Positions 1 through 64,000 of a stretch of 64,000 nucleotides of DNA are shown piece by piece (position 1 is the stretch's first letter; each line of letters opens with the position of its first letter). A program made the translations under genes and the position numbers. The notes beneath the pieces were generated by a model. The model saw nothing but the letters and a program-made list of their open reading frames with translations, did not search any database and was not told the DNA's origin. This DNA comes from Methyloversatilis sp. (GTDB lineage Bacteria > Pseudomonadota > Gammaproteobacteria > Burkholderiales > Rhodocyclaceae), in assembly GCA_016791045.1 (NCBI GenBank), contig JAEUNO010000019.1, positions 263,532 through 327,531 of the forward strand. Direction: 5' to 3'.

Positions 1-1
1 C

Positions 2-670
2 CGCCAGTTCGAAACGCATGAAATCGACACCCTGCTGCGCGATCATCAGGTCGGACCGCTGACCGGCTTCCGCAACAAGATGGGCCGGCCTTTCAATGCG
101 CTGATCAAGCTCAACGACAAGATGGAGCCGGAGTTCGACTTCGGCCAGCCGCGCGATGACGAGAATGCCGAGCCGGTCGATTTCTCGTCGCAGACACCGC
201 TCGGCGCCTGCCCGAAGTGCGCGGCGAAGGTGTACGAACAGCCGATGTCCTACATCTGCGAAAAGGCGGTCGGTCCGGAAAAATCCTGCGACTTCCGCTC
301 GGGCAAGATCATCCTGCAGCAGCCGATCGAACCGGAACAGATGCAGAAGCTGCTGGAGGCCGGTCGCACCGATCTGCTGAAGGGTTTCGTGTCGTCGCGC
401 ACCAAGCGCAAGTTCTCCGCCTTCCTGGTGCGTCAGCCGGATGGCAAGGTGGGCTTCGAATTCGAGCCGCGCGCGGTCAAGCCGAAAGCCGGGGCAAAGG
501 ACGCCGCGGCCGCTGCACCGGGCGCCGACGCAGCGGAAGGCGAATCGCCTGCCGGCGCGGCGGTGAAGAAGGCAGTCACGAAAAAGGCTGCCCCGGCCAA
601 GGCCGCAGCGAAAAAGGCCGCACCGAAGAAAGCCGCACCGAAGAAGGCTGCTGCAAAGAAGACGGCCTGA
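2..670 (+). CDS. topB: DNA topoisomerase III, C-terminal part (5' end outside window)
   Basis: The reading frame is open from base 2, so the gene begins before the window and only the last 222 residues are seen. The fragment starts with the end of the type IA topoisomerase core (a VGPLTGFRNKMGRPF stretch, then FDFGQ) and continues with cysteine pairs (CPKC and later cysteines) like the zinc-ribbon-type repeats that follow the core in TopB. The last 60 or so residues are almost only Lys, Ala and Pro in AAPKKA-like repeats, a histone-H1-like tail that probably adds non-specific DNA binding. The family relaxes and decatenates DNA with an active-site tyrosine, which would lie upstream of the window. 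Confidence 0.85.
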   Translation, partial: RQFETHEIDTLLRDHQVGPLTGFRNKMGRPFNALIKLNDKMEPEFDFGQPRDDENAEPVDFSSQTPLGACPKCAAKVYEQPMSYICEKAVGPEKSCDFRSGKIILQQPIEPEQMQKLLEAGRTDLLKGFVSSRTKRKFSAFLVRQPDGKVGFEFEPRAVKPKAGAKDAAAAAPGADAAEGESPAGAAVKKAVTKKAAPAKAAAKKAAPKKAAPKKAAAKKTA

Positions 671-781
671 CGCATCCGGGCTGACAGCGGGCGCAGCGCT
701 TCGCCGATGTGATGCGTCCGGTGGTGCAGTCGATCGAGCACCGTCGCGTGTTGCAGCGCCGGCCGCGAATCGGTCGACGCC

Positions 782-814
782 AAAAAAATGCCCGACTCGA
801 GGCCTGAGTCGGGC
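782..814 (-). terminator. Rho-independent terminator for the entericidin-like gene
   Basis: Bases 790-798 and 806-814 form a perfect 9-bp GC-rich stem with a 7-nt loop. Read on the minus strand the hairpin is followed within two bases by seven T residues (782-788). It sits 27 bases beyond the stop codon of the minus-strand lipoprotein gene, the expected place for an intrinsic terminator. Confidence 0.85.
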
Positions 815-840
815 GAAGCGGGAAGGGGTGAAGCGCGTGA

Positions 841-984
841 CTACATCTTCTTCTGTACGTCGCGAGCGGTGTCCTGCACCGCCTCGCCACCGGACTCGAT
901 GTCCTTGCCGGCACCGGCAATCGTGTTGCAGCCTGCCAGTGCAAGACCGGCACTCAGGATAAGTATCGTCATCAGCTTGTTCAT
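841..984 (-). CDS. Entericidin A/B-like small lipoprotein
   Basis: A 47-residue protein with a lipoprotein signal: MNKLM, a hydrophobic stretch, then the lipobox LAGC. The mature part is short (NTIAGAGKDIESGG and so on), typical of the EcnA/EcnB entericidin family of small membrane lipoproteins linked to cell-envelope stress. The start chosen is the ATG at 984, because the longer frame to 1041 would put extra residues before the signal peptide. A strong terminator follows directly. The family assignment is firm; the cellular role in this organism is inferred only. Confidence 0.85.
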   Translation of the reverse strand: MNKLMTILILSAGLALAGCNTIAGAGKDIESGGEAVQDTARDVQKKM

Positions 985-1037
985 GCTCGTCTCCGTTCGG
1001 ATAGTGGGTGCTGCGTTCAAAAACCTGGCTGTGTCCA

Positions 1038-1433
1038 TCAAATCGTGCTGCGCAGCTGCGATACCGCCGGCAGGATTTCACCGTCGTCGTCGCCCGCAGC
1101 CGCGTCATCCTCTGCATCCGGCGTCAGCATCAGACCGTCGTCCACCGCCTGCAGACGGTAGGCTGGCACCGCCAGGCGCAGGCCTGCGTTGCCGGAGCGC
1201 GACACGCGCACCATGGCGTAGCGCGCGCTGCGTTCGCCGTGGCGCCCGGACACGGTCTGCTCGACCACGCCCAGCGTGACGCCTTCGGTATCGAACACCT
1301 CCCGTCCGTCGAGCTTCGACAGTGCGGAGACGCTGTCGGGTGCGGCCGTGCCGCGCCCCATCTGGAAGGCGGTCAGCAGCGCTGCGCTCAGCAGGGCGCC
1401 ACACAGCGCCGACACCAGCAGTCGAATCGTCAT
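1038..1433 (-). CDS. Membrane-anchored PRC-barrel-like protein
   Basis: A 131-residue protein with one N-terminal hydrophobic segment (about residues 3-22) and a soluble domain. The soluble part reads like a PRC-barrel fold: LDGREVFDTEGVTLGVVEQ, then a strand-rich part ending in LAVPAYRLQ, and an acidic tail. A GGAG sequence lies 9 bases before the ATG at 1433, which supports that start over longer readings. PRC-barrel proteins are small adaptor or storage proteins of mixed function; no specific role can be read here. Confidence 0.55.
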   Translation of the reverse strand: MTIRLLVSALCGALLSAALLTAFQMGRGTAAPDSVSALSKLDGREVFDTEGVTLGVVEQTVSGRHGERSARYAMVRVSRSGNAGLRLAVPAYRLQAVDDGLMLTPDAEDDAAAGDDDGEILPAVSQLRSTI

Positions 1434-1613
1434 GATGCGTTTCTCCATCTGCATGACACGACTGCAGTATGCGCAGCCGCCACGGCGCCGCCTGTCGTCC
1501 GCACGGCGCGATGGCTGTAGGACGATTCCCGCATCGATGCAGGTGCGCGTGCGCCGTCTCGGGTACGCTCGCGCTCTGATCCTTGCCCTGACCCCTCTCG
1601 TGGAGAAAATGTG

Positions 1614-2192
1614 ATGGCTATGCTGGTACTCGGTCTGGTGTTGCTGCTCGGCGTCCACTCGACGCGGCTGATTGCCCCGGGCCTGCGCGACGCGGGTGTC
1701 GCGCGCCTCGGTCTGCTGCCGTGGAAAATCCTGTATGCGGTGCTGTCGCTGATCGGCCTGGTGCTGATCGTGCAGGGCTATGGCGAAGCGCGCATGGCGC
1801 CGACGCTGCTGTGGGCACCGCCGGTGTGGACGCGCCACCTGGCTGCGCTGCTCACGCTGCCGGCCTTCGTCCTGATGGCCTGTGCCTATGTGCCCGGCAC
1901 GCGCATCCGCGCAAAACTCGGCCATCCGATGGTGGCGGGCGTGAAGATCTGGGCGTTCGCCCACCTTGTTGCCAACGGCACGCTGGCCGACCTGCTGCTG
2001 TTCGGCAGCTTTCTGGTGTGGTCGGTCGTCATGTTCGCCACGCTGCGCCGACGCGACCGCGCAGCCGGTCTGCGACGTCCGGCGGGCAGTGCATCACGCG
2101 ATGCAATCGCCATCGTCGCCGGTATCGTGGGCTGGGCGGTGTTCGCCGGCTGGCTGCATCTTGCGCTGATCGGCGTGAAGCCTTTCGGCTGA
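1614..2192 (+). CDS. NnrU family integral membrane protein
   Basis: A protein of about 192 residues with roughly five hydrophobic segments. It shows the NnrU pattern: an early HSTRLIAP motif, a GYGEAR segment after the second helix, and a conserved KIWAFAHLVANG stretch with His and Asn. NnrU was named from denitrification gene clusters, but its biochemical role is unknown and many non-denitrifiers carry it. The ATG at 1614 is preceded by GGAG at a spacing of 8; a GTG directly before it at 1611 is possible. It lies 10 bases upstream of the next gene, so the two may be co-transcribed. Confidence 0.8.
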   Translation: MAMLVLGLVLLLGVHSTRLIAPGLRDAGVARLGLLPWKILYAVLSLIGLVLIVQGYGEARMAPTLLWAPPVWTRHLAALLTLPAFVLMACAYVPGTRIRAKLGHPMVAGVKIWAFAHLVANGTLADLLLFGSFLVWSVVMFATLRRRDRAAGLRRPAGSASRDAIAIVAGIVGWAVFAGWLHLALIGVKPFG

Positions 2193-2202
2193 ACACGCGA
2201 CC

Positions 2203-2631
2203 ATGATCACCCTGCACATCGAGCGGCTGCGCCCGGGTGACGATCTGCGGCGCAGCCTGGAAGCCGTCGCGCGCCGGCAGGACATCGGCGCCGCCTTCGT
2301 GCTGTCGGCGGTGGGCAGCCTGGCACCCGCCATGCTGCGTCTGGCCGGTCGCGACACGGCCACCGTCATCGACGGCGACAGCGAGCTGCTGACGCTGTCC
2401 GGAACGGTGAGCCGGCATGGCGTGCATCTGCACATGATGGTGGCCGACGCCGACGGACGCGTCACCGGTGGTCACCTGCTGGCGGGCAGCATCGTGCGCA
2501 CGACGATGGAACTGGTGCTCGGCATCGCCACCGGATGGGACATCCGGCGCGAGATCGACCCGGCGACCGGTCATGAGGAGATGGTGGCCGAGAATCTGCA
2601 CGAACTGCTCGGCGCCCGCGGCCCCGATTGA
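2203..2631 (+). CDS. PPC/DUF296 domain protein
   Basis: A 142-residue single-domain protein of the plant-and-prokaryote-conserved (PPC, DUF296) family. Landmarks are RPGDDLRRSLEA near the start, LSAVGSLAPAMLRLAG, and the family signature HLHMMVADADGRVTGGHLL with its histidines and GG. In bacteria the domain occurs as a small stand-alone trimeric protein; plant relatives bind AT-rich DNA. The bacterial role is not established. Confidence 0.8.
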   Translation: MITLHIERLRPGDDLRRSLEAVARRQDIGAAFVLSAVGSLAPAMLRLAGRDTATVIDGDSELLTLSGTVSRHGVHLHMMVADADGRVTGGHLLAGSIVRTTMELVLGIATGWDIRREIDPATGHEEMVAENLHELLGARGPD

Positions 2632-2958
2632 GCACGCTGCCTGCAAATGAGGCGTCGTGCCCACATCCTTGCTGGCGGCGGCGCTGCCCTCGCCATACAG
2701 CTTTCGCCCACAGCCTTGTCCACAGAAACTGTGGATGGACTGAGTCACCCGGCGGCGCAAGCGGCCGCATCAATTGTCCGCATCCTGCCTCATTAATGAG
2801 CAACCCTATTGACACCGTTGCGGCGTGCGGCGCTCCGGCCGGTGTTACCGCGTGATGACGCATCTTGTCCACAGATACTGTGGATAACCAGCCGGCGCCG
2901 CACGGTGATCGACGCACGCCGTGTAAGCTCGCACCGATCTGACGACAGGACGCAACTC
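2632..2958. other. Intergenic region with paired DnaA-box-like sites
   Basis: This 327-bp gap carries no convincing gene. Its main content is two inverted pairs of TTGTCCACA/TGTGGAT sequences, annotated separately, and a short AT-rich stretch around 2788-2815 between them. It probably contains the promoter of the downstream helicase gene. Confidence 0.5.
2716..2887. promoter_or_regulatory. Two inverted pairs of DnaA-box-like 9-mers
   Basis: TTGTCCACA at 2716-2724 faces TGTGGATGG at 2730-2738. TTGTCCACA at 2865-2873 faces TGTGGATAA at 2879-2887. The last is an exact consensus DnaA box (TTATCCACA on the minus strand); the TTGTCCACA copies have one mismatch and TGTGGATGG two. Both pairs share the same layout with a 5-nt centre, so the unit itself is repeated about 149 bp apart. 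They lie 70-240 bp before the NERD-helicase start and could place that gene under DnaA control. Confidence 0.55.
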
Positions 2959-4650
2959 GTGGCAAAGGTGGTACCCGATGGCTGGCGCGAAATGGATGGC
3001 GGCAACGACGCCGGCGACGCCATCCGTCCGGGCGCCGCGGCAGAGCGCGAACGCGCCACGCTGGCGCTGCTCGAGCGCGCGCTGCCGGCGGCCTACACCG
3101 TCTATCACGGCGTGCACTGGACGCGTCTCGATCAGGGTTTCTCGATCTATGGCGACATCGACTTCGTCATCGTCAATGCCGCCGGCAACCTGCTCGCCAT
3201 CGAACAGCGCAGCGGCTATCTGGAGGAAGGTCCGCACGGCCTGCTGATCCGCCACCGCGGACGCGACCGCAATGTCGCGGTCGGCATCGCGCGCTCGCGC
3301 CACGCCCTGCACACCCGTCTGGCATCACGTCTGGGCGTCGCCGATGCCGCACTGCCCAGTCTCGAATACCTGCTGTACTGCCCCGATCACTTCGTGCGTC
3401 AGGCACATACCGCCGGCATCGAGCCCGAACGCATCGTCGATGCGGCGCTGCGCGACACGCTGGCGGCACGCATCCAGTCGATTCTTCCGCCGGGCGAACA
3501 GGGCGCGCGCGCCGCCGAAGTGCATCGTTTCCTGCGCGACGAAATCAAGCTCGAAGCCGACGTCAGCGCGCGCATGGGCATCGCGCGCGAGCGCGTGACC
3601 CGGGTTGCCGGCGGCCTGTCGCAGTGGGCGCGCGCGCTCGACTTCACGCCCTACCGGCTGCGCGTCGTCGGGACGGCCGGCTCCGGCAAGACGCAGCTTG
3701 CGCTCGCCGAGTACCGGGCGGCTGTCGAAGCCGGCCTGCGTCCGCTGTATGTCTGCTTCAACCGGCCGCTGGCCGATCACCTCGCGCGCATCGCGCCCGA
3801 AGGCGGGCTGGCGTGCACCTTCCACCACCTGTGCGAGCGCGTGCTGGCCGAGCACGGCGAGCGGCCCGACTACGCACGCCCCGACGCGTTCGACGCGCTG
3901 ATCGCGCGCGCCGGCGAACTCGACGTGCCGGCCGCGCTGCGCTTCGACACCGTCATCGTCGACGAGGGCCAGGACTTTTCCGCCGACTGGGCGACCGGCC
4001 TGTGGCGCCATGCCGCCGACGAGGCGCGGCTGATCTGGCTGGAAGACCCGATGCAGAACCTGTATGGCCGTGCGCCGATCGAGCTTCCCGGCTGGGTGAC
4101 GCTGCGCGCACGCAGCAATTTCCGCAGCCCGCGTCCGGTCGTGCACATGCTGCAGACACTGCTGCAGGACGTGCTGCCCGAGGCCGCGCAGATCGAGGCG
4201 GCGTCGCCGTTCGATGCCGACGACGTCGAGCGGCTGGTGTATGACGCCGAACATCCGCTGACCCAGCGCGTCAAGGAGGCGATCCGCCTGTGCTTCGCTG
4301 CCGGCTTTCGCACCGAAGACGTCGCCATCGTCAGCTGGCGTGGCCGCGAACAGTCGGAACTGCTGCGCCACGACCGGCTCGGCGCCAACGCGCTGCGCAG
4401 CTTCACCGGCCAGTACGACCTGCTCGGCCAGCCGGAATATTCAGAAGGTGACGTGCTGATCGAATCGGTCTACCGGTTCAAGGGTCAGTCGGCGCCGGCG
4501 GTCATCCTCGCCGAAGTCGACTTCGATGCGCTGGACGAGCGCACGCTGCGCAAGCTGTTCGTCGGCGCCACACGCGCCATGATGAAGCTGGTGCTGGTGG
4601 TCAGCGAACGTGCCGGGCGCACGCTCGACGAACGACTCGGGCGGGGCTAG
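2959..4650 (+). CDS. NERD nuclease-related domain fused to UvrD-like helicase
   Basis: A 563-residue protein. Residues about 20-120 form a NERD (nuclease-related) domain with GDIDFVIVNAAGNLLAIE. A superfamily-1 helicase core follows: Walker A GTAGSGKTQ near residue 240, Walker B/DEGQDF near 335, a WLEDPMQNLYG stretch, and a C-terminal RFKGQSAPAVIL motif with a final VGATRAM motif VI. NERD-helicases are thought to act in DNA repair or defence against foreign DNA. The GTG at 2959 was chosen because AGGA precedes it at 8 bases and the upstream frame reads through the DnaA-box region. btuC begins 6 bases later. Confidence 0.8.
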   Translation: MAKVVPDGWREMDGGNDAGDAIRPGAAAERERATLALLERALPAAYTVYHGVHWTRLDQGFSIYGDIDFVIVNAAGNLLAIEQRSGYLEEGPHGLLIRHRGRDRNVAVGIARSRHALHTRLASRLGVADAALPSLEYLLYCPDHFVRQAHTAGIEPERIVDAALRDTLAARIQSILPPGEQGARAAEVHRFLRDEIKLEADVSARMGIARERVTRVAGGLSQWARALDFTPYRLRVVGTAGSGKTQLALAEYRAAVEAGLRPLYVCFNRPLADHLARIAPEGGLACTFHHLCERVLAEHGERPDYARPDAFDALIARAGELDVPAALRFDTVIVDEGQDFSADWATGLWRHAADEARLIWLEDPMQNLYGRAPIELPGWVTLRARSNFRSPRPVVHMLQTLLQDVLPEAAQIEAASPFDADDVERLVYDAEHPLTQRVKEAIRLCFAAGFRTEDVAIVSWRGREQSELLRHDRLGANALRSFTGQYDLLGQPEYSEGDVLIESVYRFKGQSAPAVILAEVDFDALDERTLRKLFVGATRAMMKLVLVVSERAGRTLDERLGRG

Positions 4651-4656
4651 CGACAC

Positions 4657-5679
4657 ATGTCGATGCCTGCTGACGCCATGCAGCCGCCCGCCTCCGGACG
4701 CACTCGCGCGCCGCGTCGCCGCACCCTTGCGCTGCCGCTGCTCGCCGTCGGCCTGCTGCTGTCGATCGCGCTGTCGCTGTCGCTCGGCAGCGTGCCGGTC
4801 AGCCCGGCACAGCTGTGGCAGATCGCGACCGGCGGCGATGCCGGGGTGGCCGGCGACGTGGTGCTCGGCCTGCGACTGCCGCGCGTGCTGGCGGCGGCGG
4901 CCTGCGGCGGACTGCTCGCGCTGGCCGGCGCGCTGATGCAGGTGCTGCTGCGCAATCCGCTGGCCGACCCTTACGTGCTCGGCATTTCCGGCGGCGCCTC
5001 GGTCGGCGCGCTGCTGGCCATGACGGCCGGACTGGCGGGCGCGCTGTTCGAACTGTCCGCCTTCGCCGGCGCGCTGGCTGCGATGGCGCTGGTGTTCGGG
5101 CTGGCCCACGGCGAGGGCGGGCGTACGCCGACCCGGCTCCTGCTGACCGGCGTCATCGTGTCGGCCGGCTGCGGCGCGGCGGTGTCCTTCATGCTGACCG
5201 TGGCAAACGAGCAGTCGCTGCGCGGCATGCTGTTCTGGCTGATGGGCGACGCCGGTGTGGCCGCGCCGCCCGCGGCTGCGCTGTGGGCGCTGGCCATCGG
5301 CGTGCTGGTGTGCGTGCCGCTGGCGCGTGACCTGAACCTGCTGGCACGCGGCGACCTCACCGCGCAGACGCTCGGCGTACCGGTGCTGCGCCTGCGCCTG
5401 GCGATCTATCTGATCGCTTCGGCGCTGACCGCGGTCGCGGTGACCACGGTCGGCGCGGTCGGCTTCGTCGGTCTGGTCGTGCCGCACCTGATGCGGCTGG
5501 CGCTTGGCAACGACCAGCGTCTGCTGCTGCCCGCCAGCGCACTGGCCGGCGCCCTGCTGTTGCTGCTGGCCGATACCGCAGCGCGCACCGTCATTGCGCC
5601 GGCGCAACTGCCGGTCGGCGTGCTGACGGCGCTGCTCGGCGTGCCGGTATTCCTGTTCCTGCTGCATCGCCGTCAATGA
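4657..5679 (+). CDS. btuC: Vitamin B12 ABC transporter, permease BtuC
   Basis: A 340-residue FecCD/BtuC-family permease with about ten hydrophobic helices. It has the family pattern LRLPRVLAAAACGGLLALAG, the conserved RNPLADPYVLGISGGASVGA segment, and the late GFVGLVVPHLMR loop that contacts the ATPase. It forms the inner-membrane channel for cobalamin. Iron-siderophore permeases are close relatives, but the adjoining BtuF-like binding protein favours vitamin B12. The stop overlaps the btuD start. No cobalamin riboswitch lies in the 6-bp gap upstream. Confidence 0.8.
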   Translation: MSMPADAMQPPASGRTRAPRRRTLALPLLAVGLLLSIALSLSLGSVPVSPAQLWQIATGGDAGVAGDVVLGLRLPRVLAAAACGGLLALAGALMQVLLRNPLADPYVLGISGGASVGALLAMTAGLAGALFELSAFAGALAAMALVFGLAHGEGGRTPTRLLLTGVIVSAGCGAAVSFMLTVANEQSLRGMLFWLMGDAGVAAPPAAALWALAIGVLVCVPLARDLNLLARGDLTAQTLGVPVLRLRLAIYLIASALTAVAVTTVGAVGFVGLVVPHLMRLALGNDQRLLLPASALAGALLLLLADTAARTVIAPAQLPVGVLTALLGVPVFLFLLHRRQ

Positions 5680-6455
5680 GCACCGCCCCGCCCCTGCTCG
5701 TCGCGCGCGGTGTCAGCGTCGGCATCGACGGACGCACCTTGTGCGCCACGCTCGACCTCGATATCCGGCCGGGTGAAATGCTCGCCGTGATCGGCCGCAA
5801 CGGCATCGGCAAGTCCACCGTGCTGAGCACGCTGGCCGGGCTGCGCGCACCGCTGGCCGGCGCGCTGACGCTCGACGGCATGCCGATCGGATCGATGGCA
5901 CCGCGTGCGCTGGCGCGCCGGCGCGCGCTGCTGCCGCAGTCGCACGAAGACGCCTTCGCATCGACCGTGCTCGACACCGTGCTGGTCGGTCGTCACCCGC
6001 ACATCGGCCGCTGGTCGGACGACAGCGCCCACGACGTGCAGGTCGCGTTCGACGCGATGGCCCGCGTATCGCTCACCGGCTTCGAGGCGCGCGACGTGCG
6101 CACGCTGTCCGGCGGCGAACGACAGCGTGTGGCCATCGCCGCGCTGCTGGCGCAGGACGCGCCGCTGTGCCTGCTCGACGAGCCGGTCACCCATCTCGAC
6201 CTCGACTACCAGATGGACACGCTGTCGCTGTTCGCCGGCATGGCGCACGACGAGGGACGCGCCGTGGTGGCCGTGCTGCACGACCTCAATCAGGTGCTGC
6301 GTTTCTGCGACCGCGTGCTGCTGCTGACCGGCGGCGGCGAGTGGGTCTGCGGCGCGGTCGACGCGGTGCTGCAGCCGGATACGCTGTCACGCGCGTTCTG
6401 CCACCCGCTGCGCGAGCTGCGCGACGGTGCGCGTCGCTATTTCGTGCCGGCATGA
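5676..6455 (+). CDS. btuD: Vitamin B12 ABC transporter, ATPase BtuD
   Basis: A 259-residue ABC ATPase. Walker A (GRNGIGKST) is near residue 40, a Q-loop glutamine follows in ALLPQSHED, the signature LSGGERQRV is near 144, Walker B (LCLLDEPVTHLD) is near 165-175, and the switch histidine lies in VLHDLNQ. It powers import through BtuC. It overlaps btuC by 4 bases and btuF by 4 bases (ATGA-type overlaps), so the three genes are translationally coupled. Confidence 0.85.
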   Translation: MSTAPPLLVARGVSVGIDGRTLCATLDLDIRPGEMLAVIGRNGIGKSTVLSTLAGLRAPLAGALTLDGMPIGSMAPRALARRRALLPQSHEDAFASTVLDTVLVGRHPHIGRWSDDSAHDVQVAFDAMARVSLTGFEARDVRTLSGGERQRVAIAALLAQDAPLCLLDEPVTHLDLDYQMDTLSLFAGMAHDEGRAVVAVLHDLNQVLRFCDRVLLLTGGGEWVCGAVDAVLQPDTLSRAFCHPLRELRDGARRYFVPA

Positions 6456-7333
6456 TGCGCCCGGTCTGGCTGCTGATCGGACTGCTGCTTGCCGCAAGCA
6501 CGGCACGCGCTGCTGTCAGCGTGACCGACGACGCCGGACGCCGCGTCGTGCTGCCGACCTCCGCGCAGCGCATCGTCAGTCTCGCGCCGCACGTGACCGA
6601 ACTGCTGTACGCCGCCGGCGCAGGCGCGAAGCTGGTCGGCGCGGTGGAATACAGCGATTTCCCGCCGGCGGCGCAGGCGCTGCCACGGGTCGGCAGTTCC
6701 AGCGCCGTCGACATCGAGGCGGTCGCCGCGCTCAAGCCCGATCTGGTCATCGCCTGGCAGAGCAGCACCCGTGCTGCGCAATACGGTCAGCTCGACCGGC
6801 TGGGCATTCCGGTTTTCGTCAGCGAACCGCGCTCGCTGGATGACATCCCGCGCACGCTCGAACTGCTCGGCCGGCTCGCCGGTACGTCGCAGGTCGCGGA
6901 GGCTGCGGCACTCGACTTCCGCACGCGACGCGACAGGCTGGCGGCGCGCTACGCCGCCCGCCCGCCGGTCGGCGTGTTCTACCAGATCTGGGACCGGCCG
7001 CCGATGACGGTCAACGGCGCGCATCTGATCAGCGCCGTGATGGCGCTGTGCGGCGGACGCAACGTGTTTGCCGATCTGGCCATGCTCGCGCCGACGGTGA
7101 CCGAAGAGGCGGTGCTGGCCGCAGCACCCGAGGTCATCGTCGCCAGCGGCATGGCCGATTCGCGTCCGGAGTGGCTGGATGCGTGGCGGCGCTGGCGCAG
7201 CCTGCCGGCCGTCGCCCGGGACAACCTCTATTTCATTCCGCCGGAACGGCTGCAGCGCAATACGCCGCGCGTTCTCGACGGTGCGGCGCAGCTGTGCGAA
7301 CAGCTGGAACAGGCGCGCGCGAAGCGACGCTGA
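6452..7333 (+). CDS. btuF: Cobalamin-binding periplasmic protein BtuF
   Basis: A 293-residue class III substrate-binding protein with a signal peptide of about 20 residues ending in ARA. The mature protein has the helical-backbone layout: QRIVSLAPHVTELLYAAGAG at the start, KPDLVIAWQSS in the middle, and the BtuF-like features ALCGGRNVF and TPRVLDGAAQLCEQL near the end. It delivers vitamin B12 to BtuCD. No TonB-dependent BtuB lies next to it; the only TonB receptor in the window is the NikR-linked one 12 kb away. Confidence 0.82.
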   Translation: MMRPVWLLIGLLLAASTARAAVSVTDDAGRRVVLPTSAQRIVSLAPHVTELLYAAGAGAKLVGAVEYSDFPPAAQALPRVGSSSAVDIEAVAALKPDLVIAWQSSTRAAQYGQLDRLGIPVFVSEPRSLDDIPRTLELLGRLAGTSQVAEAAALDFRTRRDRLAARYAARPPVGVFYQIWDRPPMTVNGAHLISAVMALCGGRNVFADLAMLAPTVTEEAVLAAAPEVIVASGMADSRPEWLDAWRRWRSLPAVARDNLYFIPPERLQRNTPRVLDGAAQLCEQLEQARAKRR

Positions 7334-7397
7334 AAATCCGCAAGCCTTCGCGCAGCGCGTCGGGCACACCCGGAAAAGGGCGCCACCCTGACCCCTG

Positions 7398-8768
7398 CTA
7401 CCTGCTCCGTTCCGCCCGCGCCGCCAGCCAGACCAGCGCCAGCACCGGCACGCCGAGCAGCGCGGTGCCGGTGAAGAAGAACTCGTAACCGCGCGCATCC
7501 ACCACCACGCCGGAAAAGCCCGCAATGAATTTGGGCAGCAGCAGCATCAGCGAACTGAACAGCGCGTACTGCGTGGCGGAGTACGCAACATTCGTCAGGC
7601 CCGACAGATAGGCCACGAAGGCGGAGGATGCGATGCCGGCCGACAGGTTGTCGGCCGAGATCGCGAAGATGAGTCCGCTGACGTCGTGGCCGCGACCGGC
7701 CAGCCAGACGAACAGCAGATTGGTGATCGACGACAGCAACGCACCCAGAAACAGCGTCTTCATGACGCCGATGCGGGCAGTGAGCACACCGCCGATCACC
7801 GCACCGGCGATGGTCATGCCCACGCCGTACACCTTGGCGACCGTCGCCACCTCATCCTTCGTGTAGCCCATGTCGACATAGAAGGCGTTGGCCATGATGC
7901 CCATGACCACGTCGGAAATGCGGTAGGTACCGATCAGGGCCAGCAGCAGCACGGCCTGCCAGCGGTAGCGGCGGATGAAATCGAGCAGTGGCGACAGTGC
8001 GGCGCCGTGCAGCCAGGCCGCCAGACGCAGCAGCGGGCCGTGCAGGCCCTCGCGCATCAGCCAGTCGCGGGCGCGCGCCTCGCGCTGCACGGTTTCGGCC
8101 GACACCACCACCTCCGGTTCGCGGATCAGCAGCGTGGTCACCACGCCGACCGACATGCTCGCCGCCATCACGAGGTAGGCGAAGCGCCAGGGCGCGTGCT
8201 CATAGACGAGTTCGGTCGCATCGACCGACGCCGCCAGCCACAGCACGCCAGCCGACGCGACAATCATCGCGATGCGGTAACCGCCCTGGTAGGTCGCCGC
8301 CATCGCACCCTGCAGCCGCTGCTCGACCGCCTCGATGCGGTAGGCGTCGAGCGCGATGTCCTGCGTCGCCGACGCAAACGCAACGGCCAGCGCGCAGTAC
8401 GCCATGCGGCTCAGGTTTTCCGCTGGATCGGTTGCCGCCATGCCGAGCAACGCCAGCGCAATGGTGAGCTGCGACGCCAGCAGCCAGCTGCGGCGCCGGC
8501 CGAGCAGACCCGTCAGCAGCGGCAGCGGCAGGCGGTCGACCAGCGGCGACCACATCCACTTGAAGGCGTAGGCCAGGCCGATCCAGCTGAAATAGCCGAT
8601 GGTCGAGCGATCGATGCCCGCCTCGCGCAGCCAGTACGACAACGAGCCGAGCACGAGTATCAGCGGCAGACCGGCGGAAAAGCCGAGAAACAGCATGCCG
8701 GCGACGCGTGGGTGGGCATAGACCTTCAGACTGTCGAGCCAGCCGGCATCAGTGGAGTGCGGGGTCAC
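7398..8768 (-). CDS. ampG: AmpG-like MFS permease
   Basis: A 456-residue major facilitator protein with about 12 transmembrane segments. The start reads VAGMLFLGFSAGLPLILVLGSL, followed by WLREAGIDRSTIGYFSWIGLAYAFKW, both typical of AmpG. AmpG imports anhydromuropeptides from the periplasm for cell-wall recycling and beta-lactamase signalling. The C-terminal half (DNLSAGIASSAFVAYLSGLTNVAYSATQYALFSS, read in parts) also fits the family. It is transcribed alone, convergent with btuF. Confidence 0.85.
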   Translation of the reverse strand: MTPHSTDAGWLDSLKVYAHPRVAGMLFLGFSAGLPLILVLGSLSYWLREAGIDRSTIGYFSWIGLAYAFKWMWSPLVDRLPLPLLTGLLGRRRSWLLASQLTIALALLGMAATDPAENLSRMAYCALAVAFASATQDIALDAYRIEAVEQRLQGAMAATYQGGYRIAMIVASAGVLWLAASVDATELVYEHAPWRFAYLVMAASMSVGVVTTLLIREPEVVVSAETVQREARARDWLMREGLHGPLLRLAAWLHGAALSPLLDFIRRYRWQAVLLLALIGTYRISDVVMGIMANAFYVDMGYTKDEVATVAKVYGVGMTIAGAVIGGVLTARIGVMKTLFLGALLSSITNLLFVWLAGRGHDVSGLIFAISADNLSAGIASSAFVAYLSGLTNVAYSATQYALFSSLMLLLPKFIAGFSGVVVDARGYEFFFTGTALLGVPVLALVWLAARAERSR

Positions 8769-8856
8769 GGGCGAGGCGCAGGGGCGGGGAACAACGCCGG
8801 AAGATACCAGCCCCGACGACCGGCCGCGCAGCGACGTCGGTCGAACAGCCTTGTGG

Positions 8857-9714
8857 TCAGGCGTATTCCGGGAAGAACAGGCCCATGACCGCCGCCATCG
8901 AACTGCCAGCCTCGGCGCATGCGCCCTCGAAAGCCTGCGGTTCGAGCCGGGTCATGTGCCACGCCGCGGGGACTACCGTGGCCACGATCCGGGCCGATTC
9001 AAGGAGTTCGCCGTCCTCGCCCACCGCACAGCGCGCAAAGTGCAGCAGGCAGGCTTCGAATTCATGCGGCGCACCACGTGCCGGATCGATCTGCGCACCG
9101 ATCGCCGTCGAAAAGCTGGTCGGCAGTTGCCATGCCCGCAGCAACTCTGCACCGACGGCGGCATAGTCGCATCCGATGAGCTCGCGCTCGATCAATTCCG
9201 GCGCCGCGCCGGACGCCCGGCACTCCGCCAGCGCCGCCTCGGCGAGCTGCGGCACGTGCATGTACATCACCATGTGGCCGATGTCGGCCAGCAGGCCGCC
9301 GACGAAAAGGCGTTCGGCATCGAGCAGGCCGCAGCTCTTGGCGGCTGCGCGCGCCAGCAGACCGCGCATCGCGGACGCACGCCAGAAGCGTGCAACATCC
9401 ATGCGCTCGGGGCGCATGCCGGAGAAGACTGCGGTGACCGTGGTGGCCAGAACGATGTCGTGCACCTGCTGCATGCCAAGGACGCTGACCGCGCGCGACA
9501 TGGTTTCCACCTTGCCGGGAAAACCGTAGAAAACGCTGTTGACGACGCGCAGCACGCGCATCGTGATACCGGGATCCGCCACCACCACCTTCGCGAGATC
9601 GAGTACCGAACCTTCCGGGTCGTCGAACACCTGTTTCACGCGGTGGTAGATGGCTGGCAGGGTCACCAGCTCTGTCGTGCGCTGCGCCAGTTCCTGTGCG
9701 GTATGGGAAGACAT
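8857..9714 (-). CDS. HDOD domain protein
   Basis: A 285-residue protein made almost entirely of an HDOD domain, an HD-GYP relative without the full catalytic set. The region from TLPAIYHRVKQVFDDPEGS through VVADPGITMRVLRVVNSVFYGF and on to VGGLLADIGHMVMY is diagnostic. HDOD proteins act in signalling, often in cell-cycle, motility or stress control. The ATG at 9714 is preferred; a longer frame would need a TTG at 9756 inside a palindrome. Confidence 0.78.
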   Translation of the reverse strand: MSSHTAQELAQRTTELVTLPAIYHRVKQVFDDPEGSVLDLAKVVVADPGITMRVLRVVNSVFYGFPGKVETMSRAVSVLGMQQVHDIVLATTVTAVFSGMRPERMDVARFWRASAMRGLLARAAAKSCGLLDAERLFVGGLLADIGHMVMYMHVPQLAEAALAECRASGAAPELIERELIGCDYAAVGAELLRAWQLPTSFSTAIGAQIDPARGAPHEFEACLLHFARCAVGEDGELLESARIVATVVPAAWHMTRLEPQAFEGACAEAGSSMAAVMGLFFPEYA

Positions 9715-9748
9715 GTCGGATGTCGGAACGATGGCTGTGAGCACTGAA

Positions 9749-9766
9749 TTCGGCAATCTTGCCGAA
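9749..9766. promoter_or_regulatory. Perfect 8-bp inverted repeat upstream of HDOD gene
   Basis: TTCGGCAA at 9749-9756 and TTGCCGAA at 9759-9766 are perfect inverted copies with a 2-nt centre. The site lies 35-52 bases upstream of the chosen HDOD start, where a repressor or activator would bind. No T-run follows on either strand, so a terminator is unlikely. Confidence 0.4.
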
Positions 9767-9827
9767 AACTTGAGTTACCGGCGCTGATCCGGGGCCCGCC
9801 GGCGGGCGATTCCGACCCGGGCGCGGA

Positions 9828-10130
9828 TCACGATCGCCGGCTGCCGGAACCCAGCCTGTGCTGCACCTGCTGCAGCAGGCGCCAGCCACCCCAAAGCCTC
9901 AGACCCCAGCGCCAGACGCGACGCGGTCGCAGCAGGACCATGCCGACCGCTGCCGCGGCGATGACTTCAGGATGTAGCCGCACCCACTGCACACCATCGC
10001 GCACCGAGTCGCCGAAACGCAGAGCCGGTGACAGTGCCGCGGATTGTTCCACCGCAATGCCGCGCAGCAGACGGGAACGCTCGAGCAGCCGCTCGCGCGC
10101 CAGAGCAAGGCGCATGCGTTGCGGGTTCAT
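9828..10130 (-). CDS. YqjK-like protein
   Basis: A 100-residue protein starting MNPQRMRLALARERLLERS, the pattern of YqjK-like proteins, with one weak hydrophobic segment (VIAAAAVGMVLLRPRRVW). It is the last gene of a yqjD-yqjE-yqjK set and its start overlaps the yqjE stop by 4 bases. The enterobacterial counterparts are membrane-associated and linked to stationary phase or stress; the molecular function is unknown. Confidence 0.65.
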   Translation of the reverse strand: MNPQRMRLALARERLLERSRLLRGIAVEQSAALSPALRFGDSVRDGVQWVRLHPEVIAAAAVGMVLLRPRRVWRWGLRLWGGWRLLQQVQHRLGSGSRRS

Positions 10131-10507
10131 GGGCGCAGGCTATCGCGGTCGCGTTTCAACTCGCCGAGCGACGACGCGAACAGACGCGTGCCCTCCGCCA
10201 TGCGCGCACGCGCGACGACCGCTGCAAGCACACCGAGCGTGATGAACAGGGTGGAAAACAGCGTCAGCGCCAGCAGGCGGTGGCTGTCCCACAGAAGAAC
10301 CGTCAGCAGCACCGCCACGAAAGCGATACCGAAAGTGAGGAAGGCGATGGCCAGGGCGCCATACACCAGCAATTCGGTCAGACGAAGCGCTTCATCGCGC
10401 GCCTCGACCGTGATCAACTCCAGCCTGACATGAACAAGTTCGATCAGGCTGGAGAAGAAGCCCTTCAGCGATACCGCGAGACGCTCGGGCCGTTGCGATT
10501 CCGACAT
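10127..10507 (-). CDS. YqjE/phage-holin-family membrane protein
   Basis: A 126-residue protein with two adjacent transmembrane helices (about residues 50-75 and 80-100) after an amphipathic N-terminus. It matches the YqjE (DUF1469, 'holin superfamily III-like') type. The ATG at 10507 follows the yqjD stop by 5 bases. Despite the family name it is a chromosomal gene, and no phage genes are nearby. Confidence 0.7.
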   Translation of the reverse strand: MSESQRPERLAVSLKGFFSSLIELVHVRLELITVEARDEALRLTELLVYGALAIAFLTFGIAFVAVLLTVLLWDSHRLLALTLFSTLFITLGVLAAVVARARMAEGTRLFASSLGELKRDRDSLRP

Positions 10508-10512
10508 CGCGC

Positions 10513-10833
10513 TCAGCGGCGACCGATCAGGAGCCCGACCAGCAAGCCGGCACCCGCCGCAACGCCGATCGCCTTCCACGGATGGTCGTGCACGTAGTCA
10601 TCGGTGACGCGCGCCACTTCGCGCGACTTTTCCTTCAGCGCGGCTTCGGCGTCAGCCAGCTTGTGGCGTGCGGCGGTCAGGTTTTCCTGCATGCGCACAC
10701 GCAGCTCGCCCACCTTTTCGCCTGCCTGATTGGCCGTGACCTTGAGCAGCTCTTCCGCGTCGGCGATCACCACCTTCAGGTCCGCGATCAGCTTTTGCTT
10801 GGTGACGGTTGATTGATCGATGAGTTCGGACAT
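10513..10833 (-). CDS. YqjD/ElaB-family (DUF883) membrane-anchored protein
   Basis: A 106-residue protein with a long charged helix (LIADLKVVIADAEELLKV and following) and a C-terminal HPWKAIGVAAGAGLLVGLLIGRR anchor, the DUF883 signature. E. coli YqjD and ElaB are inner-membrane ribosome-associated proteins of stationary phase. The start at 10833 has a good AAGGAG sequence upstream, so it was chosen over the longer frame to 10872. It is first of the three-gene operon. Confidence 0.8.
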   Translation of the reverse strand: MSELIDQSTVTKQKLIADLKVVIADAEELLKVTANQAGEKVGELRVRMQENLTAARHKLADAEAALKEKSREVARVTDDYVHDHPWKAIGVAAGAGLLVGLLIGRR

Positions 10834-10884
10834 TGATGTTCTCCTTGTTGAATGGGGTGCCTTGAAAGACAAGAAGTTAACCCC

Positions 10885-11919
10885 TTAAGTTGCCTCGTGC
10901 AACGCGCCGGTGTGGGCATCCGCCCTTGAAGTACGTAGGCGACCGGCTACGCCGATCAGCCCGAGACCGGCCAGCAGCATGGCCCAGGTCTGTGCTTCCG
11001 GCACCGGCGCGAGCGCCGATGCGAAGGCGGACGCAACCTGCCGGTGAGCCGCCGTCGTAATGTGTACGCCATCCCAGAACAGATATCCGGCACCGTTTGC
11101 ATCGACGCAGGACACACTTTCGATGCAGGCATCCGTCGCGTTGGCAAGGCCGAACGCTGCCGGATCGGCATTGGCCGCGGTGGTCAATGCGAAGGTGTCG
11201 GCGGTGAAGAAGTTCGCGTCCGGCAGCGCAGCGTCGAGATTGGCCAGCAGGTCGGCCAGCGCGGCATTGTGTCCGAGCGATATCTGCGTCGCCACCAGCG
11301 AAATGAAGGGGTCGTCGTCGGCCAGCTCGGGTACCAGGCCCAGATTGGGCAGGTTCGGAATCAGGAAATTCTTCGCACCTGCGGCATACAGCGTGGTGAC
11401 CGAGCTGTAGAGGTTGCCGATGGCGTTGGTGACGTAGTCCTGCGGATTGACCGAACCCGGTGCCGCTTCGGACAGCAGGAAGTAATCATTCGGGCCTGCC
11501 CAGATGAAGTACAGGTCGCTCGCACTGGCGGTTCCACCGCTGGCGCCCAGGTAGCCATTGACCTGGGCCACGACGCCGGTGCCGTTGAAGAAATTGGGCG
11601 GGAACACCGATTCATCGTCATCGATGAAGTTGTCCGAACCGCCGCCGACCGGTGTGCCGGTGCGGGCGCCCGCCACGGCAAAATTCGACAATCCGGCGCC
11701 GAGCATGTCCGCCAGGTACTCGACCGCAGTGATGCCGTTCGACAACCGCCCTTCAAAGTAGGGGAGGGGCGGGTAGAGGTTTCCGGTCAGCGCGTAGAGA
11801 TTGCCGTCGTCCGAGAGGCTGTCGCCGAAGGCGTAGATGCGGTCATACGCCGAAGCGGGCAGCGGCAGGGCGAATGGCGCGGTCAGCAGGGCGAACAGCA
11901 CGGCACGGCTTGTCTTCAT
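10885..11919 (-). CDS. PEP-CTERM GDSL/SGNH esterase
   Basis: A 344-residue exported SGNH hydrolase. A signal peptide ends near ASAYDR. Block I is GDSLSDDGN (nucleophile Ser), a Gly and an Asn follow in SNFAVAGAR and GPNDY, and DGVHITTAAH supplies the catalytic Asp and His. It belongs to the secreted cholinesterase/phospholipase-like esterases. The C-terminus carries VPEAQTWAMLLAGLGLIG followed by Arg residues, a PEP-CTERM sorting signal, so an exosortase system should exist elsewhere in the genome. The ATG at 11919 has AGGAG upstream. Confidence 0.85.
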   Translation of the reverse strand: MKTSRAVLFALLTAPFALPLPASAYDRIYAFGDSLSDDGNLYALTGNLYPPLPYFEGRLSNGITAVEYLADMLGAGLSNFAVAGARTGTPVGGGSDNFIDDDESVFPPNFFNGTGVVAQVNGYLGASGGTASASDLYFIWAGPNDYFLLSEAAPGSVNPQDYVTNAIGNLYSSVTTLYAAGAKNFLIPNLPNLGLVPELADDDPFISLVATQISLGHNAALADLLANLDAALPDANFFTADTFALTTAANADPAAFGLANATDACIESVSCVDANGAGYLFWDGVHITTAAHRQVASAFASALAPVPEAQTWAMLLAGLGLIGVAGRLRTSRADAHTGALHEAT

Positions 11920-11968
11920 GGAGCACTCCTGTGATGAATGGAAAACCCGACGGCGCGAACCCAAAGGA

Positions 11969-12763
11969 TCAGGGCAGGCTGACATCGTAGTCGACAATCA
12001 GCGGCGCATGATCGCTGAATCTCTTCTCCTTGTAGACCCTTGCTGCACGGGCCTTTGCCGCGATTCCCGGGGTGGCGATCTGGTAGTCGATGCGCCACCC
12101 GACATTGTTTGCGCGCGCCTGGCCGCGATTGCTCCACCAGGTGTAGCAATCTTCGGTGGCATCGGGGTGCAGGCTGCGATAGACATCGACCCAGCCGCCC
12201 TGGCCGAGCAGGGCGCTCATCCACGCCCGCTCCTCGGGCAGGAAGCCTGAATTCTTCAGATTGCCCTTCCAGTTCTTCAGGTCGATCTCCCGGTGCGCAA
12301 TGTTCCAGTCGCCGCAGATGACGATTTCCCGGCCGCTGGCGCGCAGCGCTGCCAGATGCGGTACGAAGGCGTCGAGAAAGCGGAATTTCGCCTCCTGCCG
12401 CTCCGGAGCGCTGGAGCCTGACGGCAGGTAGAGCGAAACGACTGTCAGGTCACCGAAGTCGGCTTCCACGTAGCGGCCCTCGTCGTCGAACTCCTGCTCG
12501 CCGAAACCGGTGATCACGCGCGAAGGTATCCGCCGCGCGTACAGACCGACACCGCTGTAGCCCTTCTTCAGCGCGTAGTGGAAATGGCCGGGCAGACCGC
12601 CGAGGGCAGCGGGCGCGCGCATCGCATCGTCGAGATCGGCCGCCTGCGCCTTCAGCTCCTGCACCGCAAGCACGTCCGGCGATTCGCCCGCCAGCCAGGT
12701 CCACACACCCTTTGTCGTGGCCGAGCGGATACCGTTGAGGTTGAGCGACACGATACGTAACAT
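11969..12763 (-). CDS. xthA: Exodeoxyribonuclease III
   Basis: A 264-residue AP endonuclease/exonuclease. Family motifs are LNLNGIRSA (metal-side Asn), QELKAQ (catalytic Glu), a central ICGDWNIAH (Asp/Asn) and the terminal [12 protein letters not shown] (Asp-His). It removes abasic sites and 3' blocks during base-excision repair. Its ATG (12763-12761) overlaps the ATG of divergent pyrE, so each promoter must lie inside the other gene unless pyrE begins further downstream. Confidence 0.9.
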
Positions 12764-13436
12764 GGCCGGTTTATCCGATTCGGTGGGAAATTCCGTGGAT
12801 TCTAGACGTTCATTCGTGCAGTTCGCCTGCGATACCGGCGTGCTGCGCTTCGGCAGCTTCACCACCAAGGCGGGCCGCCAGTCACCGTACTTTTTCAACG
12901 CCGGATTGTTCAACAGCGGCGCGTCGGTGCTAAAGCTTTCCGGGTTCTATGCCGAAACCATCCTCAACCGTGCGCCGGCGTTCGACATGCTGTTCGGCCC
13001 GGCCTACAAGGGCATCGTGCTGGCTGCCGGCGCGGCGATGCAGATGGCGCAGCGCGGCCGCGATGTGCCCTTCGCGTTCAACCGCAAGGAAGCGAAGGAC
13101 CATGGCGAGGGCGGCACATTGATCGGCGCACCACTCAAGGGGCGCGTGCTGATCATCGATGACGTCATCAGCGCCGGCACGTCGGTGCGCGAGTCGGTCG
13201 AACTGATCCGTGCCGCCGGCGCGACACCCGCCGGCGTCGCCATCGCGCTCGACCGCATGGAACGCGGCAGCGGTGCCTTGTCAGCGGTTCAGGAAGTGGA
13301 ACGTTTGTACGGCATGCCGGTGGTGGCCTGCGCCAGTCTCGATGACCTGGTGGGCTATCTGCAGCTCACCCCCGGCATGGAGAGCAATCTGGCGGCGGTA
13401 CAGGCGTACCGCGCGCAATACGGAGTCAGCACCTGA
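12762..13436 (+). CDS. pyrE: Orotate phosphoribosyltransferase
   Basis: A 224-residue PRTase that makes orotidine monophosphate from orotate and PRPP in pyrimidine synthesis. Evidence: [23 protein letters not shown] near the start, [21 protein letters not shown], and the PRPP-binding loop [13 protein letters not shown] near residues 128-140. The ATG at 12762 adds about 15 residues compared with E. coli PyrE; a GTG at 12795 would give the usual length and would also remove the start-codon overlap with xthA. Both remain possible. Confidence 0.9.
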
Positions 13437-13438
13437 AG

Positions 13439-14059
13439 ATGATCACCCCGGAACTGCGTCACCTGCTGCCCGTCCTGGCCGTGATCGGCCTGATGCACGC
13501 CCCGCTCGCCGAGGCGCGCGTCTATTGCTGCAAGGACGCACGTGGCCATCAGGTGTGCGGCGACGTGCTGCCGGAATCCTGTGCCGACCGCAGCTACCGC
13601 GAGCTGAACAAGCAGGGCGCGACCGTGAAGCAGGTCGATGCGCCGATCAGCGCGGAACAGCGCGCAAAACGCGACGCCGAAGCGCTGAAGGCCAGCGAGG
13701 AAGACCGCGCGCGGCAGGAACAGCGCCGGCGCGACGCCACGCTGCTCAACACCTATTCCAGCGAGCGCGACATCGACATGGCGCGCAAGCGCCGGGTGAC
13801 CGACATCGAGGAACTGCTGACGCAGCTGCGCGACCAGGAACAGACGCTGAAGCAGCGTCACGTCAAGCTGGAAGCCGACGCCGCGCGCTTCGCCGGCAAG
13901 CCGGTACCGCCCGGAATCAAGGACCGGCTCGAAACCAACGCGCAGGACATGCGCCTGCTGGCCGACAACATCGCCGCGAAGGAACGCGATCTGGTCGAGA
14001 CGCAGCAGCGCTTCCAGGAAGACCTCGTCCGCTTCCGGCAGCTGGGCGGACAGAACTGA
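13439..14059 (+). CDS. Exported coiled-coil protein, DUF4124-like N-terminus
   Basis: A 206-residue protein with a signal peptide (hydrophobic HLLPVLAVIGLMHAPLAEA), a short cysteine-containing start to the mature region (VYCCKDARGHQVCGDVLPESC) resembling DUF4124, and then a long Arg/Glu/Gln-rich coiled coil (about residues 75-200). It starts 2 bases after pyrE and is probably co-transcribed with it. It looks periplasmic; no function can be assigned. Confidence 0.6.
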   Translation: MITPELRHLLPVLAVIGLMHAPLAEARVYCCKDARGHQVCGDVLPESCADRSYRELNKQGATVKQVDAPISAEQRAKRDAEALKASEEDRARQEQRRRDATLLNTYSSERDIDMARKRRVTDIEELLTQLRDQEQTLKQRHVKLEADAARFAGKPVPPGIKDRLETNAQDMRLLADNIAAKERDLVETQQRFQEDLVRFRQLGGQN

Positions 14060-14086
14060 ATCCGCATCGCGGAACCGGTCAATACG

Positions 14087-15598
14087 TCATCGCAGACCCT
14101 CGCGTGCCGGTGCGTCGAGCGCGCGCCGGTACTGGATCGCTTCGGCCACATGCGCCGGGGCGATGCAATCCACTTCGGCCAGATCGGCAATCGTCCGCGC
14201 CACCTTGAGGCAACGGTGATAGGCGCGCGCCGACAGGTTGAGCGCCGTCATCGCCTGGCCGAGCAGCGCGCGCGCCGGATCGCTCAGCGCACAATGCAGA
14301 TCGATGTCGGCCGCCTCCAGCGACTGGTTCGGCCGGCCCTGACGCACCCGCTGCAGGCTGCGTGCCGCCCGCACCCGCGCGCGCACCACCGACGTCGCTT
14401 CGCCGGGGCCGGCGCGCAGTTCATGCTCGGCCAGCGGCGCCACGGTCACCAGCAGATCGATGCGGTCGAGCAGCGGCCCGGACAGTCGACCGCGGTAGCG
14501 CGCCACCTGATCCGGTGTGCAGCGGCAGCGCGCCGACGGATGACCCAGATAGCCGCACGGACAGGGATTCATCGCCGCGACCAGCTGGAAGCGCGCCGGA
14601 AACTGCGCCCGGTGCGCCGCGCGGGCAATCGTCACATGGCCGGTTTCCAGCGGCTCGCGCAGCGCTTCGAGCACGCGGCGGTCGAATTCGGGCAGTTCGT
14701 CGAGAAACAGTACGCCGTGGTGCGCCAGCGAAATTTCGCCCGGCCGCGGCACCGCGCCCCCGCCCACCAGCGCGGCTGCGCTGGCCGAATGGTGCGGCGC
14801 GCGGAACGGGCGGTGCATCAGTCGGGCGGCATCGAACAGGCCGGCGCCGGACAGCACCGCCGCCGTTTCCAGCGCCTCGGCTTCTTCAAGATCGGGCAGC
14901 AGGCCGGGCAGACGGGCCGCCAGCATCGACTTTCCGGTGCCGGGCGGGCCGCTGAACAGCAGCGAATGGCTTCCCGCAGCGGCGATTTCCAGTGCGCGGC
15001 GCGCCTGCAGCTGGCCCCGCACATCGGCCAGATCCGGCCACACCGGTGCGGCACGCTGCGCCGGTGCGCTCGCGCGCGGCAGCGCCTCGCGGCCGCACAG
15101 GTGGGCGCACACATCGAGCAGCGAACCGGCGGCGCGCACATCGACGCCGGCCACCATCACCGCTTCCGCCGCCGATTCCGCCGGCAGCACGAAGCAGCGA
15201 CCGGCGTCACGCGCGCCAAGTGCCATCGGCAGCGCCCCGCGAACCGGACGCAGCGCGCCGGTCAATGACAGCTCGCCGGCGAATTCGTGGCGGTCCAGCG
15301 TCGGCGCGTCAAGCGCGCCGGACGCGATCAGGATGCCGAGCGCGATCGGCAGATCGAAGCGGCCGGATTCCTTCGGCAGATCGGCCGGTGCCAGATTGAC
15401 GGTGATGCGCCGGGCCGGAAACTCGAAGCCGGAACAGAGAATGGCGGCGCGCACGCGGTCACGCGCCTCGCGCACTTCGGCATCGGGCAGGCCGACCAGC
15501 GAAAACGCGGGCAGACCGTTGGCGACATGCACTTCGACCGCCACTTCCGGTGCACGCAGGCCGGCCAGCGCGCGGCTGCGCAGGATGGCAAGTGACAT
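14087..15598 (-). CDS. comM: YifB/ComM family Mg-chelatase-like AAA ATPase
   Basis: A 503-residue protein with an N-terminal Lon-protease-like/ChlI fold (EVAVEVHVANGLPAFSLVGLPDAEVREARDRV, read in parts), an AAA core (Walker A GPPGTGKSML near residue 215, Walker B LFLDELPEF) and a C-terminal Mg-chelatase region with CPCGYLGH and further Cys residues. ComM is a hexameric helicase that promotes branch migration when single-stranded DNA is integrated during natural transformation. It stands alone, convergent with the preceding gene. Confidence 0.88.
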   Translation of the reverse strand: MSLAILRSRALAGLRAPEVAVEVHVANGLPAFSLVGLPDAEVREARDRVRAAILCSGFEFPARRITVNLAPADLPKESGRFDLPIALGILIASGALDAPTLDRHEFAGELSLTGALRPVRGALPMALGARDAGRCFVLPAESAAEAVMVAGVDVRAAGSLLDVCAHLCGREALPRASAPAQRAAPVWPDLADVRGQLQARRALEIAAAGSHSLLFSGPPGTGKSMLAARLPGLLPDLEEAEALETAAVLSGAGLFDAARLMHRPFRAPHHSASAAALVGGGAVPRPGEISLAHHGVLFLDELPEFDRRVLEALREPLETGHVTIARAAHRAQFPARFQLVAAMNPCPCGYLGHPSARCRCTPDQVARYRGRLSGPLLDRIDLLVTVAPLAEHELRAGPGEATSVVRARVRAARSLQRVRQGRPNQSLEAADIDLHCALSDPARALLGQAMTALNLSARAYHRCLKVARTIADLAEVDCIAPAHVAEAIQYRRALDAPAREGLR

Positions 15599-15662
15599 GT
15601 GATCGTCATGGTATGCGATGGGCGCAGTCTAGCGCACACCCTGCCTCGCCATGCCATGGGAA

Positions 15663-16058
15663 TCAGTCTGTCGTTGTACTTCGGCGCCGGGCGGTCACTT
15701 CGATCTCGATCTTCATGCGCGGGTCGGCGAGGCCGGCCGACAGCATGGTGGCGGCCGGCCGCACGTCGTCGAAGTGCTTGCGCAGCACCGGCCAGCAATG
15801 CGGAAAGGACGCCGCATCGGGCACGATGTAGGTCACGCGGACGACGTCGGCCAGCGTCGCACCGGCCTGCGCCAGCGCGCCTTCGATGTTGCGGAAGCAC
15901 TGTTCGGTCTGCGCGACGAGATCGTCGGCGATCGTCATCGTTGCATAGTCGAAGCCGGTGGTGCCGGACACGAAGATCCAGTCGCCGTCGACCACGGCAC
16001 GCGAGTAGGCCGCCTGCGCCTCGAAGGTGGAACCCGAATCGATCCGTCGACGCGTCAT
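15663..16058 (-). CDS. RidA family protein
   Basis: A 131-residue YjgF/RidA-type protein: VDGDWIFVSGTTGFDY, QTEQCFRNIEGALAQAGATLADVVRVTYIV and a final MKIEIEVTA. Classical RidA deaminates reactive enamines and carries an Arg in a PARSC-like motif; here that position reads RPAATM, so the standard catalytic Arg seems absent. This may therefore be a Rid subgroup of unknown function. Confidence 0.8.
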   Translation of the reverse strand: MTRRRIDSGSTFEAQAAYSRAVVDGDWIFVSGTTGFDYATMTIADDLVAQTEQCFRNIEGALAQAGATLADVVRVTYIVPDAASFPHCWPVLRKHFDDVRPAATMLSAGLADPRMKIEIEVTARRRSTTTD

Positions 16059-16083
16059 GATCTCTCCCGCTCAGGCAGGGCGC

Positions 16084-16452
16084 TCAGGCCGCCCGGTACA
16101 GCATGACCGCCAGCCCGGCCGCCAGCGCCGCCACGACCACATTCACCCAGGCGCCCCAGCGCGCGCCGTAGCCGGGCGGAAATTCGGCCGGTGTCAGCGT
16201 GCGGAGCAGGCGCAGGTATTGCCGCGACGACCACGCGGCCACCCCTGCGCCGAGCACGATGAACGCCAGCCCGAACCACAGCGACGCGCCGGACAGGCCG
16301 GCCCCATGCTGAGCCGGCGACACCAGCCGGATCAGGATGCCGGCGCGTTCGACGACGAAACCGAAGGCGATCAGCGCCAGACTGGTGCGGTTCCACGCGA
16401 GCAGCGTGCGCTCGGCGGCAAACAGCACGCGCGGGTCCTTCAGGTCAGACAC
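16084..16452 (-). CDS. DUF202 (YidH-type) membrane protein
   Basis: A 122-residue protein with three hydrophobic helices. The N-terminal DPRVLFAAERTLLAWNRTSLALIAFGF is the DUF202 signature. E. coli YidH is an inner-membrane protein of unknown function. The start is a GTG at 16452 with GAGG about 9 bases upstream. Confidence 0.78.
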   Translation of the reverse strand: MSDLKDPRVLFAAERTLLAWNRTSLALIAFGFVVERAGILIRLVSPAQHGAGLSGASLWFGLAFIVLGAGVAAWSSRQYLRLLRTLTPAEFPPGYGARWGAWVNVVVAALAAGLAVMLYRAA

Positions 16453-16730
16453 GATGGTTCGTCCTCACAGGGGTGACGCGGCCTGCGTCCCGGCGCACAC
16501 AATGCATGCCAGACCGGACGTTAGCAGACCCGGCGAACGCTGCCCTGACGGGTTGCGCGGGCCGGTCGAGCGAACCGGCGCGCGGTGATTTAGAATCGCG
16601 GGCCTTCGAGTACGCACGGCACGGCCACCCGCCGACCGACGACCCGTCGAATCGTCACAGGCACTGCCCTGCCGCCGCCACGAGCGACGGCGCGGTCCTG
16701 TCACATCACCTCATTCATCCGGAGAACACC

Positions 16731-17858
16731 GTGCCCAGCCTGTTGCCCAATGTCGACCCCCAGGGGCTGCTCGAATATTCGGTCGTGTACACCGACCGCG
16801 CGCTGAACCACATGTCGCAGTCCTTCCAGGGCGTCATGAAGGACATTTCGCGTGTGCTCAAGCAGGTCTACAACGCGAAATCGGCGGTTGTCGTGCCGGG
16901 CAGCGGCACCTTCGGCATGGAAGCGGTGGCGCGCCAGTTCGCCACCGACAAGAAGGTGATGGTGATCCGCAATGGCTGGTTCAGTTTCCGCTGGACGCAG
17001 ATTTTCGACATGGGCCGCATCCCGTCCGAATCCGTCGTGCTGAAGGCGCGCCAGCCGGTGCCCGGGTCGCAGAAGGCGTTCGCGCCGCCGCCGATCGGCG
17101 AGGTGGTCGCCGCCATTCTCGAACACAAGCCCGCCGTGGTGTTTGCACCGCAGGTCGAAACGTCGGCCGGCCTGCAGCTGCCGGATGACTACCTGCGCGA
17201 GGTCGCCGCCGCGGTACGCGAGGTCGATGGCCTGTTCGTGCTCGACGCGATCGCCGCCGGCACGCTGTGGGTGGACATGGGCGCACTGGGCATCGATGTC
17301 GTCGTCAGCGCACCGCAGAAGGGCTGGAGCGGTTCGCCGTGCGCCGGCCTGGTGATGCTGGGCGAGCGCGCCCGCGCACGCATCGATTCGACCACCAGCA
17401 CCAGCTACGCCGCCGACCTGAAGAAGTGGCTGCAGATCATGGAAACCTATGAAGGCGGCGGCCATGCCTATCACGCCACGCTGCCGACCGACGGTCTGAC
17501 GCAGCTGCGCAAGGTCATGCTGGAAACCGAAAGTTTCGGGTTCGACAAGGTGAAAGCCAACCAGATCGAGCTGGGTCGCCAGATCCGCGCGCTGATGGAA
17601 GCGCGCGGCTTCGAAAGCGTTGCCGCCGAAGGTTTCAAGGCGCCGTGCGTCGTGGTCAGCTACACCAGCGATCCGGATATGCAGAACGGCAAGAAATTCA
17701 TGGCGCAGGGCCTGCAGATCGCCGCCGGCGTGCCGCTGCAGGTCGACGAACCGGCCGACTTCCGCAGCTTCCGCATCGGCCTGTTCGGTCTGGACAAGCT
17801 GCAGAACGTCGAGCGCACGGTGCAGAACTTCAAGGCGGCGCTGGACAGGATCGAGTAG
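16731..17858 (+). CDS. Class V aminotransferase (alanine-glyoxylate/serine-pyruvate type)
   Basis: A 375-residue PLP enzyme. Landmarks: VVPGSGTFGMEAVARQF binding the cofactor phosphate, VLDAIAAG with the PLP-pairing Asp, and SAPQKGWSG with the Schiff-base lysine. This subgroup contains alanine-glyoxylate and serine-pyruvate/glyoxylate aminotransferases. Its position next to the autotrophy locus could suit recycling of photorespiratory glyoxylate, but that is inference. The start is a GTG at 16731 with GGAG 6 bases upstream; the in-frame ATG-like extension to 16473 is non-coding in character. The 3' end overlaps hoxJ by 29 bases, tail to tail. Confidence 0.85.
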   Translation: MPSLLPNVDPQGLLEYSVVYTDRALNHMSQSFQGVMKDISRVLKQVYNAKSAVVVPGSGTFGMEAVARQFATDKKVMVIRNGWFSFRWTQIFDMGRIPSESVVLKARQPVPGSQKAFAPPPIGEVVAAILEHKPAVVFAPQVETSAGLQLPDDYLREVAAAVREVDGLFVLDAIAAGTLWVDMGALGIDVVVSAPQKGWSGSPCAGLVMLGERARARIDSTTSTSYAADLKKWLQIMETYEGGGHAYHATLPTDGLTQLRKVMLETESFGFDKVKANQIELGRQIRALMEARGFESVAAEGFKAPCVVVSYTSDPDMQNGKKFMAQGLQIAAGVPLQVDEPADFRSFRIGLFGLDKLQNVERTVQNFKAALDRIE

Positions 17859-19224
17859 TTTCGGCCGGGCCGGCGGTCGAGCGCGGCAGGTCGAGCACGA
17901 ATTCCGCACCGCCCTCCGGGTGGTTGCGGGCGGACAGCACACCGCCGTGCTGTTCGACGATGCCGTAACTGATCGACAGGCCGAGGCCGGTACCCTTGCC
18001 GACCGGCTTGGTCGTGAAGAAGGGCTCGAAAATGCGCGACAGGTACTCGTCGGGTATGCCCGGTCCGTTGTCGCGCAAGCGCATGCGCACCCGGTCGCCC
18101 TCGTTGGTGCAGCTCAGCGTGAGCTCGGCGACACTATCGTCCGCGCCGGCCGCATCGTAGGCGTTCTGCAGCAGATTCATCACCACCTGCTGCAACTGAC
18201 CGGCGCTGCCGGTCACCACGCAGGACTCGCGCGCCGCCCAGTGCAGCGCGACGGCCGCGCTGGTGCCCTTGTGTATCCAGTGAATGGCCCGCTCGATCAC
18301 GGCATTGAGATCGACTGCGCTGCGCCCTTCCGGATCAACGGCGGAAAAGCGCTTCAGGCCATTGACGATGTCGGCGGTGCGCTGGGCACCTTCCATCGTG
18401 CCTTCGATCAACGACGGCAGATCCTTGAGCAGATGTTCGATGCGAAGCCTGGCGCGCAGTGCGCCCAGTTCCTCGTCGGACGCTCCGGCGTGCACGGCGT
18501 CGATGTAGCTCCCCATGCGTTCGCTGTATTTCTTCAGTGCATGCACGTTGCCGAGCACGAAGCTGATCGGGTTGTTCAGCTCGTGCGCGACACCGGCCAC
18601 CAGACGGCCGAGCGACGCCATCTTTTCCGAATGCAGCAACTGCTGCTGAGCCAGCTTCAGCGCCTCGTGCGCCTCGCGCAGTTCGTGGTAGGCGCGCGTC
18701 AGTTCGGCGGTCGGCCGGCCGACCAGCACGGTGCCGGCGCGCCGGCCGTTGCGCGTGAAACGCGGCGTCAGATTGGTGTCCACCGGCACCCCGGCGCCCG
18801 CGGCGTCGCGCAGGTTCAATTCGACCGCCTCACCCCGGCGCGACGGATTGGCGTCATCGAGCACGCCGCGCATGCGGGCGCGGCTTTCGTCGTCGGCCAG
18901 CAGCGCGAACACCGGCGTACCGCGCAACGCGTCGTCGCTGCGCCCGACCAGCTCGCACAGCGCGGCGTTGGTTTCCTCGATCTCGCCGCGCTCGTTGCAC
19001 ACCAGCAGCACATCCGACATCGCCGACATGACGCTGAAGATGAACTGCTGCGACTGTTCCAGTTCGACGTTCTTCTGCTCGAGCGCGATTTCGTCGCTGA
19101 CCAGCTGCGAATACACCTCGTCCATGCGCTGGATCACGTCCAGCCAGGTGGCCTCGTCCACGCCTTCGATGTGGGCGTGGGCGAGCAGGGCTTCGGTATT
19201 GGCGGATTTCGGGCGGTCGGTCAT
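17830..19224 (-). CDS. hoxJ: Hydrogenase-regulating sensor histidine kinase HoxJ/HupT
   Basis: A 464-residue cytoplasmic kinase. A short coiled coil (residues about 35-55) leads into a PAS domain (about 58-175), then a HisKA H-box with [22 protein letters not shown], and an HATPase domain with [16 protein letters not shown] and [10 protein letters not shown]. There is no transmembrane segment. It is last in the hoxA-B-C-J series, the position of R. eutropha HoxJ, which receives the H2 signal from the HoxBC sensor through its PAS domain and phosphorylates HoxA. The assignment rests on context as much as sequence. Confidence 0.8.
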
Positions 19225-19307
19225 CGCGGCAGACAGGGGGCGGCGTCAGCAGCGCATGGTAGCGCCGACGGCGCCCGCCCCGCCAACCCGTCGCATCGCG
19301 CCCACGG

Positions 19308-21434
19308 TCAGAAGCGGGCGCTCAGGGTGAGGCGCAGGCTGCGCGGCTCGACCGGATGGAAGTGGCGGTCGTCGACACCGCCCGCCGCTTCGCCGCGCAG
19401 GCGCGAGGTGTAGAAGTACTCGATGTCGTTGTCGCCGCTGTCGAACAGGTTGAATACGTCCAGCATCAGCCGCAGATCGCGGCTGAGGCGGTGGCCGACG
19501 CGCAGGTAGGCCAGCGTGGTCGACGCCGAACGCTCGGAATTGTCCTCGACCAGCGGGCGCGGGCCGACGTGCCTGAGCTGCAGGTGGCCGAACCAGCCGT
19601 TGGCCAGCGGGTTGTCTTCGGTCAGGCTCAGGCCTGCGGCGACCACGCGGTCGACGGCACCCGGCACATGGTTCCCGGCCGGGTCGTCCTCGGTGAAGCG
19701 GGCGCGCGAGGCGGCGACATCGAGGTCCAGCAGCAGCCACGGACGCACCGTCCAGCGGTTGTTCCATTCGATGCCGCTGCGCTTGCTGGCGCGGTTGGGC
19801 TCGGTTTCCCCGGCGTCGCCGACGAACAGCAGTTCCGAATCCAGCTTCAGCGTCCATACGGCAAGCGAACTCTGCAGGCCGGGCACGAACTCGGTGCGCA
19901 CACCGACTTCGCCGCCCTGGGTGCGCACCAGCGCATCGACCGGATCGGCCGGCAGCCCGCCCTTGGCGGTGACGCGCGCCGTGGTACCGCGCGCGTCGTT
20001 GCTGTGGAACCCATGGCCGTAGTTCACGAAGTACTCGGTGCGCGCCCACGGCCCGAAGATGAACGACAGCTTGGGCGAGGCGATGTGGTCGTTCGCGTCG
20101 CCGCTGTTCGCGGCGATCGAACTGGCGACGTCGAAGTCGTAGCGGTCGAGGCGCAGCCCGGCCAGGCTGCGCAGCCAGGGCGTCCATTGCACGCTGTTTT
20201 CGCCGTACAGGCCGACGCTGGTCTGGCGTACGTCGCTCTGCTGGGTCACGCCGGTGGTGCGGCGCGCGACCGTGGTGTAAAGCCCGACCGGGTTCAGGCG
20301 GTCGTGCCGCATCTGCACGCCCAGCGTGTTGGTCATCGGCCGACCGGCGAGCTGGCCATCCCAGCTGCGGCTCATCGCCATGCCGAGCACGGTGCGCTGT
20401 TCGGACTGGCGGAACTGGTCGCCGTCGGCCGGGTTGTCGAGGAAGTAGGTGAAGTTGGACCACAGGTCCAGTTCGGACTGGATGGCGTAGGCGTTGAAGC
20501 GGAAGGCGCCGTCGTCCCAGGCGCGCTGGTGGTCGACCGACAGGCTGTAGCGCTGGGTCTTGCCGCCGTCGGTCGGATCCACCGTGCCGTAGCGGCCGAT
20601 CAGGCCGGACTGCACGGCGCGCAGCGGAATCTGGTCGGTCGAGTCCCAGCGCGCGGTGTAGGCCATCGCGGTGACCGAGGTGCGGTCGGCGCCCTCGCCC
20701 AGCGTGTAGCGCAGCACGCCGTTGATGCGCCGGAAGTCTTCCGGATTGTCCCAGGGGCCGTCGCTGCGCGAGGTCTCCAGAGCGTAGAGCAGGGTGCCGG
20801 CGCCGAGCGCGTGCGAATTCATCAGCAGGCCACGCCGATGACCATCCTGGCCGATCGTCACTTCGGCGATGCCGTAGTCGAGGCGATCGACCAGCCGCAG
20901 TCGTGCCGCACCGGCCGACGCGAAGTCGCCCTCTTCGGCGTGGTACGGGCCCTTGCGGTAGTCGATGCGGCCGACCAGCTCCGGGATCAGCCAGTTCAGG
21001 TCGGTGTAACCGTGACCGTGCGCGTGCGTCGGCATGTTGGCGGGCATGCCATCTATATAGGTGGCGAAGTCGATGCCGTGGTCGAGGTTGAAGCCGCGCA
21101 GGAAGTACTGGTTCGCCTTGCCGCCGCCGCTGTGCTGCGTGACGATGACGCCGGGCACGAATTCCAGCACCTCGGCCGGTCGCAGCGTCGGCCGGTTCTC
21201 GATCAGCCGCGCGGTCACCCGGCCCTGGCTGGCGGCATCAGACGTGCCGACCGCGTTGTCGTAATGGCCCTCGATGGTCACCGCGTCGAGGTGGTGAGCC
21301 GACGGCGCCGCTTCATGCGCCAGCGCGGTGCCCCATGCCCCGATGACGGGCACGCACAGCAGCGGCAGAAATCCCTGCACGGACGCCGACGGCGCCCGCA
21401 ACGCCTTCCCGGAACAGTCTTTTTTCGCGTTCAT
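19308..21434 (-). CDS. TonB-dependent receptor, probable nickel importer
   Basis: A 708-residue outer-membrane receptor. After a signal peptide comes a plug domain (LRPAEVLEFVPGVIVTQHSG, KANQYFLRGFNLDHG, IDGMPANMPTHAHGHGYTDLN) and a 22-strand-type barrel ending in RLTLSARF with the terminal Phe required for assembly. The plug is His-rich (HAHGHG), in line with a metal ligand. A perfect NikR operator directly precedes the start, and nikR is the next gene upstream. These point to energy-dependent nickel uptake for the hydrogenase. The ATG at 21434 is preferred; a longer frame to 21488 would translate through the operator. No clear ribosome site is visible. Confidence 0.82.
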   Translation of the reverse strand: MNAKKDCSGKALRAPSASVQGFLPLLCVPVIGAWGTALAHEAAPSAHHLDAVTIEGHYDNAVGTSDAASQGRVTARLIENRPTLRPAEVLEFVPGVIVTQHSGGGKANQYFLRGFNLDHGIDFATYIDGMPANMPTHAHGHGYTDLNWLIPELVGRIDYRKGPYHAEEGDFASAGAARLRLVDRLDYGIAEVTIGQDGHRRGLLMNSHALGAGTLLYALETSRSDGPWDNPEDFRRINGVLRYTLGEGADRTSVTAMAYTARWDSTDQIPLRAVQSGLIGRYGTVDPTDGGKTQRYSLSVDHQRAWDDGAFRFNAYAIQSELDLWSNFTYFLDNPADGDQFRQSEQRTVLGMAMSRSWDGQLAGRPMTNTLGVQMRHDRLNPVGLYTTVARRTTGVTQQSDVRQTSVGLYGENSVQWTPWLRSLAGLRLDRYDFDVASSIAANSGDANDHIASPKLSFIFGPWARTEYFVNYGHGFHSNDARGTTARVTAKGGLPADPVDALVRTQGGEVGVRTEFVPGLQSSLAVWTLKLDSELLFVGDAGETEPNRASKRSGIEWNNRWTVRPWLLLDLDVAASRARFTEDDPAGNHVPGAVDRVVAAGLSLTEDNPLANGWFGHLQLRHVGPRPLVEDNSERSASTTLAYLRVGHRLSRDLRLMLDVFNLFDSGDNDIEYFYTSRLRGEAAGGVDDRHFHPVEPRSLRLTLSARF

Positions 21435-21440
21435 GGTTTT

Positions 21441-21468
21441 GTATGAAGAATTTGAACATTCTTCATAC
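21441..21468 (-). promoter_or_regulatory. NikR operator GTATGA-N16-TCATAC
   Basis: GTATGA at 21441-21446 and TCATAC at 21463-21468 are separated by exactly 16 bases, the E. coli NikR consensus without mismatch. The arms extend to perfect 10-bp inverted copies (GTATGAAGAA / TTCTTCATAC). The site ends 7 bases before the TonB-receptor ATG, so bound Ni-NikR would cover the transcription or translation start and repress the receptor when nickel is plentiful. Confidence 0.92.
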
Positions 21469-21583
21469 GCGAGAAACGTGCCAGTCACAGCATCACGCCG
21501 GGCAAGCCCTTCGGCCTGACCATCGGTACAGAGGTGGTCAGTGCGCTGCCATTCCGGTCGATGCGGCGGCAGCCGCGCTGACG

Positions 21584-22084
21584 TCAGGTGCTGGGCTTGA
21601 TGTGCACGTGGCCGTGGCCGCCGCGTTCGTGCCGCCGTGTATAGCTATGCCCGCCCGGCCCCGTGTGGTGGTGGCCTGCATCCAGCTCGACGCTGATCAG
21701 GTTGATCTTGCCGTGATGCACGCCGCGCTCGGCGCACACCGCGTCGGCGAACTGCCGCACCGCGGCGATCTCGCCCTTCAGGATCACGGTTTCGAGACAG
21801 TGGTCGTGGTCGAGATGGGCGTGCATCGACGACACCGTGAGGTCGTGGTGCGCGTGCTGCAGGCTGATGATGCGCTCGGCCAGATCGCGTTCGTGGTGGT
21901 TGAACACGTACGACAGACACGCCACGCAGTGCGTCGCGCCACCCGTCTGCTGCGCCGTGCGGTCCAGTTCGGCGCGGAACAGGTCGCGCACCGCCTCGGA
22001 GCGGTTGCCGTAGCCGCGCTGCGTAATCCAGTCATCGAACTGGGCGGCCAGCTGGTCGTCGAGGGAAATGGTGAAGCGCTGCAT
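21584..22084 (-). CDS. nikR: Nickel-responsive regulator NikR
   Basis: A 166-residue protein. Residues 1-45 are a ribbon-helix-helix domain (MQRFTISLDDQLAAQFDDW, then YGNRSEAVRDLFR). The ACT-like metal domain carries the high-affinity nickel ligands in MHAHLDHDHCLE (two His and a Cys in the E. coli pattern) and an upstream His. An extra C-terminal tail is His-rich (GHHHTGPGGHS, HERGGHGHVHIKP), making the protein longer than the usual 130-150 residues. The ATG at 22084 has GGAG at 5 bases. It lies 13 bases after hoxC and is probably transcribed with it. Confidence 0.93.
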   Translation of the reverse strand: MQRFTISLDDQLAAQFDDWITQRGYGNRSEAVRDLFRAELDRTAQQTGGATHCVACLSYVFNHHERDLAERIISLQHAHHDLTVSSMHAHLDHDHCLETVILKGEIAAVRQFADAVCAERGVHHGKINLISVELDAGHHHTGPGGHSYTRRHERGGHGHVHIKPST

Positions 22085-22097
22085 GCAGACTCCGGAG

Positions 22098-23552
22098 TCA
22101 GTGCACGGTGCACACCATGCAGGGATCAAAGGATCGCACGATATGCTGCACCGCCACCGGCGTGGCTTCTCCTTCACGCACCGGGGCGCCTTCGAGCGCC
22201 GATTCCAGCGCGCCGGGGCGGCCGGCGGCGTCGCGCGGCGAGAAGTTCCAGGTGGTGGGCGCGACGATCTGGTAGTTGGCGATGCGGCCGTCGCGCACCG
22301 AAATCCAGTGGCCCAGGCTGCCGCGTGCCGCTTCGCCGAGTCCGGCGCCGCTGCCCTCGTCCGGCAGCCGGCCGGGCGTGCAGAAGGGCTCGCCCGGCCG
22401 CACGGCGCGCAGCCAGTCTTCCATCATGAGCACGACGCGCACGAGTTCGAGCAGGCGGGCGACGACGCGGGTGTAGACCGTGCCGCCGTAACGGCCGACC
22501 AGATCGACGATGAGCGGATGGCCGCTCGCCAGTTGACGCGCGATGGCGCCGGTTTCGACCACCTCGCCGGCCAGCCGCGGCGCCTTGTTCCAGGTGTAGG
22601 CGCCAGGCTTGTCCGGTTCCGGCCGCGTGACGCCGCTGCGTGGGTGCTGCGGGCCGCCGGCGTCACTCAGCCAGGCGTGGGTGGCGTCTTCGCGGATGGC
22701 GGCCGGGTCGAGCGGCGACAGCGCGCCGGCGTGCCAGACGCCGGCCCCGAGTGCGGCGCCGCCGTCCGGCTGCGGGTAGGCGCCGTAGCTCAGGAAGCGG
22801 CCGGGCCCGGCGCCGAGTGTGGCCAGCCCCGCGTCCCGCGCGACGGTCAGGAAGAAGCGCAGGTCGCCGTTCAGCGGATCGGCGCCGTCGTACCACGCAT
22901 CGAGCGCCGCCTCCGAATCGAGTGCGGCCACCTGTTCCAGCGGCGCGGCATAGGTATGGGTTTCGAGGAAGCGGCGGAACTCCCGCACGCGCGCCAGCAG
23001 GCGCACCTTTTCTGCCGCGTCGATGGCGCGCGTCGAACCGCCGGGGTCGATGCTCTGCGTGTGCGGCCACTTGCCGGCCAGTGTGCCGAGCAATGTGAAC
23101 CAGCGCTGGCGCGCAGCGATAGCTGCGCGCACCTGCTCGCCGGTCTGCGGCGTGAAGCGGCGTACCGCCTCGGCATGCCAGGGCCGGCTGGCATACACCG
23201 GGCGCACGAAATCCGGCATGAAGAACAGATAGAAGTGGGTCAGGTGATCGGCCAGGTTTTCGGTGGCAAGGACCAAATTGGTCACGTGCTGGCCGTTGGC
23301 CGGCATCGTGATGCCACCCAGCGCCGCCAGCGCACGCGCGGCGGCCACCGACTGCGACACCGAACAGATGCCGCAGATGCGCGGCACATACACCAGCGCG
23401 TCATGCGGCTCGCGCCCGCGCAGGATCTGCTCGAAGCCGCGGTACATCGGTGCGTTCACGTGCGCCGACGCGACGCGCCCGTCGGCGACGTCCAGCGTCA
23501 CTTCGAGATCGCCCTCGACGCGGTTGAAGGGGCCGACGAGGAGACGGGTCAT
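22098..23552 (-). CDS. hoxC: Regulatory (H2-sensing) hydrogenase large subunit HoxC/HupV
   Basis: A 484-residue [NiFe] large subunit. The L1 motif RICGICS and the L2 motif DPCMVCTVH supply the four active-site cysteines. The protein stops exactly at the final His, so it has no C-terminal peptide for a maturation protease; this is the mark of the regulatory (group 2b) hydrogenases HoxBC/HupUV. Such sensors are cytoplasmic, slow and O2-insensitive, and they control the kinase HoxJ. It is unusually separated from its partner hoxB by about 0.9 kb holding an opposite-strand gene. Confidence 0.93.
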   Translation of the reverse strand: MTRLLVGPFNRVEGDLEVTLDVADGRVASAHVNAPMYRGFEQILRGREPHDALVYVPRICGICSVSQSVAAARALAALGGITMPANGQHVTNLVLATENLADHLTHFYLFFMPDFVRPVYASRPWHAEAVRRFTPQTGEQVRAAIAARQRWFTLLGTLAGKWPHTQSIDPGGSTRAIDAAEKVRLLARVREFRRFLETHTYAAPLEQVAALDSEAALDAWYDGADPLNGDLRFFLTVARDAGLATLGAGPGRFLSYGAYPQPDGGAALGAGVWHAGALSPLDPAAIREDATHAWLSDAGGPQHPRSGVTRPEPDKPGAYTWNKAPRLAGEVVETGAIARQLASGHPLIVDLVGRYGGTVYTRVVARLLELVRVVLMMEDWLRAVRPGEPFCTPGRLPDEGSGAGLGEAARGSLGHWISVRDGRIANYQIVAPTTWNFSPRDAAGRPGALESALEGAPVREGEATPVAVQHIVRSFDPCMVCTVH

Positions 23553-23815
23553 GAGAACGCCCTGAAGTCAGTGCGGGTACTGTCGACACGTTTTACACCG
23601 CGACACCGGCCTGCATCGATAGCTGCCGGCGGACACCCGCCTTGTCGCCCTGCATTCGCCGTCGGCTGTGGCATCCAGCGCAGGCGCGCCGATGCTGGCG
23701 CGATCCCTGCTTCGGAAGACGTTGCTGTTACCAGCGTGCGTTCGCGCACGTTCATGACATGTCCGTCCGCGACGGATCGGACGTGTGTCCAATGCCCGAG
23801 GAAGGAAAGAACGAG

Positions 23816-24469
23816 ATGGCCATTCACCCGACGAGCACCCCGTTTTATCGCCGTGCCGCGCTGACGGCGCTGATCGGCGGTCTGGCGCTTGCGCCGGCTG
23901 CCCATGCGGCGAACTACACATTCGACGTGCTGTATGAAGGTGCTGGCGTGGCCGCTCTTGCCGCCGGCAGCGATGATCCGGAAGGCACGGTGCTCTACGA
24001 CGGCGACACCTTCATCTGGACCCTGTCGATCGTCGACGACCGTTACTGGGAAGTGCTCGAATCGGGCGACTTCTTTCCGCTGATGGCCTTCGGCGTCAGT
24101 GAAGCCGGCGACCGCACCGTGGACTACATGCTGACGCTCTACAACGACACGGCCGAAGTATTCAGCGATACCGCGGCAGATGTGGTGAATTCGTCCGTCC
24201 ATCTCGGTACCAACACCATCTCGCTCGACGCCGGCCTCAAGTTCGACCGCATGCGTATCGAACTGACGCTGATCAGTGCGACGGAAGACGGCGACCCCTC
24301 CGTCGCGATCACGACCTCGCCCTCCGGGCTGCTGCCCATCTTCGGCGCACCGGAACAGAACACCTTCTATCCGGGCATCGTGCTGGCCCCGGTGCCGGAA
24401 CCGCAACCCTGGGCGCTTGCCATTGCGGGCCTGATCACGCTGGGCGCTCTGAGCCGCCGCCGACGCTGA
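23816..24469 (+). CDS. PEP-CTERM exported protein of unknown function
   Basis: A 217-residue protein with a signal peptide (RRAALTALIGGLALAPAAHA), a strand-rich body with several acidic patches (YDGDTFIWTLSIVDDRYW), and a C-terminal sorting signal VPEPQPWALAIAGLITLGALSRRRR (read in parts): PEP motif, hydrophobic helix, Arg cluster. GAGGAAGGAAAG precedes the ATG. It is on the plus strand between hoxC and hoxB, which are both on the minus strand, and so interrupts a pair of genes normally adjacent. No catalytic motif was recognised. Confidence 0.75.
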   Translation: MAIHPTSTPFYRRAALTALIGGLALAPAAHAANYTFDVLYEGAGVAALAAGSDDPEGTVLYDGDTFIWTLSIVDDRYWEVLESGDFFPLMAFGVSEAGDRTVDYMLTLYNDTAEVFSDTAADVVNSSVHLGTNTISLDAGLKFDRMRIELTLISATEDGDPSVAITTSPSGLLPIFGAPEQNTFYPGIVLAPVPEPQPWALAIAGLITLGALSRRRR

Positions 24470-24489
24470 ACTCCGCACCTGTGCCGGCA

Positions 24490-25497
24490 TCATTTCAGCC
24501 TCGTCCGTCTCGCCAACGGCGGCACGACGACATGGTCCGACACCGCATTCACCTTCACCCGCTTCGGCGTAGCCGATTTGGACAGTGACGCCAGCGCGAC
24601 GAACCAGGCCTTGGGCATGTCGGTCGGCAGACCGATCGGGATGCCGGCCAGCTTGGGCGTCGCGTGGAAGGGGTGGCCCGGTTCCTGGAAGCCGGGTTCG
24701 GTGCAGCTGATGCAGGCATAGCCGCCCCGGGTGCAGGAGCCTTCGCCGTTCCACGGCCGGGTGTTGCAGTCGGCGTGCGCCTGCGTGCCCTTGCAGCCCA
24801 TGTTTTCCATCATGCAGCCGAGGTCCGAGGGCTTCTCGGCGCTGGCCTTGAATTCGTAGTACTCGTTGCGCGTGCAGCCGTGGTGCACCAGCTGGTCGGC
24901 GTAGAAGCGTGGCCGGCCCAGCGTGTCGAGGTCGGTTTCGGTGAAGCTGTCGGCGGCCAGCGCCATCAGCGTGTCGAGCACCCAGCTCGGATGGGTCGGG
25001 CAGCCGGCGATATTGATCACCGGCAGGCCGCCGTGTGCGCGGAAACCGGCCCCGAGCAGGCCGCCGCGCACGTCGTCCTCGTACTGCAGGCCGCAGGCGT
25101 CGGTCGGGTTGTCGCCGCCGGCGGTGACGCCGCCCCAGGCGGCGCAACTGCCGATGGCGATCACGTGGCGCGCCTTCGCCGCGAGCTTGCGCACCCACTC
25201 GACCATCGGCACACCGGTGCCGGCCATGACATGGAAGCGACCGGTGCCGTTCGGCCCGCGCAGCAGCGAACCTTCGACGCACAGCGCATCCAGCGGCAGA
25301 TCGCCGTCGAGGATGCGGCCGAGCAGCGCGGTCACTTCGCTGCCGCTGTCCAGCGACAGCGACGGATGCCACAGCAGATCGATGCCCGCGTCGCGCAGCT
25401 GGCCGTGGAAATCGTCAGTGTCGGCGCACAGCAGCGACATGCTGCAACCACCGCAGCCGCCGGACTGCAACCACAGGACGGTGAAGGGCGCGCTCAT
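24490..25497 (-). CDS. hoxB: Regulatory (H2-sensing) hydrogenase small subunit HoxB/HupU
   Basis: A 335-residue [NiFe] small subunit with three Fe-S cluster motifs: QSGGCGGCSMS, IGSCAAWGG, INIAGCPTHP, the distal CTRNEYYE and MGCKG region and CISCTEPGF. There is no twin-arginine signal peptide, so the complex stays in the cytoplasm as in HoxB/HupU sensors. The proximal-cluster positions that are extra Cys in HoxK are Gly here (GGCGGC, AAWGG). It lies between hoxA and the interrupting PEP-CTERM gene, with 200 bp of repeats upstream. Confidence 0.93.
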   Translation of the reverse strand: MSAPFTVLWLQSGGCGGCSMSLLCADTDDFHGQLRDAGIDLLWHPSLSLDSGSEVTALLGRILDGDLPLDALCVEGSLLRGPNGTGRFHVMAGTGVPMVEWVRKLAAKARHVIAIGSCAAWGGVTAGGDNPTDACGLQYEDDVRGGLLGAGFRAHGGLPVINIAGCPTHPSWVLDTLMALAADSFTETDLDTLGRPRFYADQLVHHGCTRNEYYEFKASAEKPSDLGCMMENMGCKGTQAHADCNTRPWNGEGSCTRGGYACISCTEPGFQEPGHPFHATPKLAGIPIGLPTDMPKAWFVALASLSKSATPKRVKVNAVSDHVVVPPLARRTRLK

Positions 25498-25580
25498 CGC
25501 TGGGGACTCAGTTCATTCATCGAGGGGGTACTCACAGAAGTACTCACTGTAGCAAGGACGGAGATCGAGGATCTGATTGC

Positions 25581-25699
25581 CGGCCGGTTCGGTGGGCGCG
25601 AAGCTGTGCTTCGCGAAACCCCCACCTTGCCCCACGGCCGGGTTTGCACACCCGGCCGGTTCGGTGGGCGCGAAGCTGTGCTTCGCGAAACCCCCACCT
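25581..25699. repeat. Two 47-bp direct repeats, each a strong hairpin
   Basis: Bases 25581-25627 and 25653-25699 are identical 47-mers. Each contains CGCGAAGC-TGT-GCTTCGCG, a perfect 8-bp stem with 3-nt loop, inside outer GGTGGG/CCCACC arms. The second copy reaches into the end of hoxA at 25699; both lie in the hoxA-hoxB gap. They may act as RNA-stability or attenuation structures between the response regulator and the sensor genes, or simply be a REP-like element. Confidence 0.85.
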
Positions 25700-27147
25700 C
25701 ACCCCTCAAGACCGAAGCGGACCATCTTGCCTCTGAGGCCGACGCGGGACAGGCCCAGTTCCTTGGCGGCGCGCGTCTTGTTCCAGCGGTGGCGGAGCAG
25801 GGTTTCGCGCAGCACCATGGCTTCGATCGCGTCCAGCCGCTCGGCCAGCGTGCCGCTGGCCGGCAGCGGGGTAGCGCTGGCGGTGGCGGTCAGACCGGCC
25901 TGACCGTGCAGCACGCGCAGCGACAGCGACTGCGCCTCGATGCGTTCGCTGTCGCTCAACGCGAGCGCGCGCGCCAATTCGTTGCGCAGTTCGCGGATGT
26001 TGCCGGGCCATGGGTAGCCCATCAGACAGGCCATCGCCTGATCGCTCAGCGAGGCGCCGGGGCGGCCCAGTTCGATGCCCACCTCATCGACCACGCGGCG
26101 GGCGATCGGCTCGATATCGCCGACCCGCTCGCGCAAGGGCGGCACGGTGAAGGTGGCGCCGGCGATGCGGTAATACAGATCCTCGCGGAACAGCCCTTCG
26201 CGCACCCGCTGTTCGAGCTCTCGGTGGGTGGCGGCGATCACGCGCACGTCCACCTGCAGCGCACGGGTGCCGCCGACCGGACGCACCTCGCCTTCCTGCA
26301 GCACGCGCAGCAGGCGCACCTGGAAGGCGGGCGAAGTTTCGCCGATTTCATCGAGGAACACGGTGCCGCCGTCGGCCCGCTGAAAGAGGCCGATGTGGTC
26401 TTCGTAGGCGCCGGTGAAGGCACCGCGCTTGTGGCCGAACAGTTCGGATTCGAGCAGGGTTTCCGGTATCGCCGCGCAATTCTCGACGACGAAGGCGCCA
26501 TTGGCACGCGGGCTGGCGTAGTGGATGGCGCGCGCCAGCAGTTCCTTGCCGGTGCCGGATTCGCCGAGCACCAGCACCGACAGGTCGTAGCGGGCGACGC
26601 GGGCCGCCATTTCGCACACTGAATCAAGCGGGCTGCCCGGCGCGCGCTCGATGCGGTCGAAGCCGAAGGTCTTGCGCGCGCGCTCCAGCTTGTGCGCGGC
26701 GCGCTGGCGCAGCACCGGCGTGGCGGTGCGCAGTTCGAGATCGAGGCGGGCGGTTTCCTGCTGCAGCGTCTGCGCCTCGGCGGCGTTGCGCACGGTGGCC
26801 AGCAGGTGGTCGGGCACCCAGGGCTTCAGGATGTACTGATAGATGCCGGCGTCGTTGATGCCGGCGATGATGTCTTCCGAATCGGTGTAGCCGGAAATGA
26901 CGATGCGCACGACGTCGGGCCAGCGCTCGCGCACCTCCTTCAGGAAGAGCACGCCGGTCAGGCCGGGCATGCGCTGGTCGCACAGGATGACGTTCACCTC
27001 GTGCCGCTCCAGCTGCTGGCGCGCGTCGTCGGCGCCGCTGGCGGTGAGCACGGTGAAGTCCTCCTCCAGCGTGCGGCGCATCGCGTCCTGCGAGCGGACC
27101 TCGTCGTCGACCACCAGCACGGTGGGCACGCGCAGGCTGGCGTTCAT
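25699..27147 (-). CDS. hoxA: NtrC-family response regulator HoxA/HupR
   Basis: A 482-residue sigma-54 activator. The receiver domain (1-125) has VVDDE, the phospho-acceptor Asp in VILCDQRMPG and a Lys in ILKPW. The AAA+ domain carries Walker A GESGTGKE, the sigma-54 contact loop GAFTGA and Walker B GGTVFLDEIGE, followed by a C-terminal Fis-type HTH (RAAKELGLSRVGLRGKM). HoxA/HupR switches on hydrogenase genes in response to H2 via HoxJ and HoxBC. In Ralstonia the unphosphorylated form is the active one; whether that holds here is unknown. Its start overlaps the hypX stop by 4 bases. Confidence 0.92.
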   Translation of the reverse strand: MNASLRVPTVLVVDDEVRSQDAMRRTLEEDFTVLTASGADDARQQLERHEVNVILCDQRMPGLTGVLFLKEVRERWPDVVRIVISGYTDSEDIIAGINDAGIYQYILKPWVPDHLLATVRNAAEAQTLQQETARLDLELRTATPVLRQRAAHKLERARKTFGFDRIERAPGSPLDSVCEMAARVARYDLSVLVLGESGTGKELLARAIHYASPRANGAFVVENCAAIPETLLESELFGHKRGAFTGAYEDHIGLFQRADGGTVFLDEIGETSPAFQVRLLRVLQEGEVRPVGGTRALQVDVRVIAATHRELEQRVREGLFREDLYYRIAGATFTVPPLRERVGDIEPIARRVVDEVGIELGRPGASLSDQAMACLMGYPWPGNIRELRNELARALALSDSERIEAQSLSLRVLHGQAGLTATASATPLPASGTLAERLDAIEAMVLRETLLRHRWNKTRAAKELGLSRVGLRGKMVRFGLEG

Positions 27148-28886
27148 CGCGCAGCAACCTCGCGGTGCACGGCCAGATGACGCGGCGTCCAGGCATGCGG
27201 CAGCTTGTGCACGAAGTGGTGGCGCGCGACGTGGTAGCTGGGGTCGAAGCCGTAGAAATTGCGGTGCATGCGGGACAGTTCTTCCTTGCGGTAATCGGCG
27301 AGCGGACGTTCGGCTTCGTGGGCCGCGCGCTCGGTCTGCTTGCGCATCACGCGATCGCGCAGATTGTACGACGCGGCCAGCAGCCGGGCTTCCTGCACCG
27401 CCGCATCGAGCACCTCACTGGCCGGCACATCGAGGCAGCGGTCGACGAAGCCGATGCGCATCGCCTCGGGCGCCGATAGCGGCAGCCGGCGCTGCATCAG
27501 CGCGTGCGCGGCGTCGGCACCGAGCCTGCGCGGCGCCAGATAGGTCCAGTATTCCGAGCCGTACAGATTGCCCATGTTCCTGTAGTGCGGATTCAGCATG
27601 ACGCTGCGCTGCGCCCACACCTCGTCCGCCGCCAGCGCAAGGAAGGCGCCGCCGGCACCGGCGTTGCCGCGCAGCAGCGATACGGTGAGGCGGTCGGTGG
27701 TGGTGATGATGTCCAGCGCGACGTCGTTCATCGCGTTGATGTTGCGCCACGATTCGTCGGCCGCGCTGTCGCCGTCGCGGTGCGCCGCCGCCTCGATGCA
27801 GTTCAGATCGATGCCATTGCTGAAGAAGCCGTCGCCGCCGGCGATCAGCAGCAGCTGCGTGTCGCGCTGCTTCACTTCGACCAGCGCGTCGCGCAGGCGC
27901 TGGCACTGTGCGGTGGACATCGCGCCATTGCAGAAGTCGAAACTCAGCACGCCAACGCGGGCCCCGCGCTCGCCGTGCTCGGTGTAGCGCAGCTCGCCCC
28001 ACTCATCGGCCGCCCGCATGAGCGGCACCGGACGTTCGGGCAGCGTGGCTGCCTCCGCCGCAAAGACCTGCGTTGCCGGCAGCTTGATCGGCGACGCTGC
28101 GTCACCGATGGCGACCGACACGCGCCCTATCCAGACGCCGCCATCGACGGTACGGCGCAGCAGCGCACCGTCACGCTGCGCCAGCACATCGCCCGGCGCT
28201 CCACCGAAATCGGCCAGCGCGTTCGTACTCGCCGGGTGTGCGTCGAACAGCCGGCAGAGCCGGGCGAACAGCGTGTCGACCACGCCCGGCTGGCCGTCGG
28301 AGGCGCGCATCTTCGCCAGCACCGTGGCGCTGTCGTCGCGCGACCAGTCGATCGCGCGGCGCGCCTGCGACAGTAAGCCGCGCCAGCCATCGACGGCAGG
28401 CACACTTTTCTGCGGCATGTCGCCGGCTGCGAAGCGGGCGAGCGCCGGCAAGGTCGCCGCGACCGCCGCATCGGTCACTTCGCGCCGATAGATGGCGGCC
28501 TTGGATGCGGCGCGCAGCGGGAAAGCGGCGTGCGCCCACACCGGGCCGGCGTCGAAATCGCCATCCGCCTGCAGCACGGTGACGCCCCACTCAGGCTGCC
28601 CCTCGACGATGGCCCAGTCCAGTGCCGCCGGGCCACGGTCGCCGGGTGGACCCGGGTGCACGACGAAACACGGCACGGCGCGCCACACCGAATCCGGGAT
28701 GCGCCGCTTCAGGAAGGGCGCCAGCACGAGGTCGGGGCGGAACAGCGCAACCGCTTCTTCGGTCACCGCGTCGGCGATGTCCAGTTCGACCGACAGCGCG
28801 TGACCGAGCGCCGTCAGCTCGGCGTACAGCCGCTGGCTCAGGCTGTTGAAGCTGTGGCACAGCAGCAGGATGCGCAGCGCCGGCAT
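27144..28886 (-). CDS. hypX: HypX/HoxX, CO-ligand synthesis for [NiFe] hydrogenase
   Basis: A 580-residue two-domain protein. Residues about 1-270 resemble methionyl-tRNA formyltransferase folds (VVHPGPPGDRGPAALDWAI). Residues about 300-540 are enoyl-CoA hydratase/crotonase-like (GGDGFFSNGIDLNCIE, RGNAGAGGAFLALAADEVW). HypX takes the formyl group of N10-formyl-tetrahydrofolate, passes it to CoA and releases CO for the active-site iron under aerobic conditions. Its presence fits an aerobic hydrogen oxidiser. The start overlaps the hypE stop by one base. Confidence 0.9.
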   Translation of the reverse strand: MPALRILLLCHSFNSLSQRLYAELTALGHALSVELDIADAVTEEAVALFRPDLVLAPFLKRRIPDSVWRAVPCFVVHPGPPGDRGPAALDWAIVEGQPEWGVTVLQADGDFDAGPVWAHAAFPLRAASKAAIYRREVTDAAVAATLPALARFAAGDMPQKSVPAVDGWRGLLSQARRAIDWSRDDSATVLAKMRASDGQPGVVDTLFARLCRLFDAHPASTNALADFGGAPGDVLAQRDGALLRRTVDGGVWIGRVSVAIGDAASPIKLPATQVFAAEAATLPERPVPLMRAADEWGELRYTEHGERGARVGVLSFDFCNGAMSTAQCQRLRDALVEVKQRDTQLLLIAGGDGFFSNGIDLNCIEAAAHRDGDSAADESWRNINAMNDVALDIITTTDRLTVSLLRGNAGAGGAFLALAADEVWAQRSVMLNPHYRNMGNLYGSEYWTYLAPRRLGADAAHALMQRRLPLSAPEAMRIGFVDRCLDVPASEVLDAAVQEARLLAASYNLRDRVMRKQTERAAHEAERPLADYRKEELSRMHRNFYGFDPSYHVARHHFVHKLPHAWTPRHLAVHREVAAR

Positions 28887-29962
28887 CAGCAGATGCGCGG
28901 CAACTGCTCTCCGCTCAGCCAGTCGACCACGCGCCGGCCACCGAAGCGGGTGTTCATCTGCACGAAGTGGTGCGTGTCTGCCTGCACGACGCCGATACGT
29001 GCGGCATCCACGCCGCGCGGATGCGCGCGCATCGCCGCCAGCACCGCGTCGGCCTGATCCGCCGACACGATGGCGACCAGCTTGCCTTCGTTGGCAACGT
29101 ACAGCGAATCGAGCCCGAGCAGTTCGCAAGCGGCGTCGACTTCGGGCTTGACCGGTATGGCCGCCTCGTCGAGCAACATGCCGACGCCCGACTGGCCGGC
29201 GATTTCGTTCAGCGTGGTGGCCAGGCCGCCGCGCGTCGGGTCGCGCAGCGTGCGGATCGCCGGGCACACCGCCAGCATGTCGGCGACCAGGCCGTTCAGC
29301 GCCGCGGTGTCCGACACGATGGTCGTTTCGAACTCCAGCGACTCGCGTTGCGACAGCACCGCCACGCCATGATCGCCCACGGTGCCCGACAGCAGGATGA
29401 CGTCGCCCGGCCGCGCATTCGCGCCCGACACGTCGATGCCGTGCGGCACCACGCCGACCCCGGTGGTGCTGATGAACACGCCGTCGCCCTTGCCCTGCTC
29501 CACCACCTTGGTGTCGCCGGTCACCACCGCCACGCCAGCTTCGCGCGCCGCCGCCGCCATCGACTGCACGATGCGCTTCAGGTCGGCCAGCGGAAAGCCC
29601 TCTTCGAGGATGAAGCTGGCCGACAGATAGAGCGGCGTTGCGCCCATCATCGCCACGTCGTTCACCGTGCCGTGCACGCTGAGCGCACCGATGTCGCCGC
29701 CGGGAAAGAACAGCGGCGAAATGACGTGCGCGTCGGTCGCCATCACCAGGCGGCTGCCCTGCGGAATGGCCAGCGACGCGCCGTCGTTGCCCTGGCGCAG
29801 GAAGGGATTGTCGAAGGCGGCGAGGAAGATTTCGTCGATCAGCTGCGCCGCGGCGCGGCCGCCGGCGCCGTGGCCCATGTCGATGCGGCCGTTGCGGATG
29901 TCCAGCGGCCGGACGTAGCCGGCACGCACCGTGCCGCCGGTCGAATTGTCGCGTGCGTTCAT
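28886..29962 (-). CDS. hypE: HypE, carbamoyl dehydratase
   Basis: A 358-residue AIR-synthase-like protein: DMGHGAGGRAAAQLIDEIF, MATDAHVISPLFFPGGDIG, HGTVNDVAMMGA, VVTGDTKVVE. The last residues are LPRIC, whose terminal Cys carries the thiocarbamate that HypE dehydrates to thiocyanate, the source of the cyanide ligands. The start is the ATG at 29962, which overlaps the hypD stop by 4 bases. Confidence 0.95.
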   Translation of the reverse strand: MNARDNSTGGTVRAGYVRPLDIRNGRIDMGHGAGGRAAAQLIDEIFLAAFDNPFLRQGNDGASLAIPQGSRLVMATDAHVISPLFFPGGDIGALSVHGTVNDVAMMGATPLYLSASFILEEGFPLADLKRIVQSMAAAAREAGVAVVTGDTKVVEQGKGDGVFISTTGVGVVPHGIDVSGANARPGDVILLSGTVGDHGVAVLSQRESLEFETTIVSDTAALNGLVADMLAVCPAIRTLRDPTRGGLATTLNEIAGQSGVGMLLDEAAIPVKPEVDAACELLGLDSLYVANEGKLVAIVSADQADAVLAAMRAHPRGVDAARIGVVQADTHHFVQMNTRFGGRRVVDWLSGEQLPRIC

Positions 29963-31101
29963 GCGCTCACCTTGACGAGAATGTCCTTGAATCTTCCGTA
30001 CGCATAGTGCGCCGCGCACGCCCCCTCGCTCGACACCATGCAGGAACCGACCGGGTTTTCCGGCGTGCACACGGTGCCGAAAATCTTGCAGTCGGTCGGC
30101 TTCTTGACGCCGCGCAGGATGGCGCCGCACTCGCAGGCCTTGTTGTCGGCCACCGGCTTGTAGCCGACGTCGAAGCGGCGCTCGGCGTCGAACTCGGCGA
30201 AGGCCGGGCGGATCTTCAGCGCGCTGTACGGCACTTCGCCCAGGCCGCGCCATTCGAAGCTGGGTCGCAGTTCGAACACTTCGGATACCTTCTGCTGCGC
30301 GGCGAGGTTGCCGTCGCGGTCGACCGCGCGGGTGAATTCGTTCTCGACGTGGGCGCGGCCCTCGTTCACCTGACGCACCAGCATCAGGATGGCCTGCATC
30401 ACGTCCAGCGGCTCGAAGCCGGCGATCACCACCGGCTTGCGGTATTCCTCGGCGAAGTGCTCGTAGGGTGCGGCGCCGATGACGATGCTCACGTGCGCCG
30501 GGCCGATGAAACCGTCGATCGGCACCGTGCCGTACTGGCGCACCTCCGGTGACTCCAGGATGTGGGTGATGGCGGACGGGGTCAGCACGTGGCAGCACAG
30601 CACGCTGAAATTCTTCAGACCCTCGCGCTGCGCGCGCAGGATGGCCAGCGCGGTCGGCGGCGTCGTCGTTTCGAAGCCGATGGCGAAGAACACCACCTCT
30701 CGACCCGGGTTGTCGCGCGCGATGGTGAGCGCGTCGGTCGCCGAATACACCATGCGGATGTCGCCGCCGCGCGCCTTGGCCTTCGTCAGCGACAGGTTGT
30801 CGGACGCCGGCACGCGCATCGTGTCGCCGTAGGTGCAGACGATGACATCGTGTTCGAGCGCCAGCTTGATCGCCATGTCGACGCGGCCGATCGGCAGCAC
30901 GCAGACCGGGCAGCCCGGGCCGTGGATCATGCGCACGTTCGGCGGCAGCAGTTCGCGCACGCCGTAGCGCGAAATGGCGTGCGTGTGGCCGCCGCAGAAC
31001 TCCATGAAGCTGTACTGGCGGGCCGGATCGGCTTCGGCACGCAGGCGCTCGCCAATCTTGCGGGCGACGTCGCCGTCGCGGAATTCGTCGATGTATTTCA
31101 T
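29959..31101 (-). CDS. hypD: HypD, Fe-S scaffold for Fe(CN)2CO assembly
   Basis: A 380-residue protein with FMEFCGGHTHAISRYG, HGPGCPVCVLP, a GFETTTPPTA stretch and the 4Fe-4S region with C-terminal cysteines (CECGAILRG, CKIFG, VCTPENPVGSCMVSSEGACAAHY read in parts). HypD together with HypC holds the iron while CN and CO ligands are attached. The ATG at 31101 overlaps hypC by 4 bases; the frame continues open upstream but shows no HypD features. Confidence 0.95.
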   Translation of the reverse strand: MKYIDEFRDGDVARKIGERLRAEADPARQYSFMEFCGGHTHAISRYGVRELLPPNVRMIHGPGCPVCVLPIGRVDMAIKLALEHDVIVCTYGDTMRVPASDNLSLTKAKARGGDIRMVYSATDALTIARDNPGREVVFFAIGFETTTPPTALAILRAQREGLKNFSVLCCHVLTPSAITHILESPEVRQYGTVPIDGFIGPAHVSIVIGAAPYEHFAEEYRKPVVIAGFEPLDVMQAILMLVRQVNEGRAHVENEFTRAVDRDGNLAAQQKVSEVFELRPSFEWRGLGEVPYSALKIRPAFAEFDAERRFDVGYKPVADNKACECGAILRGVKKPTDCKIFGTVCTPENPVGSCMVSSEGACAAHYAYGRFKDILVKVSA

Positions 31102-31340
31102 GCGGACGCTCCGTCTGCTGCGGCGGCTTCGGCCATCTCGCCGAACAGCGCCAGCGTGCGCTCGGCCTCTTCCGGGTCGATCATGCCGATGGCGTGGCCG
31201 ACATGGATGATGACGTAGTCGCCGACCTGCGCCTCGGGCACCAGTTCGATCGACACGTCCTTGCGGATGCCGCCGAGGTTCACCACTGCGCGTTCGTCGG
31301 CGCGCAGTTCGACCAGTCTGGCGGGGATGGCTAGACACAT
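31098..31340 (-). CDS. hypC: HypC chaperone
   Basis: An 80-residue OB-fold chaperone starting [12 protein letters not shown], where Cys2 binds the iron carrier. It contains the usual GDYVIIHVGHAIGMIDPEEAE core. It partners HypD and carries the Fe(CN)2CO unit to the hydrogenase large subunit. It overlaps the end of hypF by 10 bases. HoxL, about 6 kb upstream in the same operon, is a second HypC-type protein. Confidence 0.94.
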   Translation of the reverse strand: MCLAIPARLVELRADERAVVNLGGIRKDVSIELVPEAQVGDYVIIHVGHAIGMIDPEEAERTLALFGEMAEAAAADGASA

Positions 31341-32476
31341 GACAGGGACTCCGTGAGCACGCCGGGTGCGAGGTGGATCTGCTGCGCGACCGCCCAGGCC
31401 TGGCCGAGCGCCAGACCGGCGTCGCCACAGGAGGTGGCCTGCGGACGCAGCACGCGCAGGCCGCGGCGCTGCAGCCGCAGCGTGACGCGACGCGTGAGCA
31501 GCGCATTCATGAAACAGCCGCCGCCGAGGCAGACGGTATCGACCTGAGTGTCCTGCGCGGCGGCGATCGCCCACTGCGCGAGGCCGTCGGCCAGCATCAG
31601 GTGGAACCAGGCGGCCGCTTCGTCGCATCGATCTTCGCCGTCCGGCCAGTCGAGCAGCCGGGCGAGCAGCGGACGCAGATCGAGCATGCTGTCGCCCGCC
31701 ACCTCGACGACGCTGTCCAGCGTCGGTTCGCCGTGCGCGGCAAACCAGCGCTTGGCGGCCGATTCGAGCGCGATGGCGGCTTCGGCCTCGTGCGACTGAC
31801 GCACGCTGACGCCGAGCGCGCCGGCGGCGGCGTCGAACCAGCGGCCGGTGCTGGTGGTGGGCGGGCTGTTCAGGCCGGTATCGAGCATGCGGGCGACGGT
31901 GCGCGCGGCCTGCGCGCCGACTGTTGCGGTGTAGCGCGTCTCGATGTCGGCGCCGCGACCCAGCGTCTGCATCGCCGCGGCGGCCATGCGCCAAGGCTCG
32001 CGTGCGGCCACGTCGCCGCCGGCCAGGCGCAGCGGCCACAGGTGGCCGAGCCGGCGCCAGTCGCCGGGGGCGACCCACAGCAGTTCGCCACCCCAGGCCA
32101 CGCCGTCGGTGCCGAGGCCGACGCCGTCGAGCGCCAGCCCGATCACCGGTTCGGTCAGGCCGTGTTCGGCCATCACCGCGGCGATGTGCGCGTGGTGATG
32201 CTGCACGCCGATGGCCGGCACGCCCAGCCGGTCGGCCAGCGCAACGGCCCGCTGCGTGCTGAAGAAATCCGGATGCAGATCATGTGCGATCGCTGCGACC
32301 GGCGAGATCGCCTGCGCGAGCAGCGTGTCCAGCGAACGGTCGAGCGCCACACAGGCCTGCGGGTCGCCGAGGTCGCCGTGCATCGGCGACCAGACGGCAC
32401 GGCCATCCTCGAACAGGCAGGCGGCGTTCTTCAGCCAGGCACCGGCCGCCAGCACGGTGGGGAGCCGGGGGCTCAT
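31331..32476 (-). CDS. hypF: HypF, short form (Kae1-like domain only)
   Basis: A 381-residue protein against about 750 for full HypF. It holds only the C-terminal carbamoyl-transfer/Kae1-like domain: [14 protein letters not shown] with the metal-binding His, [17 protein letters not shown], and [10 protein letters not shown]. The acylphosphatase, zinc-finger and YrdC domains are absent. R. eutropha HypF1 is similarly shortened. It would carbamoylate the HypE thiol, but the carbamoyl-adenylate must be supplied by another protein or a second HypF. The start overlaps hypB by 4 bases, and no frame remnant of the missing domains is visible upstream. Confidence 0.9.
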
Positions 32477-33432
32477 GACGCGATGCTCCGCACGATGCCG
32501 GCCCGCAGGCTGGCCACGGCGTCGGCCTTCAGTCGCGATTCGATCCACGCCAGCCAGTCACCCATGCCTTCGCCGGTGGTGGCCGACACCCGGATCACCT
32601 GGATGTCCGGATTGACGCGGCGCGCGAAGGCGATGCAGCGCTCGATGTCGAAGTTCAGGTAGGGCAGCAGGTCGATCTTGTTCACCAGCATCAGCGAGCT
32701 GGCGGCGAACATGTCCGGGTATTTGAGCGGCTTGTCCTCGCCTTCGGTCACCGACAGGATGGCCACCTTGGCCGCCTCGCCCAGATCCCACATCGCCGGG
32801 CACACGAGGTTGCCGACGTTCTCGATGAACAGCAGGCTGCGCTCCTCACCGTGATCGTGCCGATGCAGGCGGGCGAAGGCTTCGGCCACCATCGGTGCGT
32901 CGAGGTGACAGCCCTTGCCGGTGTTCACCTGTAGCGCCGGCGCGCCGGTTGCACGGATGCGGTCGGCGTCGAACGAGGTCTGCTGGTCGCCCTCGATCAC
33001 CGCCACCGGCAGGCCCGGCGCGCGCGCCTTCAGCGCCTCGATGGTCGCGCACAGCAGCGTGGTCTTGCCGGAGCCCGGGCTGGACACGAAGTTCAACGCG
33101 GTCACGGCGTACGCCGCGAACTGCGCGCGGTTCTGCGCCGCCACGCGGTCGTTCTCGCCGAGGATGTCGGTTTCGAGCCTGATCGCGCGCGCCTGGCTCA
33201 TGCCGGGCACCGACACCTTCGCCGCACCGGCGCCGAAATGCAGGTCGCCGCTGGTCGGGTCCACCGCGACGTGCGAGGCCCCCGCATGCGCCGGTTCCGC
33301 CCGGCGGATCGCCGGCGCACCGGACTTCGCCCGCCGCGCCGCAGGTGAATAGGGGCTGGGCGGATGGGCGTGCCCGTGCCCTTCCATCGTCACCTGGCTG
33401 CCGTCACCGGCACATCCGCACACTACGCACAT
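32473..33432 (-). CDS. hypB: HypB nickel-insertion GTPase
   Basis: A 319-residue GTPase. The N-terminal MCVVCGCAG forms the high-affinity nickel motif, followed by a short His-containing linker (HGHAHPP) of roughly 90 residues. The G-domain has [18 protein letters not shown], a metal-site CH pair in TGKGCHLDA, and [10 protein letters not shown]. HypB with HypA loads nickel into the hydrogenase after the iron ligands are in place. The start overlaps nothing upstream; a REP-type repeat fills the gap to hypA. Confidence 0.94.
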
Positions 33433-33478
33433 ATCGATCTCCTCCGTCCTTGCCCGGTCTGAGCCGGGTCTAAATTTC

Positions 33479-33566
33479 CTGTGGGAGCGAGCTTGCTCGC
33501 GATGCGACGCGAAAAACCCCGCGGTGCCGTGCAGCCGCCCTATCGCGAGCAAGCTCGCTCCTACAG
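33479..33566. repeat. Inverted REP pair between hypA and hypB
   Basis: Bases 33479-33503 and 33542-33566 are 25-bp inverted copies that differ at one position (CTGT then G or A, followed by GGAGCGAGC, TTGCTCGCGAT). Each copy is itself an imperfect hairpin. The CTGTAGGAGCG/CTGTGGGAGCG head is that of REP elements common in Pseudomonas and its relatives. The pair lies in the transcribed hypA-hypB gap, where it would fold into a stable RNA structure. Confidence 0.88.
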
Positions 33567-33581
33567 AATCGAAACCAGCTC

Positions 33582-33926
33582 TCAGTCCTCTACCTGCATG
33601 TCGATCACCTTCAGTTCGGTGCCGCCGGTCGGCTGCAGCCGGTAGCCGCCGCAGTGCGCGCAGGCGTCGCCGCGCTGCGCGATCTGCACGGTGAGGCTGC
33701 AGTCCATGCACCAGGCTTCGCCCGGTGGTTCGTCGATATCGATGCGCGCGCCGTCGAGCAGCGTGCCGGGGGCGATGGCTTCGAGCGCGAAGCGCAGCGC
33801 GCGCGACTCGACGCCGGCCAGCTGGCCCGCCTCCAGCCGCAGATGCGTGACGCGGGCGAAGCGCTCGCGTTCGGCGGTGCGTTCGACCAGCTGCAGGATG
33901 CCGCCGGCCAGACTGGCTTCATGCAT
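33582..33926 (-). CDS. hypA: HypA nickel chaperone
   Basis: A 114-residue protein. MHE at the N-terminus supplies the nickel-binding amino group and His2. The zinc site is built from CMDC and CAHC (about residues 72-93). The core [25 protein letters not shown] is typical. It delivers nickel together with HypB. The start overlaps hoxV by 8 bases, and a REP pair follows before hypB. Confidence 0.94.
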
Positions 33927-34998
33927 GGGCCGCCTCCGGCACACCCGCCACCTGGTAGCGCACACAGGGGTCGTAGGCCGCCATCAGCAGCGCAACGCGG
34001 TGCGCACACCCGGGTGCAGTCGGGTCCAGCTTTTCGAGCGCGACGGCCACCGCGCCGTCGGCATCGAAATTCCATTCGGTCGGCGCCAGCACATGGCAGG
34101 CGGCAATGCGCGCGTCGTCGCCGTGGCCGTCCAGCAGCACGTGATGCACGAGCAGACCGCGCGCCATTTCCGCCCACGCCAGCCCTTCGCCCGGCGCCAG
34201 CGCGATACGGCCGCTGCGCAGATGGCCTTCGCCGCCGGGCAGCGCGAGGCGCACCAGTTCGGCCAGCCGCGCGGCGAAGCGATCGGAGGCCGAGCGTGCC
34301 AGCGTGGAATCGGCCAGACGCGTCCAGCAGCCGGTTTCGGCACAGGCACCGTCGATGCGCGGACGACGGGTGAAGGCAGCGTCCTGCGTCATCGCGGCGG
34401 CCAGTGCGCGCAGCGCCGCTTCACTGGCATGCACGTGCAGCGCCGGTGCCGCGGCGACCGGTGCATCAGCCAGCGCGGCGCTGTCGCGCAGCAGGCGGGC
34501 CAGCCAGGACGGTGCGGCGTCGCGCCAGTCGGCAAAGGCCTGCTGCGGTGCGCGCTCGAAGGCGGCGAGCCAGCGTGCCGATGCGACGCCGAGCAGGTGG
34601 CGCTCGATCCAGCCCGCCAGGTTGTCGGTGCACGCGTCGTCGCGCAGCACCGGACAGGCGGCCAGCGCGCACGCGGCGTCGGCCGACGGCCCGGCCGTCA
34701 GCAGTGTCGGCCAGTCGAGCAGGATGCGGCGCAAGTGTTCGCGCAGCGTTTCGCCGCGCAAGGTGTCGGGCAGTAGCGTGTCGCGGCCCTTTGCGGCATC
34801 GACCGCGGCGCGTGCGCACAGCCGGTGCGCGTGGCTGCACAGGCTGAATACGGCGCCGAGCAGGTCGGGCAGCGATTGCGCCGGGCGACCGACAGCCAGG
34901 CGCGCGGCCCAGTCCGGACGCTGACCGCTCAGCGCGGCCGGGCGCGGAGCACCCGGCTGCACGCGCAGCACGCCGGCCAGTGCGTCGAGCGACATCAT
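33919..34998 (-). CDS. hoxV: HoxV/HupK hydrogenase assembly scaffold
   Basis: A 359-residue relative of the hydrogenase large subunit without the full active-site motifs. A single CSHAHRLCARAAVDA near residue 55 stands for the L1 motif, and AYDPCVRYQV near the end for the L2 motif. HupK/HoxV is thought to be a scaffold on which the Fe(CN)2CO group is passed to HoxG in aerobic hydrogenase systems. It overlaps hoxT by 4 bases and hypA by 8. Confidence 0.86.
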   Translation of the reverse strand: MMSLDALAGVLRVQPGAPRPAALSGQRPDWAARLAVGRPAQSLPDLLGAVFSLCSHAHRLCARAAVDAAKGRDTLLPDTLRGETLREHLRRILLDWPTLLTAGPSADAACALAACPVLRDDACTDNLAGWIERHLLGVASARWLAAFERAPQQAFADWRDAAPSWLARLLRDSAALADAPVAAAPALHVHASEAALRALAAAMTQDAAFTRRPRIDGACAETGCWTRLADSTLARSASDRFAARLAELVRLALPGGEGHLRSGRIALAPGEGLAWAEMARGLLVHHVLLDGHGDDARIAACHVLAPTEWNFDADGAVAVALEKLDPTAPGCAHRVALLMAAYDPCVRYQVAGVPEAAHA

Positions 34999-35501
34999 GG
35001 CGCGCGGCTCCGGCCGAACAGGAAGCCGCGGCGCGCCGGGCGTTCCGGCTGTTCCGCCGCGTCGTTCGCCACCTCGGGCAGCGGTTCGCGCAGTCGCGCC
35101 AGCACCGCCTGCGCGGTGGCGACGGCGGTGTCCTGCGACGCGAAATCGAACATCGGCGAAAACAGCGAACAGGCGTCGAAAGTGCCGATGGCCGCTTCGT
35201 GCGCGCCGATGAAGTCGAAGTGCTCACGTCCGACCGCCAGCCGGCGCGTGACGCCGACGCGCCCGAGCTCGTCCTCGCGGGCCAGCGGCAGGCGCACCAG
35301 ATTCATGAACCACGGCGTCACCAGCACGCCGCTCGCGGCCGCCGGCAGGTCCGGCTCCGACGCGCACGGCTCGAAACCCACCGCCTCGATGCGCAGCGCC
35401 CCGTTCACGATCGGCAGCCCGGCCATGCGGGTGTCGGCGATCTGGCGGAACAGCGCTTCGAGGGCGCTTATGCGGTAGGCGAGCATCGGGTCGGTGGTCA
35501 T
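34995..35501 (-). CDS. hoxT: HoxT/HupJ (HybE family) assembly chaperone
   Basis: A 168-residue protein with the HybE pattern: VNGALRIEAVGFEP, GVLVTPWFMNLVRLP, and GAHEAAIGTFDACSLFSPMFDFASQDTAVATAQAVL (read in parts). HybE-type chaperones bind the small-subunit precursor and keep it from export until the large subunit is ready. The start is the ATG at 35501; about 38 bp separate it from hoxR. Confidence 0.87.
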   Translation of the reverse strand: MTTDPMLAYRISALEALFRQIADTRMAGLPIVNGALRIEAVGFEPCASEPDLPAAASGVLVTPWFMNLVRLPLAREDELGRVGVTRRLAVGREHFDFIGAHEAAIGTFDACSLFSPMFDFASQDTAVATAQAVLARLREPLPEVANDAAEQPERPARRGFLFGRSRAP

Positions 35502-35539
35502 GTCGGTCGCTCAGGTGCGGTGAGGTGGGGCGATCAACC

Positions 35540-35761
35540 TCAGTCGATCACCATGAACTGGTCGGCATCGCCGTCGCACTGCGGGCAGCGCCAGTGCGGC
35601 GGCAGGTCGGTGAATGCGGTGCCCGGCGCGATCTGCCACACCGGGTCGCCCTGCTGCGGGTCGTAGACCCACCAGCAGATCTTGCATTCGAGCTTCGCAT
35701 TGTCCGGCAACTTGCCGGCGTCGCCGAGATAGCTGCCTTCGAAGCGCACATTGGCCGACAT
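35540..35761 (-). CDS. hoxR: HoxR/HupI rubredoxin
   Basis: A 73-residue rubredoxin. CKICWWVYD and CPQCDGD bind one iron; the knuckles lack the usual CG in the first pair but are typical for hydrogenase-linked rubredoxins. HoxR helps biogenesis of the proximal 4Fe-3S cluster at high O2, which agrees with the O2-tolerant HoxK in this operon. hoxQ ends 2 bases upstream of the start. Confidence 0.92.
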   Translation of the reverse strand: MSANVRFEGSYLGDAGKLPDNAKLECKICWWVYDPQQGDPVWQIAPGTAFTDLPPHWRCPQCDGDADQFMVID

Positions 35762-35763
35762 GA

Positions 35764-36639
35764 TCAGTCGCCTTCCACCCAGGCCAGCACTTCGGTCAGG
35801 CGCTCGAACGAGTCCTCCAGATCTTCCTTCGCCGCCAGCGCGACTTCAGGCAGCGCGGACACTTCGACGGTGTTCAGGATGACCACGTCCTGCGAGTTGT
35901 AATACACGACGCGCCAGGTGTTGGGCACGCGCGTGTTGGTGATGCGACAGTTGCCGTAGCCGCGCGACAGGATGAGCACGCGGCCGGTGCCGAGGTGGTG
36001 GTCCATGAAGCCGATGTCTTCGACCGACATCGGCAGCAGCGTCAGGTTCACCACGTGCGCCGGCTTGCCCGGCTGCCAGGCGCGCCACTGGTCGCCGATC
36101 TCGGCCAGCAGCGCGGGCGCGTTCTGCACATTGGGCGGCAGCGCGCCCTGCCAGCGCGGTGCAGTGATCCACAGGTCGTCGGTGGCCGAGGTACGCAGCA
36201 CCTGCGGAATGGCGCCGACCTCCATCGTGTCGGACACGACGCAGCCGCCATCGCTGACGATGACGCGCCACACGCCGGCGAACACCGACTCCTGCACCGC
36301 CACGTGGTGGGCGGCATCGCCGTCGGTACGCACCTGCGCGCTGACCTCGCCCTCGCCCATGACCTGGTTGATCAGCTTCAGGTCCTCGGGCGGCAGCCGG
36401 GTCAGGTCGATGCTGCGGTTGCGGCCGTCGGTGCGCGTCTCGCCGAGGCAGGCGAGCACGTCGCGCAGCGCCAGATGCGCCTGTTCGTGGCCGACCAGCT
36501 CTTCCGGCTCGGGCAGGACGGGCGGGCGGAAGGTTTCCATGCCCTGAGGCATGTTCAGGTAGTGCAGCGTTTCGTCTTCGACCTGGGTGCCGGGGCCGAT
36601 GACGGCGACTGGAATGGGAAATGCGGGAAACTCTTTCAC
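35764..36639 (-). CDS. hoxQ: HoxQ/HupH hydrogenase assembly chaperone
   Basis: A 291-residue HupH-type protein: FPAFPIPVAVIGPGTQVEDE, NMPQGMETFRPP, LLPMSVEDIGFMDHHLGTG and YGNCRITNTRVPNTWRVVYYNS (read in parts). With HoxO it forms a complex that protects the HoxK small-subunit precursor in aerobic conditions. The GTG at 36639 has GGAG at 8 bases and is preferred; a TTG at 36657 overlapping the hoxO stop is an alternative. Confidence 0.88.
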   Translation of the reverse strand: MKEFPAFPIPVAVIGPGTQVEDETLHYLNMPQGMETFRPPVLPEPEELVGHEQAHLALRDVLACLGETRTDGRNRSIDLTRLPPEDLKLINQVMGEGEVSAQVRTDGDAAHHVAVQESVFAGVWRVIVSDGGCVVSDTMEVGAIPQVLRTSATDDLWITAPRWQGALPPNVQNAPALLAEIGDQWRAWQPGKPAHVVNLTLLPMSVEDIGFMDHHLGTGRVLILSRGYGNCRITNTRVPNTWRVVYYNSQDVVILNTVEVSALPEVALAAKEDLEDSFERLTEVLAWVEGD

Positions 36640-36653
36640 GTGCCGTACTCCGC

Positions 36654-37148
36654 TCAATGACAGGACGAATCGGATGCGCTGCCGTTGCGCACCGGAATGC
36701 CGATGGTGGGCGCGCGCGACGCGGGCATCGCCAGCGCTTCGCCGACGCGCTCGACATAGACCTGCCAGTCGAGCATGCCGGACAGCACGGTGACGTACTG
36801 GCCGTCACGTACGAACACCAGCGCCGGCCAGCGGATCGAGCCGTAGCGTTTGGCGATCGCGTCCTCGTGTTCGCGGGTGGCGACACCGATGGCGAAGCGC
36901 TGTGCGAAGTGCTGGCGCAGTTCGGGCAGCACGACGGCGAGGTCGAGCGCTTCGGGGAAGCGCACCGGGTCGCCGGCCAGCAGGATGACGCGGTCGCCAC
37001 CGCCAGCGGCCCAGTCGGCGACGTTGTCGGCGGTGAGCCAGGTCGCGCCGTGCGTGCTGACCAGCCGCTCGATCAGCGGCGACACGAGGGCCGGCGCGGC
37101 GACCGGCAGCGTGACGATGGTTTCGGATGATGCGGTTTCGATGTTCAT
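36654..37148 (-). CDS. hoxO: HoxO/HupG (HyaE family) thioredoxin-like chaperone
   Basis: A 164-residue protein with a thioredoxin-like fold but no CxxC: ADNVADWAAGGGDRVILLAGDP, FAIGVATREHEDAIAKRYGSIRWPALVFVRDG. HyaE/HoxO proteins bind the small-subunit precursor with its Tat signal. It overlaps hoxL by 4 bases. Confidence 0.87.
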   Translation of the reverse strand: MNIETASSETIVTLPVAAPALVSPLIERLVSTHGATWLTADNVADWAAGGGDRVILLAGDPVRFPEALDLAVVLPELRQHFAQRFAIGVATREHEDAIAKRYGSIRWPALVFVRDGQYVTVLSGMLDWQVYVERVGEALAMPASRAPTIGIPVRNGSASDSSCH

Positions 37149-37510
37149 GCGCTTTCTCCCTGCGTGGTGTTCTGCGAGTTTTCCGGTGTGGTGTCCTGCA
37201 CTTCGGCGCGGGCGCCGGACAGCGCCCGCAGTTGTTCGCTGCTCATCGCCGACGGCAGCGCGAAGGCGGCAGCGCCGTCACCACCCTCGCCCTGCATGAC
37301 GGATTCGATCAGGTCCAGCGTGGCGTCGACTTCGCGTGCGCGCTCGACCGTGATGCGTTCCTGCGCGCTGTCGAGGAACACCAGCAGCCAGTCGCCGACG
37401 GCCACATCGCCGACCAGCGCGCTGCGCACGCGGCGTTCGCCCAGCCGGCCCGCGCAGCGCGCGTGGCCCGGCTCCACGGCGATCACCTGCATCGGTATGC
37501 CCAGGCACAT
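37145..37510 (-). CDS. hoxL: HoxL/HupF (HypC family) chaperone
   Basis: A 121-residue HypC-type protein starting MCLGIPMQVIAVEPG, with VGDWLLVFLDSAQERI in the core and a longer C-terminal tail than HypC. HoxL assists Fe-cofactor delivery specific to the membrane-bound hydrogenase and protects it under air. It starts two bases before the hoxM stop. Confidence 0.9.
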   Translation of the reverse strand: MCLGIPMQVIAVEPGHARCAGRLGERRVRSALVGDVAVGDWLLVFLDSAQERITVERAREVDATLDLIESVMQGEGGDGAAAFALPSAMSSEQLRALSGARAEVQDTTPENSQNTTQGESA

Positions 37511-37512
37511 GA

Positions 37513-38211
37513 TCAGGCTGTGCTCACGGTCGAGTCCTCCGCACCGGCGGCAGGAAAGAAGCGGGCGTCGCCGCTGCGGCAGGCGAGCGCTTCCGGCGGA
37601 CGCTCATCCTCGTAGCGCGCCAGTTCGAGCTCGGCGAAGGTGATGCACTCGCGCACGGTCAGCGGCGTGGTGCGCGGCACCGGTCGGGCGCCCCAGCGGC
37701 GCAGCGCCTCCAGGCCCAGCGCCAGCGCACCTTCCATCGCGCGGCGCACGGTGGGTCGCAGGCTGCCGCCGTAGTCCTCCAGCTCTTCCGGCTGACAGCC
37801 GATCAGCAGCACTTCGCGCGGATACCGCCCGGTCAGCTGGGCCAGCATCAGCACCTCCTGGAAACCGGTCTGGTGCAGGCTCATCTTCTTGGCGCCCATG
37901 AAGCGCGGCACGTCGTCGTTGGCGATGCACTTGAGCGTGCCCGGCTCGAGGCCGTAGTCGATGGCGTCGAAGATGAGCAGGCAGTCGGCCGCCTGCACGT
38001 GCTGCACGAGGTACAGGCCCTGCGTGCCGCCGTCGATCAGCTGCACCTCGGGGCCCCCTTGCGGTGCGAAATCGAATTCGAAGCGATGCTGCAGCGCTTC
38101 GACGCAGCGCACGCCGAAGCCTTCGTCGGCCCACAGCACGTTGCCGATGCCGAGCACGACGATGCTGTCACGGGGTGGGTGACAGCTGCTTGCGGACGGA
38201 TTCGGGGTCAC
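37513..38211 (-). CDS. hoxM: HoxM/HupD large-subunit maturation protease
   Basis: A 232-residue HycI/HupD-type endopeptidase: VVLGIGNVLWADEGFGVRCVEAL, then DAIDYGLEPGTL and HQTGFQEVLMLAQLTG with the Asp and His that sense nickel. It cuts the HoxG C-terminal extension after His once nickel is inserted. There is no ATG near the conserved start; the GTG at 38211 has AAGGGA at 8-9 bases. The C-terminus is about 40 residues longer than many homologues. Confidence 0.9.
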   Translation of the reverse strand: MTPNPSASSCHPPRDSIVVLGIGNVLWADEGFGVRCVEALQHRFEFDFAPQGGPEVQLIDGGTQGLYLVQHVQAADCLLIFDAIDYGLEPGTLKCIANDDVPRFMGAKKMSLHQTGFQEVLMLAQLTGRYPREVLLIGCQPEELEDYGGSLRPTVRRAMEGALALGLEALRRWGARPVPRTTPLTVRECITFAELELARYEDERPPEALACRSGDARFFPAAGAEDSTVSTA

Positions 38212-38234
38212 GGTCAAAATCCCTTCGGAAAGAA

Positions 38235-38657
38235 TCAGTGAGCGCCGCGCGGAAGCGTGGCGTGGGGCGTGGCGCGCAGCGTCTTCCAGGCGTGGAAGCT
38301 GTCCCAGGCGGACTGCAGCGCCAGCCAGAAGGCGGCGTCGGTGCCGAACTGCAGGGCGCAGCGGATGGCGGTGTCGGGCGTCATCGCGCGCTGGCCGTGC
38401 ACGATTTCGTGCAGGCGGCGGCGCGACATGCCGAGCGCACGCGCGGCTTCGCTCTGCGACAGGCCGAGCGGTTCGAGGAAATTGCGCGAAAGAAATCGTC
38501 CCGGATGCCACGGCGTACGCACCGGAATGCCGGCCGGTACGCGTTGCAGGGGTGACCGTCCGGGACGCAAGGGTGGCACAACGAGCCTGCCTGGAGACGA
38601 GGGGGTGATGGTCAGGTCGGCCGCGCTGCGTCCGGCGGGCGAAGCGGCGGCCGACAT
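38235..38657 (-). CDS. HigA-like XRE DNA-binding protein in the hox operon
   Basis: A 140-residue protein. About 50 residues of low-complexity Pro/Arg-rich sequence precede HPGRFLSRNFLEPLGLSQSEAARALGMSRRRLHEIVHG (read in parts), a helix-turn-helix of the HigA addiction-module antitoxin type. The rest, AMTPDTAIRCALQFGTDAAFWLALQSAWD, also follows HigA. The ATG at 38657 is 4 bases after hoxZ and has AAGGA upstream. No HigB toxin lies beside it, so it is an orphan, here between hoxZ and hoxM, and may regulate hydrogenase genes. Confidence 0.82.
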   Translation of the reverse strand: MSAAASPAGRSAADLTITPSSPGRLVVPPLRPGRSPLQRVPAGIPVRTPWHPGRFLSRNFLEPLGLSQSEAARALGMSRRRLHEIVHGQRAMTPDTAIRCALQFGTDAAFWLALQSAWDSFHAWKTLRATPHATLPRGAH

Positions 38658-38661
38658 GACG

Positions 38662-39390
38662 TCAGTCCTTGAACGTGCGGTGGCCGGAAATCATCGTGCT
38701 CACCACGCTGGAGCGACCCATGATGTCCTCGCGGATCGCCGCATAGATATGGACGATGATGAACACGACCAGCGCCCACATGCCGAGGTGGTGCCAGGTA
38801 TGCACATCCTGCGACTGGCCGAACAGCGGGATCACCCAGCCGAACATGCGCTCCTGCCACGACCCCATCTGCGCGCCTTCGCCGTACAGCGCAAAGCCGG
38901 TCACGATCATGAACACGGTGAGCACCAGATAGCCGAAGAACATGGCGAAGCGCGCCAGCGGGTTGTGGCCGACATAGCGACCCGGACGCGGGCTGATGAA
39001 GGTGTACCACTTCAGCATGCCCAGCACCTCGACCCAGTAGGCCCTGGTGAACAGCGGCACCCAGTACAGCTCGCGCGCATGGTGATTGCCGACGATGGCC
39101 CAGTAGGTGCGGCCGAGCAGACCGACCGCCAGGATGTAGCCAGCGGCGAAGTGGGCGAAGCGGATGTAGCCCATCAGGTAGTTGGCGCTGGCTTCGCCCG
39201 GCTGCGTCGGCAGCGGCGAGCCGATGAAGTAGCCGGTCAGCGCGAGCACCGTGATCGCCAGCGCGTTGATCCAGTGCCACACGCGCACCGGCGCTTCATA
39301 CACGTAGACCAACTTGATCGAGCGGCCGTGGGCGACCGCCCCTTCGTCGATGCCGGTGGCGTGGGACAGCTTTTCAGTAGTGGCGGACAT
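38662..39390 (-). CDS. hoxZ: HoxZ/HupC, Ni/Fe-hydrogenase b-type cytochrome
   Basis: A 242-residue membrane cytochrome b with four helices. Heme ligands come from His in VWHWINALAITVL, FAHFAAGYILAVG and HTWHHLGMWALVVFIIVHIYAAI (read in parts). It anchors the HoxKG dimer to the outer face of the inner membrane and passes H2 electrons to quinone. hupE lies between hoxG and hoxZ. Confidence 0.93.
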   Translation of the reverse strand: MSATTEKLSHATGIDEGAVAHGRSIKLVYVYEAPVRVWHWINALAITVLALTGYFIGSPLPTQPGEASANYLMGYIRFAHFAAGYILAVGLLGRTYWAIVGNHHARELYWVPLFTRAYWVEVLGMLKWYTFISPRPGRYVGHNPLARFAMFFGYLVLTVFMIVTGFALYGEGAQMGSWQERMFGWVIPLFGQSQDVHTWHHLGMWALVVFIIVHIYAAIREDIMGRSSVVSTMISGHRTFKD

Positions 39391-39415
39391 CTGTCGTCTC
39401 CCGCGGTTGGGCGCT

Positions 39416-40039
39416 TCAGATGCGCGACGCGAACATGAACAGGCCGACGACGCCGAGCCCGGCCGCCTGCACGCGCCACACCCAGGCCGGCACGCGCGCC
39501 AGCGCAGCGCCGGCGCCCAGACCGATGGCGTGCAGCAGCGCCGAGCCGAGCATGAAGCCGGCGGCGTAGGTCGCGAACGACGTACCCGACGACCACTCGG
39601 CGCCGTGCGCGATGCCGTGCAGCGCACCGGCCGCGGCGACCAGCGCGAGCCCGCCGACCAGCGGCAGTTGCCGGCGCGCCAGCAGCAGCGCACCGAACAG
39701 TGCGACGCTGAGCGCGACACCGGCTTCGATGTACGCACCCGCGGCGCCGGCACCGGTCTGCACGCCGATGAAGGCTCCGGCCAGCAGCGCAAGCAGGAAG
39801 AACGCCGGGCCGGCGAGGCGTCGGGTGCCCTGCAGCACGGCGGCCGACCAGAGGCCGACGGCGATCATCGCCAGCAGGTGATCGACGCCGGCGAAGGGAT
39901 GCGCCAGACCGGCGGCCAGACCCTGTGCGCCGTGACCTTCATGCGCGTGGGCAACGCCGGCCGCCAGCGTCAGGACGGCCGCGACGCCGACGCGCCGAAC
40001 CATGGACGTGGCCGGAAAAAAGGATGGGGTCGTATTCAT
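39416..40039 (-). CDS. hupE: HupE/UreJ nickel permease
   Basis: A 207-residue membrane protein with a signal-like N-terminus (GVAHAHEGHG after cleavage) and six helices. The family motif HPFAGVDHLLAMIAVGLW is present, and HGIAHGAEW adds a second His site. HupE is a nickel diffusion facilitator that feeds hydrogenase or urease. AGGAGGAATCA precedes the ATG. With the NikR-controlled TonB receptor it would complete outer- and inner-membrane nickel import. Confidence 0.9.
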   Translation of the reverse strand: MNTTPSFFPATSMVRRVGVAAVLTLAAGVAHAHEGHGAQGLAAGLAHPFAGVDHLLAMIAVGLWSAAVLQGTRRLAGPAFFLLALLAGAFIGVQTGAGAAGAYIEAGVALSVALFGALLLARRQLPLVGGLALVAAAGALHGIAHGAEWSSGTSFATYAAGFMLGSALLHAIGLGAGAALARVPAWVWRVQAAGLGVVGLFMFASRI

Positions 40040-40075
40040 TGATTCCTCCTGATGTCTTGTTGTCGTGGGCGCCGT

Positions 40076-41932
40076 TCAGCGCACCTTCACCGTGGTCAGT
40101 TCGCGGCCGTCCTCGCTCATCACGTGCGTCGAGCAGGCGAGGCAGGGATCGAAGGAATGCAGCGTGCGCAGGATCTCGACCGGCTGTTCCGGATTGGCCA
40201 TCGGCGTGTTCATCAGGCTGGCTTCGAAGGCGCCGATCTGCCCCTTGGTGTCGCGCGGGCTGCCGTTCCAGGTGGTCGGCACGACGCACTGGTAGTTCTC
40301 GATGCGACCATCCTTGATGCGGATCCAGTGACCGAGCATGCCGCGCGGCGCGGCGACGGTGCCGACGCCCTTCGCCTCCTTCGGCCAGGTCTTCGGGTCC
40401 CACTTCTCGACGTTTGCGGTGCTGGTGTCGCCGGCCTTGATGTTGCCGATCAGCTGCCTGTAGTCGTCCATCATCATTTCGGCGGCGTACTGGCTTTCCA
40501 GTGCGCGCGCCAGCGTGCGGCCGATGGTGGTGGGCAGCAGCTGCTTGGCGCTGTACTGCGTTTCAGGCAGGCCGAGCGCCTTCGGGATGCCGCTGTTGAT
40601 GGCGGCGGCCGAGCTTTCGATCTGTTCCTTCACACGCTGGCACCACTTGTTGCCCTTGAGCGCGTGCGCATAGCCGAGGATGTAGCGCGACAGCGGGCCG
40701 ACCTCGACCGCGTGGCCGCGCCAGCGCGGCGACTTGATCCACGAGTACTTGGCGCTTTCGTCGATTTCCTCGATGTTCGTGCGGGTGCCCTTCGTGTTGG
40801 CACCGAGCTCGTAATTCGGCTCGGTCACGCCGTCCCACGGGTGCAGGCCCTTGCTTTCGTCGGCGTACTTGTACCAGCTGTGATTGACGAATTCCTGCAC
40901 CTGCTCGGGGTCGCGCGGATCGATTTCGTGGATGTCGTCCCAGTTGCCGTCGAGGATGACGCCGCCCGGCAGCTGGTGCGTGCTGTGGTCGTACGGCACC
41001 TTCTCGTAGGTGCCGTAATCGGCCACGTTGGTCGCCGACAGGCCGCCGCCGTACAGCCAGCCGGCATTCTTGTAGATCGTACCGATGGCCAGAACGTCGG
41101 GGATGTAGACGTTGTTGTTGAACTCGATCATTTCCTTGATGCGCGCTTCGACGAAATTCAGCCGCTCCATGTTGATCGGCGCACCGGCGGCGCCATCACC
41201 GTCGATGTTGATCGCGCACGGCACACCGCCGACCAGGTAGTTCGGGTGCGGGTTCTTGCCGCCGAAGATGGTGTGAACCTTGACCCATTCCTTCTGCAGG
41301 TCGAGCGCTTCGAGGTAGTGGGTGACCGCCATCAGGTTGGCTTCCGGCGGCAGCACATAGGCCTTGCTGCCCCAGTAGCCATTCATGAAGGGTCCGAGCT
41401 GGCCGCTTTCGACGAACTTCTTCAGCCGGTTCTGGATGTCGCGGAAATAGCCGGGCGAGGACATCGGGTGCGACGGCGACACCAGATGCTGCAGTTCGCT
41501 GGTCTGCTTCGGGTCGGCCTTCAGTGCCGACACGACGTCCACCCAGTCGAGCGCGTGCAGGTGATAGAAATGCACCGCGTGGTCGTGCACCTGGAGCGTC
41601 TTCGCCATCATTTCGCGGATCAGGTGCGCGTTCAGCGGAATCCTGATGCCCAGCGCATCCTCCACCGCGCGCACCGAGGTGAGCGCGTGACAGCCGGTAC
41701 ACACGCCGCAGATGCGTTCGACGAAGGCCCAGGCGTCGCGCGGATCGCGACCCTTCAGGATCACCTCCAGACCGCGCCACATGGTGCCGGTCGACACCGC
41801 GTTGCGGATGATGTTGTTTTCATCGACATTCACTTCGCAGCGCATGTGGCCTTCGATGCGCGTGACCGGGTCGACGACGATGCGCCGGCCCGAGTTGTCC
41901 ATTTTGAAACCCTGCGTTTCGTAAGCACCCAT
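40076..41932 (-). CDS. hoxG: Membrane-bound [NiFe] hydrogenase large subunit HoxG
   Basis: A 618-residue large subunit. L1 is [22 protein letters not shown] (read in parts) and L2 is DPCLACSTH; these four cysteines hold the Ni-Fe centre. After the His, 15 more residues ([15 protein letters not shown]) form the extension removed by HoxM. It oxidises H2 on the periplasmic side, exported together with HoxK by Tat. It is second in the operon, 50 bp after hoxK. Confidence 0.96.
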
Positions 41933-41982
41933 CTTCGTATCCTTTGCTGGAACCCGACCTGCCCGCGCGGGCAGGTCCGTGA

Positions 41983-43068
41983 TCAGTGGTCAGCCGTGCT
42001 GGCGGGGGTATCGTTCTTGTGCGAGGCGCGCTTGATCGCCGATACCGCGGCGTGCGCCACCGCAGCCGCACCGACCACGCCGGCGGCCGTCGCGCCGACC
42101 TGGTCGGCGTTCGCCTCGATGCCGAACTGGTGGATGTCGGTCAGGCGGTCGTAGAACGAACCCTTGTCCCAGAAGCCGTCTTCCGAACAGCCGATGCAGC
42201 CGTGGCCGGCCTTGATCGGGAAGCTGGTGCCCTCGTTCCACTGCACGGTGGAACAGGCGTTGTAGGTGGTCGGGCCCTTGCAGCCGACCTTGTAGAGGCA
42301 GTAACCCTTGCGCGCAGACTCATCGTCCCAGGCCTCGACGAACTGGCCGGCGTCGAAGTGCGGGCGGCGGTAGCACTTGTCGTGGATGCGCTGGCTGTAG
42401 AACATCTTCGGCCGACCCTGGCGGTCCAGCTCCGGAATGCGGTCGAAGGTGAGCATGTAGGTGATGACGCCGGTCATCACCTCGGCGATCGGCGGGCAGC
42501 CCGGCACCTTGATGATGGGCTTGTCGAAAATGACCTTGTGCACCGGCGTGGCCTGCGTGGGGTTCGGCTTGGCCGCCTGCACGCAGCCCCAGCTCGCGCA
42601 GCTGCCCCAGCTGATGATGGCCTTGGCGTCCTTGGCGACATGCTTCAACTGGTCGATGAAGGGCTTGCCGCCGATGATGCAGCTCATGCCGTCCTGGTTC
42701 AGCGGCGGGTTGCCCTCGACCGCCAGGATGTAGTTGCCCTTGTACTTCGTCATGATCTCTTCGAGGATCGCTTCGGCCTGGTGCCCTGCGGCGGCCATCA
42801 GCGTGTCGTCGTAGTCGAGCGAAATCATCGACAGCACCACATCCTTCGCCAGCGGGTGGGCCGAGCGGATGAAGGATTCGGAACAGCAGGTGCATTCCAG
42901 CCCGTGCAGCCACAGCACCGGCGTGCGCGGCTTGGTTTCCATCGCGTGCGCGATCTGCGGCACGAAAGCCGGGCCAAGCCCGAGCGACGTGGCGGTCAGC
43001 GAGCAGTACTTGAGAAAGCTGCGACGCGAAATGCCCTGCCGGCGCATCACCTCGTAGAAGGTTTCCAT
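41983..43068 (-). CDS. hoxK: O2-tolerant hydrogenase small subunit HoxK
   Basis: A 361-residue small subunit with a Tat signal (SRRSFLK, cleaved near AHA-MET at residue 42/43). The proximal cluster is of the six-cysteine type: LECTCCSES places Cys at mature positions 17, 19 and 20, and [12 protein letters not shown] at 115 and 120, counting from Met43. The two extra cysteines (19, 120) build the 4Fe-3S cluster that gives O2 tolerance in group 1d enzymes. A C-terminal hydrophobic anchor ([19 protein letters not shown]) follows. It is the first gene of the operon. Confidence 0.96.
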
Positions 43069-43148
43069 CCTGGTGTCTCCCCTGTGCGTCTTGTTGTCAT
43101 GCCACGCCCCGATCGAACCTCTGGTTCGCGCCGGTGGTGGGGATGACT

Positions 43149-43164
43149 AACAAGATGCGGGCCA
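43149..43164 (-). promoter_or_regulatory. Candidate sigma-54 promoter of the hox operon
   Basis: Read on the minus strand the site is TGGCCCG-CATC-TTGTT, two mismatches from the sigma-54 consensus TGGCACG-N4-TTGCA, with the correct GG-to-TG spacing. It is 81 bases before the hoxK ATG, leaving a leader of about 70 nt. HoxA encoded downstream has an intact GAFTGA loop, as a sigma-54 activator needs. The -12 element lacks its usual C. Confidence 0.5.
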
Positions 43165-43172
43165 GCCTGAAA

Positions 43173-43213
43173 TTTTGCGCTGCAGCAAAATAGTTATTCA
43201 GATCAAGACCTTG
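43173..43213. promoter_or_regulatory. Inverted repeat and IHF-like site upstream of hoxK
   Basis: TTTTGC-GCTGCA-GCAAAA (43173-43190) is an 18-bp inverted repeat just upstream of the -24 element. GATCAAGACCTTG (43201-43213) matches the IHF consensus WATCAAN4TTR with one mismatch. Both sit where an activator loop would need bending. Identity of the bound proteins is inferred. Confidence 0.35.
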
Positions 43214-43358
43214 TTCCGTATCGGAAAAGGTATTCGAGCGGACAGGCGAGGCGGCTGGCGTCGTCAGGCGGGGGTGGAAGATGGATTTGCGCTTTCCACC
43301 GGGGGGCGGAAAGTACGCTTGCAGTGCGCACGGGCACGCCGGCGCGCGCCCGGCCGGG

Positions 43359-44288
43359 TCAGGCCGGCGCGCGCAGCAGCTGGTCCTGCACGTGCTTCTG
43401 CCCGTGTTCGATCAGGAACTGTTCGAAGGCGGCGGCCACCGGGGCGAGCGTGCGTGCGGCCAGATGGATGACGAACCACTCGCGCTCGATCGGGTTGCGT
43501 TCGACCGGCAGCAACGCCAGTTCGCCCGATGCCAGCTCGTGCCGGCAGATGTGCTGCGACATGAAGGCGAGGCCGAACCCGGCGGCGCACATCTGCTTGA
43601 TCGCCTCGTTGCTCGACAGCTCGGAGCCGACGCGCAGATTCAGCTCGGCGTCGCGGAACAGCTGTTCCAGCGTGGTGCGCGTGCCCGAACCGCGTTCGCG
43701 CACCAGCAGGTCTTCCTGCGCCAGATCCCGCAGCAGCAGCGGGCCGCGCGACATCAGCGGATGCGACGGCGCGGCGATGAAGGCCATCGTGTGGCGCGCG
43801 AACGGCGTGGCCTGGGTTTTCAGTTCCTTGGGCGCGCGGCCCATGATGACCAGATCGACCTCGTGGCTCGACAGCAGGCGCACGATTTCGTCGCGGTTGC
43901 CCACCTTGAGCTTCACTTCGACGTTCGGATTGTCGCGCGCGAACACGACCAGCATGCGCGGTACCAGATATTCGGCGGTGGTCACAACGCCGATGCGCAG
44001 CCGGCGCGACACGACGCCGCGGTGCGCGGCCATTTCGTCGCCCACCTCGCGCCACAGCTCGAGGATGCGTCCGGCGTAGTCGGCCATCACCTCGCCGGCC
44101 GTCGTCAGGCGGATGCCACGTCCTTCGCGTTCGATCAGCGGCGTGCCGGCCGACTCCTCAAGCAGCTTGAGCTGGATCGACACCGCCGGCTGCGTCAGGT
44201 TTATTTCACTGGCCGCACGCGACACGCTGCCCAGTCGGGCGACTGCGTGCAGTGCGGAAAGCTGGCGCAGCGTGGCGTTCTTGAGCAT
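43359..44288 (-). CDS. cbbR: LysR-type regulator CbbR
   Basis: A 309-residue LysR regulator: N-terminal winged HTH (LRQLSALHAVARLGSVSRAASEINLTQPAVSIQLKLLEE, read in parts) and a C-terminal periplasmic-binding-like effector domain. Divergence from cbbL and adjacency to the RuBisCO operon identify it as CbbR, the activator of Calvin-cycle genes that senses metabolites such as RuBP or PEP. The ATG at 44288 has GGAG at 8 bases; a GTG two codons earlier is possible. Confidence 0.9.
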   Translation of the reverse strand: MLKNATLRQLSALHAVARLGSVSRAASEINLTQPAVSIQLKLLEESAGTPLIEREGRGIRLTTAGEVMADYAGRILELWREVGDEMAAHRGVVSRRLRIGVVTTAEYLVPRMLVVFARDNPNVEVKLKVGNRDEIVRLLSSHEVDLVIMGRAPKELKTQATPFARHTMAFIAAPSHPLMSRGPLLLRDLAQEDLLVRERGSGTRTTLEQLFRDAELNLRVGSELSSNEAIKQMCAAGFGLAFMSQHICRHELASGELALLPVERNPIEREWFVIHLAARTLAPVAAAFEQFLIEHGQKHVQDQLLRAPA

Positions 44289-46078
<1,790 letters not shown>

Positions 46079-46105
46079 TGCCGTCTGCAGGAGCGACGCC
46101 CTTCT

Positions 46106-46209
46106 CCCCTCTCCCGCATCAGCGGGAGAGGGGCCGGGGGTGAGGGAACAAGCACCGCAGCCCTCACCCGTCGCTGCGCGCCACCCTCTCCCGCTGATGC
46201 GGGCGAGGG
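46106..46209. repeat. Hairpin repeat pair between cbbL and cbbS
   Basis: CCCCTCTCCCGC (46106-46117) pairs perfectly with GCGGGAGAGGGG (46122-46133). A near-identical inverted copy is CCCTCTCCCGC (46184-46194) with GCGGGCGAGGG (46199-46209). Between them GGGTGAGGG (46138-46146) is complementary to CCCTCACCC (46161-46169), so the whole block can fold as one large structure. It belongs to a repeat type common in proteobacteria and lies inside the cbbLS transcript. Confidence 0.88.
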
Positions 46210-46238
46210 ATTGATGAAACCGAATCAAGGAGAACACC

Positions 46239-46658
46239 ATGCGCATCACCCAGGGCACCTTTTCCTACCTGCCGGACCTGACCGATACCCAGATCGCGGC
46301 GCAAATCGACTACTGCCTGGACCAGGGCTGGGCGGTCGGCATCGAGTACACCGATGACCCGCACCCGCGCAACACCTTCTGGGAAATGTACGGCAACCCG
46401 ATGTTCGACATCCGCGACTCGGCCGCCATCCTGCTCGAGGTGAACGCCTGCCGCGCCACCTTCCCGCAGTACTACATCCGGGTCACCGCGTTCGACTCGA
46501 CGCACGGCACCGAATCGGTCGTGCTGTCCTTCATCGTGAACCGGCCGGATGCCGAACCCGGCTTCCGCCTGATCCGCACCGAAGAACCGGGCCGCACCGT
46601 GCGCTACAGCATCGAAAGCTATGCCGTGCAGGCGCGTCCGGAAGGCGCGCGTTACTGA
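46239..46658 (+). CDS. cbbS: RuBisCO small subunit
   Basis: A 139-residue small subunit: [41 protein letters not shown], and the extra C-terminal part ([19 protein letters not shown]) that forms the beta-hairpin of red-type enzymes. AAGGAGAACACC precedes the ATG. It is separated from cbbL by 160 bp of repeats rather than the usual short gap. Confidence 0.96.
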
Positions 46659-46672
46659 AGGAGTTTTGCCTC

Positions 46673-47575
46673 ATGGACGCCGCCACCGCCCCCCCGACCG
46701 GAATTGCGTCGCCGCGCTCGATGTTCGCATCGTCCGGCGTGCAGGCCCTGCTTGACCAGCTCGATGACGAGCTGATCGGGCTTGCGCCGGTCAAGAGCCG
46801 CATCCGCGACATCGCCGCACTGCTGCTGATCGACCGGCTGCGCGCCGAACAGGGCCTGCAGTCGAAGCCGCCTTCGCTGCACATGTGCTTCACCGGCAAC
46901 CCGGGCACCGGCAAGACCACGGTCGCGCTGCGCATGGCCGAGGTGCTGAAGCAGCTCGGCTATGTGCGCAAGGGCCACATGGTGGCGGTGACGCGCGATG
47001 ATCTGGTCGGCCAGTTCATCGGCCACACCGCGCCCAAGACGAAGGAAATCATCAAGAAGGCGATGGGCGGCGTGCTGTTCATCGACGAGGCCTACTACCT
47101 GTACCGGCCGGAGAACGAACGTGACTACGGGCAGGAAGCGATCGAAATCCTGCTGCAGGTGATGGAGAACCACCGCGACGACCTGGTGGTGATCCTGGCC
47201 GGCTACCGCGACCGCATGGACACCTTCTTTTCCAGCAACCCCGGCATGGCGTCGCGCGTCGCGCACCACATCGATTTCCCGGACTACGACCAGGACGAGT
47301 TGATGCGCATCGCCCAGCTGATGCTGCGCAACCTGAACTACCGCTTCGACGACACCGCCGAATCGGCGTTCGAGCGCTACCTCGGCCTGCGCCGCCAGCA
47401 GCCGCACTTCGCCAACGCGCGCTCGGTGCGCAACGCGCTCGACCGCATCCGGCTGCGCCACGCCACCCGGCTGTTCGCCACCGACACGGCGCCGACGCGC
47501 GATGCACTCTGCACGCTGTACGCCGAAGACGTGCTGGCCAGTCGCGTGTTTTCGATGAACCGACAAGACAGCTGA
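46673..47575 (+). CDS. cbbX: CbbX, red-type RuBisCO activase
   Basis: A 300-residue AAA+ protein: Walker A ([17 protein letters not shown]) near residue 78, pore-loop area ([23 protein letters not shown], read in parts), Walker [11 protein letters not shown], and sensor residues near [14 protein letters not shown]. CbbX removes inhibitory sugar phosphates from red-type RuBisCO by pulling on the CbbL C-terminus. It starts 14 bases after cbbS. Confidence 0.95.
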
Positions 47576-47576
47576 C

Positions 47577-48272
47577 ATGAATCCCGACACCCTGAATCAC
47601 ATCCGCGCGATTGCCTTCGACCTCGACGGCACGCTGGTCGACAGCGCACCCGACATCTGCGCCGCGCTCAATGCCGGCCTGATCAAGGCCGGCCTGGCGA
47701 GCGCCGATCTCGACACCGCGCGCGGCTGGATCGGCGGCGGCCCGGATTTGCTGATCCGCCGTGCGCTGGCGCATTTCGGCGTCGCTGATCCCGACGGCGT
47801 ACTGCAGACGCAGCTGCGCCAGTCCTTCGACGACGCCACGCTGGCCGCACCGCTCAAGTACGGCCATGTGTATGACGGCATCGCCGACATGGTCGAAGGG
47901 CTGTACGGCGTGTTTCCGCTCGCCGTGGTCACCAACAAGCCGACCCTGCTGGCGCGTGCCGTGCTCGGGGCGGCCGGCCTGCTGCCCTTCATGGCGTCGG
48001 TGCATGGCGGTGACCGGGCGGACGAACTCAAGCCGTCACCGGCGGCGCTGTTCGCCGCCGCGCAGCGGCTGCACGTTGCACCGCGCGAGCTGCTGATGGT
48101 GGGCGACAGTTCGGCCGACCTGCTGGCGGCGCGCGCCGCAGGCTGCCCGGTGGTGCTGGTCGGCTGGGGCTATGGCGCACATTCGCTGCCGGAAGGCATC
48201 GAGCCCTGGCATGTCGCCACGCCCGCGCAACTGCTGCAGGAAATGGTGTCGCGCTGCGCCGAACCGCGCTAG
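47577..48272 (+). CDS. cbbZ: Phosphoglycolate phosphatase CbbZ
   Basis: A 231-residue HAD phosphatase: nucleophile motif FDLDGTLVDSAPD, motif II VVTNKP, motif III/IV KPSPAALFAA and VGDSSADLLAARAAG. It hydrolyses 2-phosphoglycolate formed by RuBisCO oxygenation. The start is one base after cbbX's stop. A GC-rich imperfect hairpin lies in the 118-bp gap to cbbF. Confidence 0.93.
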   Translation: MNPDTLNHIRAIAFDLDGTLVDSAPDICAALNAGLIKAGLASADLDTARGWIGGGPDLLIRRALAHFGVADPDGVLQTQLRQSFDDATLAAPLKYGHVYDGIADMVEGLYGVFPLAVVTNKPTLLARAVLGAAGLLPFMASVHGGDRADELKPSPAALFAAAQRLHVAPRELLMVGDSSADLLAARAAGCPVVLVGWGYGAHSLPEGIEPWHVATPAQLLQEMVSRCAEPR

Positions 48273-48390
48273 CGCGACCGGGATGGAGAGGGAAGAGCAG
48301 GCAGCACCCCGGCCGGACCGCGCCCGCAGAGGCGCGGCCGGACAACCGGGCAAAACAATGAAATCAGCATTGACCTGAGGGGAGACCGAA

Positions 48391-49485
48391 ATGCCGACAG
48401 GCGGACGCAGCACGCTGATCCAGTTCCTGATCGAGGAGCGGCGCCAGCATCCGGGCGCCACCGGCGACCTGAACGGCCTGATCGCCGACGTCGCGCTCGC
48501 CTGCAAGGCGATTTCGCGCAAGGTGGCGTTCGGCGGTCTGGCCGACGTGCTGGGCGACCACGACAAGAGCGGTTCGGGTCGTGCGATCAACGTACAGGGC
48601 GAAACGCAGAAGACGCTCGACGTGCTGAGCAACAACATCTTCCTGCGCGCCAATGAATGGGGCGGCCACGTCGCCGCCATGGCGTCCGAGGAGCTGGACG
48701 ACATCCACCTGCTGCCGGGCCACTATCCACGCGGCAAGTACCTGCTGGCATTCGACCCGCTCGATGGCTCGTCGAACATCGATGTGAACGTGTCGGTCGG
48801 CAGCATCTTTTCGATCACCCGCGCCGTGCGACCGGGCGTAGACGCGACCGGCGCCGACTTCCTGCAGCCGGGCACGCAGCAGGTGTGCGCCGGTTACGCG
48901 ATCTACGGCCCGTCCACCATGCTCGTGCTGACGCTGGGCAACGGCACGCACGCCTTCACGCTCGACCCGGTGCTCGGCGAATGGGTACTGAGCCACGCCA
49001 ACCTGAAGGTGCCGCGCAGCACGCGCGAATTCGCCATCAACGCGTCGAACAGCCGCTTCTGGGAACCCGCGGTGCGCCGCTATGTCGATGAGTGTCTGGC
49101 TGGAAAAACCGGTCCGCGCGGCGAGGATTTCAACATGCGCTGGATCGCTTCGCTGGTGGCCGAGACGCATCGCATCCTGATGCGCGGCGGCGTGTTCATG
49201 TATCCGCGCGACACGAAGGACCCGTCGAAGCCGGGCCGGCTGCGCCTGCTGTACGAGGCGAATCCGGTGTCCTTCCTGATCGAGCAGGCGGGTGGCATGG
49301 CGAGCACCGGACACGACAGGCTGATGGAGGTGCAGCCGACGTCGCTGCACCAGCGCATTGCGTTCGTCTTCGGCTCGGCCGAGGAAGTGACCCGCATCGA
49401 GGCCTATCACCGCGAGCCGCAACCGGACACCTATGAGTCGCCGCTGTTCGGGCGGCGCGGACTGTTCGCCGGTCAGAACGGCTGA
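48391..49485 (+). CDS. cbbF: Class I fructose-1,6-bisphosphatase
   Basis: A 364-residue FBPase: [18 protein letters not shown], metal site in AMASEE and [17 protein letters not shown], and a C-terminal [17 protein letters not shown]. It removes the 1-phosphate of fructose 1,6-bisphosphate (and likely acts in RuBP regeneration) in the Calvin cycle. GAGGGGAGACC precedes the ATG. Confidence 0.94.
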
Positions 49486-49526
49486 GCGGGACTGAAGGTA
49501 AAGAATCCAGTCATCACGAGGTTGCC

Positions 49527-50405
49527 ATGTCAGTCAGACACCCCATCGTTGCGATCACCGGCTCGTCCGGCGCCGGCACCACATCGGTCACCCGCACCTT
49601 CGAAAGCATCTTCCGCCGCGAAGGCGTGGCCGCGGCCGTGATCGAGGGCGACAGCTTCCATCGCTACGACCGCGCCGAAATGAAGCGCGCCGCCGCCGAA
49701 ATCGATCCGAAGGAAAAACCGCACTTCAGCCATTTCGGCGAAGAGGCCAATCTGTTCGACGAACTCGAAACGCTGTTCCGCACCTACTCGGAAACCGGTA
49801 CCGGGCGCAGCCGAAAATACCTGCACAACGACGAGGAAGCCGCCCCGTACGACCAGCCGGCCGGCACCTTCACACCCTGGTCCGACCTGCCGCCGAGCGA
49901 GCTGCTGTTCTACGAAGGCCTGCATGGCGGCGTAAAGACCGACACCATCGACGTGTCGCGCTACCCCGACCTGCTGATCGGCGTGGTGCCGGTCATCAAT
50001 CTGGAATGGATACAGAAGATTCACCGCGACCGCAGCACCCGCGGCTACTCGACCGCCGCGGTGACCGACGTCATCCTCGGCCGCATGCACGACTACGTGC
50101 ATTACATCTGCCCGCAATTCACGCGCACCCACATCAACTTCCAGCGTGTGCCGGTGGTCGACACCAGCGACCCCTTCATTGCGCGCACCATTCCGACCGC
50201 CGACGAAAGCCTGGTGGTGATCCGCTTCTCCAATCCACGCGGCTTCGACTTTCCCTACCTGCTGAGCATGCTGCACGACTCCTTCATGTCGCGCGCCAAC
50301 ACGCTGGTGGTGCCGGGCGGCAAGATGGAACTGGCGATGCAGCTCATCTTCACGCCGATGATCCTGCGCCTGCTGGAACGGCGTCGACAACAGCGGGCGG
50401 CATGA
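49527..50405 (+). CDS. cbbP: Phosphoribulokinase
   Basis: A 292-residue proteobacterial-type PRK: P-loop ITGSSGAGTTSV, EGDSFHRYDR, FSHFGEEANLFDELETLF, FYEGLHGG and VDTSDPFIARTIPT. It phosphorylates ribulose 5-phosphate to the RuBisCO substrate. It follows cbbF by 41 bp and is followed by the GAPDH-like gene. Confidence 0.95.
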   Translation: MSVRHPIVAITGSSGAGTTSVTRTFESIFRREGVAAAVIEGDSFHRYDRAEMKRAAAEIDPKEKPHFSHFGEEANLFDELETLFRTYSETGTGRSRKYLHNDEEAAPYDQPAGTFTPWSDLPPSELLFYEGLHGGVKTDTIDVSRYPDLLIGVVPVINLEWIQKIHRDRSTRGYSTAAVTDVILGRMHDYVHYICPQFTRTHINFQRVPVVDTSDPFIARTIPTADESLVVIRFSNPRGFDFPYLLSMLHDSFMSRANTLVVPGGKMELAMQLIFTPMILRLLERRRQQRAA

Positions 50406-50457
50406 ACGGCATGGTGACCCGACGGAACAGGCGGCGACGAATGCCGCCGCAGCGGAC

Positions 50458-51297
50458 ATGGTGAGGCGGATCGCCATCGACGGCTGCGGACGCACCGCGC
50501 GCAACGCGCGGGCGGCGATCGGCGCGCACGCGGCCTTCTGCGCCAACGGCGGGCTGGAACTGGTCAGCGTGGCGGCACGCGACGATGCCCCCGGCGATGC
50601 CACGCCGTCCTGGGGCAAACATGGCGTCGACATCGTGCTCGATTGTTCGGGCGGCGATCCGCGGCGGCACCTCGCCGCGGGCGCGACCAAGGTGCTGTGC
50701 GGCGCACCGGCCGGCGGCTTCGCCTTCGACGGCACGGTGGTGTTCGGCGTGAACCACATGCGGATCGACGGCTCGCACCGCCTGCTGCACGGCGCGTGCA
50801 GCGCCACCCACGGCATCGCGCCGGTGGCGCGCCTGCTGCACTACGCACTGGGCATCGAGCACGCGGTCATCACGCCGATGCACGACGTGCAGCACTGCGC
50901 CGGCGTCGCCTGCGAACGTGAAGGCAGTGTGGCCGCGCAGCTGCAGCAGGTGCTGCCCCGGCTGCCGGGCGCGCTCGACGAAACACCGCCGGTGCATGTG
51001 CCGGACTGCGATCTGGTGCTGCTCGGCATGGTGTTCGCCGCCTCGCGCGACACCAGCGTGGAAGAGGTGAATGCGCTGATCCAGTGCGCCAGCTTCGGCG
51101 CCTACGGCGAACTGCTGCGTTATTGCGACGGCCCGGACGCCGGCACAGCCGCCGCACACGACATGCACTCCTGCCTGTTCCAGGCCGCGCTGACCCAGGT
51201 GTCGGGCCGCGTCGTCAAGGTGTGCGCGGGCTACCGCAGCGAACTGGGCTACGCGTGCCGGCTGGTCGACACACTGGAAGTGATGGCGCGCGTCTGA
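50458..51297 (+). CDS. Shortened GAPDH-like protein, doubtful catalysis
   Basis: A 279-residue protein that aligns end to end with glyceraldehyde-3-phosphate dehydrogenase but is about 50 residues short. RIAIDGCGRTARNARAAI mimics the Rossmann start, GVNHMRIDG and HGACSATHGIAPVARLLH the catalytic region, ITPMHDVQ the catalytic His (about 142), and YRSELGYACRLVDTLEVMA the C-terminus. An ungapped alignment puts Ser115 where the catalytic Cys should be, with Cys114 one residue earlier. The NAD domain is about 35 residues short. It is last in the cbb operon and could be a degenerate enzyme or a regulatory protein. No strong ribosome site is visible. Confidence 0.72.
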   Translation: MVRRIAIDGCGRTARNARAAIGAHAAFCANGGLELVSVAARDDAPGDATPSWGKHGVDIVLDCSGGDPRRHLAAGATKVLCGAPAGGFAFDGTVVFGVNHMRIDGSHRLLHGACSATHGIAPVARLLHYALGIEHAVITPMHDVQHCAGVACEREGSVAAQLQQVLPRLPGALDETPPVHVPDCDLVLLGMVFAASRDTSVEEVNALIQCASFGAYGELLRYCDGPDAGTAAAHDMHSCLFQAALTQVSGRVVKVCAGYRSELGYACRLVDTLEVMARV

Positions 51298-51347
51298 GTC
51301 GGCCCGACTGGCGGCACGGATCGTCTTCGGCTCGTGGCAGGGCGTGC

Positions 51348-52115
51348 TCAGCGACCGGGGCCTGCGCCGGCCGCGCGCCGCCAGTGTCCAGGCGGCTGGC
51401 CGAAGCGCTGCGTGAAGCGGCGGGTGAAGGCGCTCTGGTCGGCGAAACCGGTATCGAGCGCGATGTCGCCGAGCGCTCGTGATCGGTCGTCGAGCAGGGC
51501 GAGGGCGGCGTCCAGGCGCAGGCGGGTCAGGTAACGGTGCGGCGCTTCGCCGAAGGCGTCGACGAACAGGTCATGGAAGCGGCGCGGGCCGTAGCCGAAG
51601 CGGGCCGCCAGATCCTTCAGCGGCGGGGCGTCGCCAGCATGGCGGCGCAGCCAGGCGTCGATGCGGGCGACCGGAAAACGGCGCGCGTCGTCGTTCGCCG
51701 GGATGGTGTGCAGGCGCTGCGCCAGGTCATCGGCGAAGCGGGTGGCCAGCAGCCAGTGACGCGGCCGCGACACGCGCTCGCCGGCCAGGCCGAGCAGCGG
51801 CTGCACGCGCCGGCGCAGGGGCGAATCGATGACGAAGGCGCGCGGGCGCCCGAACAGCGATGCCGGCAAGGCGACCGAATCGGCCGGGAGATCGACCACG
51901 AGCTGGCGGTTGGCGGCATCCAGCCCGCGGTAGTCGTGCCGCGTGCCGGCCGGTATCAGCAGGCCGGCGCCGGCATCGACCCGGTGCAGATGGCCGTCGA
52001 GCTCCAGTTCGGTACCGCCGTCGCCGCCCAGCACGACCTGGTGGAAATCGTGCGCGTGCCCGGCCGGTTCGGCCGCGTAGCAGCGGGTATCGATATTGGG
52101 ATCGGCGGCGTGCAT
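51348..52115 (-). CDS. AraC family transcriptional regulator
   Basis: A 255-residue regulator with an N-terminal cupin-like sensing domain (HDFHQVVLGGDGGTELELDG, LLIPAGTRHDYRG) and a C-terminal double HTH (PLKDLAARFGYGPRRFHDLFVDAFG and IALDTGFADQSAFTRRFTQRFGQPPGHWRR, read in parts). It is 10 bases downstream of the EamA transporter gene and may control it. Confidence 0.88.
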   Translation of the reverse strand: MHAADPNIDTRCYAAEPAGHAHDFHQVVLGGDGGTELELDGHLHRVDAGAGLLIPAGTRHDYRGLDAANRQLVVDLPADSVALPASLFGRPRAFVIDSPLRRRVQPLLGLAGERVSRPRHWLLATRFADDLAQRLHTIPANDDARRFPVARIDAWLRRHAGDAPPLKDLAARFGYGPRRFHDLFVDAFGEAPHRYLTRLRLDAALALLDDRSRALGDIALDTGFADQSAFTRRFTQRFGQPPGHWRRAAGAGPGR

Positions 52116-52125
52116 GACAGGGCTT

Positions 52126-52998
52126 TCAGCGACGCCGGCACAGTAGCACGCCGCCCAGCGCCAGCGCGAAACCGGCCATCTGCATCGGCGCCAGCCGCTC
52201 GCCGAACAGCAGGGCGGCCTGCACCGCGGCCAGCGGCGGCGCCAGCAGCACCAGCACGCTCACCTTCGCTGCCGAGCCCCGGCGCACCATCCACACCAGC
52301 AGCGTGCTGCCGATGGCCGACAGGCCGAACACCGCCCACGCCAGCGCCGCCCACAGTGCCGGGCCGGGCACCCATAACGACTCGCCGAGCGCCAGCGAGA
52401 CGACCAGACAGACCAGCGCACCCCCGGCATTCTGGATCGCACTCGAACTGAACAGGTCGGCGGCGGCGATCGAGCTTTTCTGCACCAGCGTGCCGGCGGT
52501 GATGCCGGCCACGGCGACCAGCGCCACCCCGACAACCAGTGGCGACAGCGCCTCCGGGCCCACGCTGGCCAGCCGCGGCGCCAGCACCAGCACGACTCCC
52601 AGCGCGCCGGCCAGCAGACCGGCCCAGAAATGGCGGCCCGGCGGTTCGTTGAATAGACGCTGCGCGATCAGCGCGGTGAAGATCGGCTGCAGCGTCGCCA
52701 GCAGCGCCATCACCGCCGGCGACAGCCCGTGCGCCACCGCCCAATAGCCGCCGCCCATGTAGACGCCCTGCAGCAGCGCACCGGCCAGCAGGTGCTTGGG
52801 CCACTGGTTGCGCGCCGGCCAGGCGACACGCAGCGCGCCCGCGATGGCGGCGTACATCAGCGTGGTCAGCGTGAAGCGGGCGAGCAGGAACAGCGCCGGA
52901 TCGGCCACGCCGTCGATCGCCCGCGCAACGATGAAGCCGGTGGACCAGACAACGACGAACAGGGCAGGGGCGACGACGGCGAGCACGACACGGGACAC
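52126..52998 (-). CDS. EamA/DMT superfamily transporter
   Basis: A 290-residue membrane protein with ten helices in two EamA repeats: VWSTGFIVARAIDGVADP near the start, MGGGYWAVAHGLSPAVMALLATLQPIFTALIAQ, and a second repeat ending LLFGERLAPMQMAGFALALGGVLL. Members export amino acids or other metabolites; the substrate here is unknown. A GTG at 52998 was chosen for the usual length; the longer frame to 53160 runs into REP sequence. Confidence 0.82.
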   Translation of the reverse strand: MSRVVLAVVAPALFVVVWSTGFIVARAIDGVADPALFLLARFTLTTLMYAAIAGALRVAWPARNQWPKHLLAGALLQGVYMGGGYWAVAHGLSPAVMALLATLQPIFTALIAQRLFNEPPGRHFWAGLLAGALGVVLVLAPRLASVGPEALSPLVVGVALVAVAGITAGTLVQKSSIAAADLFSSSAIQNAGGALVCLVVSLALGESLWVPGPALWAALAWAVFGLSAIGSTLLVWMVRRGSAAKVSVLVLLAPPLAAVQAALLFGERLAPMQMAGFALALGGVLLCRRR

Positions 52999-53104
52999 GG
53001 AACGAGAGGGCTGCCAGTCTGCATGGGCACCGCAGCGATGTCTTGTCGAAAACTGCAATGACCGGCTGCGCCGGGCACGGCGGCGGCGGACCTGTGGAAA
53101 CACC

Positions 53105-53257
53105 TGTGGGAGCGGCGGGGCCGCCGCTCCCACGGGGACAGCACGCTGCACAAAGACCAACGCGGGGCTGATCGCGGCGAGGCGCCGCTCCTACAGGGAC
53201 GGCGCGCTGCACCGAGACCATCGCGGGCTGATCGCGGCGGGATCGCGGCTCCCACAG
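53105..53257. repeat. REP-type repeat cluster
   Basis: GTGGGAGCGGCGG (53106-53118) and CCGCCGCTCCCAC (53121-53133) are a perfect 13-bp hairpin. Two imperfect tandem units of about 60 bp follow (53136-53196 and 53197-53257), each ending on the minus strand in CTGT(A/G)GGAGC, the same head as the hypA-hypB REP pair. The cluster lies between the convergently arranged ends of genes on the minus strand and has no coding content. Confidence 0.85.
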
Positions 53258-53285
53258 AACTGCGGCCCCGCCCACCGTCCAGCTG

Positions 53286-54773
53286 CTACAGGCTGCCGCC
53301 GGAGAACAGCGCCTTCCTGATCACCGCGTGCACGCCCCAGTTGCCATCCACCACCTGGGTCACGGCGAAGTCGACGCCGACCGACAGCAGCGAAATCGCT
53401 TCGTCCTCGGTGAGCTTCTGCGTGTCCATCAGGAAGGCGCGGCTCTTGCGGAAGGCGTCCTTCAGCGCGAGGTCGACCGACGACTTCGCGTAGATGTCAC
53501 TCTGCGCCTTGTCGCCCAGTTCGGCCAGATAGTTGGCGAAGCTGAAGCCGTGGATCACCCATTCGTCAGGCGTTTCGAGCAGCGGGTAGGCGAGCTTTTC
53601 GAGCGCCGTGCCGGCGAGGTCGGCCTTCTTGTGCAGGATGAACTGGAAGGTGCCGGTCAGCGAACATTCGATGGCCGTGCCGCACAGTTCGGAGTCGCCC
53701 TGACCGGCGTGCGGATCGCCGACCGAAAACAGCGCGCCCTTGACGGCGACCGGGTAATACATCGTTGCGCCCTTGCCGATGCGCCAGTTGTCGATGTTGC
53801 CGCCGGTGTAGCTGGGCGGGATGGAATCGACCATGTCGGCTTCCTTCGGCGCCACGCCGGTCACGCCGAAGTGCGGCCGCGTCGGCACGCGCACGTTCTT
53901 CAGTACGCCGTGATTTTCCTTCACCGTCGAGTGATCGACGACCACGCCCGGGTAGTCGATCGTCTTGTGCACCACGCCGAACGGGTCGGTCTGCGGTGTC
54001 CACTGGAAGTTGTACACCGCCTGCGCCCAGTTCTTCTCGCTGCTGGCGTCGATCTCGTAGATCGTGATGACTTCGCGTTCCTTCGGCTCGGTGATCAGCT
54101 CCTTGAAGTGGAAGCCCCACCAGGCCGCGGCATTGACGCCGAAGCTCTTGCCCTTGTACTTCGGGTTGGCGCTCGGCCGCGGCGTGACGTCGACGATGCG
54201 CACCTCGAGCACGTCGCCCTCTTCGGCACCCTTCACGTAGACCGGCCCGGTGCATATGTGTACACCGAGACCTTCGCCGGCGCCGCGCCCGAACAGGCTG
54301 GCGTCCATCGGCCCGGCACCGCGGCGGATGACGCCCTTCTTCTTCTTGTCCCAGTAGAAAACGCTTTCCGCGCCCGGATCACCCTTGATCATGCGGTCGA
54401 AATCATCGCCCGCGTGGTGGGTCAGCGTTTCGATGGTGACGAAATCGCCCGGCTCGACCGTCACCTGCGGCTTCAGCGACTTGCTGAAGTAACCCCAGTG
54501 CACGGTGTCGGCGCTGGCCGCGATGTAATAGTGATTGACCGCCTTCATCGTGCCGGTGGCCGCGTCCTTGGCCATCGCCGAGCCGACCCAGCCGGCGCTC
54601 AACGTGCCGAAACCGGCCGCCAGCGAACCCTTCAGCAAGCCGCGCCGCGACGGGTCCGGCGGCGCAGGCGCATCGAGTGCCGCCTCGCCATTGCCATCGA
54701 CCTGTACCGTCAGGCGACCTTTTGCATCACAGAAACTGCAGTGCTGATGTGCGGGATGAGTACAGCTCGACAT
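53286..54773 (-). CDS. Tat-exported acetamidase/formamidase family protein
   Basis: A 495-residue protein. Residues about 42-68 are a twin-arginine signal (SRRGLLKGSLAAGFGTLSAG). The mature part is an acetamidase/formamidase fold: HWGYFSKSLKPQVTVEPGDFVTIET, HICTGPVYVKGAEEGDVLEVRIVD, VGDPHAGQGDSELCGTAIEC (read in parts). The family hydrolyses short amides to the acid and ammonia, but most members are cytoplasmic. Before the Tat motif lies an unusual Cys/His segment CTHPAHQHCSFC. AAGGAG precedes the ATG. Confidence 0.83.
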   Translation of the reverse strand: MSSCTHPAHQHCSFCDAKGRLTVQVDGNGEAALDAPAPPDPSRRGLLKGSLAAGFGTLSAGWVGSAMAKDAATGTMKAVNHYYIAASADTVHWGYFSKSLKPQVTVEPGDFVTIETLTHHAGDDFDRMIKGDPGAESVFYWDKKKKGVIRRGAGPMDASLFGRGAGEGLGVHICTGPVYVKGAEEGDVLEVRIVDVTPRPSANPKYKGKSFGVNAAAWWGFHFKELITEPKEREVITIYEIDASSEKNWAQAVYNFQWTPQTDPFGVVHKTIDYPGVVVDHSTVKENHGVLKNVRVPTRPHFGVTGVAPKEADMVDSIPPSYTGGNIDNWRIGKGATMYYPVAVKGALFSVGDPHAGQGDSELCGTAIECSLTGTFQFILHKKADLAGTALEKLAYPLLETPDEWVIHGFSFANYLAELGDKAQSDIYAKSSVDLALKDAFRKSRAFLMDTQKLTEDEAISLLSVGVDFAVTQVVDGNWGVHAVIRKALFSGGSL

Positions 54774-55089
54774 GCGGACGCTCCTTCTGGACAGTGGGGG
54801 ATGTGCAGCACCGCGTGTTGCAGTGCATCAACCGTGCCAGAGGGAAAATCCTTATGAATCAATGGGCGGGTGTGTGACATTTGCCCGCTTGCGGTGCGTT
54901 GCGCACTGCAACAGAGCGTCTCCCGATCGGGAGTGTGCCGTCATCGGAGAGCACCGGGTACGTTCACGGCTCATCAGACATGTCCTATACCGGCTGTCAC
55001 TTTGGTTCGAGAGTCCGCTTCCCTCGTGGAGTCTGGACTGATCGGAGAAGCCTGATATCTGGCGCCTCCGGGCGCCGGCAGAAGTACGC
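54774..55089. other. Intergenic region with a 14-bp palindrome
   Basis: These 316 bases hold no convincing gene. CTCCCGATCGGGAG (54920-54933) is a perfect 14-bp palindrome, and GTGCG-TTG-CGCAC (54894-54906) is a second inverted repeat 14 bases before it. Both are about 120-160 bases upstream of the acetamidase start and are candidates for operators. Confidence 0.4.
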
Positions 55090-56001
55090 TCACTGAACGT
55101 ACTGAGGCTTGATGTTTCGGCAGCGCTGATCGAGCTGATGGGCGATCTGGCGCATGTGCGAATCGGTGACCGCCTGAGCACGCCTGATCGTGAGCAGATG
55201 CGCTTGCAGTTCCTTGCCGCTGAACACGCTCACAGCGCCGGCACCCTTGCGTTCCACATACCAGCCGGGCAAGGCGACGACCGGCACCGCCGTCACCGGC
55301 GCGCCTGTCGCCTTGCCGAGCCAGTCGGACAACCATTTCGCCTGTCGCACGGCCTGTTCAATCGGGTCAGTGCTTGAGTGGTGGGGAAAGACCAACTTCA
55401 GCCCGTCGAACACCACACGCGCATTCACCTTGCCGTCACCCCCAGTGCGTTTGGTGTAACCCTTGGTTTCGACGGCGAACACGCCCTGGGGCGCGACGAC
55501 GACGTGGTCGATATTGAAGCCCTTGCCTTCTACATCATGAAAGACCCACGCACCCTTGCGCATGAGTTGGTCCAGTTCCTGTGCAACGGCCAACTCCGCG
55601 TCATAGCCGGCTTTCAGTGCATCAAGCTTCTTCGCTGTCTTCAGCATCGTCGCAACGCTATGGACCATGAAGCCCAGCACGACCAGCGCCACGAGCGATG
55701 CAAGCCCAGCACGCAACCCTGTTGCGCCATCGCTGTATACCTTCACGAAATAGAAGGCGGTGAATACTGTCGGTACGAGCATCAGACGCATCAGGTGTTC
55801 GTCGATGTCATCCCTGCACGACTCGATCTGCTTCAACAAGCTGTGCCCCGGCGGACGAAGAAGGTCGTCCGTCAACGGCGTCCTGCTGCGCTTGCGTACC
55901 TGACGCTTGCGCAGAAGCAGAAATCCCAAGGCCACCGCCGGCCCGATCAGCATCACCACAACGAGGCCAAGCGCCCGGACAAGCTCCAGCATCAAGTCCA
56001 T
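55090..56001 (-). CDS. Membrane-anchored NERD domain protein
   Basis: A 303-residue protein. Residues 1-30 are a hydrophobic helix, two more helices lie near 75-125 (LVPTVFTAFYFVKVYS, ASLVALVVLGFMVHSVA), and the C-terminal half is a NERD domain: GAWVFHDVEGKGFNIDHVVVAPQGVFAVETKGYTKRTGG (read in parts), with the acidic and Lys residues of a nuclease-like core. Its biological role is unknown. The ATG at 56001 has GGAG at 7 bases. Confidence 0.78.
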   Translation of the reverse strand: MDLMLELVRALGLVVVMLIGPAVALGFLLLRKRQVRKRSRTPLTDDLLRPPGHSLLKQIESCRDDIDEHLMRLMLVPTVFTAFYFVKVYSDGATGLRAGLASLVALVVLGFMVHSVATMLKTAKKLDALKAGYDAELAVAQELDQLMRKGAWVFHDVEGKGFNIDHVVVAPQGVFAVETKGYTKRTGGDGKVNARVVFDGLKLVFPHHSSTDPIEQAVRQAKWLSDWLGKATGAPVTAVPVVALPGWYVERKGAGAVSVFSGKELQAHLLTIRRAQAVTDSHMRQIAHQLDQRCRNIKPQYVQ

Positions 56002-56250
56002 CAAGGGACTCCGGACTTTTCATTCCTGAAATCGGTCGGCCTGAACATCAGTTCTCCTGGTATGCGCGTTCAATAAGCGGTTTCGCCCGGTCGACATCCG
56101 CCGGCGTGCGCCGACTGACCTGCGAACGCGCAGCCATCGGGCACCCGCGCGACTGTAACCACAAACGCGAAAGTCAGAAACGGGAACGGTGCGGCACCGG
56201 GCGCGGCAGATAGACGTGGGATAAACCTCGAGACGGGCCTCGGGTCAGAC

Positions 56251-56280
56251 GTGATATATATTCACATATCTATTCATTAA
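56251..56280 (+). promoter_or_regulatory. AT-rich promoter/operator region of the hipA-like gene
   Basis: Directly before the HipA-like start, the sequence turns strongly AT-rich in a GC-rich neighbourhood. GTGA-N7-TCAC (56251-56265) overlaps GATAT...ATATC symmetry, and three TATTCA/ATTCA/ATTCA steps follow (56260-56288). Autoregulation by the fused HTH domain is likely but not shown. Confidence 0.4.
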
Positions 56281-56292
56281 TCCATTCAAAGC

Positions 56293-57636
56293 ATGTCGCC
56301 GCACGTTGAAAGCATTCGCATGCGCCTGTCTGGGGGGCCGCTGTCTGCGCGCCAACTGTCTGAAAGCATGGGTATCAGTCAGCCGACGATGTCGCGTGCG
56401 CTGACCGACCTGGGCGACGACATCGTGCGCATCGGCGCGGCGCGATCCATTCGTTACGCGCTGAGGGATGCCGCACGTGGCTTGCCTGACATCGCGATAT
56501 ACCGGGTCGATGCGGAAGGCCGGATCAAGCTGCTGGGCACGCTTGTACCGGTGCGTTCCGAAGGATTCGTGATGCGCCAGACCGACGGCGTCACGCGGTA
56601 CAGCGAAGGTCTGCCCTGGTGGCTCTTCGATATGCGCCCGCAGGGCTATCTGGGTCGGGCCCACGCGGCGCGCTATGGTGCTGAACTCGGACTGCCGGCC
56701 CGTCTGGCCGACTGGAGCGATACGCATGCCTTGCGGGCGCTGCTGGCGCATGGTCACGATCTGGTCGGCAATCTGCTCCCCGGCGATGTGGCCCGCGACC
56801 GGTTTCTGGCCATGCCGGTTCCGGCGCCCATCCCGGATGCGGATAGGGCTGAAACCTATGCCCGCCTGGCGTGCGAGGCGGCCCGGGGAGACACCCCGGG
56901 TTCATCGGCGGGGGGGGAACAACCGAAATTCACCGCCTATGCCATGACACCCGGCGGGGCCCGGCATGTGATCGTGAAATTCAGCGAACCCGAGAACAGC
57001 CCGGTCAGCGAGCGCTGGCGTGACCTGCTGCTGGCCGAGCATGTCGCGCTTGAAACGCTGCGTGACGCGGACGTGCCGGCTTCTTCCACCCAGTGGATCG
57101 ACCACGGTGGTCAGCGCTTCCTGCAGATCGAACGCTTCGATCGCATCGGCCGTCTGGGGCGGCGGGCGCTGTTCTCACTGACTGCGCTGGATGCAGAGTT
57201 CGTTGGCGCGGCATCGGTCGGCTGGCCCGACATTGCGGCCAGGCTCGCCGCCGCCGGCCATATCCGTCCGGAAGCGGCGGCCGGCGCCGGTCTGCTGTGG
57301 GCTTTCGGTACGCTGATCGGCAATTCGGACATGCATGCCGGCAATCTGTCCTTCGTTGCCGAGCAGGGACGTCCGTACGACCTCGCACCCGCCTACGACA
57401 TGACGCCGATGACCTTCGCACCGCGCAGTGGCGGTGGCCTGCCCGACACGGTTCCCGAAGCCGTCATTCACGCAGGCGTAGCAAACGAAACGTGGCGTCA
57501 GGCCGAGGCGCTGGCACGCGCTTACCTCGCCGGGATCATGGCGCAAGACGGATTCAGCGAGCGATTCCGACCCTGCATCGCTGCGCTGGAACGTCACATC
57601 GACAGCGCAAGCGCACGGATCGAACGACTGGCGTGA
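56293..57636 (+). CDS. HipA-family kinase with fused N-terminal HTH (YjjJ type)
   Basis: A 447-residue protein. Residues 1-60 are a winged-helix DNA-binding unit (GPLSARQLSESMGISQPTMSRALTDLG, read in parts). The remainder is a HipA kinase: GGEQPKF (P-loop-like motif), HVIVKFSE with the ATP Lys, ERFDRIGRLGRRALFSL, and the catalytic/metal segment GNSDMHAGNLSFV and YDLAPAYDMTPM. HipA kinases phosphorylate glutamyl- or tryptophanyl-tRNA synthetase and cause dormancy. The fusion puts antitoxin-like DNA binding and toxin in one chain, as in E. coli YjjJ; no separate HipB is beside it. Confidence 0.87.
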   Translation: MSPHVESIRMRLSGGPLSARQLSESMGISQPTMSRALTDLGDDIVRIGAARSIRYALRDAARGLPDIAIYRVDAEGRIKLLGTLVPVRSEGFVMRQTDGVTRYSEGLPWWLFDMRPQGYLGRAHAARYGAELGLPARLADWSDTHALRALLAHGHDLVGNLLPGDVARDRFLAMPVPAPIPDADRAETYARLACEAARGDTPGSSAGGEQPKFTAYAMTPGGARHVIVKFSEPENSPVSERWRDLLLAEHVALETLRDADVPASSTQWIDHGGQRFLQIERFDRIGRLGRRALFSLTALDAEFVGAASVGWPDIAARLAAAGHIRPEAAAGAGLLWAFGTLIGNSDMHAGNLSFVAEQGRPYDLAPAYDMTPMTFAPRSGGGLPDTVPEAVIHAGVANETWRQAEALARAYLAGIMAQDGFSERFRPCIAALERHIDSASARIERLA

Positions 57637-57734
57637 GCGTGCTGATCAAGCCTCGGCACCGGCAAGGAAACCAGGGTGAAAGTGGCGGCGGTTTGGCGAG
57701 GATCGGGTCGGCGCACCGGCCGGAAAACGTCCGC

Positions 57735-58073
57735 TCAGGCCTTCCTGACGAATTCCGACTTCAGCTGCATCGAGCCGAAGCCGTCGATCTTGCAGTCGAT
57801 GTCGTGATCGCCTTCGACCAGGCGGATGTTCTTGACCTTGGTCCCCACCTTCAGCACCGAGGAACTGCCTTTCACCTTCAGATCCTTGATCAGCGACACG
57901 GTGTCGCCGTCCTGCAGCAGATGGCCGTGGGCGTCCTTCCACACGCGCTGCTCATCGCCACCCGCAGCGGCATCGCGGCTCCATTCATGGCCGCATTCCG
58001 GACAGACGAGCAGGGTGCCGTCTTCGTAGCTGAATTCGGAATTGCACTGGGGACAGGGGGGAAGGGTGCTCAC
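57735..58073 (-). CDS. yjdM: PhnA/YjdM zinc-ribbon protein
   Basis: A 112-residue protein: zinc ribbon [25 protein letters not shown] near the start, then an SH3-like region ([37 protein letters not shown], read in parts) and [13 protein letters not shown]. It belongs to the PhnA/YjdM family, named near phosphonate genes in E. coli but not itself a phosphonatase. The role is unknown. The start is a GTG at 58073 with AAGGA upstream. Confidence 0.9.
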
Positions 58074-58147
58074 GGGTTTCCTTGGGAAGAGGTGGTTGGA
58101 AGGGGGTCGCTGGAAGGGGCGAAGACTTTCGTGGCGCGGGTCGGTGA

Positions 58148-58549
58148 TCAGGTCGCCAGCAGTTCCATGCCTGCCCGCGGCGCGCGGCGATCGAAGGTGG
58201 CGATGCGATCGCAGCCCGCGGCGCGTGCGCTCGCCACGATGAGCGCGTCGGGAAAGTCGATGGACGGATCCGCTTCGATCGCCGCGAGCGCCTGGTTCAC
58301 GATGGCGCGCTGATCGATCAGCAACTGGCGCGAATCGAGCAGATCGCGCACCAGCTCGCAGACATCGCGCTTCGACGCCTGGTACAGGCGCTGCATGACC
58401 CGGCAGGTTTCGACCAGCACGATGAGCGATACGAAGGCAGGCGATGTATCACTCACCTCCTGTTCGATCAGGTGGGTGGCACGCGCGGATTGCTGTGCAT
58501 CGTCCTGCGCCAGATAGCGTACGAGTACGTTGGTGTCGAGCGCGATCAC
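58148..58549 (-). CDS. vapC: PIN-domain toxin VapC
   Basis: A 133-residue PIN ribonuclease: acidic residues in [33 protein letters not shown] and IATFDRRA make the metal site. It is expected to cut RNA, often initiator tRNA or rRNA, when the antitoxin is degraded. The start is a GTG at 58549 overlapping the vapB stop. Confidence 0.9.
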
Positions 58550-58794
58550 GGGTTGCCGATCCCCGCAGCGGCATCGGCGATGGCCGCATCCATGTCCTCG
58601 ATCGATACCGGCGCATCGGCGCGGCCGGCGAAACGACCTTTCAGATTGCGTACGTCCGCGCGCAGCGGAACGATGCGGAAGCCTGCACCGTCGGCGACGA
58701 AATCCACCTTGTCGCCCGTCTGCAGACCGAGCGCGGTGCGGACGGCCTGCGGCACGGTGATCTGCCCCTTGCTGGTCAGTGTCGATGTGGTCAT
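58546..58794 (-). CDS. vapB: AbrB/SpoVT-type antitoxin VapB
   Basis: An 82-residue antitoxin with a swapped-hairpin DNA-binding domain: STLTSKGQITVPQAVRTALGLQTGDKVDFV (read in parts). The C-terminal half binds and blocks VapC. It precedes vapC in transcription and overlaps it by 4 bases, the common arrangement. A 25-bp inverted repeat lies directly upstream. Confidence 0.9.
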   Translation of the reverse strand: MTTSTLTSKGQITVPQAVRTALGLQTGDKVDFVADGAGFRIVPLRADVRNLKGRFAGRADAPVSIEDMDAAIADAAAGIGNP

Positions 58795-58804
58795 CCCGGC
58801 CCTC

Positions 58805-58829
58805 GATTCCTTACTTTTGGTAAGGAATC
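58805..58829 (-). promoter_or_regulatory. VapB operator
   Basis: GATTCCTTAC (58805-58814) and GTAAGGAATC (58820-58829) are perfect 10-bp inverted arms with a TTTTG centre. The site ends 11 bases before the vapB ATG. AbrB-type antitoxins repress their own promoters at such palindromes. Confidence 0.75.
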
Positions 58830-58913
58830 ATAGGCGAAGGAGACGCTTCGATCAAACGCCGACATGCGGCAGGCGCGTCGCCGGGTCGGTACCGTGAGGG
58901 TCGCTGCTCAAGG

Positions 58914-59168
58914 CTCACGTTTCACCGGAACCCGTCGAGCGGATCGACACACTCGAAAATCATGTTCAAAAATCAGACGAAAATCGACACGTTTTCCGGA
59001 CATGTCGATTGTGTCGACGAGTCTGCGCTCAGCCTGCCAGCTCGTTGAACAAGGCTTCGTTGATGTAGTACATCTCCTGGCCGTGCTTCTGGTCGCGCTG
59101 GATGCCCTGCCCGGCAAGGTGCTGCAGGTGTCGAGGCGGTCTGCCGCCCGGCGATGCCCGCGTCGGCG
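58914..59168. repeat. Degenerate copy of the Fic 3'-end repeat (copy A)
   Basis: The stretch aligns base for base with 63346-63600, with about 80 percent identity by eye: the fic 3'-flank sequence TTTCACCGGAACCC and GTCGAGCGGATCGACACA, AAAATCGACACGTTTTCCGGAC, and the coding end. The right flank at 59172-59192 continues with a segment also present at 60637-60656. Confidence 0.8.
59029..59168 (-). pseudogene. Remnant of a Fic-family gene (C-terminal end only)
   Basis: On the minus strand the fragment codes HLQHLAGQGIQRDQKHGQ and MYYINEALFNELAG, almost the same as the last 34 residues of the intact Fic gene at the window end (LQHLAGLGILREQKHGRE, KYYINESLFNELAS). Upstream of this the frame ends in unrelated sequence (PSPTRASPGGRPPR) with a frameshift near 59140. 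The FIC active-site motif is missing, so it cannot function. Confidence 0.8.
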
Positions 59169-59236
59169 ACGGTTTCCGGGCTTGTTCGCTCATGGTTGGA
59201 CGTGCGCTCAGGGATCTGCCAGCAAATCCGATCCTG

Positions 59237-59806
59237 TCAGAAGGCAATCGCCCGTTGCCGCAATTGCGACACCGTTTCCGGCAAGCCCTGCTGAAGGAGT
59301 GTGTCGAGATAATCTTCCCGAGACTTCGGCGGATTTTTCAGGCTGGCGCGATGCCTTGCCACCGCTGCCAGCACCCACGCCGGATTCAGATCGATCAGAT
59401 GCGCGATGAACTCGTCCGGATGCTGCGCCTCCACCTCGTACTCTTCGAGCACCTCAGCGGGAAAGTCTTTCAGATTGAAAGTCACGATCACGCTTGAGCG
59501 ACTGCGAATGGCTGCCGCAAGGACATGCCGGTCGTCCGCATCCGGCAGCGCCAGACCCGGAATGAGATATTCATAGCCTTCCACCAGACAGTCACGGACG
59601 TTTCTGTCCATCAGCTCGCGCGTGCGCGCCAGTTGTTCCGGTTTCAGATCCGGCCGGTCAGCCAGGACATTGCGCATCCATTCCGCGTGAATCTGCTGCG
59701 TCCATTTAGCGCGGTACAGATCGGTCATCGCGAGGTGCATCAAAAGATCGCGCAGGGGTGCGGGATAGAGCACGCATGCGTCATACACCACCGAAAAGCT
59801 GGTCAC
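59237..59806 (-). CDS. PIN-domain protein, probable toxin
   Basis: A 189-residue PIN domain protein: VVYDACVLYPAPLRDLLMHLA, an Asp/Glu set in ADDRHVLAAAIRSRSSVIVTFNLKDFP and VEAQHPDEFIAHLIDL (each in parts). It is longer than VapC by about 60 residues, with a C-terminal helical part. It sits one base after an HTH gene; together they look like a toxin-antitoxin pair of the PIN/HTH type. The start is a GTG at 59806 next to the HTH stop. Confidence 0.82.
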   Translation of the reverse strand: MTSFSVVYDACVLYPAPLRDLLMHLAMTDLYRAKWTQQIHAEWMRNVLADRPDLKPEQLARTRELMDRNVRDCLVEGYEYLIPGLALPDADDRHVLAAAIRSRSSVIVTFNLKDFPAEVLEEYEVEAQHPDEFIAHLIDLNPAWVLAAVARHRASLKNPPKSREDYLDTLLQQGLPETVSQLRQRAIAF

Positions 59807-59807
59807 T

Positions 59808-60266
59808 TCAATAGCCCATGTTCAGTTCTTGTGCCTGGGCCGTCAGCTCCTCCAATGCCTCCAATCGTTCCGTATCGATGCGGTTCTTGTAATTCACCAG
59901 ATCCTGGTAATACACGCGCCGGTGGGTACCCACCTTGTGGAAGGGAATGCCCCCACCATCCAGCAACTTGACCAGATACGGACGGGAGACATTGAGCATG
60001 TCGGCCGCCTCTTGTGTTGTCAGCTCCGCGTGCACCGGGATCAGGCTCACTGCATTGCCCTGCGCCATTTCAGCCAGGATGTCGATCAGCAGCCGATACG
60101 CTGCGGTCGGAACGCGCACCGCTTCGTGCTCGCCCCCTTGATCGACAACCCGGATCGCCTGGGTCTCTTCGTGGCTGCTCAGGTACAGGGAGAGCAGCCT
60201 GCTGCTTTCCCTGGCCAGCGTCGCTTCGGCCTCCGTCGGGAGGTCGGGTCTTGCGTTCGTGTTCAT
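59808..60266 (-). CDS. HTH (excisionase-type) antitoxin-like protein
   Basis: A 152-residue protein with a C-terminal MerR/excisionase-like [51 protein letters not shown] (read in parts). The N-terminal half is a helical segment of about 85 residues. It precedes the PIN gene by 1 base, as an antitoxin would. The ATG is at 60266. Confidence 0.78.
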
Positions 60267-60653
60267 GGTTTGCTCAGAGTCGGTATCGATTTCAGTGCTG
60301 GAGTCAGTGGCTTCGTTCAGAGCCGTCGTCAGCGTCGGTATCAGTTCAGGATCAATGTGAGCGCAGGTATGGGTATCAATGTCGGTCAGTTCATGCGGCA
60401 GGCCATTTGCAGGCCGGACCTCTTTGGGTGCCGGGTGCAGCCATCTCTCGCCGAAAGCTGACTATACATAACCGAAATAAACGAAACAACCGAAATAAAC
60501 GAAATACGCGGAAGTGACTTCAACCGCCGCGTGACAGGCATGGAGGCGGGGTCCATCACCCCCTCCTTGCCGTGCAATCAGGCGTTGCGCCACGCTCACG
60601 TTTCACCGAAACCTGTTGAGCGGATCGCCACATTCGTTTCCGGGCTTGTTCGA
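60267..60653. other. Intergenic region with tandem repeats
   Basis: These 387 bases hold no convincing gene. They contain the upstream part of the HTH/PIN pair and the 3' flank of rhuM. Features seen are a 17-bp tandem repeat at 60470-60504 and a copy (B) of the fic-linked repeat at 60594-60656. A run of TCGGTATC-like steps lies at 60280-60395. Confidence 0.5.
60470..60504. repeat. Tandem 17-bp repeat upstream of the HTH/PIN pair
   Basis: AACCGAAATAAACGAAA occurs at 60470-60486 and again at 60488-60504, one base apart. The 18-bp period puts both copies on nearly the same helix face, as for iterons or antitoxin operators. They are about 205-240 bases before the HTH start. Confidence 0.8.
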
Positions 60654-60656
60654 TCA
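60594..60656. repeat. Fic-linked repeat, copy B (Fic part deleted)
   Basis: Bases 60594-60636 match the left flank of copy A (58914-58957), and the adjoining 60637-60656 match the right flank of copy A (59172-59192). The Fic remnant that separates these flanks in copy A is missing here, so copy B looks like a deletion form, or copy A an insertion form, of one element. Confidence 0.72.
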
Positions 60657-61664
60657 GGGTTTCGGGCGTTTCTTCAGGGTGTTTGCCAATGCCTGCAATT
60701 CGGCGTCGTCCTGTTCGTCGGCCTGGCGCGCCTCGTCCTGTTTGCGGCGCTGGTCGTAGTCGTCGTAAAGCGCGCTCGTGGTGCGCTCCATCTGCGCGTG
60801 GTTCACCTTGCCCGCATGCGTGAGCACCGGAAAGCCGTTGCCGGCGATGATCTGGTCGACGTTCTGGCGCCAGAAGCTCATGCGGATTTCCTCGCGACGC
60901 TTGGTGCGCAGTTCGGCGGTTTCCAGAAAGATCACCACCAGGCGGTTCAGCGTGTCGATTTCGTCTTCGGTCAGGTAGTTTTTGGCGACCAGGATGTCCT
61001 GCTTGCGCACGCGGGCACCCTGCCAGTTCAACAGGCCGAAGTGTCGATCGTCAGGGTTGGCGCGCGCCGTGATCAGCTCGGCTGCGGTCTGCTGCGTGAC
61101 GGCGTACAGCAACAGGTTCTGTACGGTGGCGAAGAAAATCTGCGTCGCCTGGTCGCTCTTGTCGTAGTCGCTGCTCAAGGCAAACAGGTCGCGCACCTTC
61201 TGGTAGAAGCGCTTCTCCGAGGCACGGATGTCCCGGATGCGCGCCAGCATTTCATCGAAGTGGTCCGGGCGGCCATCCGGGTTCTTCAGACGCTCGTCGT
61301 CCAGCACGAAGCCCTTGAGCAGATACTCCTTGAGCACCGTGGACGCCCAGCGGCGGAACTGCACCCCGCGCGGCGAGCGCACCCGGTAGCCGACAGCGAG
61401 GATGGCATCTAGGTTGTAGAGCGTGACCGGGCGCTTCACCTCGCGCGAACCTTCGATCTGAACTACCGAGGAATCCTCGGTAGTTGCCTCGCGACTCAAC
61501 TCCCCATCTTCAAAGATGTTCTTCAGATGCAGGCCGACATTGTCAGTCGTCACATCGAACAGCTCGGCCATTTCCCGCTGCGTGAGCCAGACGGTCTGGT
61601 CCTTGGCCCGCAGCCTGATCTGGCTGCGTCCGTCTTCGGTGGTGTAGAGAATCAGTTCGCTCAT
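60654..61664 (-). CDS. rhuM: RhuM family protein
   Basis: A 336-residue RhuM (Salmonella SPI-3 'virulence protein') homologue. The N-terminal part is a KilA-N/Bro-like and HTH region (VWLTQREMAELFDVTTDNVGLHLKNIF, read in parts), followed by VTLYNLDAILAVGYRVRS and VQFRRWASTVLKEYLLKGFVLDD. The C-terminal half is helical with DHFDEMLARIRDIRASEKRFYQKVRDLFALSSDY. RhuM genes travel in genomic islands and often sit near restriction or toxin systems; their molecular role is not known. Confidence 0.9.
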   Translation of the reverse strand: MSELILYTTEDGRSQIRLRAKDQTVWLTQREMAELFDVTTDNVGLHLKNIFEDGELSREATTEDSSVVQIEGSREVKRPVTLYNLDAILAVGYRVRSPRGVQFRRWASTVLKEYLLKGFVLDDERLKNPDGRPDHFDEMLARIRDIRASEKRFYQKVRDLFALSSDYDKSDQATQIFFATVQNLLLYAVTQQTAAELITARANPDDRHFGLLNWQGARVRKQDILVAKNYLTEDEIDTLNRLVVIFLETAELRTKRREEIRMSFWRQNVDQIIAGNGFPVLTHAGKVNHAQMERTTSALYDDYDQRRKQDEARQADEQDDAELQALANTLKKRPKP

Positions 61665-61691
61665 GATGTTTATAGAAAACCGGCTGTCAAT

Positions 61692-62180
61692 TTACCCGCG
61701 CCACTGCTTCAGTCGAGCCTGGCATTCGACATGTGGCAAACGCGCGTTCATCCGCAACATGAGTTCAAGACAGTCGGCGGCGCGAGCCGGCGGGATCACC
61801 GCATGCTCGACCAGACGATCCAGAAGCCATAGCGCGCCATGCACTTCCAGGCCGTCCTTCTGTGCCTGCTTTCTCAGCCGGCCATCACCGGTGAGCAGTG
61901 GTCGTGCGGTCTGCCGAGCCAGAAAGTAGCAGGAGACATCGGGCAGGGAACTGTTGTTGTGTTTCATCATCATGCCGTGCAGCTCGGTGATTGCCGTGCC
62001 GTCCATCCCCTCGACAATCAGGCCTCGCGCGAGCAGGGCCGCATGGTCGAAGTCCTTCAGCTCTTCCAGTACGAAATCGGTACAGCAGAGCGCAAACGGC
62101 AGCCGGAACAACTCGTCGAGCAGGCCGGCGTTGTTGAAATCAATCCATATCTTGGTGTCGCTGATGTAGATCCGGCTCAT
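61692..62180 (-). CDS. PIN-like protein paired with an XRE/ImmA protein
   Basis: A 162-residue PIN-fold protein: YISDTKIWIDFNNAGLLDELFRL, FVLEELKDFDHA, SLPDVSCYFLARQTARPLLTGDGRLRK (read in parts); the acidic residues fit a PIN metal site. It begins 11 bases after the XRE/ImmA gene. Such PIN and ImmA-IrrE pairs occur as toxin-antitoxin-like modules in accessory regions. Confidence 0.78.
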   Translation of the reverse strand: MSRIYISDTKIWIDFNNAGLLDELFRLPFALCCTDFVLEELKDFDHAALLARGLIVEGMDGTAITELHGMMMKHNNSSLPDVSCYFLARQTARPLLTGDGRLRKQAQKDGLEVHGALWLLDRLVEHAVIPPARAADCLELMLRMNARLPHVECQARLKQWRG

Positions 62181-62191
62181 GCGGAAACGAC

Positions 62192-63235
62192 CTACACCTC
62201 GATCGCGGGCTCAAGCTGATCGATCGGCCGCTGCAGGAATTCGGACGCGCGGGACCGGGTGAACAGATCCTCCGCCAGGCCCCAGAACACCAGAGATTCG
62301 AAGCGGCGCGGCTGCTCGGCAGGCCACGGTTCCGGCTCGGCCGAACGCCAGCCATTCACGTTGAACTGGATAGACGCGGACTTGTAACCGGGCTCGCTCA
62401 GCAGATCCAGATCCTTCAGCCGACGCAAAGCCACCTGCATGGACACGCCGTAACGCCGCTTGGCGTTGAGCAGTTCCATCATGTGAACCCGGGAGCGCGG
62501 GTGGCTGCCGAAATCCAGGACGACCTGATCCCTCGAGTACAGGAAGGCCCCTGCAAACCGATGGCAGCACGCCTCTTTCTCCGGTTCTGGCATCTCTTCC
62601 GGCAATGCCATGATCCAGTGCCCCAGCTCATGCGCAGCGGTGAAACGCATGCGCTCGCCGGGGCGGGTGCGATTCAGGGCGATCAGCACGTGCTGCTCGT
62701 CGTGGGTGGCGGCGCATGCGCCGTCGAAGTCATCCGGCCCGTCGAGCAGCGCGACCTTGATTCCGTGGTCTTCGAGCAGTTCGGTCAGATTGGCGATCGC
62801 GTCGCCACCGATGGCCCAGTCTTCCCTGAGCTTTCTGGCCGCGTCCTCGGCGGCGTCTACGGACGCGACGGGTATGGCGCGCGCAGGAACGGCGTCCAGC
62901 GCGACGTCCGCCGCGTCGAAGCATCGCTCCAGCGCGATGTAACGCTCCAGATGCTCGCGCATCTGTTCCTCGACCTGTTGCTGTCGATACTTCGGTATCT
63001 TTGCGAGCTTGCGGAATTCCAGCGGCGCCAGGGTCACGGCGTCCGGGCGAAAGAAATACTCGGGCTTCACGTCGAGCGCTTGTGCCAGTTGAAGCAGGCG
63101 CGCCGAATTCGGCACCGCGGCGCCCTTCTCGAACTTGCTCAAGGCCTGCTTGCTGATGTCGCCCAGCCTCTGCGCAAGATCTTCGAGGCTCAAACCCCGG
63201 AGCACGCGGGCACGACGGATGCGGTCATGGATCAT
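62192..63235 (-). CDS. XRE transcriptional regulator fused to ImmA/IrrE peptidase
   Basis: A 347-residue protein. Residues 1-70 are an XRE HTH (IRRARVLRGLSLEDLAQRLG, ISKQALSKFEKGAAVP). The rest is an ImmA/IrrE metallo-peptidase domain with zinc motif AAHELGHWIMALP and a downstream Glu (EKEACCHRFAGAFLY). The family cleaves repressors or antitoxins in response to stress; here it is next to a PIN gene. The ATG at 63235 was chosen because the HTH begins immediately after it. Confidence 0.88.
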   Translation of the reverse strand: MIHDRIRRARVLRGLSLEDLAQRLGDISKQALSKFEKGAAVPNSARLLQLAQALDVKPEYFFRPDAVTLAPLEFRKLAKIPKYRQQQVEEQMREHLERYIALERCFDAADVALDAVPARAIPVASVDAAEDAARKLREDWAIGGDAIANLTELLEDHGIKVALLDGPDDFDGACAATHDEQHVLIALNRTRPGERMRFTAAHELGHWIMALPEEMPEPEKEACCHRFAGAFLYSRDQVVLDFGSHPRSRVHMMELLNAKRRYGVSMQVALRRLKDLDLLSEPGYKSASIQFNVNGWRSAEPEPWPAEQPRRFESLVFWGLAEDLFTRSRASEFLQRPIDQLEPAIEV

Positions 63236-63345
63236 TACGGCCTCCCAGGTTGACAACCCTATACAAAATATATAAATCGTCAACCTGATTGCTTCGGCGC
63301 GGAATGCACGGCGACCGGTCTTGCGATATGCGGTGCTCCAGGTTC

Positions 63346-63600
63346 GCGGGTCACTGAAACCTGTCGAGCAAATCGACACATGCGAAATTCGTGTTTAAAA
63401 ATCCATCGAAAATCGACACGTTTTCCGGACGTGTCGATCACGTCGACGCGTTCCGCGCTCAACTGGCCAGTTCGTTGAACAGGGATTCGTTGATGTAGTA
63501 CTTCTCGCGGCCATGCTTCTGTTCGCGCAGGATGCCCAGCCCGGCAAGGTGTTGCAGATAGGTTGAGGCGGTCTGCCGCTTGGCGATGCCCGCGTCGACG
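63346..63600. repeat. Fic 3'-end repeat, intact copy C
   Basis: This is the reference copy: 3' flank of fic with GTCGAGCAAATCGACACA and AAAATCGACACGTTTTCCGGACGTGTCGA, continuing into the last 140 coding bases of fic. GACACG(TTTTCCGGA)CGTGTC in the flank (63415-63435) forms an inverted repeat that could end the fic transcript. Confidence 0.75.
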
Positions 63601-64000
63601 ACGAACTGGATCTTCGTGTACGGGTGCCGGAAGATGACCTCGATCAGATCCTTGCTGTAGATCGCCGGCGCTTCGGTCTGCACCCGTGCGCGCACGCTTT
63701 CCATCAGGGCGCGAATCCGTTGCACCTGGTCGTGGGTCTGCTGCGCCGTCGATTCGATGGCGCGCAACATGAACAGAATCCAGTTCTCCCAGTCCTGCGA
63801 CTCGGTGACGCGGCGCAAACCTTCGTAGTAGGCCGCACGGTTGGCGATGATGTAGCGCGACAGGAACAGGACCGGGATGTCGAGCAGCCCCTTCTCGACC
63901 AGATACAGCAGATTCAGGATGCGCCCGGTACGGCCATTGCCGTCCGGGAACGGATGGATCGCCTCGAACTGGTAATGCATCACCGCCATCTTCACCAGCG
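63459..64000 (-). CDS. Fic family protein, 5' part outside window
   Basis: At least 180 C-terminal residues are seen; the frame is open to the window edge. The FIC motif HPFPDGNGRTGR is complete (His, Asn and Arg for AMP transfer), followed by helices (LNLLYLVEKGLLDIPVLFLSRYII, read in parts) and a C-terminal winged-helix domain (IAKRQTASTYLQHLAGLGILREQKHG). This layout fits Fic proteins with a C-terminal HTH that AMPylate targets or act as toxins. The inhibitory helix, if present, lies outside. Confidence 0.88.
   Translation of the reverse strand, partial: LVKMAVMHYQFEAIHPFPDGNGRTGRILNLLYLVEKGLLDIPVLFLSRYIIANRAAYYEGLRRVTESQDWENWILFMLRAIESTAQQTHDQVQRIRALMESVRARVQTEAPAIYSKDLIEVIFRHPYTKIQFVVDAGIAKRQTASTYLQHLAGLGILREQKHGREKYYINESLFNELAS

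Follow-up and report, generated by a model that had tools for sequence, protein, structure and literature searches.

A candidate nickel uptake receptor preceded by a NikR operator in the hox locus of Methyloversatilis

The stretch of DNA analysed, hereafter the window, comprises 64,000 nt of Methyloversatilis sp., and all of its genes described here are encoded on the minus strand. The hox part includes genes for a hoxJ-like PAS histidine kinase (17830..19224; PAS, HisKA and HATPase_c), a TonB-dependent receptor of the nickel/cobalt receptor family, predicted to be a nickel receptor (19308..21434; PF07715, PF00593), the nickel-responsive repressor NikR (21584..22084; PF08753, NF002815), the large subunit of the regulatory hydrogenase (hoxC, 22098..23552; PF00374), its small subunit (hoxB, 24490..25497; PF01058, PF14720) and a hoxA-like sigma-54-type response regulator (25699..27147; Response_reg, Sigma54_activat, HTH_8), the hox names being assigned from gene order and domains. 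These positions confirm the statement of an earlier, sequence-only reading that nikR adjoins the receptor gene and that the pair stands between hoxC and hoxJ. The hup genes comprise hupE (39416..40039; PF04955, 144.6 bits), which encodes a likely inner-membrane nickel permease, the adjoining hupL (40076..41932; NF007550, PF00374) for the large subunit of the catalytic [NiFe]-hydrogenase, the presumed nickel user, and hupS for the small subunit (41983..43068; TIGR00391 over its cut-off). HupL scored 828 bits against NF007550, under the cut-off of 1101, and gave a full-length PF00374 match over the cut-off in the genome search. Receptor, regulator, operator and presumed nickel-using enzyme all lie within about 24 kb.

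NikR scored 204 bits against NCBIfam NF002815 (cut-off 83) and 162 bits against TIGR02793, under the cut-off of 175, and is composed of a ribbon-helix-helix domain (RHH, PF01402) and a C-terminal nickel domain (PF08753). Its best PDB match was E. coli NikR (1q5v), with which it was aligned over 130 residues (E 1.8e-38). It carries R3, T5 and S7, as well as H77, H88, H90 and C96, a site of three His and one Cys at what are presumably the nickel ligand positions of the E. coli-type protein. The receptor matched Plug PF07715 (58.0 bits) and TonB_dep_Rec PF00593 (78.2 bits), both over the curated cut-offs. Its AlphaFold model (mean pLDDT 87.4) showed the TonB-receptor fold, and the 50 Foldseek matches listed included solved TonB receptors, generic ones only.

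Directly ahead of the receptor ATG lies a 28-bp perfect palindrome, GTATGAAGAAT-TTGAAC-ATTCTTCATAC (21441..21468), with 11-bp arms and a 6-nt loop, which contains an exact match to GTATGA-N16-TCATAC, taken here as the NikR operator form of the E. coli type, that of the nikA operator. The sequence-only reading had described this operator correctly and placed it 7 bases before the start; the count is 6 (21435-21440, with the ATG at 21434). When up to 3 mismatches were allowed over the whole 11-bp arms, the window contained no other match, and none of 100 shuffles contained any. In its exact hexamer-N16-hexamer form it was the only site in the genome, with 0.024 expected from base composition. 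The hexamers alone, with up to 3 mismatches, gave 2 sites in the window against 6.2 expected, so that significance attaches only to the exactness and length of this operator.

Within the genus, the operator arms were better conserved than the centre and the flank in 12 Methyloversatilis genomes, pairwise identity across all 12 sequences being 0.781 for the left arm and 0.813 for the right arm, 0.414 for the centre and 0.465 for the upstream region. Identity values restricted to the nine genomes that retain a sigma-54-like element (see below) are biased by that selection. A site with at most 2 mismatches at N15 or N16 was present in nine of the 11 congener loci. In congener G304 the NikR gene was not found and the operator is decayed; in G310 NikR is present, yet the best site has 3 mismatches.

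The link between receptor and regulator extends to the order. In 300 genomes drawn (E up to 1e-15 for NikR and 1e-80 for the receptor), NikR was found in 34 of 55 receptor-bearing genomes, this overlap being a hand count from two lists, against 30 of 245 receptor-less genomes (p about 1e-13). Wide flanks were retrieved for 60 of the nikR places of this search. For the operator scan, 149 receptor rows were reduced to 143 by removing duplicates (L186, L187, L217, L234) and two loci with an upstream region under 200 bases (L153, L248). Beyond the 11 congener loci, and with start codons guessed by a simple rule and in some cases possibly off, a site with at most 1 mismatch preceded 19 of 44 nikR-linked receptors and 5 of 88 unlinked ones (p 4e-7), the group of 88 including the second receptor of congener G311 (L183). 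All 19 sites have the N15 spacing, whereas the E. coli operator and that of the window have N16; other spacings from N10 to N22 gave sites at no more than 2 of the 44. No site within 2 mismatches was found at 17 of the 44, and NikR was encoded elsewhere in two of the genomes with the five unlinked sites, the NikR search covering those two only.

These distributions bear on two other explanations of the palindrome. That it arose by chance beside coincidental neighbours would agree with the commonness of short near-matches; the shuffles, the conserved footprint and the association statistics make this negligibly probable. That it instead works as an RNA hairpin is what perfect arms around a 6-nt loop immediately 5' of an ATG might suggest, but the letters conserved are the NikR hexamers at N15 or N16, the congeners G307 and G309 are altered in the left arm alone, and across genera the sites follow nikR linkage, so that a hairpin role is considered very improbable. 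Control of the receptor by NikR, as proposed in the sequence-only reading, is thus supported by both the genus footprint and the order-wide association.

With regard to the metal, that reading had also pointed out the motif HAHGHG (receptor residues 137-142), which proved uninformative, as it is common to family members under cobalamin riboswitches. As a nickel signature it was rejected: an alignment of 59 receptors, including the riboswitch-linked L205 and L211, shows no variation at H139, G140 or G142. One receptor (L101 of G056, where L130 holds the riboswitch) has HAHGQG instead. Since members of the family stand under cobalamin riboswitches, the family as a whole is a nickel/cobalt one, and the metal is not fixed by sequence alone. 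A tree of 144 receptors (FastTree) placed the nikR/operator-linked and the riboswitch-linked members in clusters and not in single clades (27 and 3 changes, respectively).

The receptor could accordingly be pictured as an importer of cobalt or a corrinoid, limited by NikR only since nickel and cobalt enter together. Same-family receptors directly under cobalamin riboswitches, among them the second copy in congener G311, and the riboswitch-linked receptor of G218, which sits in a cobalamin synthesis cluster, are in favour of this view. However, a cobalamin riboswitch, by which a cobalt receptor of this kind would be recognised, gave no Rfam match at the gathering score at the window receptor (L005, 1.5 kb flanks). 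Moreover, a B12 box (at most 1 mismatch) was found at 9 of 88 unlinked receptors, all nine confirmed by Rfam as cobalamin riboswitches, and at none of the 44 nikR-linked ones. Nickel permease and hydrogenase genes as neighbours also speak against a cobalt importer. A cobalt or corrinoid substrate is therefore regarded as improbable, and nickel as the probable one.

The use of the nickel was approached through gene content. Of 13 congeners, an identical set of 11 has the catalytic hydrogenase, NikR and HupE over cut-off, and 12 have the receptor, a pattern that in related genomes amounts to about two losses, while urease was present in all 13. As NikR, HupE and the hydrogenase co-occur in this way and urease is in every genome, the receptor route looks tied to hydrogenase. 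In the 11 congener loci hoxC precedes nikR and the receptor or, in G304, the receptor alone; G304 is a draft 93% complete in which the receptor is retained and the catalytic hydrogenase was not found. No hoxJ match was found within the fetched stretch of G300, G301, G302, G304, G305, G310 and G311. In the hox loci of six relatives, a NicO nickel permease stands between hoxJ and the receptor. This finding, together with the presence of the route with hydrogenase and not with urease in the 13 congeners, further supports the hydrogenase-tied nickel role that had been put forward. NicO was not detected in the 13 Methyloversatilis genomes, where HupE may stand in for it.

Nevertheless, the receptor might be one of general use, supplying urease as much as hydrogenase and merely located in the hox locus. 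The universal presence of urease in the congeners is compatible with this, as are other genera, including plasmids, in which the stretch fetched around the nikR-receptor pair gave no hox match. Against it stand the hoxC gene ahead of the pair (in G304, of the receptor alone) in the 11 congener loci and congener G306, which possesses urease and lacks NikR and the receptor, with a hydrogenase only below cut-off and no HupE over it. General use is judged rather unlikely, and it overlaps the preferred reading, from which it differs only in the exclusiveness of supply. That preferred reading, a NikR-controlled nickel receptor which supplies hydrogenase and on which urease perhaps also draws, is held to be highly probable.

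Under the preferred reading, the receptor would take nickel, probably as a chelate, across the outer membrane into the periplasm, HupE of the hup operon would be the partner moving it into the cytoplasm, and HypA/HypB would load it into the [NiFe]-hydrogenases. In the nickel-replete cell NikR would bind nickel, occupy the 28-bp operator, which probably covers the transcription start of the receptor gene, and shut the receptor off.

A second element may contribute to this control. A sigma-54-like sequence, TGGCACG-N4-TCGCG (21468..21483, minus strand), extends up to and includes the operator's first base, has 10 of 12 consensus letters with the GG of -24 and the GC of -12 present, and shows TCGC and not TTGC as its -12 box. 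Sites with at least 10 of 12 letters numbered 11 in the window against 6.8 expected, and the stricter TGGCACGN4TYGC matched once, at this element, against 0.27 expected; as scores alone are not unusual, the argument is drawn from place and conservation. Of the 12 genomes of the genus, nine retain the element (two with a single additional change), and G307, G309 and G310 lack it. In G304, with its decayed operator, TGGCATG-N4-TCGC is kept. A conserved sigma-54-like element also lies about 100 bp upstream of hupS, ahead of which no NikR site was found (N16 to 3 mismatches, N15 to 2), and a simple scan of 21300-21700 gave no sigma-70 promoter. The junction of element and operator suggests joint control by H2 through HoxA and by nickel through NikR. 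Tentatively, and with somewhat less than even confidence, a two-input gate can be envisaged in which a sigma-54 promoter driven by HoxB/C-HoxJ-HoxA starts under the NikR operator and the receptor is made solely in the presence of H2 and at low cytoplasmic nickel; H2 sensing and metal supply would then be joined at one promoter.

For TonB-dependent nickel import the sequence-only reading had named Helicobacter. The observation is real; the kind had been predicted before, a hydrogenase locus (pHCG3) included. The window receptor belongs to the family of the listed members and has a NikR operator before it and NikR in its genome, and thus joins the predicted Daro_3944, Bll6948 and pHCG3_081. In PMC3400609 these three are placed with RPA_4757 and Daro_1684 in one nickel/cobalt cluster, and in PMC7142613 Daro_3944, Bll6948 and Daro_1684 are marked 'Pr', taken as predicted. 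Daro_1684 is a cobalt member among these predicted nickel/cobalt transporters. The receptor of pHCG3 (Afipia carboxidovorans), assumed from the plasmid to be pHCG3_081, is of the same family (tblastn, 47.4% identity over 91% of the query); there nikR adjoins the receptor at the end of the hyp cluster, with a 1-mismatch N16 site between. In Methyloversatilis, by comparison, nikR and the receptor share one strand between hoxC and hoxJ, and the sigma-54-like element before the operator is a new point beyond the earlier predicted receptors. In the hox loci of Dechloromonas denitrificans and relatives, nikR is likewise accompanied by a receptor of this family (hoxC-nikR-hoxJ-NicO-receptor), but there the receptor follows NicO behind hoxJ. 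In Cupriavidus necator H16, a same-family receptor (48.9% identical) lies about 4.4 kb after hoxN of the pHG1 hoxBCJ-hoxN locus, whose incomplete gene table lists no nikR for the stretch and which has no N15/N16 operator within 2 mismatches.

The target of E. coli NikR is an ABC importer, whereas that of Methyloversatilis would be an outer-membrane receptor. In this respect it resembles, by their description, the TonB-dependent nickel receptors FrpB4 and FecA3 of Helicobacter pylori and NikH of H. mustelae. FrpB4 is described in PMC3856676 as TonB-dependent, repressed by NikR with nickel and serving urease. In the sources consulted, experiments on nickel passage across the outer membrane come mainly from Helicobacter, and no experimental test of such receptors outside that genus was found, as far as the literature was searched. 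The locus offers a clean test case, with natural absences (G306, G304) and a riboswitch-linked paralogue (G311) among the congeners.

Finally, a wider NikR regulon in the same genome was sought with N16 sites of at most 2 mismatches and rejected (10 against 13 in the control), while N15 sites at the same threshold were above control (20 against 9). The single N16 site with 1 mismatch is on contig C24 and overlaps the start of an ORF whose product resembles, by eye, an RND membrane-fusion protein.

The genes of the locus followed one another on the minus strand in the order hoxA-like (25699-27147), hoxB (24490-25497), hoxC (22098-23552), nikR (21584-22084), TonB-dependent receptor (19308-21434) and hoxJ-like kinase (17830-19224), and the hyp and hup genes were located at 29 to 43 kb of the window. 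The predicted NikR operator (21441-21468) lay between nikR and the receptor gene. Its exact E. coli-type sequence, GTATGA-N16-TCATAC, sits within a perfect 11-bp inverted repeat, and scans of the own genome and of the window revealed no second site of equal quality. The window NikR carries all four nickel ligands, and its best match among solved structures was E. coli NikR. The receptor was 93% and 87% identical to those of two Methyloversatilis MAG contigs (L186 and L187, respectively).

The receptor was present in 12 of 13 Methyloversatilis genomes, own genome counted, and the operator was found within two mismatches in nine of the 11 receptor-bearing congeners (numbered within G300-G311). 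Seven had the N16 form, exact in G300, G301, G302, G303 and G308, with one mismatch in G309 and two in G307; two had the N15 form (G311, exact; G305, two mismatches). The operator was weak in G310 (three mismatches) and decayed in G304 (four), the only receptor-bearing genome of the genus in which the search found no NikR; there hoxC directly precedes the receptor in a single contig. When the regions before the receptor were aligned for all 12 genomes, pairwise identity was 0.465 in the stretch upstream of the sites, 0.781 and 0.813 in the left and right operator arms, and 0.414 in the operator centre.

Several minor features were observed at these loci. An N15 NikR-like site with two mismatches occurs at 17494-17520, just past the hoxJ 3' end (0.48 expected in the window), and similar matches are present in G303, G307 and G308. 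A further, only distantly related NikR homologue (29% identity; L185, 9294-9707) is encoded elsewhere in the G310 genome. The hypF gene (31331-32548, minus strand) is a short form, aligning only to positions 391-740 of the 741 of the HypF model, with a score below the cut-off. Between hoxB and hoxC the plus strand, opposite to the hox genes, carries an ORF (23642-24469) whose C-terminal tail is, by eye, PEP-CTERM-like; a Pfam search of 23711-24469 gave no match. Copies 84-90% identical were found in G303 (in two pieces, the shorter 55% identical), G307, G308 and G309, and none in the remaining congener receptor loci compared. In G301, G303 and G309 (loci L173, L176 and L178) an ORF of ~470 residues, Fic-like by eye, lies between hoxC and nikR.

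A survey of 300 genomes from the order detected NikR in 64, a receptor of this family in 55 and both in 34 (Fisher p ~1e-13). The order hoxC, nikR, hoxJ, not always as immediate neighbours, was found at eight of 60 fetched nikR loci (L042-L046, L048, L049, L057), followed by a receptor in six (L042, L044, L045, L046, L048, L049); all six have a NicO permease gene between hoxJ and the receptor (genomes G111, G218, G048, G071, G092, G278). L042, from G111, belongs to Dechloromonas denitrificans. In Methylibium sp. Root1272 (L188) nikR and the receptor occur together with hoxA, hoxB, hoxC and hoxJ matches. Leaving out the 11 genus loci, an N15 site within one mismatch preceded 19 of 44 nikR-linked and 5 of 88 unlinked receptors, and other spacings from N10 to N22 at most two of the 44. 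The reversed-pattern control at one mismatch matched none of the 44 at N15 and four at N17, in our view because the reversed pattern overlaps the real motif. As sites in the order are mainly N15, the N16 of the window is a minority spacing there; it is common to most congeners and to the site on pHCG3 of Afipia carboxidovorans. The data uphold the main idea of the sequence-only reading, a NikR-controlled, probably nickel-importing receptor in a hydrogenase locus, by the exact operator, the adjacent nikR, the genus footprint and the order-wide association.

Its use of the HAHGHG motif as an argument for nickel fails, since HxHGxG occurs in both nikR-linked and cobalamin-riboswitch-linked receptors. 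In the Rfam search (40 loci in all), nine unlinked receptors (L130, L154, L183, L205, L207, L208, L211, L212, L214) had a cobalamin riboswitch immediately upstream; a B12-box scan at one mismatch picked out these nine again and no nikR-linked receptor (0 of 44). The riboswitch-linked receptors may carry cobalt or a corrinoid, and the family is taken as one of nickel/cobalt receptors. L154 adjoins cobalamin synthesis genes. L183, a second receptor of G311 that is 50% identical to that of the window, is preceded by a gene for a periplasmic binding protein.

Nor is the arrangement as rare as had been implied, the same kind having been predicted before (Daro_3944, Bll6948, pHCG3_081), and the assignment of the window receptor to this predicted kind, as a new member, is well supported. 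In the literature, Bll6948, Daro_3944, RPA_4757, pHCG3_081 and Daro_1684 form a single nickel/cobalt cluster (PMC3400609); Daro_3944 and Bll6948 are tabulated 'Pr' for nickel and Daro_1684 'Pr' for cobalt (PMC7142613, citing Rodionov 2006); several receptors of the Daro_3944/Bll6948 cluster are termed known nickel transporters (PMC11247825); and nickel-regulated outer-membrane transporter genes are described in Proteobacteria (PMC4284471, citing Rodionov 2006). The pHCG3 plasmid carries a divergent nikR-receptor pair where its hyp genes end, and on pHG1 of Cupriavidus necator a receptor of the family lies downstream of hoxN. Titles and abstract openings on Methyloversatilis and hydrogenase, mostly outside subscription journals, included none on this receptor.

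Full-length catalytic hydrogenase, NikR and HupE above the cut-off were found in an identical set of 11 of the 13 Methyloversatilis genomes, and urease alpha in all 13, counts to be read with the kinship of the congeners and the draft state of G304. In G306, listed as 100% complete, urease was present, hydrogenase and HupE matches were below the cut-off, and searches found neither NikR nor the receptor. NicO permease was found in none of the 13 genomes; HupE (39416-40039), adjoining hupL, is the permease candidate of the window and may be the inner-membrane partner of the receptor. At L147 (G191), a receptor of the family and a 5' ureB small RNA are about 7.5 kb apart, hinting at use for urease elsewhere.

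A sigma-54-like element, TGGCACG-N4-TCGCG (21468-21483, minus), terminates at the first base of the operator. It scores 10/12 in the window, G300, G301, G302, G303, G308 and G311, is kept with one extra change in G304 (TGGCATG) and G305 (TGGCACA), and is not kept in G307, G309 and G310 (12 genomes compared). Its identity was 0.726 over all 12 regions; in the nine genomes keeping it, values were 0.891 for the element, 0.575 upstream, and 0.901, 0.451 and 0.839 for left arm, centre and right arm. A related element, CTGGCCCG-N4-TTGT, precedes hupS in 10 of 11 genomes compared, the eleventh (G309) having CTGGCTCA-N4-TTGC. HoxA activates hydrogenase genes and sigma-54 is needed at both C. necator hydrogenase promoters (PMC10073562). 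Reckoned from the -12 position, receptor transcription would start near 21457, within the operator. Since the score alone is ordinary (11 sigma-54-like sites observed vs 6.8 expected in this GC-rich window) and no hoxJ was seen beside the receptor in the stretches fetched from seven congeners, the element is read as a putative promoter. Activation by sigma-54/HoxA in response to H2 combined with repression by NikR in response to nickel is suggested tentatively, at somewhat less than even confidence, and is the aspect of the locus singled out as worth a test; a search on NikR, HoxA, hydrogenase and sigma54, mostly outside subscription journals, found no publication joining NikR and HoxA.

The best sigma-54-like match in the window (11/12; TGGCACGGTTGATGCA; 54824-54839, minus) lies ~50 bases ahead of a formamidase/acetamidase-family gene (53286-54773). 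An FNR-like palindrome, TTGATCTGnATCAA, precedes hupS in several congeners, and the window copy, at about 43190-43210 (minus), is imperfect.
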